DNA of 64,000 bases from Lachnospiraceae bacterium (GTDB lineage Bacteria > Bacillota > Clostridia > Lachnospirales > Lachnospiraceae): NCBI GenBank assembly GCA_900199595.1, contig FZRB01000002.1, positions 1 through 64,000 of the forward strand. The letters run 5' to 3'. The first letter of the stretch is position 1, and each line of letters opens with the position of its first letter. Below are positions 1-64,000 of this stretch, one piece after another. Made by a program: the position numbers and the translations under genes. Under the pieces are notes generated by a model. That model had not been told where the DNA came from. It saw nothing but the letters and a program-made list of their open reading frames with translations, and did no database searches.

Positions 1-130
1 TTATTAGATTCTAAATACACTTTATTTAAGCTCCTTTTATATATTTACCACTGAATTAATTATATCATATTGAGACATCTTTTTCAATGAAAGATAGACG
101 ATTTATTATAGATTTTTAGAGCCCGTTAGT

Positions 131-171
131 GCGATTCATCCCCGCCTTAAAGAAGACGGAGTATTCTCGCT
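131..171 (+). mobile_element. IS200/IS605-like right-end hairpin remnant
   Basis: The plus strand reads GCGATTCATCCCC, an imperfect stem (CCGCCTT / AAGACGG with loop AAAG), then TATTCTCGC. From memory this is the layout of the right-end hairpin that follows tnpB in many IS200/IS605-family elements (GCGATTCATCC, stem, TTCTCGC). No tnpB or tnpA remnant is readable in the 130 bases to its left, so this is either the edge of an element lying mostly outside the window or a decayed or MITE-like copy. It directly abuts the broken coding region that starts at 401. Confidence 0.55.
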
Positions 172-401
172 TAGAATTGATAAAAACCGATATAGGGATT
201 ATTTATCGCATCGGTTGTTTCCTCATAGCTGATATCATCAGAAGAGAGTAATTCTCCTACGTCATGCTCCTGAACGCTCTCTGCTTTTACTGATAAATCA
301 TTCTCAAGGAAAGAAACAGAACTAATTAATGATGCAGACATAGCCAATGCAACAGATATGCTTACTATCTTATTTAGTTTTTTAAAACGAACTCCAAACA
401 T
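171..401 (-). pseudogene. Truncated secreted protein, N-terminal fragment
   Basis: A 76-residue ORF. Residues 1-40 form a signal peptide (basic KKLNK start, hydrophobic SVALAMSASLISS core, cleavage near VKAES). About 35 mature residues follow, ending in NPYIGFYQF. The stop codon lies at the junction with the IS200/IS605-like hairpin, which suggests a longer secreted protein was cut by an insertion or deletion. The NPYIGFY ending recalls the start of larger secreted domains in related bacteria, but that is from memory. An AGGGA ribosome site overlaps the TAG stop of the upstream gene, so it was probably translated as the last gene of that unit. A genuine small secreted peptide is the alternative. 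Confidence 0.5.
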
Positions 402-410
402 AAATTATCC

Positions 411-1484
411 CTATCTGTCAACCGGATGCTTTCCATATCCAACCCATCCGACCTGACCATCAGCAAAACCTTTCTTTCCATCCATTTTAAGCTTTATCCA
501 CTGATGCGTATACTGGTTCTCATTTACATGTGTCCATTTGTAATGCATGATTGTAAGTACTAGTCCAAGTGCACGTGTAGCACCTGCACAGGTATATTCT
601 TTCTTAATGAAAACTCCATATGGCGTTCTATAATCAGTTCCTTCAGATGTGTATTTACATCTGGCGCAAAAAGCAGATACTATAACAGCTGCTCGTCCAA
701 CCTTTTCAATATCCTTCAATTTTTTATTCTTGTAACCTGAACATTTTGCCACAAGCTTTGCTACTCTTTTTGCATCCGCATCTTTATCACCTGTTTTCTT
801 ATTAGGAATTTTGTAGCATTTGCCGTTATAAGCAATCATGTAATTCTTGTACAGACCACAATCAGCCATTACTCCATCCTTCATGAAATAATAACGATTT
901 CCATCAATCTTTTTAAACCCTGTCTGTATAACACCATTTTTATTCAGATAATATTTTGCCTTGTCATATGTTCTGAAACCTTTTTTCTGAAGAACCCCTT
1001 TCTTATTAAACAGGTAATTTTTCTTTTTTATCTTAGTTATACCAACTGCCATTTCTCCGGATTCCTGGAAATAATATTTATTTCCATTAATGACTGTCCA
1101 TCCGGTCTGCATCACTCCCTGCTCATCAAAGTAATAGGTTATATCTTCAATAGTTTGAAAACCTGTCAGTTTATTTCCGGAATCATCACAATAATAGGTT
1201 TTGCCCTCTACTGTATTCCACCCTTCGTAAAACTCATATTCTTCATTATCCTCTTCTTCAGAATACTCAGAATCAACATTTTCTTCGACATCTGAATTAA
1301 CGTCACCTGTTTTTAGATTTAATTCCTCGTTATACTTTGCCCAGCAGATAGCAAAATCATCTCCATTATTTGATGTGATCACTTCCGCTGCTTCAACCTG
1401 AGAGGCTGTCGCACCACAAAAAACAAAGGCAAATACAATTATCCAAGATAATAATATTCTTTTTTTATAAAATATCTCTACCAT
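411..1484 (-). CDS. Secreted cell-wall-binding-repeat protein with transglutaminase-like domain
   Basis: A 357-residue exported protein. Residues 1-33 are a signal peptide (basic start, hydrophobic WIIVFAFVFCGATAS, cleavage near QVEAAE). An acidic linker (about 50-88) leads into six tandem cell-wall-binding repeats (about 88-215) of the G-W/F-x-x-I-x-G-x-x-YYF type that tether proteins to wall polymers. The C-terminal domain (about 230-357) looks like a transglutaminase/papain-like fold: Cys299 in YTCAGATRALG, His327 in THQW and Asp342 in FADGQ are spaced like a Cys-His-Asp triad. Whether it is a peptidase, an amide-forming enzyme or a binding domain cannot be told. Its promoter presumably lies in 1485-1543, after the terminator of the upstream unit. 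Confidence 0.8.
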   Translation of the reverse strand: MVEIFYKKRILLSWIIVFAFVFCGATASQVEAAEVITSNNGDDFAICWAKYNEELNLKTGDVNSDVEENVDSEYSEEEDNEEYEFYEGWNTVEGKTYYCDDSGNKLTGFQTIEDITYYFDEQGVMQTGWTVINGNKYYFQESGEMAVGITKIKKKNYLFNKKGVLQKKGFRTYDKAKYYLNKNGVIQTGFKKIDGNRYYFMKDGVMADCGLYKNYMIAYNGKCYKIPNKKTGDKDADAKRVAKLVAKCSGYKNKKLKDIEKVGRAAVIVSAFCARCKYTSEGTDYRTPYGVFIKKEYTCAGATRALGLVLTIMHYKWTHVNENQYTHQWIKLKMDGKKGFADGQVGWVGYGKHPVDR

Positions 1485-1543
1485 ACCGAAGGACCCCTTT
1501 TATATATAAATAATAAAAATATCAGTTACCATTTGACAAAAAA

Positions 1544-1579
1544 CACTATCCACATTTTAGCATCAAAATATGGATAGTG
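1544..1579 (-). terminator. Rho-independent terminator, copy 1 of a duplicated hairpin
   Basis: A 36-nt inverted repeat with 9-bp outer arms CACTATCCA / TGGATAGTG and further A/T pairing inside. On the minus strand it is followed by TTTTTTG, so it terminates the unit ending with the gene at 1626. The same 36 nt recur exactly at 5367-5402. Confidence 0.85.
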
Positions 1580-1625
1580 CTATATTAATTTCTCTACTGT
1601 TTACAGTTTAAAAAACATGAAAATA

Positions 1626-4388
1626 TTACTTTATCTTAAACTTCAGTGTCTTCTTGTTTCCATTAGCATCAGTTACTACAAGCTTATTCCACTTATCCTT
1701 CTTAAGCTTCTTCTTATAGGATTTTAGCTTTAAGGTAAAGCTTATCTTTCCAGTCTTAACCTTTACTGCTTTTCCATTCAGGGTAATCTTCTTTATCTTG
1801 TCCTTATCCTTGATCTTAATCTTAGAAGATGCCTTAACCTTCGCCTTGTTCTTTATGCTGAATGTAGTCTTGTTGTCCTTCTTAGCCTCCGATGTCGGTG
1901 CTGCTGTAGGTGTAGCAACCGGCTGGTTTGTTGGTGTTACCACTACCGGTTGTTTCGTCGGTGTAGCTACTACCGGTTGTTCTGTACATCTTATTTCAGC
2001 AGGTTCAACTGTTGGTGTTTCATCAGGACCATCCGTAGGAGTCAATTCAGGGACTTCTGTCGGTATTCTTGTAGGTGTTGGATAAACATCATCAGGGGTC
2101 GGTGTACTGCTTGGTTCACCTGTAGGTTCTGATGTTGGTTCCTTCGTTGGTGTTATATCAGGTACAGTTGTTGGTTCTTCCGTTGGCGTTATACTAGGCA
2201 CAGCTGTTGACTCTTCCGTTGGTGTAACTCCTGGAGTCTCTGTTGGTTCAATTGTAGTAGTTGATGTAGGATTTAATGTAGGTGTTATACAAGGTGTCAC
2301 CGTCGGTTCTGCTGTTGGAACATTAATCATATGATAAACTGCCGTCGCAGTTACATTTCCTGCAGGCATTTCAAACTCAACATCATTATCATATATTGTG
2401 AATCCGTTTTTAAGTACCACATTATCTGAAAGATTCCAATAATCAAATTCATATCCGTCTTTCTCAGGTGCAGAAATACTTATCGGATCCTCTTCATATT
2501 TTTTCAGCGTTTCACCATTTACCTTTAATGAATACTTGGTCAAATGTACCGCAACATCATATACAACTTTATAATTCCCATCAGCAGTAGCCACAATAAC
2601 CTGGCATCTTCCCTCATCATATCCGATAACATAATCATCACTCACATACGCAACATAAGAATTCGTGGTAGTTATTGTTACATCCTTATCGCTTGCGTTA
2701 TCAGGAAAAATAGTATAATCAAGTTTCTCTCCTCTGCCAAGGCGAGCATGAATAAGAACCTTTTTTGTATCAGAAGTAATGCCTTCTACACGAACAGGTT
2801 CAAAGAAAAGCTTCGTTGATTTATAAAGACCGCCATTGGTTCCACCGGATGCTGTACATGCTGCATTCCACTCTTCTTCCGTGCCTTCAAACATTATGCT
2901 TTTTATACTTCCATATAGAAAAGCATTTTCATTTATATAAGTAACAGTCCGAGGAATGGACAGTGTCCCGATTTCAGAGCAGCTGAATGCAGCTCTACCA
3001 AGCTTCTCCAAACCGTTTGGCAGTTCCAGGCTTTCCAATTCCAGATTAGTTATTCCATAATCAGGTATTTCCTTTATAAGTGGTGGAAGTTTCAAAGAAC
3101 TGATCGGATTATATGAGAGAATATCTTTTCCTATGGTTTTTATTGTATCAGGAAGTTCTATCTCTTCTATCTTGCAAAATGCAAATGCGTTATCATCTAT
3201 TTCTCTTAGACCATCATTAAGCTTTATGCTTGTAAGACTTCCATGTTCAAAAGCATCTGAATTAATGATTTGTAGTGTATCCGGAGCTGTATAGCTTGTC
3301 AGTGACTTGCTTCCGGCCCAAAGAATACTTTTATTTTTATTATATAAACAATTATTATCCGACAAATAATAATTATTTTCAGGATCAACTTTTACTGTTT
3401 TAAAAACCTTTGAGTCAGTTAATACTGTTGGTCTGATATATTCAACTGTTTTGGGAACAGTCAGATTCTCAATACTTACATTCTGGAAAAATGCGTGCTT
3501 GTTATTTTCATATTTGGAAGGTTCTGATGAACCAAGTCCTTTGATAACTGTTCCATTTATTTCCTCAGGAATAACCAGCGTACTGTCAAATCCATCATAC
3601 TGAACTATATAGCCTTTATCATCAATCCAGAAAGCTCCAGGCTCAGGAGTAAGCTCATAGGATCCAACCTGTCCTATATAATACTCTCCATCACATAAAA
3701 TAATATTGTTATGGTGATTTAATCCTGCGCCTCCATAAAGGCCAACAAACCTTAATCCTGCCTTTATTCCGAGAAGCTTGCAGAAATAAGCAACAAGCTC
3801 TGACTCTGCTATACAGTCACCCATTTTATACATTTGCATCTTCCTTGCGGAAGCATATTTAGGAGAATATTCATAATTATCTGTAACATATTTAATTATA
3901 GCTTCAGCCTGCTGTTTCTGAGTCATTTCCGGAGTGATTATCTGTTCAAGTATACTTCCCAGCTGCTCATTCATCCATATATCTGTATAATCATGAGTGC
4001 TAAATGTATACTCCCTGGAATAACTGCCACATGTTACTTTAACAACACTCTGTCCCTCTTTATATATGTATCTGTCAGCAGTTCCTATACCCACACTGCT
4101 ATCAAGTTCCGGAGTGACTAATCCATCTGAAGAAACCTTAACATTAGTTCCCGAAATAACAGAATACTTCGGAGTTCCTTCGATATCACCTAACTGTATC
4201 TGATATGATGTTGGATATTCATCAGGAACACCATGTCCAATCCCCGTTTCATCACTTCCCTGGATAAAATACAGATCTATTATTTCCTGATCGTCAGTAG
4301 CTGCATATACGTTTGTAGTAAATGTTACACAAAACAACAATATAGTCAGTAATATTAGTTTTTTATTTTCCTCTTTTCTTAATTTCAT
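1626..4388 (-). CDS. Secreted transglutaminase-like, LRR_5, Pro-Thr stalk surface protein
   Basis: A 920-residue exported protein with a signal peptide (1-30). A transglutaminase-like domain spans about 140-245: Cys192 in MGDCIAE and His225/226 in LNHHNN fit the family, but where the catalytic Asp is expected the sequence reads YIGQVG, so the third triad residue seems absent. BspA-type leucine-rich repeats (LRR_5) follow at about 265-530, then Ig-like and InlB-type repeat regions (about 535-690), a Pro/Thr stalk of TPT/EPT units (about 695-830), and a very lysine-rich beta-type C-terminus (about 845-920). No LPxTG or transmembrane anchor is visible, so the basic tail may bind anionic polymers (inference). 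Its start lies 26 nt inside the end of the upstream gene, indicating translational coupling. Confidence 0.82.
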   Translation of the reverse strand: MKLRKEENKKLILLTILLFCVTFTTNVYAATDDQEIIDLYFIQGSDETGIGHGVPDEYPTSYQIQLGDIEGTPKYSVISGTNVKVSSDGLVTPELDSSVGIGTADRYIYKEGQSVVKVTCGSYSREYTFSTHDYTDIWMNEQLGSILEQIITPEMTQKQQAEAIIKYVTDNYEYSPKYASARKMQMYKMGDCIAESELVAYFCKLLGIKAGLRFVGLYGGAGLNHHNNIILCDGEYYIGQVGSYELTPEPGAFWIDDKGYIVQYDGFDSTLVIPEEINGTVIKGLGSSEPSKYENNKHAFFQNVSIENLTVPKTVEYIRPTVLTDSKVFKTVKVDPENNYYLSDNNCLYNKNKSILWAGSKSLTSYTAPDTLQIINSDAFEHGSLTSIKLNDGLREIDDNAFAFCKIEEIELPDTIKTIGKDILSYNPISSLKLPPLIKEIPDYGITNLELESLELPNGLEKLGRAAFSCSEIGTLSIPRTVTYINENAFLYGSIKSIMFEGTEEEWNAACTASGGTNGGLYKSTKLFFEPVRVEGITSDTKKVLIHARLGRGEKLDYTIFPDNASDKDVTITTTNSYVAYVSDDYVIGYDEGRCQVIVATADGNYKVVYDVAVHLTKYSLKVNGETLKKYEEDPISISAPEKDGYEFDYWNLSDNVVLKNGFTIYDNDVEFEMPAGNVTATAVYHMINVPTAEPTVTPCITPTLNPTSTTTIEPTETPGVTPTEESTAVPSITPTEEPTTVPDITPTKEPTSEPTGEPSSTPTPDDVYPTPTRIPTEVPELTPTDGPDETPTVEPAEIRCTEQPVVATPTKQPVVVTPTNQPVATPTAAPTSEAKKDNKTTFSIKNKAKVKASSKIKIKDKDKIKKITLNGKAVKVKTGKISFTLKLKSYKKKLKKDKWNKLVVTDANGNKKTLKFKIK
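1906..2330 (-). repeat. Coding Pro/Thr/Glu stalk repeats
   Basis: A degenerate run of units encoding variants of T-P-T-x-E-P-T inside the 920-residue surface protein. The DNA shows recurring GTTGGT and GTAGGT blocks (plus strand). Such stalks usually hold a binding domain away from the membrane; repeat number may vary between strains. Confidence 0.8.
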
Positions 4389-5334
4389 TTCTCACCGCTT
4401 TATATTTTTTTGATTTTATCTGCTTCATCAGAAGACCATACTCATCTTTTACTGTAAAACCACTGTTGCCAAACCAATATGTTACATTTATTCCGTTCTT
4501 TTCAACTCTGCCACCGTATTTTTTTACAACCTTGTTTATATTCTTATCAGACGATTTAATGAGCTTTCTATATTTAGACTCCATCTTGTATAGAGTCTTC
4601 ATGTAGTTTTTGTTATTTATTATACCTTCATATATTTCCGGCTCATTTTTTCTGGCATATTCAAGATATACCAGGGTGTAATAATAAAATTCTGCATATG
4701 CATTTTTATTAGTATTATTACTGTTGATATAGTATCTCCAATCCATCCCAGAATCAGCATATTTAGAAATATAAGGATATAACGAATTATTTGCGTGCAT
4801 CCCCCAGTAATAAGCCGAAAACTCATTCAATAATCCATAAACACCGGAAGTATTTGCAGACACATCAGATGTTTTATCTACATAGGTATCATACCTGAAG
4901 GTTCTGTATTTTTTAGGTATATGTTTTGTTGCTTTATAGGTTTTAAAAACCTTTGTTTCCGGCACGTAAATAGTCTTCTTATCACCGATGTAAAATGCAC
5001 GATTAAATCCGGAACCATCTCCGCCTGCATAACTCCAGACATGACAATGAAACTCTTCATGTACGGAAGTATCTACCACCTCAGTAATATTATTTCCATG
5101 TAGCATCCATGATGTAAAACTGTCACCCTTGGCCTTCTGGCTTTTCAGTATATAATATGCATCCTTATCATATACCTTCATAAGCTTCATAAGGTTTGAA
5201 TCCGACATTTTGCAATTAATAGACGGAGCTTTTGTTTTGGCTTCAACAGGGGTAGAAAACACTGTACTGATAATCATTGTAAACAATATTATCCAGGCAA
5301 CTATTATTCTTTTTTTATATAGTTTCTTTATCAT
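4363..5334 (-). CDS. Secreted HExxH putative zinc metallopeptidase
   Basis: A 323-residue exported protein with a signal peptide (residues 1-32, hydrophobic IIVAWIILFTMIISTVF, cleavage near VEAKT). HEEFH at residues 92-96 matches the HExxH zinc site, and Glu171 in LLNEFSAYYWG could be the third zinc ligand of a gluzincin. The distance of about 75 residues is long, so this ligand is only a candidate. No close family is recognised. It is the first gene of a two-gene unit with the transglutaminase-like LRR protein, whose start it overlaps by 26 nt, and its signal peptide resembles that of the protein at 411-1484 (KKRIIVAWII versus KKRILLSWII). Role inferred: processing or remodelling of surface proteins. 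Confidence 0.65.
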   Translation of the reverse strand: MIKKLYKKRIIVAWIILFTMIISTVFSTPVEAKTKAPSINCKMSDSNLMKLMKVYDKDAYYILKSQKAKGDSFTSWMLHGNNITEVVDTSVHEEFHCHVWSYAGGDGSGFNRAFYIGDKKTIYVPETKVFKTYKATKHIPKKYRTFRYDTYVDKTSDVSANTSGVYGLLNEFSAYYWGMHANNSLYPYISKYADSGMDWRYYINSNNTNKNAYAEFYYYTLVYLEYARKNEPEIYEGIINNKNYMKTLYKMESKYRKLIKSSDKNINKVVKKYGGRVEKNGINVTYWFGNSGFTVKDEYGLLMKQIKSKKYKAVRNEIKKRGK

Positions 5335-5366
5335 AATGATTTATTCCTTTTTCATAGATTAAAGAA

Positions 5367-5402
5367 CACTATCCACATTTTAGCATCAAAATATGGATAG
5401 TG
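5367..5402 (-). terminator. Terminator, copy 2 of the duplicated hairpin
   Basis: Identical over 36 nt to the hairpin at 1544-1579. It lies 35 nt after the stop of the autolysin gene. Its minus-strand tail is TTCTTTAAT, a weaker U-tract than copy 1. Confidence 0.75.
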
Positions 5403-5436
5403 CTATATTATTTCTATTTATTTATATCCTGATTTA

Positions 5437-8400
5437 CTATTTTATCTTTTTAATCAGCTCTACTATGTGATAGCCGTACTTCTCTGCTGTTGCCCAGCCC
5501 TTGCCATCAGGGTTTTCCTTGATTCCGAGATACTCTACATATTTAGCACATCCCCTGGTCACAAGCTTAAATCTCGGATCTACACATGTGTTCTTTAAAT
5601 CGTCTGTGCAGGCATATGCTTTAAGATGCTGTGTCTGAGCTCTCAGTCCTGTTCTTATATCCTTGAAGGATGCTCCTGCAGCTCCACCATCTGTTGCACC
5701 AAGTCCACCAAAATTGTACTGACTTATCTTAACCTGTCCGCCAAACTTAAGCCAGCCTGTTTCAAGCATTACCTGTGCATAGAGAACCTCTGCCTTAACT
5801 CCTTCAGCTTCTGCTTCTTCCTTAAGGATAGTGCAGAAGGTTTTTATATCTGCAGCCCCGCCTTTTTTAAGGCTTGCAGCAGGATAGGTTGCTCCCGAAG
5901 AATTATAATACTTGACCATATCATCAACTGTTATTGATGATGTACCCATTATAGTATATAACTCTTCTTTTTTCTCTTCAGTAGCTTTTTCAGTTGTACT
6001 CTCTGTGGTTTTCTCTGTTGTTACAGGTGCTGTTCCATCTGTCAGCACACCTGTAGCATCAAATATATATGCTACTCCGCCTATTGTCTGTGAACCTGTT
6101 ACATATTTATTATTACTTCCAAAATAATAAGTCTTACCATCAATTGTCTGCCATGAGTCATGTGCAAGCTTTCCATCTGCTGTAGCATAATACTTCTGTC
6201 CGTCCTGTGTTACCCATTTTGATTTTGAGAGAACACCCTTGCTGCTGAAATAATATTTTTCTTTACTAATTGTCTTAAGACCGGTCTGCATAGCATATTT
6301 CTTATCGAAATAATATGTCTTTCCGTTCTTAAGTGTTACAAATTCTTTCTTTGCTAAAGCACCGTTATCGGTTTTAAGATAAGCTTTATTATAATTATAT
6401 GTTGTCCAGCCTGTCTGCATTACTCCCTTCCAGTTGAAGTAATACATTTTCTTACTTATTTTGTTCCAGCCGGTCTTATATCCGCCGTTCTTAAGGAGGT
6501 AATATGTCTTTTTTCCTATCTTGGTAAAGCCGGTCTGCATAGCACCCTTCTTACCGAAGTAGTATTCAACACCCCAGATAGAATGCCAACCTTTAAGAGC
6601 CTTTCCATTAGACCAGGACATATAGTACTTTTTCTTGCCGTCCTTAATCCAGCCATACTGCATTACACCGTATTTACTGAAGTAATATGTATTACCCTTT
6701 ATCTCTTTTAATCCGGTTACCGCAGCTCCCTTGGATCCAAGATAGAATTTACTTCCGTTATCCCACATCCATTTTTTGGTAGCTACATATCCACCCTTGT
6801 TAAAGTAATACTTCTTTGTGCCTATGGTTCTCCAGCCCTTGGAATATCTCTTTCCGTTAGACTTGAAATAATATCTCTTTCCATTAATAACAAGCCAGCC
6901 CTTTGCCATCGCTCCGGTGTCAGTAAAGTAATACTTGGTCTTATTAACCTTCTTCCAGGCGGACTTAAGCATAGCACCATCGGTTTCAAAGTAGTACTTG
7001 TTATTGTCTATGGTTCTGAGACCGGTAAGTATATATCCGTCAGCACCGGCATAGTAGGTCTTTCCATCAACAGTAAAAAGTCCTGTTTTTAATGTACCAT
7101 TTTCATCATAATACATTTTCTTATCACCGGAGGTTACCCATCCCTTAAGACCGGTTCCACCGGATCTGTTATTCTTGATTGTTTCTATGCAGGCGATTAT
7201 TCCCTGCGCATCAGCAACTCCAAGAGCAGCTATCTTAGCATCTGTACTGAAGAACTTCTGACAATCAGACTTATTGGTCAGGAATCCATGTTCAACTATA
7301 ATAGCCGGAATACCATATTCCTTACAACGCTTTATAACACCATAATAATCAGCAAGAGACTTATCAGGATACTTTGTTCCATTTTCAGAATTTCTTATTT
7401 TATATCCTCTACTGGTCAGTCCCAGATTAACAAGTTTTACCAGAATAGCCTTGCCTGCCTCTTCACCAACAGTACGAACCTTAGTATTGTAATTAGTATT
7501 AGGGATATAAACCTCTACTCCCTTTGCAGTTGCAACTGCAGAATTACAGTGAAGACTTACAAAAAGATCTGCGGCTCTGTCATAGGCAAACTTACATCTT
7601 ACCCCCAGATCATCCATACTGTTATCTACATTATCCGTACGTGTCATATAAACAGTTATTGAAGCATTCTTCTCAAGCTCTGCCTTACATGCAAATGCGA
7701 TTTTAAGATTTATATCTCTTTCACAGTATGTTACACCATCCCATGTTGTTGAAGGTCCGCAAACACCGGAATCATTTCCACCATGACCCGGATCAAGTAC
7801 AACAACTATCTTTTCCGAATCAGCTGTAGTTCCCATACGATAAGATACTTCTTCTGAGATTTCACCGGCCAGCTTCTTTCCGGTACTTATTGTTATATCG
7901 CTGTTAAATCCGTTTACACCTATGGCATCTCCTGTCCTGAAGCTTTTTGAAAGATCCATAACTGAAGCATTGTTTTCAGCTATATCTCTGACACTTTCTG
8001 TTTCAGCAACTGTGGATTCATCCTCATCAACTATCCATGCATTAGGCTCTTCAGTAATAACTGTATTAACTCCAAATCTTGGAAGCATTTTATTATCATA
8101 GAAATACTCTTTGTACTCTTCTCCATCAGCAGTATAGTCGATGGAACTTATAAGATATTTGCCTGTGTATGATTCATCCGGAAAATCTGCATAGAAAAGA
8201 AGGCTGGTATCCATTATAGTATCAGCCTTCAGTTTCATTTCCTGATTAGTATCTTCGTTAAGCACAGTAAGAACAGCGTCTTCAATATTTACGCTGCCAT
8301 CACCCATATCAATAACTATGTATTTGCCATAGGAAGGTGTCTCAATATATGAATCCTCCACTACTGCAAAATTGATTCCAAGCTCTGACTCGGATACAAG

Positions 8401-8592
8401 CTCCATATCCGATTCTTCTTCAACATCAAATCTGTTTTCAATTTCCAGAGCATCCCCCACGGAGGCAGTGAATGCATCACCATTACCTGATGCATTCACA
8501 CCTCCTACGTAACCGGGCATAAGCCCTGAGAAAGTCACCAATATACTTAAAATCCCTGCTATAATACATTTGGCAGTTCTTGATTTGATCAT
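5437..8592 (-). CDS. Autolysin: N-acetylmuramoyl-L-alanine amidase, wall-binding repeats, glucosaminidase
   Basis: About 1051 residues from the ATG at 8592 (AAGGGG upstream; an in-frame TTG six codons earlier lies in the ribosome site). Signal peptide 1-34, then an N-terminal region of unknown fold. An Amidase_3 domain (about 260-475) carries the zinc and catalytic residues in LDPGHGG (His270), CERDI (Glu291), SLHCNS (His348) and IVEHGF (Glu434). About 18 cell-wall-binding repeats (about 483-870) and a Thr/Glu linker lead to a C-terminal glucosaminidase domain (about 900-1051) with catalytic-type Glu in LETGW and SQYNFGG. It should cut both stem-peptide amide and glycan bonds of peptidoglycan, in daughter-cell separation or turnover. 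It is monocistronic, between its own promoter/WalR-like box and a terminator. Confidence 0.93.
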   Translation of the reverse strand: MIKSRTAKCIIAGILSILVTFSGLMPGYVGGVNASGNGDAFTASVGDALEIENRFDVEEESDMELVSESELGINFAVVEDSYIETPSYGKYIVIDMGDGSVNIEDAVLTVLNEDTNQEMKLKADTIMDTSLLFYADFPDESYTGKYLISSIDYTADGEEYKEYFYDNKMLPRFGVNTVITEEPNAWIVDEDESTVAETESVRDIAENNASVMDLSKSFRTGDAIGVNGFNSDITISTGKKLAGEISEEVSYRMGTTADSEKIVVVLDPGHGGNDSGVCGPSTTWDGVTYCERDINLKIAFACKAELEKNASITVYMTRTDNVDNSMDDLGVRCKFAYDRAADLFVSLHCNSAVATAKGVEVYIPNTNYNTKVRTVGEEAGKAILVKLVNLGLTSRGYKIRNSENGTKYPDKSLADYYGVIKRCKEYGIPAIIVEHGFLTNKSDCQKFFSTDAKIAALGVADAQGIIACIETIKNNRSGGTGLKGWVTSGDKKMYYDENGTLKTGLFTVDGKTYYAGADGYILTGLRTIDNNKYYFETDGAMLKSAWKKVNKTKYYFTDTGAMAKGWLVINGKRYYFKSNGKRYSKGWRTIGTKKYYFNKGGYVATKKWMWDNGSKFYLGSKGAAVTGLKEIKGNTYYFSKYGVMQYGWIKDGKKKYYMSWSNGKALKGWHSIWGVEYYFGKKGAMQTGFTKIGKKTYYLLKNGGYKTGWNKISKKMYYFNWKGVMQTGWTTYNYNKAYLKTDNGALAKKEFVTLKNGKTYYFDKKYAMQTGLKTISKEKYYFSSKGVLSKSKWVTQDGQKYYATADGKLAHDSWQTIDGKTYYFGSNNKYVTGSQTIGGVAYIFDATGVLTDGTAPVTTEKTTESTTEKATEEKKEELYTIMGTSSITVDDMVKYYNSSGATYPAASLKKGGAADIKTFCTILKEEAEAEGVKAEVLYAQVMLETGWLKFGGQVKISQYNFGGLGATDGGAAGASFKDIRTGLRAQTQHLKAYACTDDLKNTCVDPRFKLVTRGCAKYVEYLGIKENPDGKGWATAEKYGYHIVELIKKIK

Positions 8593-8679
8593 CTGTAACC
8601 CCTTTTTCAACTATTCATAGTAAGATTATTTAACATATTTATGTCAACGCAATTATACGCATAGTAAAGTATAGGGTAT

Positions 8680-8708
8680 ATTATATATAAAATCAACTAT
8701 TATGTCAA
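8680..8708 (-). promoter_or_regulatory. Sigma-A promoter of the autolysin gene
   Basis: On the minus strand a perfect -35 TTGACA (8703-8708) and a perfect -10 TATAAT (8680-8685) are separated by exactly 17 nt, about 90 nt upstream of the ATG at 8592. It is the best promoter match in the window. Confidence 0.88.
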
Positions 8709-8715
8709 CTTATTT

Positions 8716-8742
8716 GTTACAAAAATATTACAAATTGTTACA
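8716..8742 (-). promoter_or_regulatory. WalR/YycF-like box upstream of the autolysin promoter
   Basis: Three direct TGTAA hexamers lie just upstream of the -35: TGTAAC (8737-8742), TGTAAT (8727-8732) and TGTAAC (8716-8721), with gaps of 4 and 5 nt. The proximal pair matches the known WalR consensus TGTWAH-N5-TGTWAH, and WalRK activates wall hydrolases in Firmicutes. Position and target both fit an activator site; binding is inferred. Confidence 0.6.
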
Positions 8743-8768
8743 AAACAATCTCAAAAACACAATATATT

Positions 8769-9638
8769 CTATAACCCGTTAGCCACATCTACCAGATATT
8801 GTCCATAATGAGTTTTTAAAAGTGGTTCTGCAAGTTTCAGAAGCTGATCTTTATCTATAAAGCCACGTCTATAAGCTATTTCCTCTATACAGGATATGTA
8901 CATTCCCTGTCTCTTCTGGAATGCTGCCACAAAATCAGCTGCATCAAGAAGCATGTCATGGTTACCTGTATCCAGCCATGCAAAGCCTCTTCCAAGTGTT
9001 TCAACCATCAGAGTTCCTCTTCTCAGGTACTCATTGTTAATTGATGTGATTTCTATCTCACCTCTGGCAGATGGTTTAACATTCTTAGCTATTTCAACTA
9101 CATCATTATCATAGAAATATAGTCCCGGAACTGCATAGTTTGACTTTGGATGTTCAGGCTTTTCTTCAATCGAAAGAGCCTTTCCGTTTTCATCGAACTC
9201 CACTACACCATATTCTCTCGGATCCTTAACATAGTAACCAAATATTGTTGCACCCTTTTCGCGCTCTGCAGCTGATTTCAGAACTTTAGAAAAGCTCTGT
9301 CCATAGAATATATTATCTCCCAGCACCAGTGCCACATGGTCATTTCCTATGAATTCTTCACCTATGATAAATGCGTCTGCAAGTCCTCTTGGCGTCTCCT
9401 GAATAGCATAAGAAAAGTTCATTCCCAGCTGTGAGCCATCTCCAAACAGCTCCTCAAACACTGTAATATCTCTTGGTGTAGAAATGATCAGCACCTCTCG
9501 TATACCGGCAAGCATAAGTGTTGAAAGCGGATAATAGATCATCGGCTTATCATAAACCGGCATTATCTGCTTTGATACAGCCTTTGTTAACGGATACAGT
9601 CTTGTGCCGGAGCCCCCGGCGAGAATTATTCCCTTCAT
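8769..9638 (-). CDS. rmlA: Glucose-1-phosphate thymidylyltransferase
   Basis: A 289-residue protein of the usual RmlA/RfbA length. It makes dTDP-glucose from glucose-1-phosphate and dTTP, the first step to dTDP-rhamnose and other dTDP sugars. The nucleotide-binding signature [16 protein letters not shown] is at residues 3-18, with [17 protein letters not shown] following, LGDNIFYG near 107-114 and [20 protein letters not shown] near 157-177. It is the last gene of the polysaccharide unit, 20 nt after the GT2 gene. The partner genes rmlB, rmlC and rmlD are not in the window, so they must lie elsewhere or the sugar is used differently. No clear terminator separates it from the autolysin promoter. 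Confidence 0.95.
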
Positions 9639-9658
9639 ATACTTTTATCTCCTTTTAT

Positions 9659-12133
9659 TTATCTGTAATATAAATCTCCATTTTCCAGTATATCCGGATT
9701 CTTCTCATAGAAGATCTTCATATCATCTGTAAAATCCTCTCCTTCAAAGATTTTATCCGCATCAATACCTCTGGATACATTTATCATAAAGTTAGAATTT
9801 GCGCTGTAGACACATTTGCCTCCGGCACGAGTTATTCCAAGCGTGTAGTCTATTAGACTGAAGCCCCCTCTGTATTCAGTACTGAATTCACCGAAGCTTT
9901 GAAGACTTTCCAGTCTGAACATGGTACAGCCCCGTCTCAGTGCAGAATATTCAGACAGGTTAAAATACATGTCCTTTGATATGCTCTGTCCCATATACTC
10001 ATAGCCATACACCTTATCAGTATTCAGTATCACTCCTGCATGGGATACTGTTCCGTTGGCACAGTAAACCTTGCCGCCTACAACAGTTATCTCAGGTCTC
10101 GCCACAAGTGCTCCAAGCATATTTGACAGGTCTTCTTCACCCATCATGGTCACACCTGCTTCTATAAATACCACATATGTATTTTCAGGTTTTGTTTCTT
10201 CATCTGCAGCCTGAAGCAGCAGTACTTCATCCAGTCCTCTGTTCATAAGCTGTCCGAAGCTTTTTTCTTCATCCGAGTCTATACGGACATAGTCTATATT
10301 CTTCAGCTTGTTCTTTGACCTGATAGAATCCACAGTGGTTTTATACTTCTCATCATCTGCATTTATGACTACAATGTAAAGCATTACATCGTCAGGCACG
10401 TCATATATAGTGTGATAATAACCGAGATGATCACCTATTTCAGCAGTTGCCCTTATACCTGTTCGGTCATAATGTGCCTGAAGAGCCGTAACACCCGAAT
10501 CATATGCATACATCTTTGCCTTGGGATTTCCGGCAGTGGAGGTTCCGCTTATTCTCCAGCTGTATAGAACTCTGTTTATATGATGAACCCTTCGTGCCTT
10601 TTCCACGCATCTTAAAATAAAGTCATAATCCTGAGCACCGTCACACTTCTCATTAAAGCCACCAACCTCTTTTACGATTGATGATCGCACTACAAACATG
10701 TGTGTTATATAGTTACAGCTTTCCAGAAGAGACAGATTATACTTAGGCTTTATAGTTGGTTCAAATCTTCTGTCTGCAATGGCATTTGTTTTATCCTCAT
10801 CGGTATAAATAACATCAATATCCGAACCATTTTTTTCGTTCATGGCTTTAACTGTATAGTAAAATGCGTCCGGATTGATCAGATCATCATGATCTCCCAA
10901 AACTATAAAATCACCGGTAGCTATGCTGAAGGCCTGATTAGTATTCTGAGATATACCAAGAGGTCCTTTCCTCTGGGCTGTATATTTAATTCTTTTATCC
11001 TTTTCAGTATACCTTCCGATTATCTCTGAAAGTCTGGAGGAATCTGCGCTTCCATCTGAAAAGCAAAGTTCCCAGTTATCATAGGTCTGAGCCTTTATAC
11101 TGGCTATCAGTTCATTTATAAATCTCTCATCAGTTTCATAAAGCGGAACCAGAACACTTAACAGCGGTCTTACGCTGAAGGATAGCTGTTCTTTATTCTG
11201 TCTCTGAATCTCTGCTTTATCGGGAAGTTCACTCTGTATCCATTTATTATATCTTCTGTTCTGCGTCAGAACAGGAAGATACATATGAAGCTTTATTTTA
11301 TTTACAGTTTCCTTAACACCGTAGTTCTTCAGATTTCTGGCAACCTTTCCGGAATATCTGACCAAAGTGTTTGAGGCATCCAGATCAAAGTTACTTCTGC
11401 CTGTGGAAACCACCTTAGTATAGCTTTTTTCACCATAGCTCATGGTAATCTTAAGTTTTTTATACTCTCCGTCAACAGAAAGCACAAATGCGAGCTCCTC
11501 TTCTTCAGAAAGCTCAGGATAGAAAACAGACATTTCACGATGTTCTGATCTCTCAATCTGATAGCTGAGCGGACCTAAATATTTTTCATTTCCTACTCTT
11601 GATGATCCGTCTATTCCGACCTCATCATATTTTCCCGAATCCTTATCTTTTCTACCCTTTATTTTTATAACAGTGGATGTATCTCCACCCATCCAGCCTC
11701 CGACATATGTTTTTCCATCCTGGACATATGCATCGTTAATCTTAAAGGAATAGGAGTAAACCATCTCTCTCATCTTACTGAGAGAAGCCTTATAAATAAG
11801 AGTACGCTGTCTTTCTTTATTTTCTACGATTACAACAAGCTTTGCTCCACCGGTCTCGGACAATTTTTTTGATACACCCTGCATATCCACAAAAAAAGAC
11901 GCAAGATACGACATGGTATTACCATTACGCCTTCTGCAGTATAATGGTGGAAGTTTTGTCACTTCAAGAGTAACACCCAGAGCCTTAAGTGGTTTTCCAC
12001 CAACAAAAACAGCAGCTCTCGGACGCACATCATCCATAAAGCCGTCGGCGCTATATCCCTGTATAACAACTCTCTCAGTCATGTCAGCACAGGCTCTTAC
12101 CTTATCAAAGAAAAAACCTTTTGACTCAGACAT
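9659..12133 (-). CDS. Large GT2 glycosyltransferase, wall polysaccharide synthesis
   Basis: An 824-residue cytoplasmic protein without clear membrane segments. Residues 1-300 form a beta-rich region of unknown role. A family-2 glycosyltransferase domain (about 305-560) begins with LLSVLVPLYETDERF, has the metal/nucleotide DxD-like motif in LGDHDDLINPDA and the acceptor-side ED in YTDEDKTN. A second, degenerate GT2-like module (about 575-800) includes GGKVYCANGTVSHAGVIL. Two-module enzymes like this often extend rhamnose-containing or O-antigen-like chains, which agrees with the adjacent rmlA, but the sugar is not known. The ATG at 12133 has a GGAGG site; the gene follows the upstream stop by 2 nt. 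Confidence 0.85.
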   Translation of the reverse strand: MSESKGFFFDKVRACADMTERVVIQGYSADGFMDDVRPRAAVFVGGKPLKALGVTLEVTKLPPLYCRRRNGNTMSYLASFFVDMQGVSKKLSETGGAKLVVIVENKERQRTLIYKASLSKMREMVYSYSFKINDAYVQDGKTYVGGWMGGDTSTVIKIKGRKDKDSGKYDEVGIDGSSRVGNEKYLGPLSYQIERSEHREMSVFYPELSEEEELAFVLSVDGEYKKLKITMSYGEKSYTKVVSTGRSNFDLDASNTLVRYSGKVARNLKNYGVKETVNKIKLHMYLPVLTQNRRYNKWIQSELPDKAEIQRQNKEQLSFSVRPLLSVLVPLYETDERFINELIASIKAQTYDNWELCFSDGSADSSRLSEIIGRYTEKDKRIKYTAQRKGPLGISQNTNQAFSIATGDFIVLGDHDDLINPDAFYYTVKAMNEKNGSDIDVIYTDEDKTNAIADRRFEPTIKPKYNLSLLESCNYITHMFVVRSSIVKEVGGFNEKCDGAQDYDFILRCVEKARRVHHINRVLYSWRISGTSTAGNPKAKMYAYDSGVTALQAHYDRTGIRATAEIGDHLGYYHTIYDVPDDVMLYIVVINADDEKYKTTVDSIRSKNKLKNIDYVRIDSDEEKSFGQLMNRGLDEVLLLQAADEETKPENTYVVFIEAGVTMMGEEDLSNMLGALVARPEITVVGGKVYCANGTVSHAGVILNTDKVYGYEYMGQSISKDMYFNLSEYSALRRGCTMFRLESLQSFGEFSTEYRGGFSLIDYTLGITRAGGKCVYSANSNFMINVSRGIDADKIFEGEDFTDDMKIFYEKNPDILENGDLYYR

Positions 12134-12135
12134 TT

Positions 12136-13425
12136 TTACCTCCTGTATACACTATAACCATCAAAATCCTCAACGAACCAGAGCTTGTTCTGAAGAAGAA
12201 TGGTTCTGTCTTCTTCCGTTACATTCTTAATTATAACACACATATTCTCGTCACGTATACCATCAAGTATACCTGATATATCATGTCCCTTCATAGGTGA
12301 ATCATTCCATAAACCGTATACGCTCCGGTTATCATTCCCACTGACTGTGTCCTTTTGTTTTATTACTGACGCAATATCATAAGAAGTATATATTGCATCA
12401 TCTTCTGCAGCCTTTAATGCCTCTGATACCCCCTTCGGAAGTCTCTCATCATTTTCTATAGGAGAAAAATTAATATTCCAGGATACTCTGGATTTTGAAA
12501 ACAGGCCGGCAGAAAGAATTGTTACAAGAATGACCACATAAACAAATCCTGCAAGAATACTTCTTTTATTATTGATCTCATATATTACTTCATTGTCATT
12601 ACTGTTCTTACTACTGCAGATTATCTCACCAATAAGCTCAGTAAAGGAGTAAGCAGCAATGATTCCCAACGGCAGGGGAATAAGCAAAATGCAGTCCACC
12701 AGAGAAGCGATTACCAGGGCAATAGCTGCCGGCTTCTTCATGGCAAGCATCGCTGCAATACCTGCAAAAGCAAGAAGCATAAGCCATCCACCTTTCATAT
12801 AGTCAAAGCTGAAACCGCCCGATCTGAGTTTTTTCCAGGCATCAATCCCATGGATCAGAAGAAAAGCTATGAGTAAAAGGATCAGACATATAACCGTTTT
12901 TGACTTAAGCTTTATTCTATTGTCTTCTCCCTTTTCTATTGATGATAGCAGCATGACCAGTAATGGAGTAAGCAGCATTCCGGCCACCACCTGTCCCTGC
13001 CAGGGATTTATATACACCCCTGCCTCAAGAGATCCAGGTGAAAAATAACAGACATGAAGTATAACAAATATAATGCTTACGAACATGCAGTTCATAAGGA
13101 AAATATATAAAAATCCTTTTCCGTCTTTTCTGAACAGATATAATCCGAACGCAAAATAAAGAAAGACAAAGAGTACCAGAAAAGCAGCCGGCATAACAGC
13201 ATGAGCAAACTGAAGAACATTCATACTAAAGATACCTGAAATAGCTTTCAGCATATTTACCCATATACCACCATCTTTGAAATAGTCTCCATCAGAAGGA
13301 GATACATGCTGTCTGAGCAGCATATATCTGACTGTAAAAAGAAAACCAAGGCACATGATAACAAAACTTGCAACAGCAAGAAGGATACCCATAATATTCA
13401 GTTTTGTATTCTTTGCTTCATTCAT
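12136..13425 (-). CDS. DUF6077-like polytopic membrane protein
   Basis: A 429-residue protein with about ten hydrophobic segments and a soluble C-terminal tail (about 325-429). It shares two landmarks with the neighbouring pair at 13449-16333: a WQG motif after a membrane segment (Trp142 in NPWQGQ, against RVWQGK in the 373-residue protein) and LPKGV near residue 329 at the start of the tail. In this protein both landmarks lie on one chain. I place it provisionally in the DUF6077-type family of Lachnospiraceae polysaccharide loci, thought to be membrane glycosyltransferase-like; substrate unknown. It is tightly packed between the GT2 gene and the metallo-beta-lactamase fusion. Confidence 0.65.
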   Translation of the reverse strand: MNEAKNTKLNIMGILLAVASFVIMCLGFLFTVRYMLLRQHVSPSDGDYFKDGGIWVNMLKAISGIFSMNVLQFAHAVMPAAFLVLFVFLYFAFGLYLFRKDGKGFLYIFLMNCMFVSIIFVILHVCYFSPGSLEAGVYINPWQGQVVAGMLLTPLLVMLLSSIEKGEDNRIKLKSKTVICLILLLIAFLLIHGIDAWKKLRSGGFSFDYMKGGWLMLLAFAGIAAMLAMKKPAAIALVIASLVDCILLIPLPLGIIAAYSFTELIGEIICSSKNSNDNEVIYEINNKRSILAGFVYVVILVTILSAGLFSKSRVSWNINFSPIENDERLPKGVSEALKAAEDDAIYTSYDIASVIKQKDTVSGNDNRSVYGLWNDSPMKGHDISGILDGIRDENMCVIIKNVTEEDRTILLQNKLWFVEDFDGYSVYRR

Positions 13426-13448
13426 ATTATCGATGTGGTTATATATCC

Positions 13449-15212
13449 TTAATGTAATACTATGGTATTCGGTGTCGTGTCATAGGTAAGAATCTTCATC
13501 TTATCCTTAAAGTACTCCAGGTGTTCATAAGCCGTGTGTGTACTGTGGTCTTCCTGTCTCAGATACTCAGGTGCATCCACAAAGACTGTTCCTGCCCCTA
13601 TCATGTCGTATATATCTGTTTCAAGATTTTGTCCGTGATGGGCTGCCTGTACATAATCCGCTTTAAGTTCTTCTTTGAAAATTTTCGTGATAAGATCCGC
13701 ATTTTCCTGCTCGAGGTCCCCCAGAAACAGCATGCTGTCATTCTTACCAAAGAGTTCAAACACCATTCCGGCCGCATTCGGAAGGCTTCCTGTTTTTATG
13801 TCATAGGATTCTTCATTAAATGTATTATAAACCTTGAAACTAATATCTCCTGCCTGATACTCTTCTCCCCGCTCTACGTATGTCAGATTCTTTTCATCCT
13901 TCATAAGCTTATTAAAGGTATCAAAGGTATCTATATAGTCCCATTCCCGTGCCACCTTATGATAATAATCCGAATCGATATCGACCGCATATATCTGATC
14001 TATAGTGACTGAATGATAATCATTTTTACCAGACGCTGTATCCTTAACAAAGGTCTTATATATATAGTTAAATGCCCCTATATGATCCTCGTGCGGATGA
14101 GTGAGAATCCATGCAGATACATGTCTTCCATACAGCTTTATCTCATCATAAATTCTCTTATATTCATCCTTATTTCCACCATCAATTATTATAAAATGTC
14201 CCTTCTGGTCATCTATTGCATAACACATTGAAGGCTTATCATAGCTGTCTGAACCCAGCTGGGTTACAATGATATCATCCGGTTTCAGATTCTCAGCGTC
14301 CTCACTATCTACTGATTCCACCAGATAACCGCTGCTATTAAAATAATACCATACACCATCTATCTCGGCAGTCTGCTGCTTCAGCCTCTTACCCTCCGGA
14401 GAAATACAGTACCAGCCCGTTCCGTTTGATTTCCATTCATATCCGGAACCGCTCTCATCATCTATGTCCGGATTATAATAAACATTGAATTCATTTCCGG
14501 CCTTAAGCAGTTTATATCCATACTTTTCCTGAAGCTCATCGCTTATGGGCTTATCCGCAGTATTTGCAATAAATCCGTATCGCAGTCTTCTGGCATATGA
14601 AAGTATATATCCGTAGTTCGGATCAGCTGATTCCATTTCGCCATTTATTCTTTTATCATATTCCGAAGCTTTATTTATATAATTTTCTACATTACGCCCA
14701 TACATAGGCTCTATGTTTCCCGAATAAAGACGTATGGAAGTCCTGAGATCACCACCGACTATACAGCGGGGACTGCTGTCCTTCTCAAGCATGGCATCTG
14801 CCACCTCTGTAACACCCTTGGGAAGTCTGTAAATGTTTTCTGACTTTTCATGACCTGCATATATATTATTTCCTGACATGAACAGAACCAGGACAAAAAC
14901 AGCCGTGATAAGAAGCTTCTTCCATAAAACATCAATTCTATTCAATAACTCCGTAAAACCAATAAGAATTATATAAACATACGGAATCATCCAGAAGAGA
15001 CGCCAGAATCTTGTTTTATGAAGAATCAGCTTATAGCTGACAGGATTCAGTATGAGAATCAGAATGAGCAGAGAAGGAATTATGATTTTCGAATACTTCT
15101 TTCTGTCTAAACGCATCAAAAGAATACCTACGAATACTGCCACAACCAGATACGTAGAGCTTCCGAAATAATCGGCTGTCCCCTCATAAATTGTACGTAT
15201 GATTTCCTTCAT
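13449..15212 (-). CDS. Membrane segment, wall-binding repeat and metallo-beta-lactamase fusion
   Basis: A 587-residue protein. Residues 1-115 hold about four membrane segments. A soluble DUF6077-like tail starts at LPKGV (about 130) and runs to EFNVYYNPD (about 249). Then come about two YYF cell-wall-binding repeats (about 258-300, GWYCISPEGK and GVWYYFNSSGYL) and a metallo-beta-lactamase-fold domain (about 308-587) like the C-terminal domain of ComEC: HPHEDH at 372-377, Asp499 in LGDLE and His525/526 in AAHHGQ are the expected metal ligands. The wall-repeat linker suggests the hydrolase domain lies outside the membrane (inference). Its ATG overlaps the upstream stop as TGATG, so the two proteins are probably translated together and may form one split unit. 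Confidence 0.78.
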   Translation of the reverse strand: MKEIIRTIYEGTADYFGSSTYLVVAVFVGILLMRLDRKKYSKIIIPSLLILILILNPVSYKLILHKTRFWRLFWMIPYVYIILIGFTELLNRIDVLWKKLLITAVFVLVLFMSGNNIYAGHEKSENIYRLPKGVTEVADAMLEKDSSPRCIVGGDLRTSIRLYSGNIEPMYGRNVENYINKASEYDKRINGEMESADPNYGYILSYARRLRYGFIANTADKPISDELQEKYGYKLLKAGNEFNVYYNPDIDDESGSGYEWKSNGTGWYCISPEGKRLKQQTAEIDGVWYYFNSSGYLVESVDSEDAENLKPDDIIVTQLGSDSYDKPSMCYAIDDQKGHFIIIDGGNKDEYKRIYDEIKLYGRHVSAWILTHPHEDHIGAFNYIYKTFVKDTASGKNDYHSVTIDQIYAVDIDSDYYHKVAREWDYIDTFDTFNKLMKDEKNLTYVERGEEYQAGDISFKVYNTFNEESYDIKTGSLPNAAGMVFELFGKNDSMLFLGDLEQENADLITKIFKEELKADYVQAAHHGQNLETDIYDMIGAGTVFVDAPEYLRQEDHSTHTAYEHLEYFKDKMKILTYDTTPNTIVLH

Positions 15213-16333
15213 CAGCCCAGAAACCTTTCAATCGAATATAACTCACTGAGCATATATAGAAGCGCATTAGGAATGCATATAATGATCATTGGAATGATGT
15301 ATCTCAGTTTTTTCTTTACTATTACCAGATAGATGCCATATGCCATTATCATTATAGCTGAAATAACTATTCCCATACTGCTCATAAGTGACAGTGACAT
15401 GTTGACCAGGAAAAGGAGAATACAGTATCCGATAAATGCTTTATTACCTCCTTTATCATCTGTCAGAGCATATATTTTCATGAATACATATATGACGCAT
15501 AGCACACCAAATACAGCCAGTGTCGCCTTACCCTGCCAGACTCTTATGATGGACACAGTTTCCTGAGAGTGAGTTGAATAATTTCCGAAAACAAACATCG
15601 CTATAAGCACTATCATCACAATAAATCTGTTCTCATAGGTCACTTCAGAAAAAAGCAGCCAGTAAACTGAAAAAATAAGAATCATAGCTATTACCGGATA
15701 GAAAATGTGTGCAAAAACAGTTGTATCTATACCGGTCACAACTGAACTGCAGGCTATAAATGCAGCCCACTGACTTATAAGATCCTTTTTAAAATCCCTG
15801 TAACCTGTATCCAGTCCCAGTCCCGTTACAGGGTCTGTACTAAGTATATGATTATTTCTTACTATATCTCCGGCGCTTACCAGAAATCTCGAATCATCGG
15901 CATCATAAAAAAGTGTTGTAATATTCAGATAGACAAATATACAAAACAGTATTACGAATATCATAAACAGAACTATATTGCTCTTTTTATCAAACACTGA
16001 AAGAAGGGCGTTTCCAGTCACGCCCTTCTTATCCTTTAGACCCTTTATTAATACTATTATCCCGTATAAACCGACCGTCGTCTCACACCCCAGAATAATA
16101 TAAACCATAACTCTGAATGGTGCCTTCAGTATGGTTCCCGGCACTGAAACCAGCTCTACAAGAGACCATAAGAGAAGATATCCTGCTATAAACGAAAAAG
16201 CCAGTGATATCTCCTTCTTTTTTGCTCCATTTTCCTCCCTGTCTGTCAGGCTTGTTACTGCCACACCCGCCAAAAAGGGAAGTATAAAAGCAAACAGTAT
16301 ACACCGCATAAAATTAACAATTCCCGGTGTCAT
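15212..16333 (-). CDS. DUF6077-like polytopic membrane protein, N-terminal part
   Basis: A 373-residue protein with about nine membrane segments. Conserved-looking elements are the loop YDADDSRFLVSAGDIV (about 143-158), acidic and possibly catalytic, and IIRVWQGKATLA (about 262-273). It lacks the soluble LPKGV tail that its homologue at 12136 carries; that tail is on the next ORF, which begins at its stop codon (TGATG). The two ORFs are in different frames. They could be a natural two-subunit protein or the product of a frameshift. ATG at 16333 has AGGT nearby. Probable role: membrane step of glycan assembly. Confidence 0.68.
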   Translation of the reverse strand: MTPGIVNFMRCILFAFILPFLAGVAVTSLTDREENGAKKKEISLAFSFIAGYLLLWSLVELVSVPGTILKAPFRVMVYIILGCETTVGLYGIIVLIKGLKDKKGVTGNALLSVFDKKSNIVLFMIFVILFCIFVYLNITTLFYDADDSRFLVSAGDIVRNNHILSTDPVTGLGLDTGYRDFKKDLISQWAAFIACSSVVTGIDTTVFAHIFYPVIAMILIFSVYWLLFSEVTYENRFIVMIVLIAMFVFGNYSTHSQETVSIIRVWQGKATLAVFGVLCVIYVFMKIYALTDDKGGNKAFIGYCILLFLVNMSLSLMSSMGIVISAIMIMAYGIYLVIVKKKLRYIIPMIIICIPNALLYMLSELYSIERFLG

Positions 16334-16352
16334 GTTTACCTACCCTTCTTTT

Positions 16353-17120
16353 CTACTTTTTAAACTTTCTTATAAGGAATTTTAATCCTTTGGTTATCCA
16401 GTTCTGATGTTCCATGAAAATGTATGGGAGCTCGATATAATCGTAACCCTTTGTTTCAATCCACACATCCAGAAGTCTTTCGCTTACAAAGCCAAAAACT
16501 CTTTTATCATTATCACTGTAATCCGATATATCGAGTCTCTTTTCCAGTTCAAAGAGAATATCAAACAGCCATTCACAGTACTCTCTGAAATAAGCATCCT
16601 TCATAATAAACATATTGAAACGGTGTCCTGAGGTTCTTATCATAATCTCGTCATATGCTTCAAGATAATCAGGATACTTTTCTCCTAATATTTCTCTTGT
16701 CTTATCAAGATCGATATAATTATGGGCATGTGCATACTGACTGTAATTTGTCTCTATATAATAGTTTCTTTTCTTTGGAAGCACTATATCTGATCTTCTC
16801 AAGGCTCTCTTCAGATCTTTTCCGGTCAGGACTCTTTCCTGTTTTGAACCCTTGCCTCTTATCGTAAAATGTCTCCTGTAATGAACCAGTCCTATATAAT
16901 CCGCCTTAAGATTCTTCCATGCCCAGTACAGAGCCGTGAGCTCACAGTAATTCTTATTCTTACCGCTGATATTCTCACCCTCATCATCTCTCTGATAATC
17001 TCCCAGACGGCTCAGCTGCTTATCTGTTTTCAACGCAGCTCCCACAAGAACCGGAAGATATATCTTATCCTCAGGCATCCAGTATTCCTTATGCGTAGCA
17101 ATTATTATTCGGCTATCCAC
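16353..17120 (-). CDS. DUF4422 glycosyltransferase-like protein
   Basis: A 255-residue soluble protein matching what I know of DUF4422, found in capsule and exopolysaccharide loci. Signature stretches are IIIATHKEYWMPED (residues 5-18), NYCELTALYWAWKNL (about 57-71), YIGLVHYRRHF (about 75-85) and the C-terminal RVFGFVSERLLDVWI region. These proteins are thought to be glycosyltransferases of a GT-A-like fold; donor and acceptor are unknown. It starts with GTG at 17120 (GGGGAG upstream), overlapping the previous gene by 16 nt. Confidence 0.8.
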   Translation of the reverse strand: MDSRIIIATHKEYWMPEDKIYLPVLVGAALKTDKQLSRLGDYQRDDEGENISGKNKNYCELTALYWAWKNLKADYIGLVHYRRHFTIRGKGSKQERVLTGKDLKRALRRSDIVLPKKRNYYIETNYSQYAHAHNYIDLDKTREILGEKYPDYLEAYDEIMIRTSGHRFNMFIMKDAYFREYCEWLFDILFELEKRLDISDYSDNDKRVFGFVSERLLDVWIETKGYDYIELPYIFMEHQNWITKGLKFLIRKFKK

Positions 17121-18958
17121 TTTTTCTCCCCTTCATCATAATTCCAGGTTCCTATCTGGTAATGCTCTATCCCCTCGACTGTAATATATATCTTAAACGT
17201 AAGATCATTTATGTCTGATTCCTTTGCTTTTATATATGCTACAGTTGAAAACTTAGCAGGATTATCCGGGTCCTCCCTGCTTTCCATTACATACTCGGCT
17301 GTATCTCCGGTTTTATTATTAATTACCTCAAGCTCTGCCTTCTGAAGTGAAGCCTGTTTTATCGATCTTATTCCGCCCTGTCTCACTGATAATTCATCAG
17401 GATTATCAGTTGTATTGACGAAGATCTTTGCTTTTTTCATTTTATCCAGACTGTCAGTTGTTATCTTAATATCGCCCAGCTTATCCATAAATGTAGATGG
17501 AAGGCTGACCCTGTCTGAACATACTTCAGCACCATACTCTTCTATAAGTGTCTTTTCATCAGAATAAAGATTAACGCCTATTCCAAGTTTATTTCCCTCT
17601 ATTTCTGCACCCATTGCAGCAAGGGTTGTAGGGAACAGATCAAGTGTTGAGTATTGTCTTTCTTTATTATTCTCAGATCCTTCTTCAGCTTCAGCAGCAC
17701 TGTTGATTATACAGGTATATGTTTTTCTCTGATATTTCTTATCAACATCGTCAGTAAAATCCGGATCCATGGTAGGATGATCACCGGTTATTATTATAGT
17801 CGTATCATCATAAAAATCCTGCTGCTGTATCCATCTGACAAATTCCACAGTCTGCTTGCTTGAGCAGGCGAATACATTTGCATACTGGTTATCACCGTAG
17901 GTATCCCCACAGAGATCACATATATATCCATCAGGAAAATGCGTATCAACCGTAAGAAGTGTCAGATTAAAAGGCTTATCTCCACCGGACATTTCCGTCA
18001 GCTGTTCCTTTGCATATTCAAAGAGCTTCTCATCCTCGTAGCCCCACCATACATAGTAATCCTCAGGAATCTTTCCTTCCTTTATTGCCCATTTATAATC
18101 CTTCATGGCATAGCCGCCATGCTGTTTAAAATAAGTTTTTCTTCCTCCGAACTTTGCCTCTGATCCTAGAAGAAGTCTCTGGTCATACCCCTCTTCCTTA
18201 AGTATATCTCCAAGAGCAGTTACTCCGGAGAAAAAGTCATCCTGACCGGCCATAGAATTAGCTCCCAGAGATATCTGAAGCGGAAGTCCGGAAGTTATTC
18301 CAAACATAGCTCCCATAGTCCAGTCAGTGCCGGGCAGAGATATGCCACCATTAATTGTGTCTCTGGAGCCTGAAAAGGATGTGTTTTCCTTTGCCAGCTC
18401 GGTGAGCTCCGGTATACAGCCCTTATCAAAAGCTCCGCCGGACTCTTTGTCTGTAAATGTAACCTCAGCAGATTCAAGATAGATAAAAACCAGATTCCTC
18501 TTTTTTTCAGGAAAGCTAATATCTACATCCTTGGGATCCGTGTAATTTGCTTCTATAAAATCCTCGCCCTGAAACTTCTTTGCTTTAAGATAATTTACAG
18601 CATAAGAGAATACTCCAACGTTTCTTTCTATCCTGAAGATACTGAAAGCGATCATCCCTATACCGAGCACTGCCATTAATATATAGACAGGCTTTGTTTT
18701 TTCCTTTTTTATTGCCATTATCAGAGTAATGATCATCATTACAACAACAGCCAGAGCCGGAATCAGATATTTAATTATATAGTTTCTGATCATCTCAGGA
18801 CTGGTTCCGTTAAGGGGAGCCAGTATATGGTATAAAACCTCTGCCGCCGTAAGATTAGACCACGTTCTCAGCAGCCATATATGAGAGAAAAACAGAACGG
18901 TAGCAAATAAAAACAATATAATTATAATTGCTTTCACTATGCCTTTAAGTATCTTCAC
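17105..18958 (-). CDS. LTA-synthase-like phosphoglycerol transferase, paralogue A
   Basis: A 617-residue membrane enzyme of the LtaS/MdoB alkaline-phosphatase superfamily. Three to four membrane segments occupy 1-110 and an extracellular sulfatase-fold domain about 150-480. Expected metal and nucleophile positions are Glu162 in FIYLES, a Thr in PGTDWTMG (about 211-214), the Asp/His of TVDTHFPDG, and ITGDHPTMD. Such enzymes move glycerol phosphate from phosphatidylglycerol onto a lipid-linked chain or a glycan. Inside a polysaccharide operon it more likely decorates the glycan than builds free LTA (inference). A C-terminal beta-type domain (about 490-617) is extra. GTG start at 18958; 12 nt separate it from paralogue B. 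Confidence 0.87.
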   Translation of the reverse strand: MKILKGIVKAIIIILFLFATVLFFSHIWLLRTWSNLTAAEVLYHILAPLNGTSPEMIRNYIIKYLIPALAVVVMMIITLIMAIKKEKTKPVYILMAVLGIGMIAFSIFRIERNVGVFSYAVNYLKAKKFQGEDFIEANYTDPKDVDISFPEKKRNLVFIYLESAEVTFTDKESGGAFDKGCIPELTELAKENTSFSGSRDTINGGISLPGTDWTMGAMFGITSGLPLQISLGANSMAGQDDFFSGVTALGDILKEEGYDQRLLLGSEAKFGGRKTYFKQHGGYAMKDYKWAIKEGKIPEDYYVWWGYEDEKLFEYAKEQLTEMSGGDKPFNLTLLTVDTHFPDGYICDLCGDTYGDNQYANVFACSSKQTVEFVRWIQQQDFYDDTTIIITGDHPTMDPDFTDDVDKKYQRKTYTCIINSAAEAEEGSENNKERQYSTLDLFPTTLAAMGAEIEGNKLGIGVNLYSDEKTLIEEYGAEVCSDRVSLPSTFMDKLGDIKITTDSLDKMKKAKIFVNTTDNPDELSVRQGGIRSIKQASLQKAELEVINNKTGDTAEYVMESREDPDNPAKFSTVAYIKAKESDINDLTFKIYITVEGIEHYQIGTWNYDEGEKKWIAE

Positions 18959-18970
18959 TCTCTTACCTCT

Positions 18971-20788
18971 TTATTCTGACCATTCATATACTTTATAGTG
19001 ATTTATATTCTGTGTAGTAAAATATATTCTGACTTTTATATTATTTATTTCAGACTCAGGAATATCCGTTTTGCTCTTTACCGAGAATTTATTCGGATCA
19101 TTTTCCTTTGGCTTGATAGTCATATCGTACTTCTTCACCTCACCGGATTTTTTATTTTCAACCTCCAGCTCAGCCTTAAGAAGACTGGTTACATTTATCG
19201 ACCTTACCTGAGGCAGCGATATATCCAGGGTTCCGCTATCATTAGCCTTTACTTTTATATCTGTTTTCTGAATATTATCCAGAGTTTTTGTTGTAATAAC
19301 TATATGACTCAGTCTGGTCATAAATGCAGATGGCGTTCCTACATTCGCATCCAGTTCTTTTACATTGCTTTCCTCCAGAAGCGTCTTCTTATCTGAGAAA
19401 AGATTTGTTCCAAGTCCCAGTCTGTCACCTTCTATATCTACGCCCATGGCTGCAAGAGTTGTCGGAAACATATCAAGGGTGGTATAGCTTCTGTCTGTAT
19501 CTAACTCAGGCTCAGCTGCACTATTAATAAATGATACATATGTCCTTCTCAGATAATCATCTGATATAGCCTTGCAGAAATTCTTATCCATAGTCGGATG
19601 ATCACCTACAAGAACAACTGTCGTATTATCATAGAAATCCTGCTGCTGTATCCATCTGACAAAATCATAGGTCTGACGACTGGAGCAGGCGAACACATTT
19701 GCATACTGATTATCACCGAATTCATCCCTGCAGAGATCACATACCCATCCATCCTCAAAATGCGTATCAACCGTAAGAAGTGTAAAGTTGAAAGGCTCGT
19801 CCTTCTTTGCAAGCTCTGTCAGCTCTTCTCTGGCATAAGTAAAGAGCTTTTCATCCTCATAGCCCCACCATACAAAATAATCCTCAGGAATCTTTCCTTC
19901 CTTTATGGCCCAGTTATAGTCCAGAAGCTCATAATTTCCATGCTGACTGAAGTAAGTATCTCTACCACCGAACTTAGCCTCTGAACCAAGAAGAAGGTAA
20001 TTATGATATCCTTCGTCCTCAAGAATATCTCCCAGGGATATCATATCAGGGAAAAATGACTCTTCCTTAGACATGGCATTTCCGCCTATAGAAACCTGCA
20101 GGGGAAGTCCAGAGGTCTGGGCAAACATGGCACCCATAGTCCAGTTCGTTCCTGAAAGTGAAACTCCGCCTTCCAGAGTATCATTCTTTCCTGAAAAATC
20201 CTCTCCTTCTCTGGCAAGCTCCGTCAGCTCAGGGATATAATTATCGTCAAAATATCCTCCGGACTCTTTATCTGTAAAAGTCATTTCAACAGATTCCAGA
20301 TATATGTATATAAGATTCCTCTTCTTTTCAGGGAACGTAAGCTCCGCGTCTTTAGGATCAACATAGTTTTCACCGATGAAATCCTCTCCGGAGTTTGTAG
20401 TAGCAGCTATATAGGATCTGATATATGATATAAATCCAAGTTTTTTCTCCAGCAGCATACCCGAAAGGAAAAACAACCCCAATGCACCAATAAAATAAAG
20501 AATATAAACTATCTTAGCTTTTGCCTTTTTATGAGCATAAAGAGCAATGATCACGGCAATAGCCATAACTACAATAACCGGAATCAGATACTTGATTATA
20601 TAACTCACGATCATCTGTGGATTTGTGCCCTCCAGAGACTGGGTGAGGTGATATATAACCTCCGAGGCCGTAAGATCAGACCATGTTCTGAGAAGCCATA
20701 TTTCTGTGGCAAATATAAATCCCGACAGAAAAACAAAAACCAGAATAAGTATTTTTATTATCTTTTTAATTATATCCTTAGACTTCAT
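18971..20788 (-). CDS. LTA-synthase-like phosphoglycerol transferase, paralogue B
   Basis: A 605-residue paralogue of the next gene in the operon, alike along its whole length (both share TEIWLLRTWS/SHIWLLRTWS, IPEDYxVWWGYEDEKLF, and the VFACSSRQT/VFACSSKQT stretch). Membrane segments lie in 1-115; the catalytic domain spans about 150-475 with IYIYLESVEM, SGTNWTMG, TVDTHFEDG and LVGDHPTMD. A Cys pair (CDLC) after the DTHF motif is kept in both copies and may form a disulfide or metal site. The C-terminal beta-type region (about 485-605) ends in YKVYEWSE. The tandem copies suggest successive additions or two acceptor sites on the same polymer. Confidence 0.87.
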   Translation of the reverse strand: MKSKDIIKKIIKILILVFVFLSGFIFATEIWLLRTWSDLTASEVIYHLTQSLEGTNPQMIVSYIIKYLIPVIVVMAIAVIIALYAHKKAKAKIVYILYFIGALGLFFLSGMLLEKKLGFISYIRSYIAATTNSGEDFIGENYVDPKDAELTFPEKKRNLIYIYLESVEMTFTDKESGGYFDDNYIPELTELAREGEDFSGKNDTLEGGVSLSGTNWTMGAMFAQTSGLPLQVSIGGNAMSKEESFFPDMISLGDILEDEGYHNYLLLGSEAKFGGRDTYFSQHGNYELLDYNWAIKEGKIPEDYFVWWGYEDEKLFTYAREELTELAKKDEPFNFTLLTVDTHFEDGWVCDLCRDEFGDNQYANVFACSSRQTYDFVRWIQQQDFYDNTTVVLVGDHPTMDKNFCKAISDDYLRRTYVSFINSAAEPELDTDRSYTTLDMFPTTLAAMGVDIEGDRLGLGTNLFSDKKTLLEESNVKELDANVGTPSAFMTRLSHIVITTKTLDNIQKTDIKVKANDSGTLDISLPQVRSINVTSLLKAELEVENKKSGEVKKYDMTIKPKENDPNKFSVKSKTDIPESEINNIKVRIYFTTQNINHYKVYEWSE

Positions 20789-20795
20789 ATTATCT

Positions 20796-22730
20796 CTAAA
20801 GCTTTTCTTCTTTTCTTTCTGTATTTTCCGAAGCCTTTACCAGCTTACCACAACATACCAGCAGCATATTAAATATAAGCAGCATAAACATAGGCATCGT
20901 ATATCTGAAATTCCCTCCTGCCGGAGATATAACTAGTATAAGTATAGACAGAATCGTAATCAGAAGTGGATACAGCTTTCCATACTGTCTGTTTCTTATC
21001 ACTAGTAGAATCATAAATATCGAAAACATAGTATATGTACCGACACTCATTATGACATTAATAACCGGAATTCTCTGAATAAAGAAAATCAGCTTATAAC
21101 CTATCTTCTGAATCTTCGGAAAAGCTCCGCCGACGTAAAGTTTATTATCCTCGTCAATACGGTTCCAGAAATAGGTATATGCCATTTTGGACATTCTTGA
21201 TACATCAAAGAATCCAAACGCATTATTAATAACCGCATCTATGTAACATACAGGATGCTTCCTGAACATGGAGAAAAATGCGTCGAAATATCCCTTCATG
21301 TCTTCAGATGTACTCAGCTGATTAAATGTGAACTTAACGGGATCCTGAAGCTGAGCACTATAAAGCTCCGGAAGCTTATCATAATCCAGAACTTTGCTGA
21401 TAGCCTCCTTCTCTTCTTTGGTCACCTCATCAGGATACTCCTTTATATATCTTGCTGTACACTGGAACAGAGCACCAAGCATTTCCTGTTTTCCACCTGA
21501 AGCAACCTTTGCCGCAGGAAGAATCAGCATAGACCAGATAAATATAAAGAACACTACAGGAATACCAAAGGATATTAACAGCTTCAATATATATTTTCTA
21601 TATGCTATCAGACTGACAACAAGAATAACTATAAGGAAATATACACCCTGATTCTTTGTAAGCGTAAACAGAGCAGATATGAGCATCATACAGATAACAA
21701 ATTTCCACGATCTGAGACACTCTCCCTTTGTTCTGAATATCTCACACATCATAAGCGTTAGTATGATATAAGTCAGAGCAAACATGGTATCCTTCAGCAT
21801 ACAGATACTGTATAGAGGATATAACGGACATATCGAAAGAAAAACCAGAAGCCCGGTTTTCAGCTTATTATTCATGCCCAGTTTTTCAAAGTAACATATA
21901 GTATAGCTGAATACTCCTGCATACAGAACCATCTGAATAAATGTATAGATACCGACTCCAATATCTATATTTCCAAATACATTTACTCCCAGCTTGGCAA
22001 AAAGTCCGAAAACTATCGTAGTAAAAAAAGGATGCATATTTGTTATATACATATCCTCTGTAACATTCGGGGAATAATCGAGAAGCATGTCCTTTCTTTC
22101 ATGGAAAAACATGATTATCTGTCTGGACGTATCTCCGTTTCCTGTTCCCGGAAACAAAAGTATATAATAAGGCAGCCAGCACAGGAGCATGATGAGCATA
22201 TATTTAAGCATATGCTTCTTTGTATCATATTCCTGCATCTGTCTGTCGAAGAAAGCATTCTTATCTACCAGGAGATCGTATTTTTTCAGAACGATCCTGG
22301 TTACATGAAACCACACTATCATGTAACCGGCTGTATAGAAAAAGGCTCTTATAAAAACAAATGCAGAAACACGTATAAAATCCGCCGAATTATTTGTATC
22401 GAAGGATAAAGCGATTATCTGCATTATGCTGAAAAAGGCCGCGAAAAAACCGGCCATTATATTATCTCTTTTTGTGTATGTAAATCTCTTTGAATAAAGA
22501 ATAAGAACAAGTATAGCTATTATAACAAAAGACAGATATATCCTGTTGGGGTTAATAACAAGAACCATACGAAATATGGCTCTCATAAATGCCGGAAACT
22601 TCTCCATATAGGAATCCAGCTCGACATAAAGCCCCGTCATATCACAGGTAAGACCTACAGCCGCTATAACTGCTGCGATTATGGAAAGAATTATATCTAT
22701 TATTGATATTTTTTCTTTTTTTTCATTCAT
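20796..22730 (-). CDS. DUF6020-family polytopic membrane protein, GT-C-like
   Basis: A 644-residue protein with about 12-14 membrane segments. The stretch LLFPGTGNGDTSRQIIMFFHE, followed by an extracytoplasmic loop with TNMHPFFTTIVFG, matches what I recall of DUF6020 membrane proteins from Lachnospiraceae. The acidic/His loop after the first membrane pairs is typical of GT-C glycosyltransferases, which use polyprenyl-phosphate sugars outside the membrane. That would pair it with the polyprenyl-phosphate glycosyltransferase encoded 21 nt upstream. Function inferred, not shown. Confidence 0.7.
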   Translation of the reverse strand: MNEKKEKISIIDIILSIIAAVIAAVGLTCDMTGLYVELDSYMEKFPAFMRAIFRMVLVINPNRIYLSFVIIAILVLILYSKRFTYTKRDNIMAGFFAAFFSIMQIIALSFDTNNSADFIRVSAFVFIRAFFYTAGYMIVWFHVTRIVLKKYDLLVDKNAFFDRQMQEYDTKKHMLKYMLIMLLCWLPYYILLFPGTGNGDTSRQIIMFFHERKDMLLDYSPNVTEDMYITNMHPFFTTIVFGLFAKLGVNVFGNIDIGVGIYTFIQMVLYAGVFSYTICYFEKLGMNNKLKTGLLVFLSICPLYPLYSICMLKDTMFALTYIILTLMMCEIFRTKGECLRSWKFVICMMLISALFTLTKNQGVYFLIVILVVSLIAYRKYILKLLISFGIPVVFFIFIWSMLILPAAKVASGGKQEMLGALFQCTARYIKEYPDEVTKEEKEAISKVLDYDKLPELYSAQLQDPVKFTFNQLSTSEDMKGYFDAFFSMFRKHPVCYIDAVINNAFGFFDVSRMSKMAYTYFWNRIDEDNKLYVGGAFPKIQKIGYKLIFFIQRIPVINVIMSVGTYTMFSIFMILLVIRNRQYGKLYPLLITILSILILVISPAGGNFRYTMPMFMLLIFNMLLVCCGKLVKASENTERKEEKL

Positions 22731-22751
22731 TATTTCGACTGTCCTTAGTTA

Positions 22752-23696
22752 TTAATTACGATTAGTCTTTTTCATGAATTCATCGTATATGTTCTTCAGA
22801 TTCATCTCAAAATCCTGTTTATTCTTCTGGACGATTGATGAAAGAAGAAGTCCATTAAAGAGGCTTATGATAGCAGATATTATTACAAAGCCGCACACAA
22901 TCAGCGTCGGGAATTTATCCACAAGACCGGTATTCAAATAATCTATAAACACCGGAACAAAGAATATAGCTGCCAGCACTGTGAGCAGTGCAGCAAGTAT
23001 TCCGAAAAATGCAAACGGCCTGTATATTCTGAACAGTCTGATGATAGTAAAAATAACCTTCATTCCGTCTGAATATGTATTCAGCTTGGATTCACTTCCT
23101 TCAGGTCTGTCTCTGTAATCAATTACAACATTTTCCAGAAACATTCTCTTGTCTATAGCATGGATGGTCATTTCTGTTTCTATCTCAAAACCATTTGAGA
23201 GAACCGGGAAGGACTTCACAAACATATAGGAAAATGCTCTGTAGCCCGTCATTATATCCTTAATGTCTGAATTAAACAGAAGATTGATGCTCTTTTGAAC
23301 AAGGGAATTTCCAAAGTTATGGAATGGTCTTTTGTTCTCCTCGTAATAGGTCGAAGAAAGTCTGTCTCCTATGACCATATCCACCTTTCTTTCAAGCACC
23401 TTATCAACCATCTCTCTGGCATGCTCTGCCGGATAGGTATCATCTCCGTCTACCATGATATAGGCCTGGGCATCTATTTCACGAAACATCCTTCTGATAA
23501 CATTTCCTTTACCCTGCTGATATTCGTATCTGACTACTGCTCCGGCGGCCTTGGCTATTTCATCTGTACCGTCGGTTGAATTGTTGTCATAAACATATAT
23601 AACAGCCTCAGGAAGAACCTTCCTGAAGTCCTTTACGACCTTTTCAATTGTTTTGCTTTCATTATAACAGGGTATAAGTACCGCTATCTTGTCCAT
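22752..23696 (-). CDS. Polyprenyl-phosphate GT2 glycosyltransferase (DPM1/GtrB type)
   Basis: About 314 residues from the ATG at 23696 (GGAG 7 nt upstream); the longer reading adds 13 implausible residues. A GT2 domain (about 1-225) starts with KIAVLIPCYNESKTIEKVV and contains YDNNSTDGTDE, the DxD in VDGDDTYP, and DIMTGYRAFS with GFEIETEMTIHA. Two C-terminal membrane helices (about 230-300) anchor it. This class loads a sugar from a nucleotide donor onto undecaprenyl phosphate on the inner face. A GtrA-type flippase candidate is encoded at 30689-31123, so together they could supply lipid-linked sugar for side-chain decoration of the surface polymer. Confidence 0.88.
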   Translation of the reverse strand: MDKIAVLIPCYNESKTIEKVVKDFRKVLPEAVIYVYDNNSTDGTDEIAKAAGAVVRYEYQQGKGNVIRRMFREIDAQAYIMVDGDDTYPAEHAREMVDKVLERKVDMVIGDRLSSTYYEENKRPFHNFGNSLVQKSINLLFNSDIKDIMTGYRAFSYMFVKSFPVLSNGFEIETEMTIHAIDKRMFLENVVIDYRDRPEGSESKLNTYSDGMKVIFTIIRLFRIYRPFAFFGILAALLTVLAAIFFVPVFIDYLNTGLVDKFPTLIVCGFVIISAIISLFNGLLLSSIVQKNKQDFEMNLKNIYDEFMKKTNRN

Positions 23697-23714
23697 CCAT
23701 ATTCTCCGATTGAC

Positions 23715-23734
23715 TGTCCCGTAAACCTGGGACA
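23715..23734. other. Intercistronic hairpin
   Basis: TGTCCC and GGGACA face each other across an 8-nt loop in the gap between the stop at 23738 and the ATG at 23696. No U-tract follows, so it is more likely an RNA processing or stability element than a terminator. Confidence 0.5.
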
Positions 23735-23737
23735 CTC

Positions 23738-24556
23738 TTATAATTTGTTATCAGTTGGTGACTGGAGCAATATAGTAATCCTTGAGGAATTACCGTAATT
23801 ATCTGCCAGTGTCGCAGTTATAGTATAGTTATACTTTGCCTTAAGAGTTCCTATAGATATTGATTTAAGCTTCGTAGTTGTTGAATAATTTGTTTTGCTG
23901 TATTCATAGCCTGTACATTCATTTTCGCAGGACATTCTTACTACTCTCCAGCCTGCAGCAGGAGTTATCTTGAACTTTGCCTTCTTTGCAGCAACGCTGT
24001 CATATGTAACCTTACCATAGCCCTTGCTGAAATCAATCTTTGAAGAAATATCTGCTCCGGATTCAACACCTGTTATCGTAAGCTTGGTTATCGGCGACTT
24101 AAACTCATCGATATATAAAACTGTAGTGTAGGTGGTTCCGTCTATTTCATAAGTAATATTTGTATTTCCAGCTGAATAAACTCTTACTCTTATTGTGTAG
24201 GAATAACTTGCAGAAGAACTCTTCTTTGACTTGGAATCAACCTTTGCAGTTGAACTGGTGTAGGAACGTCTGGTATATCCGGTAACCTTTCCAACTGCAG
24301 GATTACTGCTCTTCACAGTTCCTTTTGTTATCTTCTGATCCTTTGTAAGTCCGGTTATTTCCACAGTTGCAGTATTATTCTTTGATTTTGGATTATAGTA
24401 TCCGTAGGTTTTATCTTTTATTCTAAGTCCGGCCGCTTCTGAAACAGGAGCAGGCATAACAACCATCAGTATGACAAAGGCTATCATAACTGCCAGCACT
24501 TTATGACATATTTTAATATATTTGCTCATATTTTTATCTTTTGTATATTTATTCAT
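23738..24556 (-). CDS. Small secreted beta-domain protein, family member 2
   Basis: A 272-residue exported protein with a signal peptide (about 1-42, ending VSEAAG). The mature part holds two beta-rich modules, Ser/Thr/Lys/Tyr-rich and without catalytic motifs. The second module (about 150-272: ITKLTITGVESGADISS, then ITPAAGWRVVRMSCENECTG, then LKSISIGTLKAKYNYTI) aligns in order with the upstream gene's protein (VKTLKIKGVKSGKNIAS, then ITPKSGWTVEKVVYNCSSTG, then ISSLSLGTLYKSKTYLI). They are therefore paralogues. A third relative is encoded at 57472. Role unknown; placement suggests a surface or polymer-binding function. Confidence 0.75.
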   Translation of the reverse strand: MNKYTKDKNMSKYIKICHKVLAVMIAFVILMVVMPAPVSEAAGLRIKDKTYGYYNPKSKNNTATVEITGLTKDQKITKGTVKSSNPAVGKVTGYTRRSYTSSTAKVDSKSKKSSSASYSYTIRVRVYSAGNTNITYEIDGTTYTTVLYIDEFKSPITKLTITGVESGADISSKIDFSKGYGKVTYDSVAAKKAKFKITPAAGWRVVRMSCENECTGYEYSKTNYSTTTKLKSISIGTLKAKYNYTITATLADNYGNSSRITILLQSPTDNKL

Positions 24557-24593
24557 AAAAACTTCCTTTACTGTTTAGATTATTCGCTTCGTT

Positions 24594-25382
24594 TTAGTAA
24601 ACGCCCTGTATCTTCAGTGAATTACTGATGCAATAGCTAAGAGTTTCTCTGACTCCGCTGGTGTTAACAAAGGTTATATCTATCAGATATGTCTTACTCT
24701 TATAGAGTGTTCCAAGTGATAAAGAACTGATTTTTATCGTAGATACCTCTCCGTTCTTTCTGACTGTATTCTTTTTAGTTTTGGTAACTCCGGTGCTGCT
24801 GCAGTTATATACAACCTTCTCAACTGTCCATCCGGACTTTGGGGTAATACTCAGAGTTGATCCACTTGCCTTGGCTCCGGAAAAATTAACGTAATTAACT
24901 GATTTTGTTTTGGAAGCTATATTCTTTCCACTCTTAACACCCTTTATTTTCAGGGTCTTTACAGGATTGGTGTACTTAACAACCTTTACCTTAGTGGAAT
25001 ATGTTTCTCCTCCCACTTTGAAGGTTATTACAGTGGTACCCTTTTTCTTAAGCTTAAGATCAATGGTATAAGAATAGGTATTTCCACTGTCCTCATTTTC
25101 CTCATCCTCAATTATCTCATTTTCGCTTTCCTGAGTTTCCCTTGTGATGCTGTATATAGATGCAACTGAGGTTTTACTGCTTGTTACATCAGCCTTTTTA
25201 ATTGTTTCAGAAGCAAGAAGATCATCCACATATATGCTTGCTATCTGATTCTTCTCGTACATTACAAGGGTAACGCTCTCCTCATAAGTAGGAGCTGCTT
25301 TCGCAGGAATTGTGGGGATAATAGACGCTGCCACAATAAGGGCAAGCGCTAAGCTCACTAGTTTTTTCTTAATACTTATCAT
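24594..25382 (-). CDS. Small secreted beta-domain protein, family member 1
   Basis: A 262-residue exported protein with a signal peptide (1-28, ending IPAKAAP). Two beta-rich modules are seen: residues about 30-135, with an acidic insert (SENEIIEDEENEDSGN), and about 140-262, starting NPVKTLKIKGVKSGKNI. It is paralogous to the next gene, with matching order of the TLxIxGVxSG, ITPxxGW and SLGTLYKxK landmarks. No enzyme motif is visible. It follows the ligase-nitroreductase gene, where dlt operons of other Firmicutes carry the extracellular partner DltD, but it is not a DltD homologue by eye. Confidence 0.75.
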   Translation of the reverse strand: MISIKKKLVSLALALIVAASIIPTIPAKAAPTYEESVTLVMYEKNQIASIYVDDLLASETIKKADVTSSKTSVASIYSITRETQESENEIIEDEENEDSGNTYSYTIDLKLKKKGTTVITFKVGGETYSTKVKVVKYTNPVKTLKIKGVKSGKNIASKTKSVNYVNFSGAKASGSTLSITPKSGWTVEKVVYNCSSTGVTKTKKNTVRKNGEVSTIKISSLSLGTLYKSKTYLIDITFVNTSGVRETLSYCISNSLKIQGVY

Positions 25383-25397
25383 ATTTTTCTCCTTTTG

Positions 25398-25451
25398 TTT
25401 CTTCGCTTTGCTCAGAATGATTCAAAGGTTTCTTTGCATTGCTCAGAATAA
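25398..25451. repeat. Short direct repeat between operon genes
   Basis: Two copies of a 23-nt unit, 25398-25420 and 25429-25451, differ at three positions; each contains TTGCTCAGAATRA. They fill most of the gap between the ligase-nitroreductase gene and the secreted-protein gene. No function is evident. Confidence 0.6.
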
Positions 25452-25453
25452 CA

Positions 25454-27523
25454 TCATATATATCTTATAACATTTGTTTTCTTTTGAAGCTTTGCTCCTT
25501 CGTGATCACTGTAGCCCAGAGCTACCGATGACCACACTGTATGATTTGCGGGTATACCGAAACTGTCCAGAACACTCTTCACCGGTTCTGTATTTCTAAG
25601 AGTCTTAAGTGGGTTAAGCCATACTGCTCCAAGGCCGTAGGAATGAGCAGCAAGCAGTATATTTTCAGCCGCACAGGAAGCATCCTGACAACTGTTCGGA
25701 TTTCTGTCATCATTGGATACCAGGATCATAACCTTCGGATTCTCAAAGCCATATACTACTACCGACTCTTTTTTCGCAGCTTCAAGCGCAGCCTGCTTCA
25801 GATTTTCTATATCACTTTTCTTTGTAAGAACCGTGAATCTCCAGGACTGCATATTATGTCCGCTGGGCGCATGACAGGCAGCCTTAAGTATCATATCCAG
25901 TACATTTCCGGGAATATCCTTATCTGTAAATTTTCTGATACTCCTTCGCGAAAGAATTGCCTGCATCACAGGATTCATAAGTTCAAGATCATCCTTATGC
26001 TCCAGCATTTCTCTAAGCTTGTTTCTATCTATTTTCTGCATCCGGTTTCGAGGTATCTCTTCAACCACTATAAACCTTTTAGGAAGCTTATACTTTTCCA
26101 TTCTTTCAGAAAGAAACTTAATAAACTCCTGTTCATTATAACTGCTATTAACGGATATGAAAAGTACAGGAATCTGTCCCAGTATGTTATCAGGATCAGC
26201 AGCACCCAGACAGGCACATTCATTTATGCCCGGATACGTTCCTGCTATATCCTCAACCTCTATAGGTGATACCTTCTCACCTCCGACATTAATTATATCA
26301 TCGGCTCTTCCGAGCATATATACATAGCCATCATTATCCGTGTATATCATATCTGAGGTAAGCAGCCAGCCAGCCTTCAGAGTCTGACGGGATAGTTCAT
26401 CATTATTCCAGTAACCCGCCATGATCATATCACCTTTTATGGACATTCGTCCCGGATGATCCATATCACTTTCTATTACATTTCCATCGGCATCCAGAGT
26501 TCTGACCTCTATTCTTCCGGAAAGAGGCTTTCCAAGAGAAGCTATTCTTTGCGGATGCATTACTACGTCAGTTACATCACAGAATATTGCGCCTCCGGAC
26601 TCGGAACTCCCCCAGGTATTATAGATCTGAACACCGGGCAGAAGATCTGATATCTCACGTCTCTGTTTCGGAGTGAGCGATCCCGCTCCAAACTCTATAT
26701 ATCTTAAGCCTCCCAGAATTCTCGGAAGCTCGCCCTGCATCTGACTCTTCATAACCTCATAGGAGGCAGGCACAGCAGCCATGGTGTTACAGCCGAATTC
26801 TTCAATATTCTTTTCCACTTCTTTAGCAAATGTAAATCCATTCTGAAGTACAAGAGTCGCACCCTTATATAGAACTGCCCTCAGTACACGAAGCGCAAAG
26901 GAATGATTAAGCGGAAGCGGCATCAACAGTATGTCGTCCTCCCTCACACCTATACCTTCTATGGTATTGGAAAAAATATTATATACGGATTTGTATGAAA
27001 GGATAACTCCTTTGGGTTTTCCCGTTGTTCCGGTAGTGAAAAGGATTTCGGATATATCCTCAGGTTCCCTGGTGATACTCATGCCGGAGGACTGAATATC
27101 TTCAGGACTGACCAACATTTCCTTCTCAAGCGATTGAATCACCTGGGCATACAGCTGTCTTAAAGAAACCTTTCTGCATTTATCTTCATAATCTTTAACA
27201 GGCTTATCCGTAAGCATTATAATACTACCGGATTCCATATATATGTCATACATATTTCCGGCAGTACTGTTTTTATCAAGATAAACACTTATCGCACCAA
27301 TCAGCTGGAGCGCCAGATAGGTAACTGTCATTTCAGGCTTGGAAACTGCCGAAAAGGAGACTCTGTCTCCCTTATCAATGCCCAATCCTTTTAATTCCTT
27401 AGCCATTAAGAAGGCCGCCGAGAACAGTTCTCTGTAGGTAAGCGATTCCTTCTTAAAGATAACAGCCGTTTTTGAGCCGTTCTTTACACTCAGCTCATAT
27501 ATCCTGTTTACAAGAGTATCCAT
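25454..27523 (-). CDS. Adenylating acyl/aminoacyl ligase fused to a nitroreductase domain
   Basis: 689 residues from the ATG at 27523 (GGGGGAG upstream). Residues 1-510 are an ANL-superfamily adenylation enzyme: phosphate loop LFTTGTTGKPKGVIL (about 161-175), YNTWGSSESGG (about 301-311), TSDMIYTDNDGYVYMLGRADD (about 389-409), the hinge GGEKVSPIEVEDI, and a C-terminal QKIDRNK lysine. Such enzymes activate an acid as acyl-AMP and load it on a carrier protein. Residues about 517-689 form a complete FMN nitroreductase-type domain: RRSIRKF, APSGHNMQSWRF, LGAVWLNPL. The next genes encode an acyl carrier protein and an MBOAT, as in dlt operons; the fused flavin domain is not part of the usual dlt set. 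It could oxidise or reduce the carrier-bound group. Substrate unknown. Confidence 0.88.
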   Translation of the reverse strand: MDTLVNRIYELSVKNGSKTAVIFKKESLTYRELFSAAFLMAKELKGLGIDKGDRVSFSAVSKPEMTVTYLALQLIGAISVYLDKNSTAGNMYDIYMESGSIIMLTDKPVKDYEDKCRKVSLRQLYAQVIQSLEKEMLVSPEDIQSSGMSITREPEDISEILFTTGTTGKPKGVILSYKSVYNIFSNTIEGIGVREDDILLMPLPLNHSFALRVLRAVLYKGATLVLQNGFTFAKEVEKNIEEFGCNTMAAVPASYEVMKSQMQGELPRILGGLRYIEFGAGSLTPKQRREISDLLPGVQIYNTWGSSESGGAIFCDVTDVVMHPQRIASLGKPLSGRIEVRTLDADGNVIESDMDHPGRMSIKGDMIMAGYWNNDELSRQTLKAGWLLTSDMIYTDNDGYVYMLGRADDIINVGGEKVSPIEVEDIAGTYPGINECACLGAADPDNILGQIPVLFISVNSSYNEQEFIKFLSERMEKYKLPKRFIVVEEIPRNRMQKIDRNKLREMLEHKDDLELMNPVMQAILSRRSIRKFTDKDIPGNVLDMILKAACHAPSGHNMQSWRFTVLTKKSDIENLKQAALEAAKKESVVVYGFENPKVMILVSNDDRNPNSCQDASCAAENILLAAHSYGLGAVWLNPLKTLRNTEPVKSVLDSFGIPANHTVWSSVALGYSDHEGAKLQKKTNVIRYI

Positions 27524-27573
27524 ATACTCCCCCTTTTTAAGTCCTCCCATTCAAAGGAAGACAGGATGACGTT

Positions 27574-27798
27574 CTACTGCAGTCTTGTGACCATGTCAGC
27601 AAGTCCCTTAATAGAGTTAAAATTCTCCTCAACTATTTCTTCGTACGGAATAGTAATTCCAAACTCCATGGTAAGAGTTGCTATGATTCCTGTTATAGTA
27701 AGGGAATCAAGGATTCCATCATCAACCAAAGCATCTGATGCAGTAAAATCAACATCAGGAAATTCATTACTGAGTAATTCTAATATTTTTTCTTCCAA
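27574..27798 (-). CDS. Acyl carrier protein (DltC-like)
   Basis: A 74-residue acidic helical protein with the phosphopantetheine attachment serine in DDGILDSLTITG (Ser about 32), typical for acyl or D-alanyl carrier proteins. Start is TTG at 27798 (AAGGAG nine nt upstream); no in-frame ATG would leave the carrier site intact. It lies between the MBOAT gene (upstream) and the adenylation-nitroreductase gene (downstream), so it most likely accepts the acyl group from the ligase and presents it to the MBOAT. A standalone carrier in a surface-polymer operon parallels dltC. Confidence 0.88.
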   Translation of the reverse strand: MEEKILELLSNEFPDVDFTASDALVDDGILDSLTITGIIATLTMEFGITIPYEEIVEENFNSIKGLADMVTRLQ

Positions 27799-27849
27799 TT
27801 TCTTATCTCCTTATCTTCTTCCGAACCAGGTTCACTGCTGTCATCTTTT

Positions 27850-29385
27850 TTAATACTGACTATAAACAAATGCATCCGAGCTGTAGCCCGGTCCATATAT
27901 ACCGAATATAATGATAGCAAATATTAATGCAAAATATAATATCCATCTAAGCACTATCGGATATGCTGCTACTGTTTCTCTTATATTGTCTCCCTTTTCC
28001 TGACGGAAGCTGATGAAAAACAGAACAAGAAGTGCAAATATCAGACAGCACATGTTCTGTCTGGAAAGTCCTGCATTAAAGAGTTCTCCGTCAAAGAATA
28101 TCCAGGGATTAAAATCTCTGAAAAAGGACTTCACCATGGCTCCGCTCACTCTGAGACTTCCAGGAGCAGTAAGCAGCCTTCCACCGCAGAAAACAAAAAA
28201 GGTTCTTATTCTCTGCCAGCGCTTCCAGCCCGCAGACTCAGAATTTATATGCAGTCTCTCATTCAGCTTTTTTATCTCAGGAGCCCAGACCGTAGATATG
28301 ATTATCAGAACTCCCCAGTAAAGTCCCCAGACTATATAGCCAATTCCGGTTCCGTGCCAGAGTCCCGTAAGCAGCCACACTGCAAGAAGCGGAATAACTG
28401 TCATTATATTCTTTCCGGCTCTTGTTCCTCTTTTCTCTCTTACCTTTTTTCCTATACCGGTAAGCCAGGGGCTAAGGACCAATGGCATATATACATAATC
28501 CTTAAACCATGCTCCCAGTGTTATATGCCACCTTCTCCAGAATTCTGCAGCAGAGGTACTGAAAAACGGTCTTTTGAAGTTTTCCGAAAGCGTAACTCCA
28601 AAGCATTCAGAAACACCCAAAGCTATATCCATACATCCCGAAAAATCTGCATACAGCTGAACAGCTGAAACAACTACAGCCAGAAAATAAAAAATACCTG
28701 AATAAGCAAGATGGTTTCCAAATACAGCTTTAGTCATAAGTGCGGCTCTGTCCGCAATAACCATCTTCTTAAACAGTCCCCAGAGCACTCTCTGAAGGCC
28801 AAAGGTCACTCTTTTATAGTCAAATTCATGTCCCTCCAGAAGCTGTGTCTGAAGAGCCTTATGCCTTGGAATCGGTCCTTCCACTATCTGCGGAAAATAT
28901 ATAGAATACAGCATCAGATGAAGTATATTCTTTTCAGCAGCTGTCTTACGCCAGTATACGTCGGCCATATATCCAACGAGCGCAAATGTGAAGTAGGATA
29001 TTCCCAGCGGTATCAGAACATCTATAGTAATAGTATGTCCCATTATCACTCCGGACAGTCCGGATAGTGCCTTTGACGCTATCTTAAAAAACACAAGCAT
29101 TCCCACAATTATTATGGTACCAATTATGAGAACCGGTTTTGCTTTTTTCTTTTGTTCGTTTTTATCCTTTGAAGCATCCTCATATACAGATGATATCTTT
29201 CTTCCTGTCAGAAATGCAGTGAGCACAGCCAGCAAAAGAAAAATCACCTTTAGAGCCCCGCCATATATATAAAAGGCGAGGCTCGAAAGAAGAAGTACTA
29301 TCCATCTGTACCTTAACGGCAGCAGAAAATATAATATAAATGTTGCTGCAAGCAGCAGAAAAAATGTAAACGAAATGAATGACAT
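27850..29385 (-). CDS. MBOAT-family O-acyltransferase (DltB/AlgI-like)
   Basis: A 511-residue polytopic membrane protein with about 10-12 membrane segments. MBOAT landmarks are YFPQIVEGPIPRHKAL, ADFSGCMDIALG, AEFWRRWHITLGAWFKDYVYMPL and the catalytic-type His in LLTGLWHGTGIGYIVWG. DltB and AlgI relatives pass an acyl group from a cytoplasmic thioester across the membrane to a cell-surface polymer. With the carrier protein (51 nt downstream) and the ligase fusion it completes a dlt-like acylation module. The polymer is likely that made by this operon; the acyl group is unknown. Confidence 0.92.
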   Translation of the reverse strand: MSFISFTFFLLLAATFILYFLLPLRYRWIVLLLSSLAFYIYGGALKVIFLLLAVLTAFLTGRKISSVYEDASKDKNEQKKKAKPVLIIGTIIIVGMLVFFKIASKALSGLSGVIMGHTITIDVLIPLGISYFTFALVGYMADVYWRKTAAEKNILHLMLYSIYFPQIVEGPIPRHKALQTQLLEGHEFDYKRVTFGLQRVLWGLFKKMVIADRAALMTKAVFGNHLAYSGIFYFLAVVVSAVQLYADFSGCMDIALGVSECFGVTLSENFKRPFFSTSAAEFWRRWHITLGAWFKDYVYMPLVLSPWLTGIGKKVREKRGTRAGKNIMTVIPLLAVWLLTGLWHGTGIGYIVWGLYWGVLIIISTVWAPEIKKLNERLHINSESAGWKRWQRIRTFFVFCGGRLLTAPGSLRVSGAMVKSFFRDFNPWIFFDGELFNAGLSRQNMCCLIFALLVLFFISFRQEKGDNIRETVAAYPIVLRWILYFALIFAIIIFGIYGPGYSSDAFVYSQY

Positions 29386-29397
29386 TTGATTAATATC

Positions 29398-30606
29398 CTA
29401 TGGTTTTACTTCAAACTTGTATATACCTGTTGATGCATTCTGGAAGCCCATTCCACTCTTTCCCTTGTTATTGGTATACTTACCACTCACCATAAAGTAT
29501 ACGAAAAACTCAAGCTTACCATTGGATTTCTTTCTCATCTTCATGCCTTCTATCTCAAGCTTGTTCTTGTTAAAGGTTATTTTCTTTGGTGAATCCTCAG
29601 GCTTTAATGTGATTTTAGGCTCAATATCTATAACCTTTGATACATCTTCCATGTCATATTTCTGATCAAGCTGTGACTTGCCTTCTTTATAAGTCTTCAG
29701 CTTGATAGCATATATCTGAGCACCCATTTTGAAATTACCACCACATACATAAAGCATGTTATCACATACCTGGTAGCTCTGGAAATTGTTGTAAGGAACC
29801 AGATTAGTTCTTAAGTTTGCTGTCTGGTACTTTGCAGCCTTTGTAATCTTGTAGCTCTTATTATTTCCAAGCTTATCAAGAGCTTTGTTGATCTTCTTGT
29901 AATTATAAGCTACATAATTAACTCCGGACATAAACTGAACTCTGAATACTATCTGATTATTGTCTTCATCGATAGCAACATTCAGTCTTCTGAGAGGATA
30001 GCCAGCTTCAAACTTGGCAGGTTTTCCGTCAATTACATTTGCCTTATCAAAACCAGTTATCTTTACGGATTTTTTAATGACCATTTTTGACTCTTCAACT
30101 GCCATAGTTATACGTTCTATATCTTTGCCGTATTTGTTTTTAAATGGAGTTGTTGCAACCCAGAGATTATACTCCTCAACCTCTTCATCGGGCTGAGTAA
30201 CCTCTATAGCCTCACCATGTCCATGTTTTTCAAGCACCATAGCATCCAGACACTCTGCTTTAGCATCAGCTCCAACCTCTTCAGGCATAGCGCATAGACA
30301 CAGAAGTGTGTGCTTTGTACTTCCTGTTCTACATTCGGATGTACATATAAGATACTTTCCATCCGGAGTAAATGCAAAATTCTGTACTGTACTTATCTTA
30401 AGCTTTGTTCCTTTAAACTTTTTAATAATACTCTTTGTGCCGTTGTAAGGCATATTTACCATGGTAAACTGCTTACCCTTTTCAAGCTTGGCAGAAGATA
30501 TCTTTACCTTTTTTGTTTTTGCAGATACCTCTGTAGCTGAAGTGAAAACAAATAATAAAGCAAGGAATACTGCTATTATTCTTATTGATAGTTTTTTATT
30601 TCCCAT
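29398..30606 (-). CDS. Secreted helveticin-J-like beta-propeller protein, paralogue 1
   Basis: A 402-residue exported protein with signal peptide (1-29, ending SAKTKK). The landmarks FTPDGKYLICTSECRTG, EKHGHGEAIEVTQ and YNLWVATTP (a GHG turn followed by a WVATxP strand) resemble, from memory, the beta-propeller of helveticin-J-like proteins. A paralogue sits two genes upstream in the neighbouring unit (31150-32355). First gene of the long polysaccharide/acylation unit, after a terminator and a candidate promoter. No enzyme motif is obvious; it may bind a surface glycan. The bacteriocin role known for helveticin J should not be assumed. Confidence 0.65.
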   Translation of the reverse strand: MGNKKLSIRIIAVFLALLFVFTSATEVSAKTKKVKISSAKLEKGKQFTMVNMPYNGTKSIIKKFKGTKLKISTVQNFAFTPDGKYLICTSECRTGSTKHTLLCLCAMPEEVGADAKAECLDAMVLEKHGHGEAIEVTQPDEEVEEYNLWVATTPFKNKYGKDIERITMAVEESKMVIKKSVKITGFDKANVIDGKPAKFEAGYPLRRLNVAIDEDNNQIVFRVQFMSGVNYVAYNYKKINKALDKLGNNKSYKITKAAKYQTANLRTNLVPYNNFQSYQVCDNMLYVCGGNFKMGAQIYAIKLKTYKEGKSQLDQKYDMEDVSKVIDIEPKITLKPEDSPKKITFNKNKLEIEGMKMRKKSNGKLEFFVYFMVSGKYTNNKGKSGMGFQNASTGIYKFEVKP

Positions 30607-30636
30607 ACAAGCTTCTCCTTTCCGTTGGTTTGGTTT

Positions 30637-30665
30637 ATTATAACATAATATACCCCGATATAAAA
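30637..30665 (-). promoter_or_regulatory. Candidate promoter of the 22-kb surface-polymer unit
   Basis: A consensus -10 TATAAT (30637-30642, minus strand) lies 17 nt from a weak -35 TTTTAT (30660-30665). It sits between the terminator at 30672-30690 and the ATG at 30606. Confidence 0.45.
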
Positions 30666-30671
30666 GAAAAA

Positions 30672-30690
30672 GACTATCCTAGTGATAGTC
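30672..30690 (-). terminator. Rho-independent terminator after GtrA gene
   Basis: Stem GACTATC/GATAGTC with a 5-nt loop, followed on the minus strand by TTTTTCTTTT. It overlaps the stop codon of the GtrA-family gene and divides the exporter unit from the acylation/glycosylation unit. Confidence 0.85.
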
Positions 30691-31123
30691 ATTCCTCTTT
30701 TTTATTCTTGTTAAATACAAAGAATTTACTGAAAATGTAATTCGCCACCATTACGATGACCTGAACAACAAGTTTCATTATCTTATCATTCATACCGAGG
30801 ATTGTAACAAATAAAAGCATTATTCCCTGTTCCATAAGAAGCGTTCCTACTCTGGCAGCAAAAAATGCAATCGCTTCTCCGAGAATCTTCGGATTCTTAC
30901 TTTCAAATACATATTTCCTGTTTGTGAAATATGCAAAGGTAACAGCTGCTATCCAGGCCAGAACGATAGCAGCCTGAAGCTGAAAACCATTTTTCGGATC
31001 AAGAAATGTAAAGACACAGCCGTAATATACAACAAAATTAACCAGTGTTGTAAGAACTCCCACAATAAAGTAATTAACTATCTCTTTATATTTCAAGTAT
31101 AGATCCTTGATAAATGCAATCAC
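30689..31123 (-). CDS. GtrA-family membrane protein
   Basis: About 144 residues with four membrane segments and the GtrA signature (YFIVGVLTTLVNFVVYY near the start, AVTFAYFTNRKYVFESK in the middle). GtrA proteins are proposed to flip or assist polyprenyl-phosphate-linked sugars and to pair with GtrB-type transferases, here perhaps the enzyme at 22752. GTG at 31123 is preferred (AAAGGGG eight nt upstream); a TTG two codons earlier is too near that site. It closes the ABC exporter unit. Confidence 0.85.
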   Translation of the reverse strand: MIAFIKDLYLKYKEIVNYFIVGVLTTLVNFVVYYGCVFTFLDPKNGFQLQAAIVLAWIAAVTFAYFTNRKYVFESKNPKILGEAIAFFAARVGTLLMEQGIMLLFVTILGMNDKIMKLVVQVIVMVANYIFSKFFVFNKNKKEE

Positions 31124-31149
31124 CGTCAAATCCCCTTTAATATGATTAA

Positions 31150-32355
31150 CTACTGCTCAGTTTCCACAGTATCCTCAGCACAGAATTTATATACTCCTAT
31201 ACTGCTGGTTATAGGTATATCTCTTTGATAAAAATTAATATATAAATCATGATATCCGTATTTATCGTGATAAACCTTAAGCCCCTCTATTTCCAGATCA
31301 TCACGTCCCAGATCCTGTTTCTTAACTGTAAGCTGTGGAATAATATTTATAATTCTTTCAAACTGCTTTTTTGTTATTCTCTTCTGCTTTGTCTTACCCA
31401 TCTTCTGGGTCTTATATTTTGTAACATATATCTTTGCTCCCCTGCCAAGATATCCTCCGCATATATACAGTGTATTATCCAGTATACAGAAGCTTTGATA
31501 TGTTTTATACGGGTATGCATTTATCTGAAGATTTGCCAGCTGCCACTTTGCAGCATTCTTCATATCAAATGCCAGACCGTCTTCAGTTTTATTAAGCGCT
31601 TTATTTATTTTTTTATAATTATAAATCAGATATCTTATCTCACCGTTCGTAAATTCTACCCTGAAGGCTATCTGATTATTTTCTACGTCAATTGAAACAT
31701 TCACTCTGTTTGGCATATATATGCCGTTCTGGTCACTGAAACGGGTAGCCTTTCCCTTTTTATTGACATTTGTCCATTTGAAGTTGGAAAGCCTTACAAC
31801 ATTGGTTATGATACCAACATCATTCACAACCTCATAAGTGATTCTTGCTATCTGAAGTCCGTAAAAACCACCTGTAGGCTTTGTTGCAACCCATATATCA
31901 TAGGTTTCTACATTAAGATCAGGCTGAGTGATATCAATTGTTTCACCGTGTCCGAAATTAGCAAGAACTGTTGTTTCAATAAAATTCGCTTTTGCAGTGG
32001 ATTTTATCGTCCCAGGCATTCTGCATCTTGAAAGAAGCGTATGTCTCTTACCACCGCTTCTGCCCTCTGATGTAGTAAAAACGTATTTACCATCCGGTGT
32101 ATACGCAAAATTCTGAATAGTACTCGGTGTGAGCTTCTCTCCGTTGTACTCCTTTATAGGGCTGTTTTTACCATTATACGGCATACCCTTAAATGTAAAC
32201 TGCTTACCTGCCTCCAGCACATCCGGTGTCAGGTTGGAAAAAATAGTATCACTTTCGTCTTCCGCAGCAAAAGAAGGCATATTAAAAGCAGAAAATGTAA
32301 TACATGCTGCAAGTATAACTACTATGAATTTTTTTATATTTTTGTGTAACTTCAT
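31150..32355 (-). CDS. Secreted helveticin-J-like beta-propeller protein, paralogue 2
   Basis: A 401-residue exported protein with signal peptide (1-30, ending PSFAAED). It parallels the product of 29398 in order and spacing: KQFTFKGMPYNGKNS against KQFTMVNMPYNGTKS, QNFAYTPDGKYVFTTSEGRSG, NFGHGETIDITQ, YDIWVATKP and LYICGGYLGRGAKIY. The two differ mainly in the C-terminal third. It lies 31 nt after the ABC ATPase gene, so exporter and secreted protein are probably co-expressed. Likely a glycan- or wall-interacting protein; function not established. Confidence 0.65.
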   Translation of the reverse strand: MKLHKNIKKFIVVILAACITFSAFNMPSFAAEDESDTIFSNLTPDVLEAGKQFTFKGMPYNGKNSPIKEYNGEKLTPSTIQNFAYTPDGKYVFTTSEGRSGGKRHTLLSRCRMPGTIKSTAKANFIETTVLANFGHGETIDITQPDLNVETYDIWVATKPTGGFYGLQIARITYEVVNDVGIITNVVRLSNFKWTNVNKKGKATRFSDQNGIYMPNRVNVSIDVENNQIAFRVEFTNGEIRYLIYNYKKINKALNKTEDGLAFDMKNAAKWQLANLQINAYPYKTYQSFCILDNTLYICGGYLGRGAKIYVTKYKTQKMGKTKQKRITKKQFERIINIIPQLTVKKQDLGRDDLEIEGLKVYHDKYGYHDLYINFYQRDIPITSSIGVYKFCAEDTVETEQ

Positions 32356-32386
32356 TTAAAACCTCTTTTTTGTAACAATATCCAGC

Positions 32387-33352
32387 CTATTTAATATTAA
32401 ACTCCTGATAAAGAGCCTTTCTCTCCTCATCTTTCATTTTATCAATCTTCTTTAACCATCTCTTCTGTCTGTCCATAAGCGCCTCATTCATGATCATTTC
32501 ATCATTATGATTTTCAACTCTTTCTCTTTCAGACATCTTAATAAACAGATTATATCTTCGAGATGATTCAATTATTTCTTCCATACCGGAAGGAACAACT
32601 CTCTTCTTCTTTGGAATGGAAAGGAATACCTCATATGCATCACATATAGCTTTAGTATCCCCGAATGCAATCTGATTTCCATGATCCAGCCATAGTACCT
32701 TATTGCACATTTCTCTTACCTGACTCACCGAGTGTGATACGAGAATTCCCGTAACACCTCTGTCAAGTATCTCTTTCATCCTGTCACGGCTCTTCTTTCT
32801 GAAGGAGCCGTCTCCTACACTCAGAACCTCATCCAGGATAATAATATCCGGATTAACCAGACATGCTATGGAAAAACCAAGTCGGCTCTTCATACCACTG
32901 GAAAGCTGTTTGAACATTCTGTCTTCAAATTCCTCCAGCTCAGCAAATTCGATGATCTCGTTATACTTTTCATCTATGAATTGTCTGGTATAGCCCAGAA
33001 GAGCTCCTCTTAAATATGTGTTTTCTTTAACAGTAAGATCTCCATCAAAACCGGAGGCCAGTTCCAGAAGCGCAGCCACCTTTCCTCTGGTTTTCACTGT
33101 TCCTTCAGTAGGAACCATAATTCCTGTAATCGCCTTGAGCAGTGTCGATTTACCGGCTCCGTTTGTACCTATGATACCGAGCATATCACCCTTTTCAAGA
33201 TCAAAGGTAATATTCTTATCAGCCCAGAATTTCTGAACCTCATAATTGCCTGTAATCTTTCTGACCACATACTCCTTGAAGCCTATATTTCTGAAATCAC
33301 CTGTAATATATGTAATTGAAACATTGTTTACTTCAACTGGTTTTGCTTTCAT
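32387..33352 (-). CDS. Polysaccharide/teichoic-acid ABC exporter ATPase (TagH/Wzt-like)
   Basis: A 321-residue nucleotide-binding subunit. Walker A GTNGAGKST near residue 62, signature QLSSGMKSRLGFSIA, Walker B DIIILDEVLSVGD and the switch His in LVSHS are all present, as expected of the TagH/Wzt/KpsT group. After about residue 245 it has a helical, charged extension (RERVENHNDEMIMNEAL) rather than a folded carbohydrate-binding domain. It powers export of a lipid-linked polymer with the permease encoded 16 nt upstream. Confidence 0.92.
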   Translation of the reverse strand: MKAKPVEVNNVSITYITGDFRNIGFKEYVVRKITGNYEVQKFWADKNITFDLEKGDMLGIIGTNGAGKSTLLKAITGIMVPTEGTVKTRGKVAALLELASGFDGDLTVKENTYLRGALLGYTRQFIDEKYNEIIEFAELEEFEDRMFKQLSSGMKSRLGFSIACLVNPDIIILDEVLSVGDGSFRKKSRDRMKEILDRGVTGILVSHSVSQVREMCNKVLWLDHGNQIAFGDTKAICDAYEVFLSIPKKKRVVPSGMEEIIESSRRYNLFIKMSERERVENHNDEMIMNEALMDRQKRWLKKIDKMKDEERKALYQEFNIK

Positions 33353-33368
33353 TTATAAGTCCTTATAT

Positions 33369-34139
33369 TTATACATAATATAAAAATCTCTTATTGTAGT
33401 GCTTATAGAACCAGCACCCTATTCCCAGAAAGAGCAGTGCATAGAAGAAACAAAGTCCATGATATGCAAGACTTGGTATATTTCCATCTATCACTATGGT
33501 TCTAAAATACTTGATATATACATACACCGGATTTGCCAGGAATGCTCTTCTTACATTCGGATTATCAAATCTGTCTACATAGTAGAAAATCGCTGATGTA
33601 TAAGTAAGCAGTGTAAGGAATATATCATACAGATACTCTATATCCCTGAAGAATACATATAGTGCAGAAAGAATCATTCCTATTCCTATATTCATTACCA
33701 CCAGACATACGATTGGAATGATCAGGCAGAAAAAGTTCATGTGAAATGTAATATGATCTGCCAGTACAAAAAGGAAATATATAATTATAGTCAGCCCAAA
33801 ATTGATCAGTGCTGAAACATTCTTTGAAAAAAGAAAGAGATACTTCGGTACATTTATCTTGGTAAAAATACTGGCATTACCAACAAGAGAAGACATTCCA
33901 CCCTTGGTAGATTCCTTATAAAAGGACATGACTATATTTCCACTGAAAAGATAAATGATATAATGCGGTGAATTTCTTCCGAAAAACTGAGTAAAAACCA
34001 GTGCCATTACAAGCAGATTTAAAAGCGGACTGAGCATACTCCAAAACATACCCAGAACCGTTCTTTTATATTTTTTCTTGAAATCTCTTTTTACGAGTTC
34101 CTCAAAAAGAAACTGATGCTCCTTAAGCTTTCGTATCAT
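33369..34139 (-). CDS. Polysaccharide/teichoic-acid ABC exporter permease (TagG/Wzm-like)
   Basis: A 256-residue ABC-2 type permease with six membrane segments. The cytoplasmic N-terminal FEELVKRDFKKKYKRTVLGMFWSMLSPL stretch is typical of TagG/Wzm proteins, and the end carries the usual GCWFYKHYNKRFLYYV. With the ATPase it forms a half-size dimeric exporter for a lipid-linked wall polymer. Its ATG at 34139 lies 16 nt inside the end of the EAL-fusion gene, so both are translationally coupled. Confidence 0.92.
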   Translation of the reverse strand: MIRKLKEHQFLFEELVKRDFKKKYKRTVLGMFWSMLSPLLNLLVMALVFTQFFGRNSPHYIIYLFSGNIVMSFYKESTKGGMSSLVGNASIFTKINVPKYLFLFSKNVSALINFGLTIIIYFLFVLADHITFHMNFFCLIIPIVCLVVMNIGIGMILSALYVFFRDIEYLYDIFLTLLTYTSAIFYYVDRFDNPNVRRAFLANPVYVYIKYFRTIVIDGNIPSLAYHGLCFFYALLFLGIGCWFYKHYNKRFLYYV

Positions 34140-37100
34140 CTTTCATCCTCTGATAATCTTTCACGGTTATATCATAACGTCCGTAGGTTTCGCTGATTCT
34201 GTCCTCACGGGCATTTGTTATTATACCTTTTTCATTATTTATGTCAACTATTATATCAGAATTGTTTATTATTACGTCAGTATCATCAGTACAACCACCA
34301 TAGCTGTATGCACTTTTTCCCATACCATTATATCTAAGTGCAGCAGTGTCTATGGAAAAGTTTGTATGTCCTACATAGCAGCCGACTCCGGTCGAATAAT
34401 CAGACCGTACGTTTAATATGATACTCATATCATGAGCCTTCACAGAAGCCTCTTTACCGTCTACGCTTCCAATCAGTGCCATACTCTTACCGGCTCCTTT
34501 ACATTTTATGAGCGAACGCCACATTTCTATATTGGTAGAATTCTCAACACTTCCTATGCAGACGCCCTTGTAAAGTGTTGTATCTATGCTGACATCCGTA
34601 TCATGTACAACAAGAGGATTGTCACCACTTATAGAGCCTATTCCGACTCCCTCATCACCATTTATCTGAATAGTGTATTTACCTCTGTGAATCCTGACAT
34701 CTCCACCAGGACCTGAACCTATGCCAATACAGGTTTTGCCGTTCAGTTCCATATGTATTTCACCATCCTGATAAAATTCCAGAAGTCCATGTTTTTTACT
34801 TATAGTATTTCCTATACCGTAAATGTCTGAAGCAGAGAGCTTTATGATCAGATTTCCGTCTCCCTCCATGGTCAGCTTTGAATTCTCAGGCACCTTGATA
34901 CCACCGCCTGTAAAACTGTTTTCACCTACCAGACAGAGGGTAACATTCGAATTTTCCGCCATTATAATACAAGGGCGGTTCTTTATATTTGAAAGAGCCA
35001 CATTCTCCAGTGTAATTCTTCCGTCGTAGCCTTCAAGTATCTCTATATGAATTTTCGACTTAGTTCCCGGTGTTCCGACTATAGTAATATCTCTGAAAGT
35101 TGAATCCTTCTCGCCTACAACTATGGAGGTTTTATCTTCTTTGATCAGTTGTCCTATAGATATCCTTCTGACTCTTCCTGCTATATAGGAATTATCAGAC
35201 GAACCATCTTCTTTCTCGCGGTGATATCTGCTGATTTCCATCTTAATGTTGCTGTCTATTGAAGTAACAACAGTTTCTGAAGGTCTTGCCACATAATACC
35301 CCTGAATCAGATCAGCCCCAAGATTAATAACTGTTCTGAGTTCCTCCGGAGTTTCAACTCCTTCGGCAAGGGCCTTAATATTATTGGCATGGCAGAATTC
35401 TACAACCTCTCTCACAAAATGCTGTTTCTGAGAGCTTGTCTGTATCTCTGACAGAAGTGATCTGTCAATCTTAACATAATCAGGCATATATCTTAGAAGA
35501 TTACCTACATTGGAATATCCGGTTCCATAATCATCTACGGCAATTCCTATTCTGAGACGATTATATCGCTGCTTTAATTCATTCAGCTCATCATCATTCA
35601 GCTCTGCCTGCTCAGTCAGTTCAACAACAGCCGTATCAGCACATTTTTTCAGCATATTATCTATAGCTGAAAAATCTTCATATTCCAGCTTGCAGCCCGG
35701 TATACTGTTTATAAATACCTTTCTGCCGGTGAACCATTCAGGATTATCCTGAACGATACTTAATACATTTATAAATGTAGCCTTTTCTATATCATTTATT
35801 CTGTTCAGCTCACTAGCACACTTTATTATCTGAAGCGGCGGAATCCTGCTATCTGTTGCAGATCTCATAAGCGCCTCATAGGAGAATATCTCACCATCAA
35901 CAGCACTTACAATCGGCTGGAAATGATATTTGAAAAGATTATTGTTAAGAATATTCTGGACCTCAGAAAGCTCATTCAGATCAGAATTAAGCGAAAACTT
36001 AGTCATCTGTTTCGGCTCATTCTCACGTTTAAGCTCTTTTATGATCATGAGTCTCCTGATACCCTCAAGTCCTCTTGAAACATCTCTTATCCAGAGTCTG
36101 TATACCTCATCGTAGCTTCTCGGTTCTGAACCATAACTGACCATGGCATAACCGAAGGATTGATTCTCCACATACAGAGGCGTAAAAATGTATCCTGAAG
36201 GTTTTATATCTTCATACACAGGCAGCATCTTATCTCTTTCAAATAAACTATCTGTGCCTATGGTTCCTTCAGACAGCTTATCAGCATTATATGACAATGC
36301 ATTTATAACCTTGGAGGAATATCCTATTTTTGGAAAGCCCTCTTTTACCATTCTGTCCGGATGGAGCCAGAGATCATTTAATACAATATTAAATCTATGG
36401 GCACTTCCCAGCTGAAATACATTTTCGTATACAGCATCCATCATTTCCAAGAGATCTTCACTGCATGAGAAATCATCCATCATGAAATTATGTATAGAAA
36501 AATAGCCTTCTTCTGAATTATGTGTCTGCCATGTTTTTCTTCTGTCAAGCTTTATTGGAGCATTCTCTTCTATGCAGCCACAGCTCTCACCTATAAAAAG
36601 TCTTGCATCAAAGGAAAGCCGCTCCGGCTCCTCATTATTCATAAGCTTCAGAAGAGAATCAACGGAGTATACTCCATATTCCTCAGCAGCAATATATGTA
36701 GAGGTAAGCGGTTTAGGACAGGTTCTTCCTTCCTCAGAAGTGCCATATCCAAGCACAGCTATATCACGAGGAACCGAAAGACCTCTTTTTTCCATCTCCT
36801 CAGCAAAACCTATTGCCATGCAGTCATTTGCACACATAACGGCCTCTGGAAGATGTTCCCTGTCTCTTAAAAGAGTTTCTGCGCAGCCACATCCACTTGT
36901 ATACCAGAAATCACCGTAGAAAATCCTGTCCTCACGGACTTCCAGCCCATGAGCCCTCATAGCATCCTTATATGCCTCCAGCCTTCTCTTGGAATGCATG
37001 TGGTTCTTACGTCCGGTCAGATAAGCTATATCCTTCATGCCATGATCCTCTATAAGATGATTCATAAGACCATATACAGAATTATAGCCGTCAGTCCAGA

Positions 37101-37431
37101 AGCTGAAGAAGAATTCACTGTCGGTATCCACACAGACAACCGGTCCCGCAAATCTTTCGTTTATTCTCTCTTCAAGCGTCTTCTCTACTCCGGGCGTCTG
37201 AATGGTATCAGAAAGGATAATGATTCCATCAAACAGATCATAATTAATAAGATTGTATATATTTGTATCTCCGAATTCTCTTTCCTTCTTATTCTGATAC
37301 TTTATATACATGGAAAAAACTAAGACACTGACTCCGTTCTCAAAAGCACGGGTCATGACTCCGCGTACAAATTCACTCTGATAATTCTCATCTGCCTGCC
37401 CCAGCAGAAGTGCTATACGATTATTTTTCAT
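34123..37431 (-). CDS. LacI-like sensor, GAF-like, EAL and beta-helix fusion protein
   Basis: 1102 residues, no signal peptide or membrane segment, so cytoplasmic. Residues 1-285 are a periplasmic-binding-type sensor of the LacI/GalR class (RIALLLGQADENYQSEFVRGV start, VMCANDCMAIGFAEEM, DIAVLGYG) without the HTH. About 300-465 resembles a GAF-type linker. About 490-725 is an EAL phosphodiesterase domain with YEALMR (519-521), ELTE, DDYGTGYSN (633-641), VKIDRSL, AEGVET and QGYYVARP, so the c-di-GMP-cleaving residues seem intact. About 760-1085 is a repetitive right-handed beta-helix-like region (GIGNTIS, GIGSGPGGDV, GIGSISGD, CIGSVENST turns). Likely a sugar-responsive c-di-GMP regulator of the exporter genes it overlaps. 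Confidence 0.85.
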   Translation of the reverse strand: MKNNRIALLLGQADENYQSEFVRGVMTRAFENGVSVLVFSMYIKYQNKKEREFGDTNIYNLINYDLFDGIIILSDTIQTPGVEKTLEERINERFAGPVVCVDTDSEFFFSFWTDGYNSVYGLMNHLIEDHGMKDIAYLTGRKNHMHSKRRLEAYKDAMRAHGLEVREDRIFYGDFWYTSGCGCAETLLRDREHLPEAVMCANDCMAIGFAEEMEKRGLSVPRDIAVLGYGTSEEGRTCPKPLTSTYIAAEEYGVYSVDSLLKLMNNEEPERLSFDARLFIGESCGCIEENAPIKLDRRKTWQTHNSEEGYFSIHNFMMDDFSCSEDLLEMMDAVYENVFQLGSAHRFNIVLNDLWLHPDRMVKEGFPKIGYSSKVINALSYNADKLSEGTIGTDSLFERDKMLPVYEDIKPSGYIFTPLYVENQSFGYAMVSYGSEPRSYDEVYRLWIRDVSRGLEGIRRLMIIKELKRENEPKQMTKFSLNSDLNELSEVQNILNNNLFKYHFQPIVSAVDGEIFSYEALMRSATDSRIPPLQIIKCASELNRINDIEKATFINVLSIVQDNPEWFTGRKVFINSIPGCKLEYEDFSAIDNMLKKCADTAVVELTEQAELNDDELNELKQRYNRLRIGIAVDDYGTGYSNVGNLLRYMPDYVKIDRSLLSEIQTSSQKQHFVREVVEFCHANNIKALAEGVETPEELRTVINLGADLIQGYYVARPSETVVTSIDSNIKMEISRYHREKEDGSSDNSYIAGRVRRISIGQLIKEDKTSIVVGEKDSTFRDITIVGTPGTKSKIHIEILEGYDGRITLENVALSNIKNRPCIIMAENSNVTLCLVGENSFTGGGIKVPENSKLTMEGDGNLIIKLSASDIYGIGNTISKKHGLLEFYQDGEIHMELNGKTCIGIGSGPGGDVRIHRGKYTIQINGDEGVGIGSISGDNPLVVHDTDVSIDTTLYKGVCIGSVENSTNIEMWRSLIKCKGAGKSMALIGSVDGKEASVKAHDMSIILNVRSDYSTGVGCYVGHTNFSIDTAALRYNGMGKSAYSYGGCTDDTDVIINNSDIIVDINNEKGIITNAREDRISETYGRYDITVKDYQRMKDDTKA

Positions 37432-37453
37432 AACAGCCCCCCATATAGGTATA

Positions 37454-38230
37454 TCACTGCATTCCTATAAACTGTCTCGTTCTTTCCTCCTTTGGATGCT
37501 CAAATACATCGGAAGGAGACCCCTGTTCAAGTACAATCCCCTTATCCATGAAAATGACCTTATCAGATACATCTCTGGCAAATGCCATCTCATGAGTTAC
37601 TATTATCATTGTCATTTTTGTATCAGCAAGTTCTTTAATTACCTTCAGAACTTCTCCCGTAAGTTCCGGATCAAGCGCTGAAGTAGGCTCATCAAAACAG
37701 AGTATTTCCGGCTTCATAGCCAGCGCTCTGGCTATGGCAACTCTCTGACACTGACCACCTGAAAGCTGGTGTGGATAGTTCCCCATTCTATCCTTCAACC
37801 CCATCTGATTTAAGAGTCCCTCTGCTTCAACCTTTATGGAATCAAGAATTTCCTTTTTATGAGATTTGAAGTCCGGTTCTCTCTTAGCCTGAAGCTGACG
37901 GGCAAGCATAACATTTTCCAGTGCAGTATACTGAGGAAACAGATTGAAGGACTGGAACACAAGTCCAAAGTGAAGAACATTTTTTCTTATTACTGACTCC
38001 TTCATATAGTTTTTATCTTCAGCATCATAAACTGTTTCGCCTGACACCTTAAACTTTCCCTTATCAGCAAATTCCAGAAAATTCAGACATCTCAGAAGTG
38101 TTGTCTTACCACTTCCCGATGAACCTATGATTGATAAAACCTCTGATTTTTCAAGTGAAAAGCATATATCCTTCAAAACCTCTGTCTTATCGAAGGATTT
38201 TCCAAGATGTTCTACTTCTAAAATACCCAT
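37454..38230 (-). CDS. Polar amino acid ABC transporter ATPase (GlnQ-like)
   Basis: About 258 residues from the ATG at 38230, preceded by GGAGG at 38236-38240; an upstream TTG lies in that site. Walker [18 protein letters not shown], signature [15 protein letters not shown], Walker [17 protein letters not shown] and [13 protein letters not shown] place it in the polar amino acid uptake group. It follows the permease gene closely and completes a binding protein-permease-ATPase set. The regulator fusion starts 22 nt after its stop, so both might share a transcript. Confidence 0.95.
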
Positions 38231-38245
38231 ATCATCCTCCAATAA

Positions 38246-38932
38246 TTATCTAAAATAATTCAGCTTCTTCTCAAGAGCTCCAAGTCCAAGAGACAGAAGT
38301 CCATTACATACCAGGTAATATACGGCTGTAAAGAACAGCGGCCATATGGCACCGGATATTCCCTGCGATCCCTTCATAAAAGCCTGTCCTGCCCAGATAA
38401 CCTCCTGAAGCGCGATAATTCTCGCCAGTGAGGTATCCTTTACAAGCGTCAGAACTTCATTTGACATCGGTGGAAGTATCCTCTTGATCATCTGAAGAAG
38501 CTTAACCTTGAAAAACACTTCACTTTTTGTCATTCCAAGTACATGTCCTGCCTCATCCTGTCCAACAGGAATACTGATGATTCCACCTCTGTATATCTCA
38601 GAAAAATAGCAGGCATAATTGATTATAAATGCGACGGCTGAAGCAATAAATCTTCCTGATTCGTCGCCTCCCCATATGTTGTTTTTAAGTACCAGTCCGG
38701 GGAAATAATAAATAATAAGAAGCTGGATCATAAGCGGAGTTCCACGTATGATCCAAATAAGCATCTTAAACAGATATTTTACAGGCTTAAGCTTAGACAT
38801 AGAACCAAAGGATATAAGGAGTCCTAAAGGAAGAGCTCCTATTAATGTCACAAAGAAAAGCTTAAGCGTCTGCAAAAAACCTATATTTAACGATTTAATT
38901 ACTATCGGAAGTTGCTCTAAAAATAAATCCAT
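38246..38932 (-). CDS. Polar amino acid ABC transporter permease
   Basis: A 228-residue protein with about five membrane segments and the His/Glu/Gln-type permease signature (TLKLFFVTLIGALPLGLL, IWIIRGTPLMIQLL, AYFSEIYRGGI in the form CYFSEIYRGGI, and the EAA-type loop GHVLGMTKSEVFFKVKLLQ). Probably works as a homodimer with the ATPase encoded 15 nt downstream. Substrate cannot be fixed; cystine, glutamine or arginine are all possible. Confidence 0.93.
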   Translation of the reverse strand: MDLFLEQLPIVIKSLNIGFLQTLKLFFVTLIGALPLGLLISFGSMSKLKPVKYLFKMLIWIIRGTPLMIQLLIIYYFPGLVLKNNIWGGDESGRFIASAVAFIINYACYFSEIYRGGIISIPVGQDEAGHVLGMTKSEVFFKVKLLQMIKRILPPMSNEVLTLVKDTSLARIIALQEVIWAGQAFMKGSQGISGAIWPLFFTAVYYLVCNGLLSLGLGALEKKLNYFR

Positions 38933-38973
38933 TCACTTACTCCCTGATCAATGCAATAATCTGATATACTACA

Positions 38974-39813
38974 TTACTTCTGTTCTATAAGAGCAGCCTG
39001 AACACCATAGGTCTCTGCTGCCTTCTGCATACTTCCGTCAGCATAACTTGTTTTAAAGAAATCATTCAGCTTTGCAGTAAGATCTGACCCCTTACGGAAA
39101 CCTACACCATACTCCTCACTGTTAAGTCCTACCGTATAGGTAAGCTTATCATAGCTTGTTCCTTCACCAACCATTGCAGCTGCCATAAGCGAATCAATGA
39201 TAGCTGCATCAGAGGTTCCTGCTGCAACCTCCATAAGTGCATTTGCCTGGTTCTGAACTGAAGTAAACTTAAGTCCGTTTGCCTGTGCTTCCTGCTCTCC
39301 TGCACTTCCTACCTCAACTGCAAAGTTAAGATCTTTAAGACTGTCTACTGTCTGATACTGATCTGCCTTGTCAGAAGGTACAATTACTATCTGAGCATTA
39401 TTGCAATAAGGATTTGAACAATCCATTGCACTCTTAACCTCATCAGTAAGTGTCATACCGTTCCATACACAGTCTATATTTCCTGAAGACAGCTCGAGGG
39501 CTTTATTATCCCACTCGATCTCAACGAATTCAGCTTCAACTCCAAGACTCTTTGCGAATGCTTCTGCCATATCTGCATCAAAGCCTATCCATTTTCCGCT
39601 TTCATCCTTATAATCCATCGGTTCAAAATCAGTGATACCAACTACAAGCTTTCCTTTATCCTGAACAGCTTTTACATCTTCAACAGCTGCAGAAGAAGTA
39701 TCTGCTCCCTGCTGATTATTGGAAGCGGTATCGTCTCCGCTCTTTGAGCCACATGCAGCAAGCCCGAGGGCAAGTGCTGCTGTCATAATAACTGCCAGTG
39801 TTTTCTTAAACAT
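38974..39813 (-). CDS. Amino acid ABC transporter substrate-binding lipoprotein
   Basis: A 279-residue protein with a lipoprotein signal peptide (AALALGLAAC, lipid-anchored Cys at about 21). The SBP_bac_3 fold (about 45-270) has KLVVGITDFEPMDYKDESG, the ligand-binding region WIGFDADMAEAFAKSLG, and IDCVWNGMTLTDE. Captures a polar amino acid outside the membrane and hands it to the permease encoded next. AGGAGG precedes the ATG at 39813; a hairpin at 39834-39860 lies upstream. Confidence 0.95.
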   Translation of the reverse strand: MFKKTLAVIMTAALALGLAACGSKSGDDTASNNQQGADTSSAAVEDVKAVQDKGKLVVGITDFEPMDYKDESGKWIGFDADMAEAFAKSLGVEAEFVEIEWDNKALELSSGNIDCVWNGMTLTDEVKSAMDCSNPYCNNAQIVIVPSDKADQYQTVDSLKDLNFAVEVGSAGEQEAQANGLKFTSVQNQANALMEVAAGTSDAAIIDSLMAAAMVGEGTSYDKLTYTVGLNSEEYGVGFRKGSDLTAKLNDFFKTSYADGSMQKAAETYGVQAALIEQK

Positions 39814-39833
39814 TTATTTTTCCTCCTGATAAC

Positions 39834-39860
39834 GTGTCAGACTTTACGTCTTCATGACAC
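39834..39860 (-). other. Intercistronic hairpin between SPFH and binding-protein genes
   Basis: Outer arms GTGTCA/TGACAC and inner AGAC/GTCT pairs around a GTAA loop. On the minus strand it is followed by GTTATCAGGAGG, with no U-tract, so a stability or processing element is more likely than a terminator. Confidence 0.5.
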
Positions 39861-39871
39861 ATTTTTATTAT

Positions 39872-40855
39872 TTACTCAGCTTTTGAAGCTGTCTTTGGCG
39901 CTTCCTTACCAGTCTTAATAGCTTCTGTGACTGCTGTAGCAAGACCTGTAACTCCTGCAAGCTCTGATGGGATAATGAGCTTGTTTGCAGGTCCCTGAGA
40001 AGCTCTTTCAAAGGTTGAAAGACCTCTTACAGCTATTGTAGCCTGTGAAGGAGCAGCTTCATTCATCATTCTTACAGCATCAGCCTCTGCCTGCTGAACC
40101 TGACGAATAGCCTCTGCATTACCCTGTGCTCTCTGAATAGCTGCCTCACGCTGTGCCTGTGCTTCAAGAATAGCAGCCTGCTTCTTAGCTTCTGCTGCAA
40201 GGATTGTAGCTTCCTTATCAGCTGTAGCACGAAGGATCTTAGCTTCCTTCTCACCTTCAGATACTGTGATAGCTGCCTGCTTCTCACCTTCTGCTCTGAT
40301 GATCTGCTCACGTCTCTCACGCTCAGCCTTCATCTGCTTCTCCATGGATTCCTGGATAGCTGCAGGTGGCATGATGTTCTTAAGCTCTACACGATTAACC
40401 TTGATTCCCCAAGGATCAGTTGCTTCATCAAGAGTAGCTCTCATCTTTGAGTTGATCGTCTCACGTGATGTAAGAGTCTGGTCAAGCTCAAGATCACCGA
40501 TGATATTACGAAGTGTTGTAGCTGTAAGATTCTCGATGGCAGCAAGAGGATTCTCAACACCATAGCAGTAAAGCTTTGGATCTGTAATCTGGAAGAAAAG
40601 AACTGTATCTATTCTCATTGTAACGTTATCCTTTGTGATAACCGGCTGAGGTGGGAAATCTGCAACCTGTTCCTTAAGTGAAACACGTCTTGCAACCTTA
40701 TCAATGATAGGCATCTTTAAATGAAGTCCAACCCCCCATGTAGCCGTATATGTTCCGAGTCTCTCGATAACATACGCATTTGCCTGTCTGACAACTCTGA
40801 GTGAGCTGCAGAGCAGAATGATTGCTATAACTAATACAATAATTAATGCTGGCAT
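39872..40855 (-). CDS. SPFH/band-7 membrane protein (QmcA/stomatin-like)
   Basis: A 327-residue protein: one N-terminal membrane helix (2-20), a band-7/SPFH domain (about 20-190: QANAYVIERLGTYTATWGVGLHLKMP, DNVTMRIDTVLFFQITDP) and a long Ala/Glu/Gln/Lys coiled coil (about 185-270). Such proteins form oligomeric assemblies around lipid microdomains and often act with NfeD proteins, one of which is encoded 50 nt upstream. The coding strand of the coiled coil is repetitive, which creates long false ORFs on both strands. Confidence 0.92.
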   Translation of the reverse strand: MPALIIVLVIAIILLCSSLRVVRQANAYVIERLGTYTATWGVGLHLKMPIIDKVARRVSLKEQVADFPPQPVITKDNVTMRIDTVLFFQITDPKLYCYGVENPLAAIENLTATTLRNIIGDLELDQTLTSRETINSKMRATLDEATDPWGIKVNRVELKNIMPPAAIQESMEKQMKAERERREQIIRAEGEKQAAITVSEGEKEAKILRATADKEATILAAEAKKQAAILEAQAQREAAIQRAQGNAEAIRQVQQAEADAVRMMNEAAPSQATIAVRGLSTFERASQGPANKLIIPSELAGVTGLATAVTEAIKTGKEAPKTASKAE

Positions 40856-40905
40856 AATACTTAAACCTCCTTATGCTTATAAAAAATTATAAATATATAA
40901 TATCT

Positions 40906-41346
40906 TTATACTCCATCTATCTCCCGTCTGACATAAAGCTTTGTTCCTTCAAGCTTTTCTATCACTACGAGAGTTCCTTCCGGAATAATGCTTCCGTCCA
41001 CAGATACTGCACGCCAGTCTACATCTCCAAGTTTGATCTTTCCTGTACCTGCATTATTGTCTACTGTTACAAGTATTTTTTCTGTACGTCCGATAAGACT
41101 GTCAGTATTCGTTTTTTCCTGTCCGATAGCCAGATACTTTTTTGCAAGTGGTCTCATTATCAGAAGCAGTACTGTCGATACGACAATAAATATAACGACC
41201 TGAAGCCATAGAGCAGCTCCAAAATAGGCTGCAAGAGCCGCCGCAATTCCGCCACCCGTAAACCAGATGGACGTCAGCCCAAGAGAAATAATCTCAACGA
41301 TAAGAGCTACCGCTGCAACTATTACCCAAAATGTTGTATAGTTCAT
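40906..41346 (-). CDS. nfeD: NfeD-family membrane protein
   Basis: A 146-residue short-form NfeD: two to three membrane segments (about 5-70) followed by an OB-fold-like soluble domain (about 78-146, LIGRTEKILVTVDNNAGTGKIKLGDVDWRAVS). NfeD short forms pair with SPFH proteins, and the gene directly precedes such a gene here. The role is membrane organisation or quality control, by family knowledge only. The C-terminal VIEKLEGTKLYVRRE strand is typical. Confidence 0.9.
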   Translation of the reverse strand: MNYTTFWVIVAAVALIVEIISLGLTSIWFTGGGIAAALAAYFGAALWLQVVIFIVVSTVLLLIMRPLAKKYLAIGQEKTNTDSLIGRTEKILVTVDNNAGTGKIKLGDVDWRAVSVDGSIIPEGTLVVIEKLEGTKLYVRREIDGV

Positions 41347-41425
41347 ACATCCACCTACTTTCTATAATATTCGATGACTTATTTTATCCACGATACATGT
41401 ATCAAAAATACCTTTTGAGATTTTT

Positions 41426-43732
41426 TTAATGATCACGGTAGTAATTGATCAGGCATCCACTTGTTATTATAGTACGCTCGTCGTCTGTCAGCTCACCGAG
41501 CATAAGGGATATTTCCTTCATTCCCTTATTAACGATGTAACCTGTAATAACCTCTGCCTTTTCCTCTACTGCTTTTCTTATATCACGGATAAATATATAA
41601 TCTCCGTTTTCAAATCCATAAGGATTATCTTGTGTTATGTCAACCGAATTTTCATCCATTATAAATGGAAGCATACCCCAGTTGATAAGATTAGAACGAT
41701 ATCTCTTTGTTGCATATTCACGTGCTATATTAGCCCATCCGCCTAGCACCTTCTGACATGAAGCTGCCTGCTCACGAGCAGAACCGTCACCCGGCTTAAC
41801 TGCGTATATAGTACTTCCGAAGCCTGTATTGGACTTATCCACGCCTTCGAACATTTCCTTAACCTTAGGCATAACCTCTTTGATCTCAGGATAGATCTCA
41901 CAAGGATGTCCACCCTCTTCTCTTGCAACCTCAACAGCATGGAACTCCTTAGCGCGGCCTACATACTCAGGATCCTTACGGGACAGAGTAAACTCTGCAA
42001 GTCCGATTGGGTTAGATCTGAAGGATGAAGTCTCTCCTGAAGGAATCAGCTCATCTGTTGTTGTAACAGGATCAGTGATAACTGAGCAGACCTTGAGAAG
42101 AAGATTCTCTGTAAGAGCAGGCATAGCAGGCCAAGGCTTGATATTCGGCCCCTGCTTCAGCTCCTCTTCAGGTTTAGCTTTCTTCCATCCATCGTATACT
42201 CTGTTCTCATAGATGGACTTATCAAAGAAATACTTAGGTCCTGTATACTCAACATCTATATCAGTTGCAGGTGTAAGGAAGCCCTTATTAACAGCTGTAG
42301 CTGCTATAGAACGTGCATCCATAAGTGCAACTGAACTGATCTGGCCGTTCTGTATCTTGGATCCCTCTCTGTTAGGGAAGTTACGTGTTGAATGTCTGAT
42401 AGACAGTGCATTGTTTGCAGGTGTATCTCCGGCACCAAAGCATGGTCCACAGAAGGCTGTCTTGATAATAGCGCCTGTCTTCATTATGTCTGCAGCACGT
42501 CCGTTATTTACGAGTTCCATCATAACAGGCATACTTGCAGGATAAACATCAAGAGTAAACTCATCATTTCCGATATAATGACCTTTAAGGATATCAGCCG
42601 CATCGCAGATATTTTCGAATCCACCACCTGCACAGCCCGCGATGATTCCCTGCTCTACATAGAGCTTTCCGTCACGGATCTTATCTGTAAGCTTAAACTC
42701 CACATCACCTGTGAGCTGCTTCTTTCCGTTTTCCTCACACTCGTGAAGGATATCCTTAAGATTTGCATTTAATTCTTCGATGGTAAATGTATTCGAAGGA
42801 TGGAATGGAAGTGCGATCATAGGACGTACCTTTGACAGATCCACATATACAACTCCGTCATAGTATGCAACGTCTGCAGGATTCATTTCCTTATAAGCAT
42901 CAGGTCTGTAATGTGTATCGAACCACTCCTTAGTCTTTTCATCTGTCTTCCAGATAGATGAAAGGCATGTAGTCTCTGTTGTCATTACATCCACACCGAT
43001 ACGGAAATCTGTTGAGAGCTTGTCTACGCCCGGACCAACGAATTCCATTACACTGTTTTTTACATATCCGTTCTTGAATGTAGCTCCGATAAGTGCAAGA
43101 GCAACGTCCTGAGGGCCAACGCCCTTTACAGGCTCACCATCAAGATAAATAGCAATTACCTTAGGAGATTTAACATCATAAGTTCTTCCGAGAAGCTGCT
43201 TAGCCAGCTCTCCGCCACCCTCGCCGATGGCCATGGTACCAAGCGCACCGTAACGTGTATGACTATCTGAACCAAGAATCATAGCACCACACTCAGCAAG
43301 CTCTTCACGGGCATACTGATGAATAACAGCCTGATGAGGAGGTACATAGATACCACCGTATTTCTTAGCTGCTGAAAGGCCAAACATATGATCATCTTCA
43401 TTTATAGTTCCGCCAACCGCACAAAGAGAATTGTGACAGTTTGTGAGAACATAAGGAATAGGGAACTCTTTAAGTCCAGATGCCCTAGCAGTCTGTATGA
43501 TACCCACAAATGTAATATCATGAGATGTCATTTTGTCGAATTTGATCTTCAGATTTTCCTCATCACCGGAGGTGTTATGCTTATTCAGAATACCATAAGC
43601 TATGGTTCCCTTCTTAGCTTCCTCCTTTGATACCTTTATCCCTTTTGCTGAAAGCTCATCAGCTGATGCGGTATCAGCTACAAGCTCTTTTCCATTCAAG
43701 AGATATGCTCCAGATTCATAAAGTGTTACCAT
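41426..43732 (-). CDS. Aconitase-family hydratase (YbhJ-like)
   Basis: A 768-residue member of the aconitase superfamily. [4Fe-4S]-ligand cysteines are expected in [13 protein letters not shown] and the CGPC of [14 protein letters not shown]; the active-site-type [23 protein letters not shown] and the C-terminal swivel domain with [18 protein letters not shown] are also clear. The order of parts fits the unusual YbhJ type rather than classical AcnA or AcnB. Citrate synthase and 2-oxoacid:ferredoxin oxidoreductase genes lie in the same block, and no other aconitase is in the window, so it may work as the aconitase of an oxidative citrate-to-2-oxoglutarate branch (inference). Confidence 0.85.
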
Positions 43733-43765
43733 GTTATTTCTCCTATCTTCTGAGTCCTCACAGAC

Positions 43766-44416
43766 TCATTTTTGTTTTAATATATATTCAGCCGCTTCTA
43801 TCATATCATCGGCTCTATACTCTATTATCTTCTTAAGCTCTTCGTCAGGCTCCGTAAGATCCGGAATCATAATGGTTCTAAGTCCGGCACTTACTGCAGC
43901 CTTAACACCATTTGGTGCATCTTCCACTGCAAAGGTTTCTTTAGGATCTGCCCCAAGTTCCTGACATGCATAAAGATATACATAGGGCGAAGGCTTTCCT
44001 TCCTTCACATCCTTCGCACTTATCAGTTTGTCAAAATAATTTATAAGCCCTGCTCTTCCAAGGTAGTGCTCAGTTTTAGGAATATTTGTTGCAGTGGCAA
44101 CCGCAAGCCTTGCTCCATTTTCTTTTAATTTTGCAAGTGCTTCATGTACTCCCTTCTTTACCGGAATATCCATTTCCTCCATCAAAGGATCCATCAGTTC
44201 CTTTCGATGATCTCTTATCGCCACATACGCAGAAGCACTTCCCGTTCTCTCCTGCATTTTCTTTACAGCAAAGCTGTGGCCCAGACTCCTATAATCCAGA
44301 AGCTCTTCACGTGTAAGATCATACCCCAGCTCCCTGGCAGAAAGATACCAGTATTTCTGATATATCTTCTCAGTATCAAGAAGTGTACCGTCCATATCAA
44401 AGACTACTGTAATCAT
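43766..44416 (-). CDS. HAD-family sugar-phosphate phosphatase/phosphoglucomutase-like
   Basis: A 216-residue HAD hydrolase of subfamily IA with a helical cap. DMDGTLLDTEK (about 7-17) carries the nucleophile and acid/base Asp pair; motif II is VATATN, motif III the Lys near GKPSPYVYLYA, motif IV VEDAPNGVKAA. Closest by eye to beta-phosphoglucomutase-like or phosphoglycolate/2-deoxyglucose-6-phosphate phosphatases; substrate not predictable. Lies between the AAA ATPase and hydratase genes. Confidence 0.88.
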   Translation of the reverse strand: MITVVFDMDGTLLDTEKIYQKYWYLSARELGYDLTREELLDYRSLGHSFAVKKMQERTGSASAYVAIRDHRKELMDPLMEEMDIPVKKGVHEALAKLKENGARLAVATATNIPKTEHYLGRAGLINYFDKLISAKDVKEGKPSPYVYLYACQELGADPKETFAVEDAPNGVKAAVSAGLRTIMIPDLTEPDEELKKIIEYRADDMIEAAEYILKQK

Positions 44417-44447
44417 AAAATGTCACCTTTTCTCTGATGATCAAAAC

Positions 44448-46199
44448 CTATTCCTTTACATCCTCTATACAAAGAGTCGTAAGCTTATTCGCATCGATCA
44501 TATCACTGGAAACTATTCTGGATGCCTGTCTTTCAACACATCTTTCAAAATAGTTTCTTACCTCACGCGCATTGGCAAAATTCTCTTCATCCATAAGAGT
44601 CATTTCATTTAAATGGCTCTTAACATATTCAGAAGCTTCACCAGTCAGAACATAATCCTGGCTGCAGCACATGAGTTCAAATATCTTATACATCTCATTT
44701 CCCGTATAATCAGGAAATTCGATAAACTTGTTGAATCTTGATTTGAGTCCCGGATTTGAATCGATAAAGTCCTTCATTTCCTCAGTATATCCGGCAACTA
44801 TTACTATAAAGTCAGATCTGTTGTCCTCCATCCTTTTAAGAAGAGTGTCAACAGCCTCCTGACCAAAATCCTGACCATCTGTTTTGGTCAGTGTATATGC
44901 CTCATCAATAAACAGTATTCCGCCCATGGCCTCGTCACAGACCTTTGAGGTTTTCTGAGCAGTCTGTCCGACATAACCCTCTACAAGTCCGGCTCTGTCT
45001 ACTTCTATAAACTGCCCCTTGCTGACAACTCCAAGCTGATGATATATCTCAGCAAGAAGTCTTGCCACAGTGGTTTTACCTGTACCGGGATTACCCGAAA
45101 AGACAAGGTGAAGCGACATATCAGGAGTTTTAAGCCCCATCTCTTCACGAAGCTTTCTTATCTTCACAAGATTTATAAGGTTATTCAGACTCTTCTTAAC
45201 CGAACTAAGGCCTATCAGACTATTCAATTCCTGAAGCAGTGCATCCAGCTCTTCGGTATCATTTACAGTTCTATTGGCACTTTTATCCGAAGTCTCATTC
45301 TTTGGCTCATCATGATGAACAGCCACCCCTCGGCTTTCAGAAGTTTCCTCTATGGACATGCTTCTGTCCACACGACCGGAAGGTGCACTTCTCAGCATTC
45401 CTTCGTCGAAACCTGTTCCCGCCTCAGCATGCTGCATATTATAATTATTCATCATGATCATGGCATCCATGTCAGCCTGAGCCGAGGAATATGTATTCAT
45501 ATTGTCCCGATTGCTGTTATATGATCTGCCCCAGAGTATATTTCCAAGCGTATTTCTGCCACGCTGACCAAACATAAAATCAGCTCTGCCGGCGAAATAG
45601 CTTCTGCCTCTGTTTTGATCAGCTCCGTACTCCCTTGGTCTTCTATCAGGCTTATCCACTATTCCCATGGATGCCCTGACCTGGGCCGGAGTCATCTCCA
45701 GAAGTCCCGCACTGTCAAGAAAGGCATTCATCATTCCGATATACTCGGCTATTCTGTCTGCCTCATAATCACTTATTCCGTTAAATGCGGCAAAATAACA
45801 GCCCACATCATTAAAGGTATTAACCAGATATTTTGAAAGAGCAATTCCATAGCCGGCTCTTCTTGTAAAGGGTGACAGATCATCCTTCACAAAATACTGA
45901 AGCGAAAGAGGCACTCTATCCAGTATATCAGGCCGCAGACTCTTATCATTTCTTAACCTGAGAAAATTCTCTCTTGTAATAACTATCTGAAGACTGCTGT
46001 TAATAAAATCCAGCTGAGCAAAGTCATCGCTGCTTTGAGGATCATAGATATACCCCAAAAAGACCAGCAGATCATCCTTGAACTGATCCCTGAGTGTAAG
46101 CTCCGCATCCTGCGGATAGGTTCCGTTTTTCTTACGACCTATTTCATCTGCATAAGACAGTGAATAGGTTATCATGGCAGCGACGTCCTTGGTAATCAT
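44448..46199 (-). CDS. CbbX/SpoVK-like AAA+ ATPase
   Basis: A 583-residue protein. The N-terminal part (1-170) is helical and reads like an adaptor (DDLLVFLGYIYDPQSSDDFAQ); a disordered Asn/Arg/Ser-rich linker (about 185-300) follows. The AAA+ domain (about 310-560) has GLSSVKKSLNNL, Walker A FSGNPGTGKTTVARLL, the pore-loop region GYVGQTAQKT, Walker B GGILFIDEAYTL and the sensor/arginine-finger region NPGLKSRFNKFIEF. These hexameric ATPases remodel protein complexes; CbbX acts on Rubisco, SpoVK in sporulation, EccA in type VII secretion. Target here unknown; it follows porB by 12 nt. Confidence 0.88.
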   Translation of the reverse strand: MITKDVAAMITYSLSYADEIGRKKNGTYPQDAELTLRDQFKDDLLVFLGYIYDPQSSDDFAQLDFINSSLQIVITRENFLRLRNDKSLRPDILDRVPLSLQYFVKDDLSPFTRRAGYGIALSKYLVNTFNDVGCYFAAFNGISDYEADRIAEYIGMMNAFLDSAGLLEMTPAQVRASMGIVDKPDRRPREYGADQNRGRSYFAGRADFMFGQRGRNTLGNILWGRSYNSNRDNMNTYSSAQADMDAMIMMNNYNMQHAEAGTGFDEGMLRSAPSGRVDRSMSIEETSESRGVAVHHDEPKNETSDKSANRTVNDTEELDALLQELNSLIGLSSVKKSLNNLINLVKIRKLREEMGLKTPDMSLHLVFSGNPGTGKTTVARLLAEIYHQLGVVSKGQFIEVDRAGLVEGYVGQTAQKTSKVCDEAMGGILFIDEAYTLTKTDGQDFGQEAVDTLLKRMEDNRSDFIVIVAGYTEEMKDFIDSNPGLKSRFNKFIEFPDYTGNEMYKIFELMCCSQDYVLTGEASEYVKSHLNEMTLMDEENFANAREVRNYFERCVERQASRIVSSDMIDANKLTTLCIEDVKE

Positions 46200-46210
46200 A
46201 GTATTTATCC

Positions 46211-47146
46211 TTAATTACACTTCTTCAGCAGTTCTTCCCATCTCTTATCTATCTCTTCCTGGAATTCTCCCAGAAGGTGCTCATTCTCCGGCTTAAAGAG
46301 GTGCTTGAAGCGTCCCTGTGGCTTTAAGAAATCTTCTATAGGAAGCTTGTTCTTAGGCTCATAGCTGAGAATCCATTTTCCATCAATCACTTCAAACAGA
46401 GGCCAGTAGCAGGTATCAACAGCCAGCTTACATATTTTCGCCATATCAGCAGCATCAAAGCGCCAGCCTCTCGGACATGGTGACATTACATTTAAGAATG
46501 CAGGTCCCTCTGTATAGATAGCCTTCTCAGCCTTTTCATAAAGATCCTTCATTCCGGAGGTAAATGTAGACTGTCCTACGTAAGGGATATTGTGGGCTGC
46601 CATGATAGCAGCCAGGTCCTTACGCGACTGAACCTTTCCGTTACTTACCTTTCCAACAGGAGTAGTTGTTGTATCTGCAAATCTAGGTGTTGCTGAAGAT
46701 CTCTGAATACCTGTGTTCATGTATGCACCGTTGTCGTAACATACATAAACCATATCATGTCCTCTCTCCATAGCTCCTGAAAGTGACTGGAAACCGATAT
46801 CGTAGGTACCACCGTCACCACCGAAGGTTATGAATTTATAGGTTGTATCAGCATCGATACGACCTCTCTTCTTAAGTGCATTATATGCAGTCTCAACTCC
46901 GGAAAGAGTTGCACCTGCGCAGGCAAATGCGTTGTGAATATAACTGTCTTCATAAGCTGTAAATGGATAAAGGTATGTAGAAACCTCAAGACAGCCGGTT
47001 GCATTTCCTATAACTGCTTTATCTTCTTCCTTAAGTGCCCTGAGCACTGTTCTTACTGTGATAGCCGCTCCGCATCCGGCACAGAGTCTGTGACCCGGTG
47101 TCAGACGATCCGGCTTATTCATTACTTCTTTTAAATTATATGCCAT
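46211..47146 (-). CDS. porB: 2-oxoacid:ferredoxin oxidoreductase, beta (TPP) subunit
   Basis: About 311 residues from the ATG at 47146 (GAGAGG upstream); a TTG six codons before is discounted. The thiamine pyrophosphate-binding subunit: LCAGCGAAITVRTVL near the start and GDGGTYDIGFQSLSGAMER with DNGAYMNTG carry the TPP/Mg site, and the conserved cysteines CAGC bind the Fe-S cluster. With alpha, gamma and delta it decarboxylates a 2-oxoacid oxidatively to acyl-CoA, reducing ferredoxin. Pyruvate is likeliest, but branched-chain 2-oxoacids use close relatives. Last of the four por genes, after an intercistronic hairpin. Confidence 0.92.
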   Translation of the reverse strand: MAYNLKEVMNKPDRLTPGHRLCAGCGAAITVRTVLRALKEEDKAVIGNATGCLEVSTYLYPFTAYEDSYIHNAFACAGATLSGVETAYNALKKRGRIDADTTYKFITFGGDGGTYDIGFQSLSGAMERGHDMVYVCYDNGAYMNTGIQRSSATPRFADTTTTPVGKVSNGKVQSRKDLAAIMAAHNIPYVGQSTFTSGMKDLYEKAEKAIYTEGPAFLNVMSPCPRGWRFDAADMAKICKLAVDTCYWPLFEVIDGKWILSYEPKNKLPIEDFLKPQGRFKHLFKPENEHLLGEFQEEIDKRWEELLKKCN

Positions 47147-47166
47147 TTTTCCGTTTCCTCTCAATT

Positions 47167-47202
47167 AGGTGACACTTTGAACCTGATTCAAACTGTCATC
47201 TT
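47167..47202 (-). other. Intercistronic hairpin between porA and porB
   Basis: TGACA-C-TTTGAA faces TTCAAA-C-TGTCA across a 5-nt loop (11 of 12 pairs). It lies between the porA stop and the porB ribosome site, without a U-tract. It may set subunit ratio or mark a cleavage site. Confidence 0.55.
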
Positions 47203-47203
47203 T

Positions 47204-48613
47204 TTATTCTGAAATCTTCACTCCATCACCTGACAGACGGATATCCATCTGATCAGGGCCCTTGAATTCAAATATATCCTCAGGCTTAGCAGCATCTTTA
47301 TCTCTGAGTCCCACATACTTGTACTGAACTGGTTCAGCATCACGTCTTACTATTTCTCTGATGTCCTTAAATACATCTCTGGCTTCGGTAACAGTATAGT
47401 CACGGCCGCCCAGTCCGTAGAAATAGTTAACTGTAGGTATCTTAAGTCCTGCATCATACATAGCAGCCTTAAGCTCAGAACCAAGAGGTCCTCCCATACC
47501 TGAGAAGCTCTCTGCTCTGTCGAGAATGGCAACTGACTGACATTTCTTAAGCGCCTCAACAAGCTCCTCACCTGGGAATGGTCTGAATACACGAACCTTT
47601 ATCATTCCTACGTGAATTCCATATTCACGAAGCTTATCAACCGCATCCTTTGTCTGACCTGCTGCTGAACCCATGATAACTATGGCATACTTCGCATCTT
47701 CCATTCTGTATTCTTCTATAAGTCCGTACTTACGTCCGGATATTTTCTCATACTCTGCACAAACATCAAGGATTACCTGCTTTGCATTCTTCATGCCGGC
47801 TCTCTGGCTGAACTTTGTTTCCATATAGAAAGGTGAATTCGCATATGGACCTACAGCCATAGGCATATCCTTGTTAAGCAGGAAATTGTCAGGATTATAC
47901 TGACCTACAAACTCTCTTACTGAAGGAGTATCAAGAGTTTCTATATTCATAACTGCATGGCTTGTTATGAAACCGTCATAGCAGACCATCATAGGAAGCA
48001 TAACATCAGGATGCTCAGTTACTCTGTAGGCCATGATGAAGTTATCATATGCTTCTTCATTTGTCTCAGCATAAACCTGAAGCCATCCGCTGTCTCTTGC
48101 ACCCATACTGTCAGAATGGTCACAGTTGATGTTAAGTGGTCCTGTCAGTGTTCTGTTTACCAGGCAGAGCACTAATGGCAGTCTGTCTGAAGCTGCTATA
48201 TAAAGCTCTTCCCACATAAAAGCGAGACCTGCTGATGAGGTTGCAGTAAGTGCTCTTGCACCGGCAGCTGAAGCTCCGATTGCGGCACTCATTGAACTGT
48301 GCTCTGACTCTACCGGAATAAACTCTGTATCTATCTCACCATTTGAGATATAAGTGGAAACCATCTGCGGAAGCTCCGTAGAAGGTGTGATAGGAAATGC
48401 CGGCATAACGTCGGGATTTACCTGCTTTATGGCAAGAGCAACAGCTTCATTTCCGGACATTCTGTCACGCTTCTTGGAAGCTGTACCCTTTATTCTGTTC
48501 TTGCTTTCTTCTCTCTTCTGTTCCTTATATTCTGCATCATACGGACTCTTGCTTTCTCTAGCCGGAACATCTATCGGACGAACATGTCCGCTTGTTTTAT
48601 TTATATCTGACAC
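47204..48613 (-). CDS. porA: 2-oxoacid:ferredoxin oxidoreductase, alpha subunit
   Basis: A 469-residue protein. Residues 1-48 are a charged extension not usual in PorA (RESKSPYDAEYKEQKREESK). The catalytic core starts at SGNEAVALAIKQVNPDVMPAFPITPSTELPQ, with SEHSSMSAAIGASAAGARALTATSSAGLAFMWEEL (the pyrimidine-binding domain I) and a C-terminal domain II (GSAAGQTKDAVDKLREYGIHVGMIKVRVFRPFP). It begins one base after the porD stop. Forms the heterotetramer with PorB, PorC and PorD. Confidence 0.93.
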   Translation of the reverse strand: MSDINKTSGHVRPIDVPARESKSPYDAEYKEQKREESKNRIKGTASKKRDRMSGNEAVALAIKQVNPDVMPAFPITPSTELPQMVSTYISNGEIDTEFIPVESEHSSMSAAIGASAAGARALTATSSAGLAFMWEELYIAASDRLPLVLCLVNRTLTGPLNINCDHSDSMGARDSGWLQVYAETNEEAYDNFIMAYRVTEHPDVMLPMMVCYDGFITSHAVMNIETLDTPSVREFVGQYNPDNFLLNKDMPMAVGPYANSPFYMETKFSQRAGMKNAKQVILDVCAEYEKISGRKYGLIEEYRMEDAKYAIVIMGSAAGQTKDAVDKLREYGIHVGMIKVRVFRPFPGEELVEALKKCQSVAILDRAESFSGMGGPLGSELKAAMYDAGLKIPTVNYFYGLGGRDYTVTEARDVFKDIREIVRRDAEPVQYKYVGLRDKDAAKPEDIFEFKGPDQMDIRLSGDGVKISE

Positions 48614-48614
48614 C

Positions 48615-48929
48615 TTACAGTCCCTCCTTCATCGTAATCGCACCGAAGGAGCAGCAGCCTGCACAGATGCCACATCCCTTGCAATGATCTAAATCAAAAT
48701 CCAGTCTCTTACCATCCTTAACAGGTATGGATGAATCAGGACACATTGGTGCACAGAGCAGACACTGAACGCATTTGTCCCAATCAACAACGGGAGTCTG
48801 TGTTCTCCACTCACCTGTATTAAAGGCAGTAGCACCACCACCGCCATAAACCGCATTACCAGGAGTTATATCCTGATAAGGGGATTTTTCTGTTATATTC
48901 GATATATCAAGTCTTTCTTTATTTGCCAT
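48615..48929 (-). CDS. porD: 2-oxoacid:ferredoxin oxidoreductase, delta (ferredoxin) subunit
   Basis: A 104-residue electron-transfer subunit with two [4Fe-4S] motifs: CVQCLLCAPMCPDSS (about 35-49) and CKGCGICAGCCSFGA (about 83-97). The extra Cys in CAGCC is frequent in PorD. Carries electrons from the TPP centre to free ferredoxin. Its ATG overlaps the porC stop as TAATG. Confidence 0.95.
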   Translation of the reverse strand: MANKERLDISNITEKSPYQDITPGNAVYGGGGATAFNTGEWRTQTPVVDWDKCVQCLLCAPMCPDSSIPVKDGKRLDFDLDHCKGCGICAGCCSFGAITMKEGL

Positions 48930-49501
48930 TACTGCACCTCCTCAAAGGCACGTTCAAGAGCCTTCATATTTCCATCAATAACTTCAGGCTTCTTAGCAAA
49001 CTTATGCTGGTATGAACCTCTCATCTGCTCAAGAAAATCCTGCTTGGACATTACTCCGGATACCTTTACTATAGCAGCAAGCATCGGAGAGTTAGGGAAG
49101 TATTTACCAAGAGTTTCCATGGATATGGTTCTTGCATCAATGGTGTAAACTTCACCTTCGTAGCCCTTAAGAAGCGGTACTATCTCTTCCTTTGGTCTTT
49201 TTGTGTTAATGACGATTGCACCGTCCTTGTTGAGTCCGGCGGTTACATCAACACTGTGCAGCAGAGTTTCATCTACTACTACTACATAGTCCGGATTGTA
49301 GATGTTTGAATGGTTTCTTATCTCAGTATCACTCAGCCTGTTATAAGCCGTGATCGGAGCACCCATTCTCTCCGGACCGTACTCCGGGAAGCCCTGTACG
49401 TACATTCCCGTGTTAAATGCGACATCGGCCAGAAGAAGTGCAGCAGTTTTTGCTCCCTGTCCACCACGGCCATGCCATCTGATTTCAATTGTTTTACTCA
49501 T
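48929..49501 (-). CDS. porC: 2-oxoacid:ferredoxin oxidoreductase, gamma subunit
   Basis: A 190-residue protein with the gamma-subunit start EIRWHGRGGQGAKTAALLLADVAF and PEYGPERMGAPITAYNRLSD, where CoA-related contacts are made in the family. First of porC-porD-porA-porB, the order seen in archaeal-type four-subunit enzymes. The upstream gap holds the terminator of the citrate synthase unit (49581-49612); only a poor -10-like match was found there, so the promoter is not called. Confidence 0.93.
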   Translation of the reverse strand: MSKTIEIRWHGRGGQGAKTAALLLADVAFNTGMYVQGFPEYGPERMGAPITAYNRLSDTEIRNHSNIYNPDYVVVVDETLLHSVDVTAGLNKDGAIVINTKRPKEEIVPLLKGYEGEVYTIDARTISMETLGKYFPNSPMLAAIVKVSGVMSKQDFLEQMRGSYQHKFAKKPEVIDGNMKALERAFEEVQ

Positions 49502-49580
49502 AATTAATCCCTCCAGGAAATTATCATTTCGCTGTCCAAAAAAACATGTCCTAATATTTTAGCATATTTATTAGCTTTTT

Positions 49581-49612
49581 TAAAGAAAAACCTTCCCCTG
49601 ATGGGGAAGGCT
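49581..49612 (-). terminator. Rho-independent terminator after citrate synthase
   Basis: A perfect 8-bp stem CCTTCCCC/GGGGAAGG with a 4-nt loop (49591-49610), followed on the minus strand by TTTTTCTTTA. Strong and isolated. Confidence 0.95.
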
Positions 49613-49636
49613 GTTCTGTAAGAGTCAGTTGAGGAG

Positions 49637-50998
49637 TTATTCTTCTCTCTCCTCCAACGGAATATATTCTCTTTCCTTCATAATACTCATATATGCAGGA
49701 CGTATGATCTTATCCACATTTATCAGCTCTTCGATACGATGAGCCGACCATCCGACTATTCTTGCAACTGCGAAAAGCGGTGTATAGAGCTCTGTAGGTA
49801 TACCGAGCATGCTGTAAACAAATCCGCTGTAAAAGTCCACATTTGCACTGACACCTTTGTAGATTCTTCGCTTCTCAGCTATTACCTCAGGAGCTATCTT
49901 CTCTATGTTGGCATACAGCTCGTATTCTTTTTCCATGTTCTTCTCTACTGCCAGCTTCTCCACAAATTCCTTAAAAGCTCTCGCTCTCGGATCTGATATG
50001 GAATAAATGGCATGACCCATACCATAGATCAGACCGGCATTGTCAAATGCCTTCTTATCAACTATCTGAGCCAGATAATCCTTCAGAGTATCCAGATCAT
50101 TATAATCCGGAACATGCTCTCTTATATCCTCCATCATCTGCATAACCTTGATATTTGCACCACCGTGCTTAGGACCCTTCAGTGATGAAAGGGCTGCAGC
50201 TATAACGGAATAAGTATCTGAACCGGCGCTAGATACAACTCTGGTGGTAAATGTTGAGTTATTACCGCCGCCATGCTCCATATGAAGAACCAGTGCAGCA
50301 TCGAGAACCTGTGCCTCAAGCTCTGTATATTTCTTGTCCGGTCTGACCATTCTGAGGAAGTTCTCTGCAGTACTCAGCTTGATATCCGGTCTGTGAATAT
50401 ACATACTGTCATCTTTTTCATAATGATTGTATGCACAGTAGCCATAGGCTGCCAACATAGGAAATTCACTGATAAGCGCCATGCACTGACGAAGTACATT
50501 TGGAATCGAAAGGTCTGCAACATCATAATCATCATAGGAAGCTAATGTAAGAACAGACTTTGTCATACAATTCATTATGTCCTTACTTGGAGCTTTCATG
50601 ATTACATCTCTTGTAAAGTTCGTCGGCAGATGATTAAGCTTGCCCAGAACCGCTCTGAATTCCTTTAATTCCTCTGCATTTGGAAGTTCTCCGAACAGAA
50701 GCAGATATGCAACTTCTTCAAATCCGAATCTCTTAAAACCAAAATCCTTCACCATATCAATTACATTATATCCACGGTACCAGAGTTCGCCGTCGCAGTG
50801 AATCTCTTTTCCATCTATCATTTTAGAAGAAACGATTTTGGATATATTTGTAACGCCTGTCAGAACACCATGTCCGTCCAGATCACGGAGTCCTCTCTTA
50901 ACTCCGAATTCATCATACAGCTTCTTGTCGACCACATCTACTGATCGACAAAGCTGTTCCCCTTTCTGCATATACTCAAGTACTTCTTTTGCCTTCAC
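49637..50998 (-). CDS. gltA: Citrate synthase
   Basis: A 453-residue citrate synthase. Catalytic regions: His in LHMEHGGGNNSTFTTRVVSS, LKGPKHGGAN, the second His in GLIYGMGHAIYSISDPRA, and Asp in NVDFYSGFVYSMLGIP. Condenses acetyl-CoA and oxaloacetate, entering the branch that leads to 2-oxoglutarate and glutamate. Starts with GTG at 50998 (AGGAGG eight nt upstream), 23 nt inside the end of mnmA, so translation is coupled. Strong terminator downstream. Confidence 0.95.
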   Translation of the reverse strand: MKAKEVLEYMQKGEQLCRSVDVVDKKLYDEFGVKRGLRDLDGHGVLTGVTNISKIVSSKMIDGKEIHCDGELWYRGYNVIDMVKDFGFKRFGFEEVAYLLLFGELPNAEELKEFRAVLGKLNHLPTNFTRDVIMKAPSKDIMNCMTKSVLTLASYDDYDVADLSIPNVLRQCMALISEFPMLAAYGYCAYNHYEKDDSMYIHRPDIKLSTAENFLRMVRPDKKYTELEAQVLDAALVLHMEHGGGNNSTFTTRVVSSAGSDTYSVIAAALSSLKGPKHGGANIKVMQMMEDIREHVPDYNDLDTLKDYLAQIVDKKAFDNAGLIYGMGHAIYSISDPRARAFKEFVEKLAVEKNMEKEYELYANIEKIAPEVIAEKRRIYKGVSANVDFYSGFVYSMLGIPTELYTPLFAVARIVGWSAHRIEELINVDKIIRPAYMSIMKEREYIPLEEREE

Positions 50999-52136
50999 TT
51001 ATTATACCTCCTCCCAGACAATAGTCTCCATCATAAACCACTAGGCTTTGTCCCGGGGTTACTGCTCTAACCGGTTCATCAAATAGCATAAACGCTGTCC
51101 CATCCCGGTAAAGCGTCAGAATGCCCGATGTATCCTTGGCTCTGTATCTTACTTTAGCAGTCACTTTCATCTTTATAACATCACCCTGCCATGACGGCAT
51201 AGTAATCAAATTAAAATCTCTTGCATATACTTCTCTTGTAAACAGATCCTCATTTGATCCAAGTATGACAAGGTTCTTTTCGGGAATTATGTCAACCACA
51301 TAAAGCGGCGCTGCTGCTGATATTCCAAGTCCTTTTCTCTGTCCAATAGTATAATGGAAATATCCCTTGTGATATCCCAGAACTTTACCTTCCATATCAA
51401 GAAACTTACCCTGATCCGGAAGCTCATCAGAAATTATGTCAGCCAGTTCTTCTGTCGACACTGAAATATCTTTCTTATATTCATCATAATTTCTCTCAAT
51501 AAATCCGGCATAATCTCCATCAGGTACAAAGCATATATCCTGGCTGTCATGCTTACGAGCCACCATAAGTCCTATTTCCTCAGCCATCTGTCTTATATCA
51601 TTCTTCTCATATTCTCCGTCCGGAAAATCAAGTCTTGCAAGCTGCTCCTGAGTCAGAAAATATAATACATAGGTCTGATCCTTTGTCTTATCAACAGCTC
51701 TTTTTAATCTATAGATATTCTCTTTTTCATCATATTCTATTCTTGCATAATGTCCGGTGACAACCTTCTCACAGCCTTCCTCATCAGCCATATCAAACAG
51801 CCTGCCAAACTTCATATACCGATTGCAGTCAATACAAGGATTTGGAGTTTCACCCTTCATATAGGTACTTATAAATTTGTTTACTATTTTCTCTCTGAAG
51901 CCATCAAGAAAATTAACTACATGAAACGGGATACCAAGCATAGATGAAACTACACGTGCATCCTCTATATCATCAGGCGTGCAGCAGCTGTGAGTCCCCT
52001 TTATCGAAGCTTCATCCTCAGCATGGAGCATCATTGTTACTCCTATAGGGCTGTAGCCCTTTTTCTTCATAAGAAAAGCAGCAACAGAACTGTCTACACC
52101 ACCACTCATGGCTACGAGTGCTTTTTTATCATTCAT
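50976..52136 (-). CDS. mnmA: tRNA-specific 2-thiouridylase
   Basis: About 386 residues from the ATG at 52136, eight nt after the stop of the YkgJ-like gene; the longer reading starts inside that gene. Inserts sulfur at U34 of Lys, Glu and Gln tRNAs. PP-loop AMSGGVDSSVAAFLM, catalytic cysteine in TPNPCIDCNRYMKFG, tRNA-contact HYARIEYDE, second catalytic cysteine in KHDSQDICFVPDGDY, and the C-terminal barrel (KVRYRAKDTSGILT). All expected parts are present. Confidence 0.95.
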   Translation of the reverse strand: MNDKKALVAMSGGVDSSVAAFLMKKKGYSPIGVTMMLHAEDEASIKGTHSCCTPDDIEDARVVSSMLGIPFHVVNFLDGFREKIVNKFISTYMKGETPNPCIDCNRYMKFGRLFDMADEEGCEKVVTGHYARIEYDEKENIYRLKRAVDKTKDQTYVLYFLTQEQLARLDFPDGEYEKNDIRQMAEEIGLMVARKHDSQDICFVPDGDYAGFIERNYDEYKKDISVSTEELADIISDELPDQGKFLDMEGKVLGYHKGYFHYTIGQRKGLGISAAAPLYVVDIIPEKNLVILGSNEDLFTREVYARDFNLITMPSWQGDVIKMKVTAKVRYRAKDTSGILTLYRDGTAFMLFDEPVRAVTPGQSLVVYDGDYCLGGGIISEGKRST

Positions 52137-52144
52137 AGGTTTTC

Positions 52145-52990
52145 TTATTTCTTTCCCTTCATTGCGGCAAGACATTTTTTCAGTCTCGCATCAAACTGCT
52201 GATAGAAATCACTATCTATATCATACTTGTCCAGATAGAAGTATGCAATAACTGTTTTCAATACTTTCTTTATATCCTCGTCACAGGCTTCTTTTTCTTT
52301 ATCTATTTTTTCCTGTTTATACTCTTCGTATCCTTTTATTTCGAATATATCAGCCTCGCCAAGTATACCGGCATATACCTCCAGATCTTTCTCGCTTATG
52401 GTTTCAAGTCTCTTTATCTCATTATCAGCCATTTCCCGAATGGTATTTACCTTCCGTTTTTCAAAATCTATAAAACGATGCCACTTGTTTATGAAGGCTG
52501 TGTTCTTTTCAAGATCATCTATTCCCAGCCAGTCGCTTACTCTCACTTCTGTTTTATTCTTCACGGAACATTCTTTAGTCTGAAGGAAGTATTTAAATTC
52601 AGTTGCAGTTTTTTTGTCAGCCTCAGCAGTCCTGCCTACATAGATTCTCCCTAATGGAAAAAGTCTGCATATTCCCGGGCGGTGGGCATGTATCTCACAT
52701 CTGCCATTTTTAAGAAATGCGCAGCCCTCCGACATCTTGAGATTAGGCAGGATAATCCCATCCATCATGGAAAGCTCTATAATAAAAACAGTGAGAAGCT
52801 CGTCAAAGCTTCTCCCTGTTGCTACGGTCAATTCATACATATCATATGGCGTCAGAACTATGGACGTACCCATGTCGGATTCACAGCATTTGCTGCAGCC
52901 TGCGCATCCATTTGTACCGGCACACACCATATCATTTTCACCATATAATCTGCCGTCAGATATTTGATTCAAATCGTCATATCTCAGCAT
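52145..52990 (-). CDS. YkgJ-family cysteine-cluster protein
   Basis: A 281-residue cytoplasmic protein. The Cys cluster CAGCSKCCESDMG (about 29-41) and the paired CAFLKNGRCEIHAHRPGICRLFPLG (split here: CAFLKNGRCEIH, then RPGICRLFP) match the YkgJ/CxxCxxCC family, thought to bind zinc or an Fe-S cluster. The C-terminal half (about 160-281) is helical and highly charged (EIKGYEEYKQEKIDKEKEA) with no known domain. Function of the family is unknown. It lies between the sulfatase-fold gene pair and mnmA in the same run. Confidence 0.85.
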   Translation of the reverse strand: MLRYDDLNQISDGRLYGENDMVCAGTNGCAGCSKCCESDMGTSIVLTPYDMYELTVATGRSFDELLTVFIIELSMMDGIILPNLKMSEGCAFLKNGRCEIHAHRPGICRLFPLGRIYVGRTAEADKKTATEFKYFLQTKECSVKNKTEVRVSDWLGIDDLEKNTAFINKWHRFIDFEKRKVNTIREMADNEIKRLETISEKDLEVYAGILGEADIFEIKGYEEYKQEKIDKEKEACDEDIKKVLKTVIAYFYLDKYDIDSDFYQQFDARLKKCLAAMKGKK

Positions 52991-52996
52991 GAATAA

Positions 52997-55066
52997 TTAC
53001 TCCATCACTATTGAAACAAGCGACATTGTATGTGATCTGTCTCCCATTTCAAGATTCATCTGCTCCTCAGGAACATCAGGGAACTTAAAGTCCAGCTGAA
53101 GATTATTATCCTTGAATACCGAAGGATCTATCTCAAAGTTTATTCCCTTTGCAACCAGATCAGCATTAACAATTCCACGGAATACCTCAACTCCGTTTGC
53201 TTCAATGATACATGTCCTTTCAGCCTTAACCGGAGTTCTGTCATGTAATTCTATCTTACATGTAATGGTCTTATCAGGTTTTTCGGCAAATGGAATCAGA
53301 AGAGTTGAAAGAGGTCCCTTTATTTTGGTTCGGAAACCATGATTAAGCGAGAAACCTTCTACAGCATAAGCATTTCCGTTGTCATCAGCATCAAAGCCCA
53401 GTCTGTCTCCCAGAACATACGGCTCTTTCTCTGCATTGTCGACATATTCATCTATCTGAATCATTGCGTCATTATCTGCCGCATCAGAATTAGTTACATA
53501 TTTTCTAACAACAAGCTTACTGTTATCAGAGGAATTACGGAATAGATACCTGGTTCTCTGATCATCGTCCTTGAGACTCAGCATATCCACACCATATTCA
53601 TTTGTCATAGTTTCTCCGGCAAGCCCGGCAAAATAAATAGGAAAATCAAAGGATGAAACCGGTGCATGAGAGTATCTTATTTCTCCTGTTGCCCCAGCCT
53701 CTTTAAGAAGAAGCATAATCCTCTGGCATCTCTTCATATCTCCATGATCCGCTGTGATCATAATCGTAGATGAATCATAGATTCCTTTTTCTTTCATATC
53801 CGAAAGAATATCATTTACTATCCTGAAGACACCTGCCATCTGAGGTCTTCTACCCGGTTTCTCAGCTTTGGAAGCCTTTCCATATTCATTCATATCAAAT
53901 GGACGGTGAGCTCCTTCCATATGATATACTGTAAATGTCTTCTTCTTTGACTTATCTATAGTCAGCTTCTGCTGGTTAAATAATTCATAAAACTTTATAT
54001 CATTGAACTCATAATCATTTTCTCTCTTCATAGCCTCTTCAAACTCAGCAGTATTCATCCAGAATCTTGATTTAAGAAAATGTGGCATGAACTTAAAGAG
54101 TGAAAGCTTATAAAGCTTTCTTGCAAGCATATATTTTGATGTTACAGGATCCTTTATAAGTTCAAAATTCTCTACATCCTCTGCCGTATCATTTGAAAAG
54201 AAAAGAGTCTCAGAATAAATCCTTACCTCATAGCCTGCCTTAGACATCTTCTCAAGAAGATTGTCCTGTTTAAATACTTCATCGATATAATCGCTGTAGG
54301 TATCCTGACGATTATAAGGTATTCCCGTATATAAAATAGGCATGGCCATCATGGTTCTGGCACCACCTGTCAGGGCATTATCATAATGAACAAAGCCCTC
54401 GTTATCAGCTTCAAATTCAGGATGTCTGGACAGATAATCTCCATAGTAGCGTTCATCCATACCATCAAGTATGAACAGGACTATATTATCCTGTGGTGCA
54501 TAAGAGAACATGTCCTTAGTTGTGATTGCAAGAGTTTCCTTGCCCTTCTTTTTATAAGAAGCAGCCTGTGAAATAAATGCAGGAATCTGAATTACAACAA
54601 GGAAAATGCATGCAAAGAAAACAATCTTATTGATCAGTTCCTTATCCTTCTTTCGAATGATCAGATAAATGATAAACGGAAGAATTATACATGCTGCCCA
54701 GATAAGGGTATTGACTATTCCATAACCTGTATAGTCTCCCCAGTCTATATCAGAACCATCCAGTACGCCGTAATCATGATTAATATAGTTTCCCTGTACA
54801 TAAAAACCTAGAGTGACACCGAAAACCAGCAGCATGTACCATTTGAAAAGCTTTTTCGGAACTATAAGACTGAATACCGTTATCAAAACAAATATTACCA
54901 AAGAAACTATAAGGGATACCTTGATAACTACTCCAAGTCCGAATCTCAGCTCGTCCGCATTTGCCAGATATATACCTGTCGGTCCATAGAAAAATACTGT
55001 GAACACAAAAAACAATGCAAGAACCAGTCCATATTTTAATTTGTTTTTTTCAGCATACTCTTCCAC
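52997..55066 (-). CDS. Membrane sulfatase-fold (LTA-synthase-like) protein, paralogue D
   Basis: A 689-residue protein with about five membrane segments (1-190) and an extracellular alkaline-phosphatase-superfamily domain (about 200-520). Metal-site motifs are NIVLFILDGMDERYYGDYL, TGGARTMMAMPILYTGIPY (candidate nucleophile Thr), HMEGAHRPFDMNEYG and MITADHGDMKRC. A beta-type C-terminal domain (about 560-689) follows. Near-complete paralogue of the upstream gene. It could transfer phosphoglycerol or phosphoethanolamine to a surface glycan or cleave an ester; the exact reaction is unknown. GTG start at 55066 with GGAG upstream. Confidence 0.82.
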   Translation of the reverse strand: MEEYAEKNKLKYGLVLALFFVFTVFFYGPTGIYLANADELRFGLGVVIKVSLIVSLVIFVLITVFSLIVPKKLFKWYMLLVFGVTLGFYVQGNYINHDYGVLDGSDIDWGDYTGYGIVNTLIWAACIILPFIIYLIIRKKDKELINKIVFFACIFLVVIQIPAFISQAASYKKKGKETLAITTKDMFSYAPQDNIVLFILDGMDERYYGDYLSRHPEFEADNEGFVHYDNALTGGARTMMAMPILYTGIPYNRQDTYSDYIDEVFKQDNLLEKMSKAGYEVRIYSETLFFSNDTAEDVENFELIKDPVTSKYMLARKLYKLSLFKFMPHFLKSRFWMNTAEFEEAMKRENDYEFNDIKFYELFNQQKLTIDKSKKKTFTVYHMEGAHRPFDMNEYGKASKAEKPGRRPQMAGVFRIVNDILSDMKEKGIYDSSTIMITADHGDMKRCQRIMLLLKEAGATGEIRYSHAPVSSFDFPIYFAGLAGETMTNEYGVDMLSLKDDDQRTRYLFRNSSDNSKLVVRKYVTNSDAADNDAMIQIDEYVDNAEKEPYVLGDRLGFDADDNGNAYAVEGFSLNHGFRTKIKGPLSTLLIPFAEKPDKTITCKIELHDRTPVKAERTCIIEANGVEVFRGIVNADLVAKGINFEIDPSVFKDNNLQLDFKFPDVPEEQMNLEMGDRSHTMSLVSIVME

Positions 55067-55070
55067 TTTT

Positions 55071-57134
55071 TTACTCCATCACAATAGAAACTAAAGATAT
55101 CGTCGTTGTTCTGTCCTTCATATCCAGATCCAGCTCTGACATATCAACCTCAGGAAACTCAAAATCTATCGTCAGCTTATTATCCTTAAAAAGAGAAGGA
55201 TCTATCTTAAAATTAATACCCTTGTTTACCATATCAGAGTTTACAGTTCCCTGATAAACCTCAGTTCCATTCACCTTTACAATACATTTCATTCCAAAGC
55301 TGACTTCAGTACGTTCGTGAATCTCTATATCACATTCTATAGGTTTATCCGGAACTGTAGCAAACGGTATTACAAGTGTCGATATCGGTCCCTTAAGCTT
55401 TGTTCTGAATCCGTGGTTGTTTTCGAAGCCCTCAGTAGCATAGGCATTTCCGTTGTTATCCACATCAAAACCAAGTCGTTCACCCAGCTCGTAAGGCTCG
55501 ACTTCTCCATCATCTACATATTCATCAATCAGTTTCAGCTTCTTATGCTTGGAAGCATCTGATTCTGTCATAAACTTTTTAACAACCAGCTTACTGTTAT
55601 CAGAAGAATTCCTGTAAAGATATCTTGCCCTCTTTTCATCTTCACCAAGAGTCTTTAAATCAACACCGTATTCATTGGTCATAGTTTCACCGGCAATTCC
55701 AGCGATATAAATAGGAAAATCAAAAGATGAAACAGGCGCATGAGAATATGTACAATCTCCTGTTGCTCCGGCCTCCTTAAGCATAAGCATGATTCTTTCA
55801 CAGTTATGCTTATCGCCATGATCTGCAGTGATCATAATGGTTGAAGAATCATATATTCCCTTATCCTTCATTTCCTGAAGCATCTCATTTACTATCTTAA
55901 ATACTCCTGCCAGCTGCTCCCTTCGTCCGGTTCTTCCAACATCAACACATTCTCTGTTCATGTTATAAGGACGATGCATACCCTTCAGATGATATACAGT
56001 AAAGGTTTTCTTCTTCGAATCATCTATAGTCATATGAGTCTGACTATAATCCTGATAGAATTTGATATCATTAAATTCGTAGGTATTATCTCTCTTCATA
56101 GCCTCTTCAAATTCAGAGGTCTGCATCCAGAATCTTGCTTTCAGAAAATGTGGCATAAATTTAAAAAGTGTCAGCTTATACAGTTTTCTGGAAAGCATAT
56201 AATCAGATGTGACAGGATTGGTAACCATCTCGAAATTATCAACCATATCAACCGTATCATCAGAAAAGAACAGAGTTTCTGAATAAACTCTTACATCGTA
56301 ACCTGCATCATTCATTTTCTGAAGAAGGTTATCCTTCTTAAAAATCTCATCCACATACTGACTGTAGGTATCCTGTCTGTCATATGGAATTCCTGTATAG
56401 AAGATAGGCATGGCCATCATGGTTCTGGCACCACCTGTCATGGCATTATCATAATGAACAAAGCCTGGATTATCAGTCTCGAAATCAGGATGTCTTGTCA
56501 GATAATCCTGATAATATACCTCATCCAGACAATCAAGGATAAATACAACTATATTATCCTTTGGCGCATAAGAAAACATTTCATCATTTGTTATAACAAG
56601 CGACTGTGTACTCTTCTTCTTATAAGTAACGGCCTGAGATATAAATGCAGGCACCTGAATAACAACGAGAAACAAACAGACAGCAACTACTATCTTGTTA
56701 ATAAGCGCTTTATCTTTTTTACGAACTATAAAATAAATAATAAACGGAACCAACAGGCATACTACCCAGATAGCGGTATTGAGCAGCCCGTACTTAGTAT
56801 AATTACCCCACTCTATATCTGTACCATCCAGCACACCATAATCGTAATTAATATAATTTCCCTGTACATAAAAGCCAAGTCCAACTCCGAGAACGAGGAG
56901 CATGTACCACTTAAAAAGCTTTTTAGGTACAATAAGACTAAACAGAACTATGAATACAAACATTATTAAAGAAATAATCAGTGAATCCTTTATTACCACT
57001 CCAAGTCCAAACTTCAGCTCGTCAGCGTTTGCAAGATAAATACCTACCGGTCCATAAAAAAACACTGTGAAAACAAAAAATAAACTGAGAACAACCCCCA
57101 GCTTAAGCTTTGTTTTAAAGGAATATTCTTCCAT
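55071..57134 (-). CDS. Membrane sulfatase-fold (LTA-synthase-like) protein, paralogue C
   Basis: A 687-residue paralogue of the following gene, alike from KLGVVLSLFFVFTVFFYGPVGIYLANADEL (split here as KLGVVLSLFFVF and GPVGIYLANADEL) to the shared end SLVSIVME. Membrane segments 1-190, catalytic domain about 200-520 with VFILDCLDEVYYQDYL, TGGARTMMAMPIFYTG, HLKGMHRPYNMN and MITADHGDKHNC. The residue after ILD is Cys here and Gly in paralogue D, which may mark different chemistry or specialisation. First gene of a long minus-strand run; its upstream gap carries a 21-nt palindrome. Confidence 0.82.
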   Translation of the reverse strand: MEEYSFKTKLKLGVVLSLFFVFTVFFYGPVGIYLANADELKFGLGVVIKDSLIISLIMFVFIVLFSLIVPKKLFKWYMLLVLGVGLGFYVQGNYINYDYGVLDGTDIEWGNYTKYGLLNTAIWVVCLLVPFIIYFIVRKKDKALINKIVVAVCLFLVVIQVPAFISQAVTYKKKSTQSLVITNDEMFSYAPKDNIVVFILDCLDEVYYQDYLTRHPDFETDNPGFVHYDNAMTGGARTMMAMPIFYTGIPYDRQDTYSQYVDEIFKKDNLLQKMNDAGYDVRVYSETLFFSDDTVDMVDNFEMVTNPVTSDYMLSRKLYKLTLFKFMPHFLKARFWMQTSEFEEAMKRDNTYEFNDIKFYQDYSQTHMTIDDSKKKTFTVYHLKGMHRPYNMNRECVDVGRTGRREQLAGVFKIVNEMLQEMKDKGIYDSSTIMITADHGDKHNCERIMLMLKEAGATGDCTYSHAPVSSFDFPIYIAGIAGETMTNEYGVDLKTLGEDEKRARYLYRNSSDNSKLVVKKFMTESDASKHKKLKLIDEYVDDGEVEPYELGERLGFDVDNNGNAYATEGFENNHGFRTKLKGPISTLVIPFATVPDKPIECDIEIHERTEVSFGMKCIVKVNGTEVYQGTVNSDMVNKGINFKIDPSLFKDNKLTIDFEFPEVDMSELDLDMKDRTTTISLVSIVME

Positions 57135-57161
57135 CCTTTTTCATTTCCTCCAAATAATTCG

Positions 57162-57193
57162 ATGTCATATTGTGTCAAAAGATACTTTTGACA
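57162..57193. promoter_or_regulatory. Palindrome in the divergent gap 57135-57471
   Basis: A perfect 21-nt inverted repeat, TGTCAAAAG-ATA-CTTTTGACA (57173-57193), overlaps a 20-mer (57162-57181) that recurs with one mismatch, inverted, at 61422-61441. The rest of the 337-nt gap holds the promoter and leader of the plus-strand secreted gene and AT-rich sequence; no small gene is seen. A TTGACG-17-TAAATT pair on the minus strand is a weak promoter candidate for the 57134 gene. Confidence 0.55.
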
Positions 57194-57337
57194 ACCACAT
57201 CATAAATTCTTTTCAAATACTATATATAGAGTTAAATACAAATAACTTAATAAAATTTACACTATATTGTAGTATTCGTCAAGAAATAATAATAAAAAAC
57301 ATAAGTTTTTTATCACAAAAAACTCAATTTTTTTATG

Positions 57338-57400
57338 TTTTAAATTTATGTATGATGTGATACAATGAGAAAGTCAAATTTCATCATTCTGGCATCAATC
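57338..57400 (+). promoter_or_regulatory. Extended -10 promoter and conserved leader of secreted gene 57472
   Basis: TGATACAAT (57358-57366) is an extended -10 with a weak TTTTAA -35 17 nt upstream. The following bases, GAGAAAGT..., TTTCATCA and TGGCATCAAT (to about 57399), recur in the same order after the promoter of the gene at 60639 on the other strand, indicating co-regulation. Confidence 0.6.
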
Positions 57401-57471
57401 GTTATTAATAATGACAATGATACACAGAAAACAGATGGAATGAAAACTTAATATTCAAGGAGGAGTTGAGG

Positions 57472-58257
57472 ATGAAAAGAACACTCAAGAAGATAGTAGC
57501 CATACTTCTTGCTACAGTGATTATCTCAGCATCATTTGCCCCAGCAAAGGAAGTAAAGGCCAATACTATCAAAACACCAACTACCATACGATGCGGTGTA
57601 GGTCTTAAGTATTACAGCTACTTCAGCATCAGATTGTCAAGTGCCAAGGATAAGGTTTCTAAGATTACCGTAACCAAGGGCGGCAGAAAGACAAGCAATC
57701 TTAAGGTAAAGAAAACCTATACAAGACTTTACAGCAGCGGAACAAGTTATATCGGATATAACTTCTATGCAACAAAGGCAGGAACATATAAGATAAAGCT
57801 TAAGATTAAGAAGGGTTCGGGCGGAAGCACAACAAGAACTATCAAGGTTTATGCTTATGGTTCAGGTTCACTTTTCAAGAAAGTTACAATCAATGGAAAG
57901 AAAGTAACCAACAAGTATCAGACAAATTACTGCTATACAACAAAGAAGAGCGGAAAAGTTAAGTTTACTCTTGCTCCTGGATGTAAAATAACAAGTATTA
58001 AAGTAGAAAAGAGAAATCAGAACGGTGACTGGAAGACAACATCATTTAAAAACGGAAGAAAAGTTACCTTCGGTAAAGTAGGATACTGTTCAAGTTCAAA
58101 TACAAGCAGCAATGGTTATATTAACCAGACTGAAGACAAAGGCTTCGTAGCAAATACAGAATTCATAATCACATACACAGATAAGAGTGATCTTGATTCA
58201 ACAGCTGAGCACACAGCATACTTCTATGTATATAAGAAAGCTACTCAGTGGCCATAA
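57472..58257 (+). CDS. Small secreted beta-domain protein, family member 3
   Basis: About 261 residues from the ATG at 57472 (AAGGAGG at 57458-57464; an in-frame TTG two codons earlier overlaps the leader). Signal peptide 1-30 (KRTLKKIVAILLATVIISAS, cleavage near EVKAN). The mature protein is basic, Lys/Thr/Ser/Tyr-rich, with two beta-type modules; the second starts LFKKVTINGKKV, echoing the KKITLNGKAV of the basic C-terminus of the surface protein at 1626, and ITKLTITGV / VKTLKIKGV of the two secreted proteins at 23738 and 24594. No catalytic motif. Monocistronic between its own promoter and a bidirectional terminator. Confidence 0.75.
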   Translation: MKRTLKKIVAILLATVIISASFAPAKEVKANTIKTPTTIRCGVGLKYYSYFSIRLSSAKDKVSKITVTKGGRKTSNLKVKKTYTRLYSSGTSYIGYNFYATKAGTYKIKLKIKKGSGGSTTRTIKVYAYGSGSLFKKVTINGKKVTNKYQTNYCYTTKKSGKVKFTLAPGCKITSIKVEKRNQNGDWKTTSFKNGRKVTFGKVGYCSSSNTSSNGYINQTEDKGFVANTEFIITYTDKSDLDSTAEHTAYFYVYKKATQWP

Positions 58258-58280
58258 AAAATAACTTGTAAAACAATTTA

Positions 58281-58312
58281 AAAACCTCACCCGGTTAGGG
58301 GTGAGGTTTTTT
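58281..58312. terminator. Bidirectional terminator between convergent genes
   Basis: An 8-bp stem CCTCACCC/GGGTGAGG (58285-58306) followed by TTTTTT on the plus strand and flanked by AAAA on the left, so it can also end the minus-strand gene at 58339. Confidence 0.93.
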
Positions 58313-58338
58313 GTATGTTACCTTATAGATTATAAATC

Positions 58339-60639
58339 TTATAATCCTACTGTACCACTAAGGTGTCCGTTCTGGAGTATCCACTGCTGCTTCTGTGTTA
58401 TAGTTGCATTTGCCTTAGAAAGCTTCTTAGACTTAACTGTGTATACTACACGTCCTTCAAGGCTGTATCCGGAACTTGAACTTCCATCTGATGAATATGT
58501 TGCCATTGTAAGAACCTTAGAAAGACTCTTTGAACCACTCTTAACTGTATTTTCATTAGTTTTCTTATTTGTAAAGCTATGCTTTACAGCATTTACTATA
58601 GGTTTAGCTATTCCTTCAGTATTGAATTCATAGATTGTATTTCCATATGTCTCGTTACGCTTCTGAACATAATCTGTTCTGTAACCGGTTGTTTTTACTG
58701 AACTTACATTCCCCTTCTTATCATAAGTATATGTATTAGTACTCTGTGAAGGCTTGTCATAAACCTTATCCTTATCATCCACAGAATCTACAAATACAGT
58801 ACCGGTAAGCTTAGCCTTTTCAGCCTCAATTTTCTGTGTAGCAGCAACATCATAGAAATCATCCTTGCCATCAGTATAGTATGCACTACCACTACTATTA
58901 TTTGAATCTGTAGTTATGCGGCCGTTAGCTTTGCCATCTTTATCAAATGTGTATCTAGTAACCGTACGATCTCCGCTATTTGTATATTCCTTTCCTCCGG
59001 AATATTCCTTTCCTGTTTCCTTATATGTATACTTATCTTCTACCTTACTTCCACCATTTGAATAATATGAATGTGTTTCTATTCCTGATTTGCTTGAAGA
59101 CTCATCATATCCAACAGAATTCTCCGAATAATTCTTTGTATATGAATTATATGTTGTAATGTATGTTCTCTTTCCGTTAGCTACAACCTCAGAATGCTCT
59201 GAAGGATATCCACTTATAGTGTAGCTTTCAACATAAGAACCTTTTTTACCATCTTCATAGGTTCTGTCTGTGTTCACCTTATAGCTCTTATTGTAAGATG
59301 CAGATGATGACTTATAATTTGACTTTCCAGGATTAGAGGTTACCGCCTTCTTTACGCGTCCCTTCTTATCATAAGTATATGTGATAGTATATGTATCCGT
59401 ATTCTCCTCGGAAGATTTATATAATGAATTAACCTCTGAACTGCTTGTATATGTATAATCTACATATTTACCAGGAACATACTCATCCTTATCATCATAA
59501 TAACTGGAAATCCACTCACTTCCTTCTCCTAAATTGGAAGATGAGTTTTTTTCTGTCTTTTCCGAAGACTGAGAAGATACAGATGTCACAGTTTCTTTTT
59601 TAATTCGTTTTTTATTATCATATGTATACTTTCTTGTAGTAACAACCTTATCAGATATTATTTCTTCTTCTGTATCTGTACTCACATTCTTTTTTTCACT
59701 GCTCTTGTTGTTAATTGTAACTGTAACTGATGTAGTAGTCGTAAAGCTATAACTACTATATTTGTTTCCTTTAGCATCCTTGTAATTATATCCATCAGGA
59801 TCGTTTTCAAGCTTTGTTAATTCAACAACGGATTCATTATCATTATCATCATAAATATATCTAAAGTATCTGTAGTTATTTTCAGTAGAATAATTAGCAT
59901 TTGAAGTTTCGGAAACTGTCTTTACTGAATACTTGCCACCGCCCTTATCTGTATAAGTTGTGGTATAAGTTGTATCACTGCTTGTGTCTGCAAATGATTT
60001 TCCGCCTGCCATCTCATAATAAAATGCATCCTTGCTTGTGACCTCATCAATATTTGTTCCATCTGGATTTTTGTAGTTATAACCTGCCAGCAGTTTTCCA
60101 TTACTTAATTCAGTCGCTCTATTATATATAGATGATTTACTTGTTGACTTTTCACTACCTGTCATTGTATGTGTTGTAGTCGAAACTGTCTGAGTTGCAA
60201 GTTTTTTCTTATTGTATGTGTATTTTGTTACCGTTGTATATATATCATTAACAGTTCCAAGTTTCTCTTTTCTTGTAAGACCTGTAGTCTTATCAGTATT
60301 ATAATATGTGGTTGACTCAACATACTTTACAGTCTTAGAAGAAATATTATTATTCTTGTTATAGCTGAAGGTTGTTGTTGTCGTTGTTTTAATATCCTTG
60401 CTTTTGTTTTTTGAAGTACTTGTAGCAACTGACTTCTTTAAAGTTCCGTTTTTGTTATAAGTGTATTTAATAGTATCACCAGAACTATTCTTTGCCTGTG
60501 TGATGTAATACACCTTCTTATTTGCTGCATCAACTGTGCTCATTTTACTTCCTGCAGGATTCACTGCTGCAACTGAAACAACCATAGCTGCTGCAAGCAT
60601 AACTGCCGAAAGTCTGGTTTTCAAACTTCGTTTCTTCAT
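58339..60639 (-). CDS. Secreted YD/RHS-like repeat protein
   Basis: About 766 residues from the ATG at 60639 (GGAGG upstream); 13 extra residues in the longer reading are not a signal peptide. Signal peptide about 1-37 (KKRSLKTRLSAVMLAAAMVV). The rest is extremely Ser/Thr/Tyr/Lys-rich, built of irregular repeats such as YTYNKNGTLKK, YTYDNKKRIKKETV, YTYDKKGRVKKAV and YTYDKKGNVSSVKT, resembling YD units of RHS proteins. Unlike RHS toxins it lacks a core cage domain or C-terminal toxin, ending SGTVGL. Probably a surface or extracellular glycan-binding or structural protein. Its promoter and leader match those of the convergent gene 57472. Confidence 0.75.
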   Translation of the reverse strand: MKKRSLKTRLSAVMLAAAMVVSVAAVNPAGSKMSTVDAANKKVYYITQAKNSSGDTIKYTYNKNGTLKKSVATSTSKNKSKDIKTTTTTTFSYNKNNNISSKTVKYVESTTYYNTDKTTGLTRKEKLGTVNDIYTTVTKYTYNKKKLATQTVSTTTHTMTGSEKSTSKSSIYNRATELSNGKLLAGYNYKNPDGTNIDEVTSKDAFYYEMAGGKSFADTSSDTTYTTTYTDKGGGKYSVKTVSETSNANYSTENNYRYFRYIYDDNDNESVVELTKLENDPDGYNYKDAKGNKYSSYSFTTTTSVTVTINNKSSEKKNVSTDTEEEIISDKVVTTRKYTYDNKKRIKKETVTSVSSQSSEKTEKNSSSNLGEGSEWISSYYDDKDEYVPGKYVDYTYTSSSEVNSLYKSSEENTDTYTITYTYDKKGRVKKAVTSNPGKSNYKSSSASYNKSYKVNTDRTYEDGKKGSYVESYTISGYPSEHSEVVANGKRTYITTYNSYTKNYSENSVGYDESSSKSGIETHSYYSNGGSKVEDKYTYKETGKEYSGGKEYTNSGDRTVTRYTFDKDGKANGRITTDSNNSSGSAYYTDGKDDFYDVAATQKIEAEKAKLTGTVFVDSVDDKDKVYDKPSQSTNTYTYDKKGNVSSVKTTGYRTDYVQKRNETYGNTIYEFNTEGIAKPIVNAVKHSFTNKKTNENTVKSGSKSLSKVLTMATYSSDGSSSSGYSLEGRVVYTVKSKKLSKANATITQKQQWILQNGHLSGTVGL

Positions 60640-60729
60640 TCCTTGTCCTCCTGTTAGTATTATATATTTATTCACCACTCAGCACCTGATTACTTTCCTC
60701 ATTACTACCCACAGAAACCTCAAACCATT

Positions 60730-60790
60730 ATTGATGCCAATTTGATGAAAATTACTCTCTCATTGTATCAATAATATACAAATAATTCAA
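60730..60790 (-). promoter_or_regulatory. Promoter and conserved leader of the YD-repeat gene
   Basis: -35 TTGAAT (60785-60790), 17-nt spacer, extended -10 TGATACAAT (-10 at 60762-60767). Downstream GAGAGAGT, TTTCATCA and TGGCATCAAT match the leader at 57358-57400 with few changes. Confidence 0.68.
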
Positions 60791-60825
60791 CAAAAATATA
60801 AATATTTGGACATTTTAAACAAAAA

Positions 60826-60853
60826 AAGAGGTGGATAGCTTCATCCACCTCTT
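60826..60853 (-). terminator. Rho-independent terminator after cyclophilin
   Basis: An 11-bp stem AAGAGGTGGAT/ATCCACCTCTT with a 6-nt loop, followed on the minus strand by TTTTTTG. Lies 22 nt past the cyclophilin stop. Confidence 0.95.
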
Positions 60854-60875
60854 ATAATACATATTCATTTATAAT

Positions 60876-61394
60876 CTATATCTTTTCCGGTTCAGGGTAT
60901 TCTTCTCCAAAGGTATCAACTGTAACTGTCTTCATAACCTGTGGAGTTATTGGCTTATCTGCCCAGCCTGTCTTTGTATATGCTATACGGTCTACCACAT
61001 CCTGTCCCTCTATTACTTTTCCAAATGCGGCGTATGCACCATCCAGATGAGGTGAGGTTTCGTGCATGATAAAGAACTGAGAACCTGCACTGTCAGGCAT
61101 CATAGAACGCGCCATTGACAGAACACCAACCTCATGCTTCAGATCGTTCTTGAATCCATTAGATGAGAATTCTCCTTTGATAGAATAACCGGGACCACCT
61201 GTTCCTCTTCCATCAGGATCTCCTCCCTGAATCATAAAGCCCGGGATAACTCTGTGAAATATTACTCCATCATAAAAACCCTTTTTTATCAATGATATAA
61301 AGTTATTAACTGTATTGGGAGCTATTTCAGGATAAAGCTCAGCCTTTATAACCCCTCCGTCTTCCATAGTAATTGTAACAACAGGATTTGCCAT
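60876..61394 (-). CDS. Cyclophilin-type peptidyl-prolyl cis-trans isomerase
   Basis: A 172-residue cytoplasmic cyclophilin (no signal peptide) that speeds proline isomerisation in folding proteins. Conserved active-site parts are FHRVIPGFMIQGGDPDGRGTG (His/Arg/Phe/Met/Gln cluster, split here as FHRVIPGFMIQGG), GSQFFIMHETSPHLDG and AFGKVIEG. Monocistronic: own candidate promoter at 61557-61586, a structured leader of about 155 nt, and a strong terminator. GGAAGGAG ribosome site before ATG 61394. Confidence 0.95.
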   Translation of the reverse strand: MANPVVTITMEDGGVIKAELYPEIAPNTVNNFISLIKKGFYDGVIFHRVIPGFMIQGGDPDGRGTGGPGYSIKGEFSSNGFKNDLKHEVGVLSMARSMMPDSAGSQFFIMHETSPHLDGAYAAFGKVIEGQDVVDRIAYTKTGWADKPITPQVMKTVTVDTFGEEYPEPEKI

Positions 61395-61417
61395 TTTATA
61401 GTCTCCTTCCTTTTTTA

Positions 61418-61534
61418 TTGACTTTTGACACCATATGACATACGGAAACCGCTAATTTTCTACGAAAATTGCTATTTCCTCATGTTTCAGCGTGTCATAA
61501 AGTCAACAAGCTTTTCTTGCAAGCAAGAACGCTT
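61418..61534. repeat. Palindrome cluster in the cyclophilin leader
   Basis: Outer arms TTGACTTTTGACAC (61418-61431) and GTGTCATAAAGTCAA (61492-61506) enclose an inner imperfect palindrome (61444-61479, GGAAACCGCTAATTTTC facing GAAAATTGCTATTTCC). A further hairpin follows at 61508-61534 (AAGC, TTCTTGC-AA-GCAAGAA, GCTT). These fill most of the first half of the 353-nt gap 61395-61747; the rest (61587-61747) is AT-rich with no gene seen. Structured leader, or small mobile-element/MITE-like remnant. Confidence 0.6.
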
Positions 61535-61556
61535 TTTGACCTTTGACACTTATGTC

Positions 61557-61586
61557 ATATTATCATATTATCCTCTTTTATAACAA
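61557..61586 (-). promoter_or_regulatory. Candidate promoter of the cyclophilin gene
   Basis: Minus strand: -35 TTGTTA (61581-61586), 18-nt spacer, extended -10 TGATAATAT (-10 at 61557-61562). Implies a leader of about 155 nt. Confidence 0.5.
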
Positions 61587-61747
61587 GCGATTCTTCAAAT
61601 TGATAACCGATTCCGTTCAGGATAATACCTCTATTTTACACTTGTCCATAATTATCTATTTTCTTTTTGTTCTCCCGGTATTATCTTGTATGTATTAAGT
61701 TCCACCCAAATAAGTTTTAAATAATCTTATAAAAAGGAGCTGGACAA

Positions 61748-62011
61748 ATGACAAAAATCAATTGTGACGATCTTGCCGCACTTTCAGAAGAATTATCCGG
61801 CAGGAAATTAGAGCTACAGGATTTTTCAAATAGAATGAATGCTACCATGAAGTTTCTTACTGATACATGGGAGTCAGAACTGACCGAAAGCTATTACAGA
61901 CGTTACAAAGATTCAGAACACAACCTTAAGCAACTTGAAAAGCTGATGAACGATATGATCATCACTCTTGATTCTCTTAGTGCCGCAGTTTCAGCACTGC
62001 AGGATTTATAG
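61748..62011 (+). CDS. WXG100-like small helical protein
   Basis: An 87-residue protein, no signal peptide, predicted two-helix hairpin: helix 1 about 8-34, turn TDTWESEL (Trp38, W-E-S instead of W-x-G), helix 2 about 40-87 with YYRRY and coiled-coil heptads. Size, central Trp turn and the absence of Cys in the helices resemble WXG100/ESAT-6-type substrates of type VII secretion, but there is no secretion gene near and no clear YxxxD/E tail. AAGGAG precedes the ATG. May be an orphan effector-like or cytoplasmic helical protein. Confidence 0.62.
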   Translation: MTKINCDDLAALSEELSGRKLELQDFSNRMNATMKFLTDTWESELTESYYRRYKDSEHNLKQLEKLMNDMIITLDSLSAAVSALQDL

Positions 62012-62172
62012 ATATTTTCCACTATTAAACAGCATATATTTCTACATAAATCTACTTTATTACATAAAACATTTGTGGTAAAGTAAACTTGTTGTTCATA
62101 AAAATATAACCTTGTCAGGAGGCAACTATGGGACAGGGAATCAATAATGTTTTTACTTTTAGGAGGATTAAA

Positions 62173-62919
62173 ATGGAAAACATATCTCTCACAGCTGAAG
62201 TAGGCGCTACTTCATACCCAGGAAGAGGAGTAATCATCGGTCTTACTCCCGATGGAAAGAATGCCGCAATAGGATACTTTATCATGGGCCGTTCTTCAAA
62301 CAGTCGTAACAGAATATTCGTAACAGAAGGCGAAGGAATAAGAACAGAGGCTTTCGATCCATCTAAGCTTGAGGATCCGAGTCTTATCATTTACGCCCCT
62401 GTAAGAGTCAGAGGAAATGATACCATCGTAACAAATGGTGATCAGACAGATACTATATATGACTTAATGTCAGAAGGAAAAACATTTGAAGAGTCTCTCA
62501 GAACCAGAGAATTTGAACCTGACGGGCCAAATTATACACCACGTATTTCCGGTATACTTCATATTCCTTCAACAGACTTTACAACCAGTACAAATGAAGA
62601 TTCAAAATACAGCTATGAGATGTCTATCCTGAAAAGTAATAACGGAGATCCTTCAGCTTGCAACAGATATACATTTTCATATGATGTCCCCCTTGCAGGT
62701 GAAGCTCATTTCATTCATACCTACATGGGCGACGGAAATCCACTCCCAAGCTTTGAGGGTGAACCAACTCCTGTAAAGGTTGAGACAAATGATCTTGATG
62801 AATTTACAGAACAGATCTGGAATGCACTTAATGACGAAAACAAAGTTTCACTTTTTACAAGATTTATTAATATAGAAAATGGTGAAACTAACAGCCGTAT
62901 AATAAATAAAAATAAATAA
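62173..62919 (+). CDS. purO: IMP cyclohydrolase, PurO type
   Basis: 248 residues from the ATG at 62173 (AGGAGG six nt upstream). Closes FAICAR to IMP, the last step of purine synthesis. The N-terminal PGRGVIIGLTPDGKNAAIGYFIMGRSSNSRNR stretch (split here as PGRGVIIGLTPDG and GYFIMGRSSNSRNR) is characteristic of the archaeal-type PurO family, also found in Clostridia. A second in-frame ATG at 62128 also has a strong AGGAGG and would add 15 residues; the family start fits 62173. Directly upstream of the AICAR formyltransferase gene (15 nt), together replacing bifunctional PurH. Confidence 0.9.
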   Translation: MENISLTAEVGATSYPGRGVIIGLTPDGKNAAIGYFIMGRSSNSRNRIFVTEGEGIRTEAFDPSKLEDPSLIIYAPVRVRGNDTIVTNGDQTDTIYDLMSEGKTFEESLRTREFEPDGPNYTPRISGILHIPSTDFTTSTNEDSKYSYEMSILKSNNGDPSACNRYTFSYDVPLAGEAHFIHTYMGDGNPLPSFEGEPTPVKVETNDLDEFTEQIWNALNDENKVSLFTRFINIENGETNSRIINKNK

Positions 62920-62934
62920 TGAAAGGAAATAGCT

Positions 62935-64000
62935 ATGAACGAATTAGAACTCAAGTATGGATGTAACCCTAATCAGAAGCCTTCCCGAGTTTTTATGAAG
63001 GATGGCGGAGAGCTTCCATTCAAGGTAGTAAACGGAAAACCAGGATATATAAATCTTCTGGACGCATTTAACGGTTATCAGCTTGTAAAGGAGCTTAAGA
63101 AAGCCACCGGACTTCCTGCAGCAACTTCATTCAAGCATGTATCACCTGCAGGCGCTGCTGTTGGTCTTCCGCTTACTGATATAGAAAAGAAAATATACTG
63201 GGTAGAGGATATGGGCGAACTCAGCCCCCTGGCTTCAGCTTATGCAAGAGCAAGAGGCGCTGACAGAATGTCATCCTTCGGAGATTTCATCTCTCTTTCA
63301 GACGTATGTGATGCAGATACTGCAAAGCTTGTAAAAAGAGAAGTATCTGATGGTATCATCGCTCCGGGATATACTGACGAAGCTCTTGAAATACTTAAAG
63401 CAAAAAAGAACGGAAACTACTGTGTTATAGAGATTGATCCTGATTATACCCCGGCTCCTATCGAGACAAAGGATGTATATGGAGTAACCTTTGAACAGGG
63501 AAGAAACGAACTCGTTATAAATGATGAATTCTTCGCAAATGTAGTTACTGATGCAAAAGACATTCCTGAATCAGCTAAGATAGATCTTGCTATATCAATG
63601 ATCACACTCAAGTATACGCAGTCTAATTCAGTATGCTACGTAAAGAATGGTGCAGCAATCGGTATTGGTGCAGGCCAACAGTCAAGAATCCACTGTACAA
63701 GACTTGCAGGAGACAAAGCTGACAAATGGTTCCTTCGTCAGTCACCACAGGTTCTTAACCTTCCATTCAAAGCAGACATAAGACGTGCCGACAGAGATAA
63801 TACAATCGATGTGTATATCAGTGATGATTACGAGGATGTAATCGGTGAGGGCGAGTGGCAGAAGTACTTCACAGAGCAGCCTGCAGTATTCACCAGAGAA
63901 GAAAGAAAAGAATGGCTCAAGAAAAACACAGGCGTTTCACTTGGTTCAGACGCATTCTTCCCATTTGGAGATAATGTTGAGAGAGCTCACAGAAGCGGTG
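62935..64000 (+). CDS. purH: AICAR formyltransferase (PurH C-terminal type), partial
   Basis: Starts with ATG at 62935 (GAAAGGAAAT upstream) and runs off the right edge after 355 codons. Formylates AICAR to FAICAR with 10-formyl-tetrahydrofolate. Translation starts MNELELKYGCNPNQKPSRVF, with SFKHVSPAGAAVGLP, KYTQSNSVCYVKNGAAIGIG and GAGQQSRIHCTRLAGDKAD (substrate and folate-site motifs). It lacks the N-terminal IMP cyclohydrolase domain of usual PurH; that activity is supplied by the upstream PurO. Coding potential continues open to base 64000. Confidence 0.93.
   Translation, partial: MNELELKYGCNPNQKPSRVFMKDGGELPFKVVNGKPGYINLLDAFNGYQLVKELKKATGLPAATSFKHVSPAGAAVGLPLTDIEKKIYWVEDMGELSPLASAYARARGADRMSSFGDFISLSDVCDADTAKLVKREVSDGIIAPGYTDEALEILKAKKNGNYCVIEIDPDYTPAPIETKDVYGVTFEQGRNELVINDEFFANVVTDAKDIPESAKIDLAISMITLKYTQSNSVCYVKNGAAIGIGAGQQSRIHCTRLAGDKADKWFLRQSPQVLNLPFKADIRRADRDNTIDVYISDDYEDVIGEGEWQKYFTEQPAVFTREERKEWLKKNTGVSLGSDAFFPFGDNVERAHRSG

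Follow-up and report, generated by a model that had tools for sequence, protein, structure and literature searches.

According to the available part of one report (PMC12148441), the Dlt system passes an acyl group from a carrier to the outside via the tyrosine of a hexapeptide, and the same part defines the motif of a C-terminal acyl-shuttle hexapeptide. The locus described here resembles Dlt (DltA, DltB, DltC, DltD and DltX) in having a ligase, a stand-alone carrier and an MBOAT, but its ligase is of the acyl/aryl-acid type and fused to a flavin domain, its shuttle tail is on the MBOAT itself, and it has no DltD. On the other hand, it is similar to PatA/PatB-type MBOAT-SGNH O-acetylation systems in the MBOAT C-terminus, F-X-Y-X-X-F/Y, and in that an SGNH-like gene usually lies near the MBOAT in the loci of its kind, and differs from them in its dedicated carrier and its own ligase.

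A flavin domain next to an adenylation domain is also known from NRPS. Ox domains of the nitro-FMN reductase superfamily, e.g., those of BmdC, EpoB and IndC, act on a carrier-bound unit together with an adenylation domain, according to the available part of PMC8795117. They occur either as separate domains or as insertions in a module or behind one. The fusion likewise carries a nitroreductase-superfamily flavin domain alongside its adenylation domain, but here a stand-alone ligase has this domain of ~175 residues added at its C-terminal end, with no SagB/McbC-type model among its 10 NCBIfam matches. One difference from MenE, MatB and other acyl-CoA ligases is that the acceptor is probably the adjacent carrier.

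We propose that the locus encodes a carrier-fed MBOAT-SGNH system for the acylation of an exported surface polymer, with a loading enzyme that edits the acyl group by redox chemistry, a reading to which we give about even chances.

Results

A ligase-nitroreductase fusion beside a carrier and an MBOAT

The window, meaning the whole analysed stretch of 64,000 nucleotides from a Lachnospiraceae bacterium (contig FZRB01000002.1, positions 1 to 64,000), has these features on its minus strand.

25454..27550 (-), ligase-nitroreductase fusion ORF, a single open frame of 698 aa, likely start ~27523
26408..27484 (-), AMP-binding domain of the fusion, residues 23-381 (Pfam PF00501, 9e-59)
26033..26260 (-), AMP-binding_C domain of the fusion, residues 431-506, including Lys506 (Pfam PF13193, 4e-11)
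25511..25957 (-), FMN nitroreductase-type domain of the fusion, residues 532-680 (Pfam PF00881, 2e-26)
27574..27798 (-), stand-alone acyl carrier protein, 74 aa, serine site DSL, TTG start after an AGGAG box
27850..29385 (-), MBOAT acyltransferase (Pfam PF03062, 1e-15, 58.2 bits against a cut-off of 27)
27853..27870 (-), C-terminal acyl-shuttle hexapeptide FVYSQY of the MBOAT (motif as in the available part of PMC12148441)
29398..30606 (-), propeller-like protein, secreted, encoded immediately before the MBOAT gene (ORF, structure model)

A preliminary description, made from the letters of the window alone, had noticed a ligase with a complete C-terminal FMN nitroreductase-type domain, a stand-alone carrier and an MBOAT. 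Pfam agrees on the fusion in one frame, 25454-27550(-), with the nitroreductase domain at full length (PF00881 profile 1-167 of 167, 93.6 bits, cut-off 23.5), and the carrier and the MBOAT are both found just upstream on the minus strand. Because AAAGGGGGAG stands immediately 5′ of the second ATG (~27523) of the fusion ORF and the relatives' alignment begins there, this ATG is the likely true start.

Lys506, which we take to be the catalytic lysine, is invariant in 57 aligned fusion sequences, and so are Arg535, Arg539 and Asn566 (57/57), presumably FMN-site residues. This alignment (A3) holds 57 of the 71 fused loci, leaving out L033, L035, L054, L065, L070, L074, L082, L090, L092, L093, L097, L103, L122 and L131. 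By sequence comparison, 3ek3 is the solved structure closest to the nitroreductase domain, and the 10 NCBIfam models matched by the domain include none of the SagB/McbC (SagB/thiazoline-oxidase) type.

The carrier scores 26.2 bits with PP-binding, above the Pfam cut-off of 20.8. The strict carrier-serine pattern is matched by 63 of 78 carriers, and the other 15 retain Asp-Ser or Glu-Ser in 14 cases and have Ser-Ser in one (L048). FVYSQY fits the shuttle motif F-X-Y-X-X-F except for a final Tyr in place of Phe. Among the family MBOATs, defined as those over 200 bits (75 proteins in 71 of 96 loci), F-X-Y-X-X-[FY] is at the extreme C-terminus in all 75, with a final Phe in 59, and the MBOAT-histidine pattern (Trp or Leu, then HG) is present in 73. 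Judged by its sequence, the window MBOAT belongs to those that bear an acyl-shuttle tail themselves, and the adjoining carrier suggests that its donor is an acyl-carrier.

Linkage in other genomes

The fusion was found in 7 of 298 other sampled genomes of the family. When a collection of genome contigs was scanned with two ligase motifs, the fusion was present in 68 of the 80 kept loci (best 80 of 102 relatives, with 22 outside the kept set), although fused forms may be over-represented because the motifs were picked from fused proteins. Distinct fused loci number 71, window included. Repeat loci (L030, L031, L032, L034 and L036) were dropped before counting, and near-copies are present in the sample (L064, L065, L070 and L074; L095 and L097). 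Record titles in the scan mention sheep, cattle, buffalo, goat, reindeer and rabbit samples. A plasmid collection gave no match at 1e-60. In the open-licence PMC literature no paper combined all terms of this architecture, or three of four, and among the papers listed by looser searches no title or abstract opening names such a fusion, which is no proof of its being unpublished.

The preliminary description had proposed looking for the same domain order elsewhere, and linkage of fusion, carrier and MBOAT was found in many genomes. Of the 67 fused loci that could be tested for it, 50 have a carrier gene ≤250 bp upstream of the fusion and 17 lack one there. Of 44 fused loci, 33 have an MBOAT no more than 2.5 kb away and 11 do not, and 27 of 44 have an SGNH-like gene no more than 4 kb away. 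The SGNH-like gene is usually near the MBOAT. Identity to the window is higher for the carrier than for the ligase in 42 of 51 loci with all parts (median 75.7% vs 55.1%). The window and, among its nearest relatives, L053 and L100 have propeller gene, MBOAT, carrier and fusion in one unbroken row; in L055 the row is seen from the MBOAT on, and the contig of L054 starts at the fusion. The parts of the module, their conserved linkage and their conserved motifs can be read from the sequences themselves.

In the cultured Lactonifactor longoviformis DSM 17459 (L075), fusion, carrier, MBOAT and SGNH-like gene lie side by side, so that the acyl group should be directly readable in this strain.

Incidentally, L060 and L122 have a gene that separates the carrier from the fusion, and a similar gene lies behind the fusion in L098. 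It looked GNAT/WecD-like by eye only, an identity that was dropped, as it was supported neither by Pfam (L060, L098) nor by NCBIfam (L060, L098, L122).

Ligase pocket and loss of the flavin domain

Both by structure and by sequence, the ligase part is most like MenE, MatB and other acyl-CoA ligases (MenE 5gtd, target TM-score 0.88). In motif A4 of adenylating enzymes, an Asp binds the amino group of an amino acid substrate. Ser217 occupies this position in 70/70 fused ligases, so the pocket prediction that the preliminary description had suggested gives a pocket unlike the alpha-amino acid type. The signature Ser217, Arg221, Arg224, Glu286 and Trp313 is found in 70/70 fused ligases and in 13/14 unfused ligases nested among them in the ligase tree, but in 0/14 outer unfused ligases, which have Tyr224 in 12/14 and Gln286 in 10/14; its Arg221/Arg224/Glu286/Trp313 part thereby separates the ligase clade of the fusion from outer relatives. 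L122, with a broken ligase frame, was tallied as fused and dropped from the tree.

According to the preliminary description, close homologues that are split and unlinked to carrier and MBOAT genes would refute its interpretation. Most are not of that kind, although 14 unfused ligases do nest inside the fused clade, without a nitroreductase match in the DNA examined for those loci. Some lineages can therefore do without the flavin domain, and the flavin step is not required for the pathway as such. Overall, the interpretation in the preliminary description is partly supported.

These losses bear on a reading that we consider unlikely but worth weighing, in which surface acylation proceeds as proposed and the nitroreductase domain leaves the acyl group untouched and instead helps the protein to dimerise, gates the ligase by redox state or serves an unrelated small molecule. 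It is favored by the fused/unfused state changing 8 times on the ligase tree (7 changes forced by starred branches) while the rest of the module stays, as in unfused L127 and fused L109 with an identical SGNH-MBOAT-carrier order, and by the ligase signature being unaltered on flavin loss (13/14), so that the ligase shows no sign of an altered acyl group. The invariance of the FMN-site residues in every aligned fusion argues against this reading, as does a second, separate nitroreductase domain after the fusion in L093 and L122. Retention of the fusion in NRPS/PKS and other acyltransferase contexts also fits a chemical role over a local regulatory one.

Two further ideas about the ligase were tried and rejected. 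A change of Asn215 to His tied to flavin-domain loss was in the right direction but non-significant (4/5 informative pairs, median p 0.375). A dicarboxylate as the substrate of the fusion was suggested by DASS/CitMHS transporter genes near unfused relatives (5 of 25 loci, and L091, which has both ligase kinds in its locus); this hint bears on the outer unfused group with its differing pocket, and therefore is not extended to the fusion.

Fusions in other contexts

Three fusions are inside NRPS/PKS clusters (L116, L123 and L128), a setting in which one would expect a unit to be edited while bound to its carrier. In L111, carrier and fusion are beside a PglD-type acetyltransferase and a sugar-aminotransferase-like gene (aminotransferase models below cut-off). 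AT3 acyltransferases adjoin carrier and fusion in L098 and L113, and in L083 the fusion, with an MBOAT and no carrier in view.

The acetyltransferase and AT3 contexts (L111, L098, L113 and L083) lend something to another, rather improbable reading, in which the flavin domain acts on the free acid before adenylation, or the loader mainly feeds another transferase, cytoplasmic or other (amino-sugar, AT3 or NRPS), the MBOAT being one use among several. Against it stands the unbroken row of propeller gene, MBOAT, carrier and fusion in the window and its nearest relatives, as far as each contig extends.

Comparison with Dlt and search for an SGNH-like partner

The preliminary description had likened the locus to the dlt plan, and the layout of activation, carriage and transfer agrees, but Dlt membership does not. 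The fusion scores 107.9 bits with DltA (TIGR01734) against a cut-off of 559.85, which no frame of the window's genome exceeds, and ranks third for this model within its own genome. The MBOAT scores 151 bits with DltB (TIGR04091; cut-off 375), the only NCBIfam model that it matches, and the carrier 26.3 bits with DltC (PRK05087; cut-off 68). The lack of an adjacent DltD extends to the available genome of the window, which has no match to PF04914; 2/14 control genomes were positive (B. subtilis and L. lactis). No DltX-like frame (25-150 codons ending F-X-Y-X-X-[FY]) was found within the window. By family membership, the module is not Dlt. That a divergent Dlt system simply adds D-alanine to teichoic acid, for which the DltB and DltC models scoring at all could be cited, is rejected as highly improbable with all three scores under their cut-offs, a genome without DltD and a ligase without the amino-binding Asp.

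An SGNH-like homologue in the window's genome (E 8e-114) is unlinked to the module and may fill the role of the missing DltD. All four nearest relatives (4/4) have such an unlinked homologue, 67-81% identical to that of the window's genome over aligned parts, with an interrupted frame in one of them (L159). The gene in the window's genome adjoins Glyphos_transf, LicD and IspD genes, and a gene beside it is poly(glycerophosphate)-polymerase-like. The SGNH label is assigned from motifs together with weak Pfam matches (GDSL_2 in 7/15 members, DltD in 1/15 with E 0.0012); when the SGNH profile was compared with solved structures, the best E was 0.028, to Ras, with no sequence match.

The secreted protein preceding the module had been called propeller-like, and its model (29398-30606) is in line with this, being mostly of beta fold (pLDDT 76, 6 sequences) with beta-propellers as its best Foldseek matches, at low TM-scores of 0.25-0.37 on the query. 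The idea that this protein stands in for the SGNH protein was dropped because of the beta-propeller-like model and the unlinked SGNH homologue.

Proposed route of the acyl group

For the redox-edited, carrier-fed surface acylation, we propose the following route. By homology, the ligase domain would adenylate a small polar carboxylic acid, not D-alanine, and load it onto the dedicated carrier protein. The attached FMN domain might then oxidise or reduce the carrier-bound acyl group. The MBOAT, again by homology, would take the acyl group through the membrane and attach it to the Tyr in the FVYSQY tail that the MBOAT itself carries, and the SGNH-like protein, encoded elsewhere beside polyol-phosphate-polymer genes, could pass it to an exported glycan, perhaps a teichoic-acid-like one or another. 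The editing step, the identities of acid and acceptor and the pairing with an SGNH-like protein in trans are the more tentative parts.

If so, this would be a third feed for MBOAT-SGNH surface acylation, beside Dlt with carrier and DltX and PatA with acyl-CoA, and redox chemistry would alter the acyl group while it is still on the carrier, ahead of export, giving a surface decoration unlike the well-known D-alanine. Somewhat short of even confidence, we also entertain a distinct class of surface acylation in gut Firmicutes, in which a mobile cassette of ligase-flavin fusion and carrier would supply redox-edited acyl-carrier to MBOAT-SGNH systems, sugar acyltransferases and NRPS/PKS, with an undescribed acyl group. 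The hosts of the module are gut bacteria, whose surface polymers meet the host immune system and phages.

Genes around the module

The surrounding genes are also on the minus strand.

33369..34139 (-), Wzm-like permease of a polysaccharide ABC transporter (NCBIfam NF050109, 67.6 bits against a cut-off of 380, thus below it)
32387..33352 (-), ABC transporter ATPase, Wzt-like by neighbourhood (Pfam PF00005)
31150..32355 (-), paralogue of the propeller-like secreted protein (42% identity)
30689..31129 (-), GtrA-like membrane protein (Pfam PF04138)
24594..25382 (-), small secreted protein 1 (ORF; kept beside the fusion in L053, L054 and L100)
23738..24556 (-), small secreted protein 2, paralogue of 1 (ORF; conserved in L054 and L100)
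22752..23735 (-), family 2 glycosyltransferase, best model AglJ-like, below cut-off (profile matches)
20796..22730 (-), DUF6020 membrane protein (Pfam PF19484)
18971..20788 (-), sulfatase-fold membrane protein, paralogue of 17105-18958 (cross-matches, same cluster)
17105..18958 (-), sulfatase-fold membrane protein, best model phosphoglycerol transferase I (Pfam PF00884)

Promoter and terminator scans were uninformative, with promoter-like sites as frequent as in shuffles. Because the gaps from the propeller-like gene to small secreted protein 1 are 12, 51, 23 and 71 bp, these genes are probably co-transcribed. The best model of the 17105-18958 protein, PRK12363 of NCBIfam, gives 183.9 bits, below its cut-off of 572. 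The two small secreted proteins after the module are paralogous, as first described (28% identity, E 1e-21), and an orthologue of the ABC transporter ATPase (32387-33352) lies near the module in L053 and L100.

A compact gene run with a ligase-nitroreductase fusion

A compact run of genes on the window's minus strand starts with an ABC transporter permease and ATPase, which are followed by a propeller-like secreted protein, a GtrA-like protein, a second propeller-like protein and the three module genes:

27850-29385, minus strand, MBOAT
27574-27798, minus strand, carrier protein
25454-27550, minus strand, ligase-nitroreductase fusion

Two small secreted paralogues, a family 2 glycosyltransferase, a DUF6020 membrane protein and two sulfatase-fold membrane proteins come next. 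The preliminary description had reported a ligase fused to a nitroreductase in an acylation module, and this observation stands, as one 698-aa frame holds AMP-binding, AMP-binding_C and a full-length nitroreductase domain. Its more likely start is the second ATG, nine codons in. An AlphaFold2 model (57 sequences) has a mean pLDDT of 90 and a pTM of 0.73. The best match of the ligase part is MenE, and the best sequence matches of the flavin part are stand-alone nitroreductases, 3ek3 first.

Elsewhere in the window, a protein combining a LacI-type periplasmic-binding part with an EAL domain (34123-37431) lies directly before the ABC transporter genes. The span 52997-57134 encodes two more membrane proteins in tandem, paralogues of one another, of which the first has a sulfatase domain. 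The minus strand also carries a Clostridiales-1 RNA at 61426-61557 (Rfam RF01699, 63.6 bits).

Distribution and linkage

Full-length fusions are present in 8 of 299 same-family genomes, the source genome counted in both figures, and a phylum-wide sample of 398 genomes gave no match at 1e-90 besides that genome. When the genome_contigs collection (84,980 species) was scanned with two ligase motifs, 102 relatives were found, and 68 of the best 80, which were kept, are fused. Most of the record titles give Lachnospiraceae, Eubacterium or Clostridiales; a few name Synergistaceae or Synergistales, Gemmiger, Ruminococcus or Chloroflexi. After removal of repeats, and with the window and two more genomes of the family included, there were 71 fused loci.

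Upstream DNA reaches 300 bp or more at 67 loci, and in 50 of them the carrier gene lies within 250 bp upstream of the fusion on the same strand; in the other 17 it is about 1 to 2.5 kb upstream (6), downstream (3) or not in view (8). Flanking DNA was long enough on both sides at 44 loci: 33 of these have an MBOAT at most 2.5 kb from the fusion, and 27 have an SGNH-like gene at most 4 kb away. Where all parts are present (51 loci), the carrier shows stronger conservation than the ligase in 42. A non-standard acylation module, as proposed earlier, is well supported by conservation.

Comparison with Dlt

The proposed likeness to Dlt, the known D-alanylation system, does not extend to membership: the module scores far under the cut-offs of the DltA, DltB and DltC models, and a search of the genome found no DltD. 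The window MBOAT ends in FVYSQY, and F-X-Y-X-X-[FY] is present in 75/75 MBOATs of the family. According to PMC12148441, F-X-Y-X-X-F is an acyl-shuttle motif borne by DltX in Dlt but by the MBOAT itself in PatA-like systems, as here; the same paper describes MBOAT-SGNH pathways other than Dlt as lacking a similar carrier protein, whereas this module has a dedicated one. The module therefore mixes features regarded as separate.

Ligase pocket

Amino-acid-activating domains carry an Asp in motif A4; in the ligase this motif is LPLNHSFALR, with Ser217 at the Asp site. Arg221 and Glu286 presumably correspond to pocket-code positions 239 and 299, a tentative numbering from alignment to an NRPS adenylation domain. 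Ser217, Arg221, Arg224, Glu286 and Trp313 occur together in 70/70 fused ligases, in 13 of the 14 unfused ligases nested among the fused ones, and in 0/14 outer unfused relatives, where position 224 is Tyr in 12 and position 286 is Gln in 10. This five-residue signature suggests some small polar acid as substrate.

At one locus (L099:3-2243), a sodium:solute symporter (Pfam SSF) and an unfused-type ligase form one frame immediately ahead of a ligase-nitroreductase fusion; this transporter-ligase protein may import and activate the acid. A CitMHS/DASS carboxylate transporter adjoins MBOAT-linked unfused ligases in 5 of 25 unfused loci (L040, L041, L043, L044, L047), and also in L091, which contains a fusion as well.

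The flavin domain

Arg535, Arg539 and Asn566 of the flavin domain are invariant in 57/57 fusions, so the FMN site is likely active. A ligase tree (quick search, SH-aLRT support) requires 8 changes between fused and unfused states, and well-supported branches force 7 of these. For the 14 nested unfused ligases, the locus DNA searched contained no nitroreductase match. The simplest history is one gain with several losses, regains also being possible. Such dispensability fits a tailoring step, and it fits an accessory role too.

A precedent is described in PMC8795117, where Ox domains of the nitro-FMN-reductase type adjoin adenylation domains and work on groups held by a carrier. These are inserted or separate, unlike the domain here, and no Ox-type model was among the flavin-domain model matches. 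Redox editing of the acyl group by the flavin domain, by oxidation or reduction and perhaps on the carrier, is a plausible hypothesis. Two loci have a further nitroreductase gene, separate from the fusion and located after it (L093:11093-11662 and L122:11079-11675).

A possible unlinked SGNH-like partner

Most MBOATs of this kind have nearby a member of an SGNH-like family with an N-terminal membrane anchor (by eye). Gly59 and Ser61 (motif GTSH) and His289 and Asn291 (motif D-x-x-H-L-N) are invariant in the 15 aligned members; Pfam matches are weak (GDSL_2 in 7/15, DltD in 1/15), and a sequence search of solved structures gave no convincing match.

No such gene lies near the window module. The genome has one strong homologue (E 8e-114, same profile) on a separate contig, C16 (L144:8001-10139), and all three of its MBOATs are on other contigs, none being found within 20 kb around the C16 gene. 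That gene shares its surroundings with two Glyphos_transf genes, LicD, IspD and a gene for an initiating sugar transferase. It is an orphan SGNH-like gene, set in a polymer locus of poly(glycerophosphate) type that lacks an MBOAT.

In the four genomes with the closest fusions (L053, L054, L055, L100) the orthologue is always present (67 to 81% identity over aligned parts; frame interrupted in L100's genome). The next Glyphos_transf gene is kept in 4/4 and the LicD gene in 3/4, the fourth contig stopping before LicD. Two of these stretches gave only short MBOAT-profile matches of ~20 bits, read as chance. The same search found homologues in three of four further fused genomes (L073, L105, L112), and none at 1e-10 in the fourth, L089's. 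We infer that the window MBOAT and the unlinked SGNH-like protein cooperate in trans; the acceptor would likely be a polyol-phosphate polymer.

Other contexts of the fusion

The fusion also occurs in NRPS/PKS clusters of [Clostridium] polysaccharolyticum (L116), [Clostridium] aminophilum (L123) and a Ruminococcus MAG (L128). It adjoins a PglD-type acetyltransferase and an aminotransferase in L111 (sugar-aminotransferase models under cut-off), and AT3 acyltransferases in L098, L113 and L083. Because of these contexts, fusion and carrier look like a supply unit feeding several transferases.

L113, L115 and L125 share a similar gene order, with an FrhB/FdhB-like gene (by eye in L113) upstream of the fusion and the carrier downstream. 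This order spans Lachnospiraceae and a Synergistaceae MAG, and the likeness points to inter-phylum transfer or to misbinned contigs.
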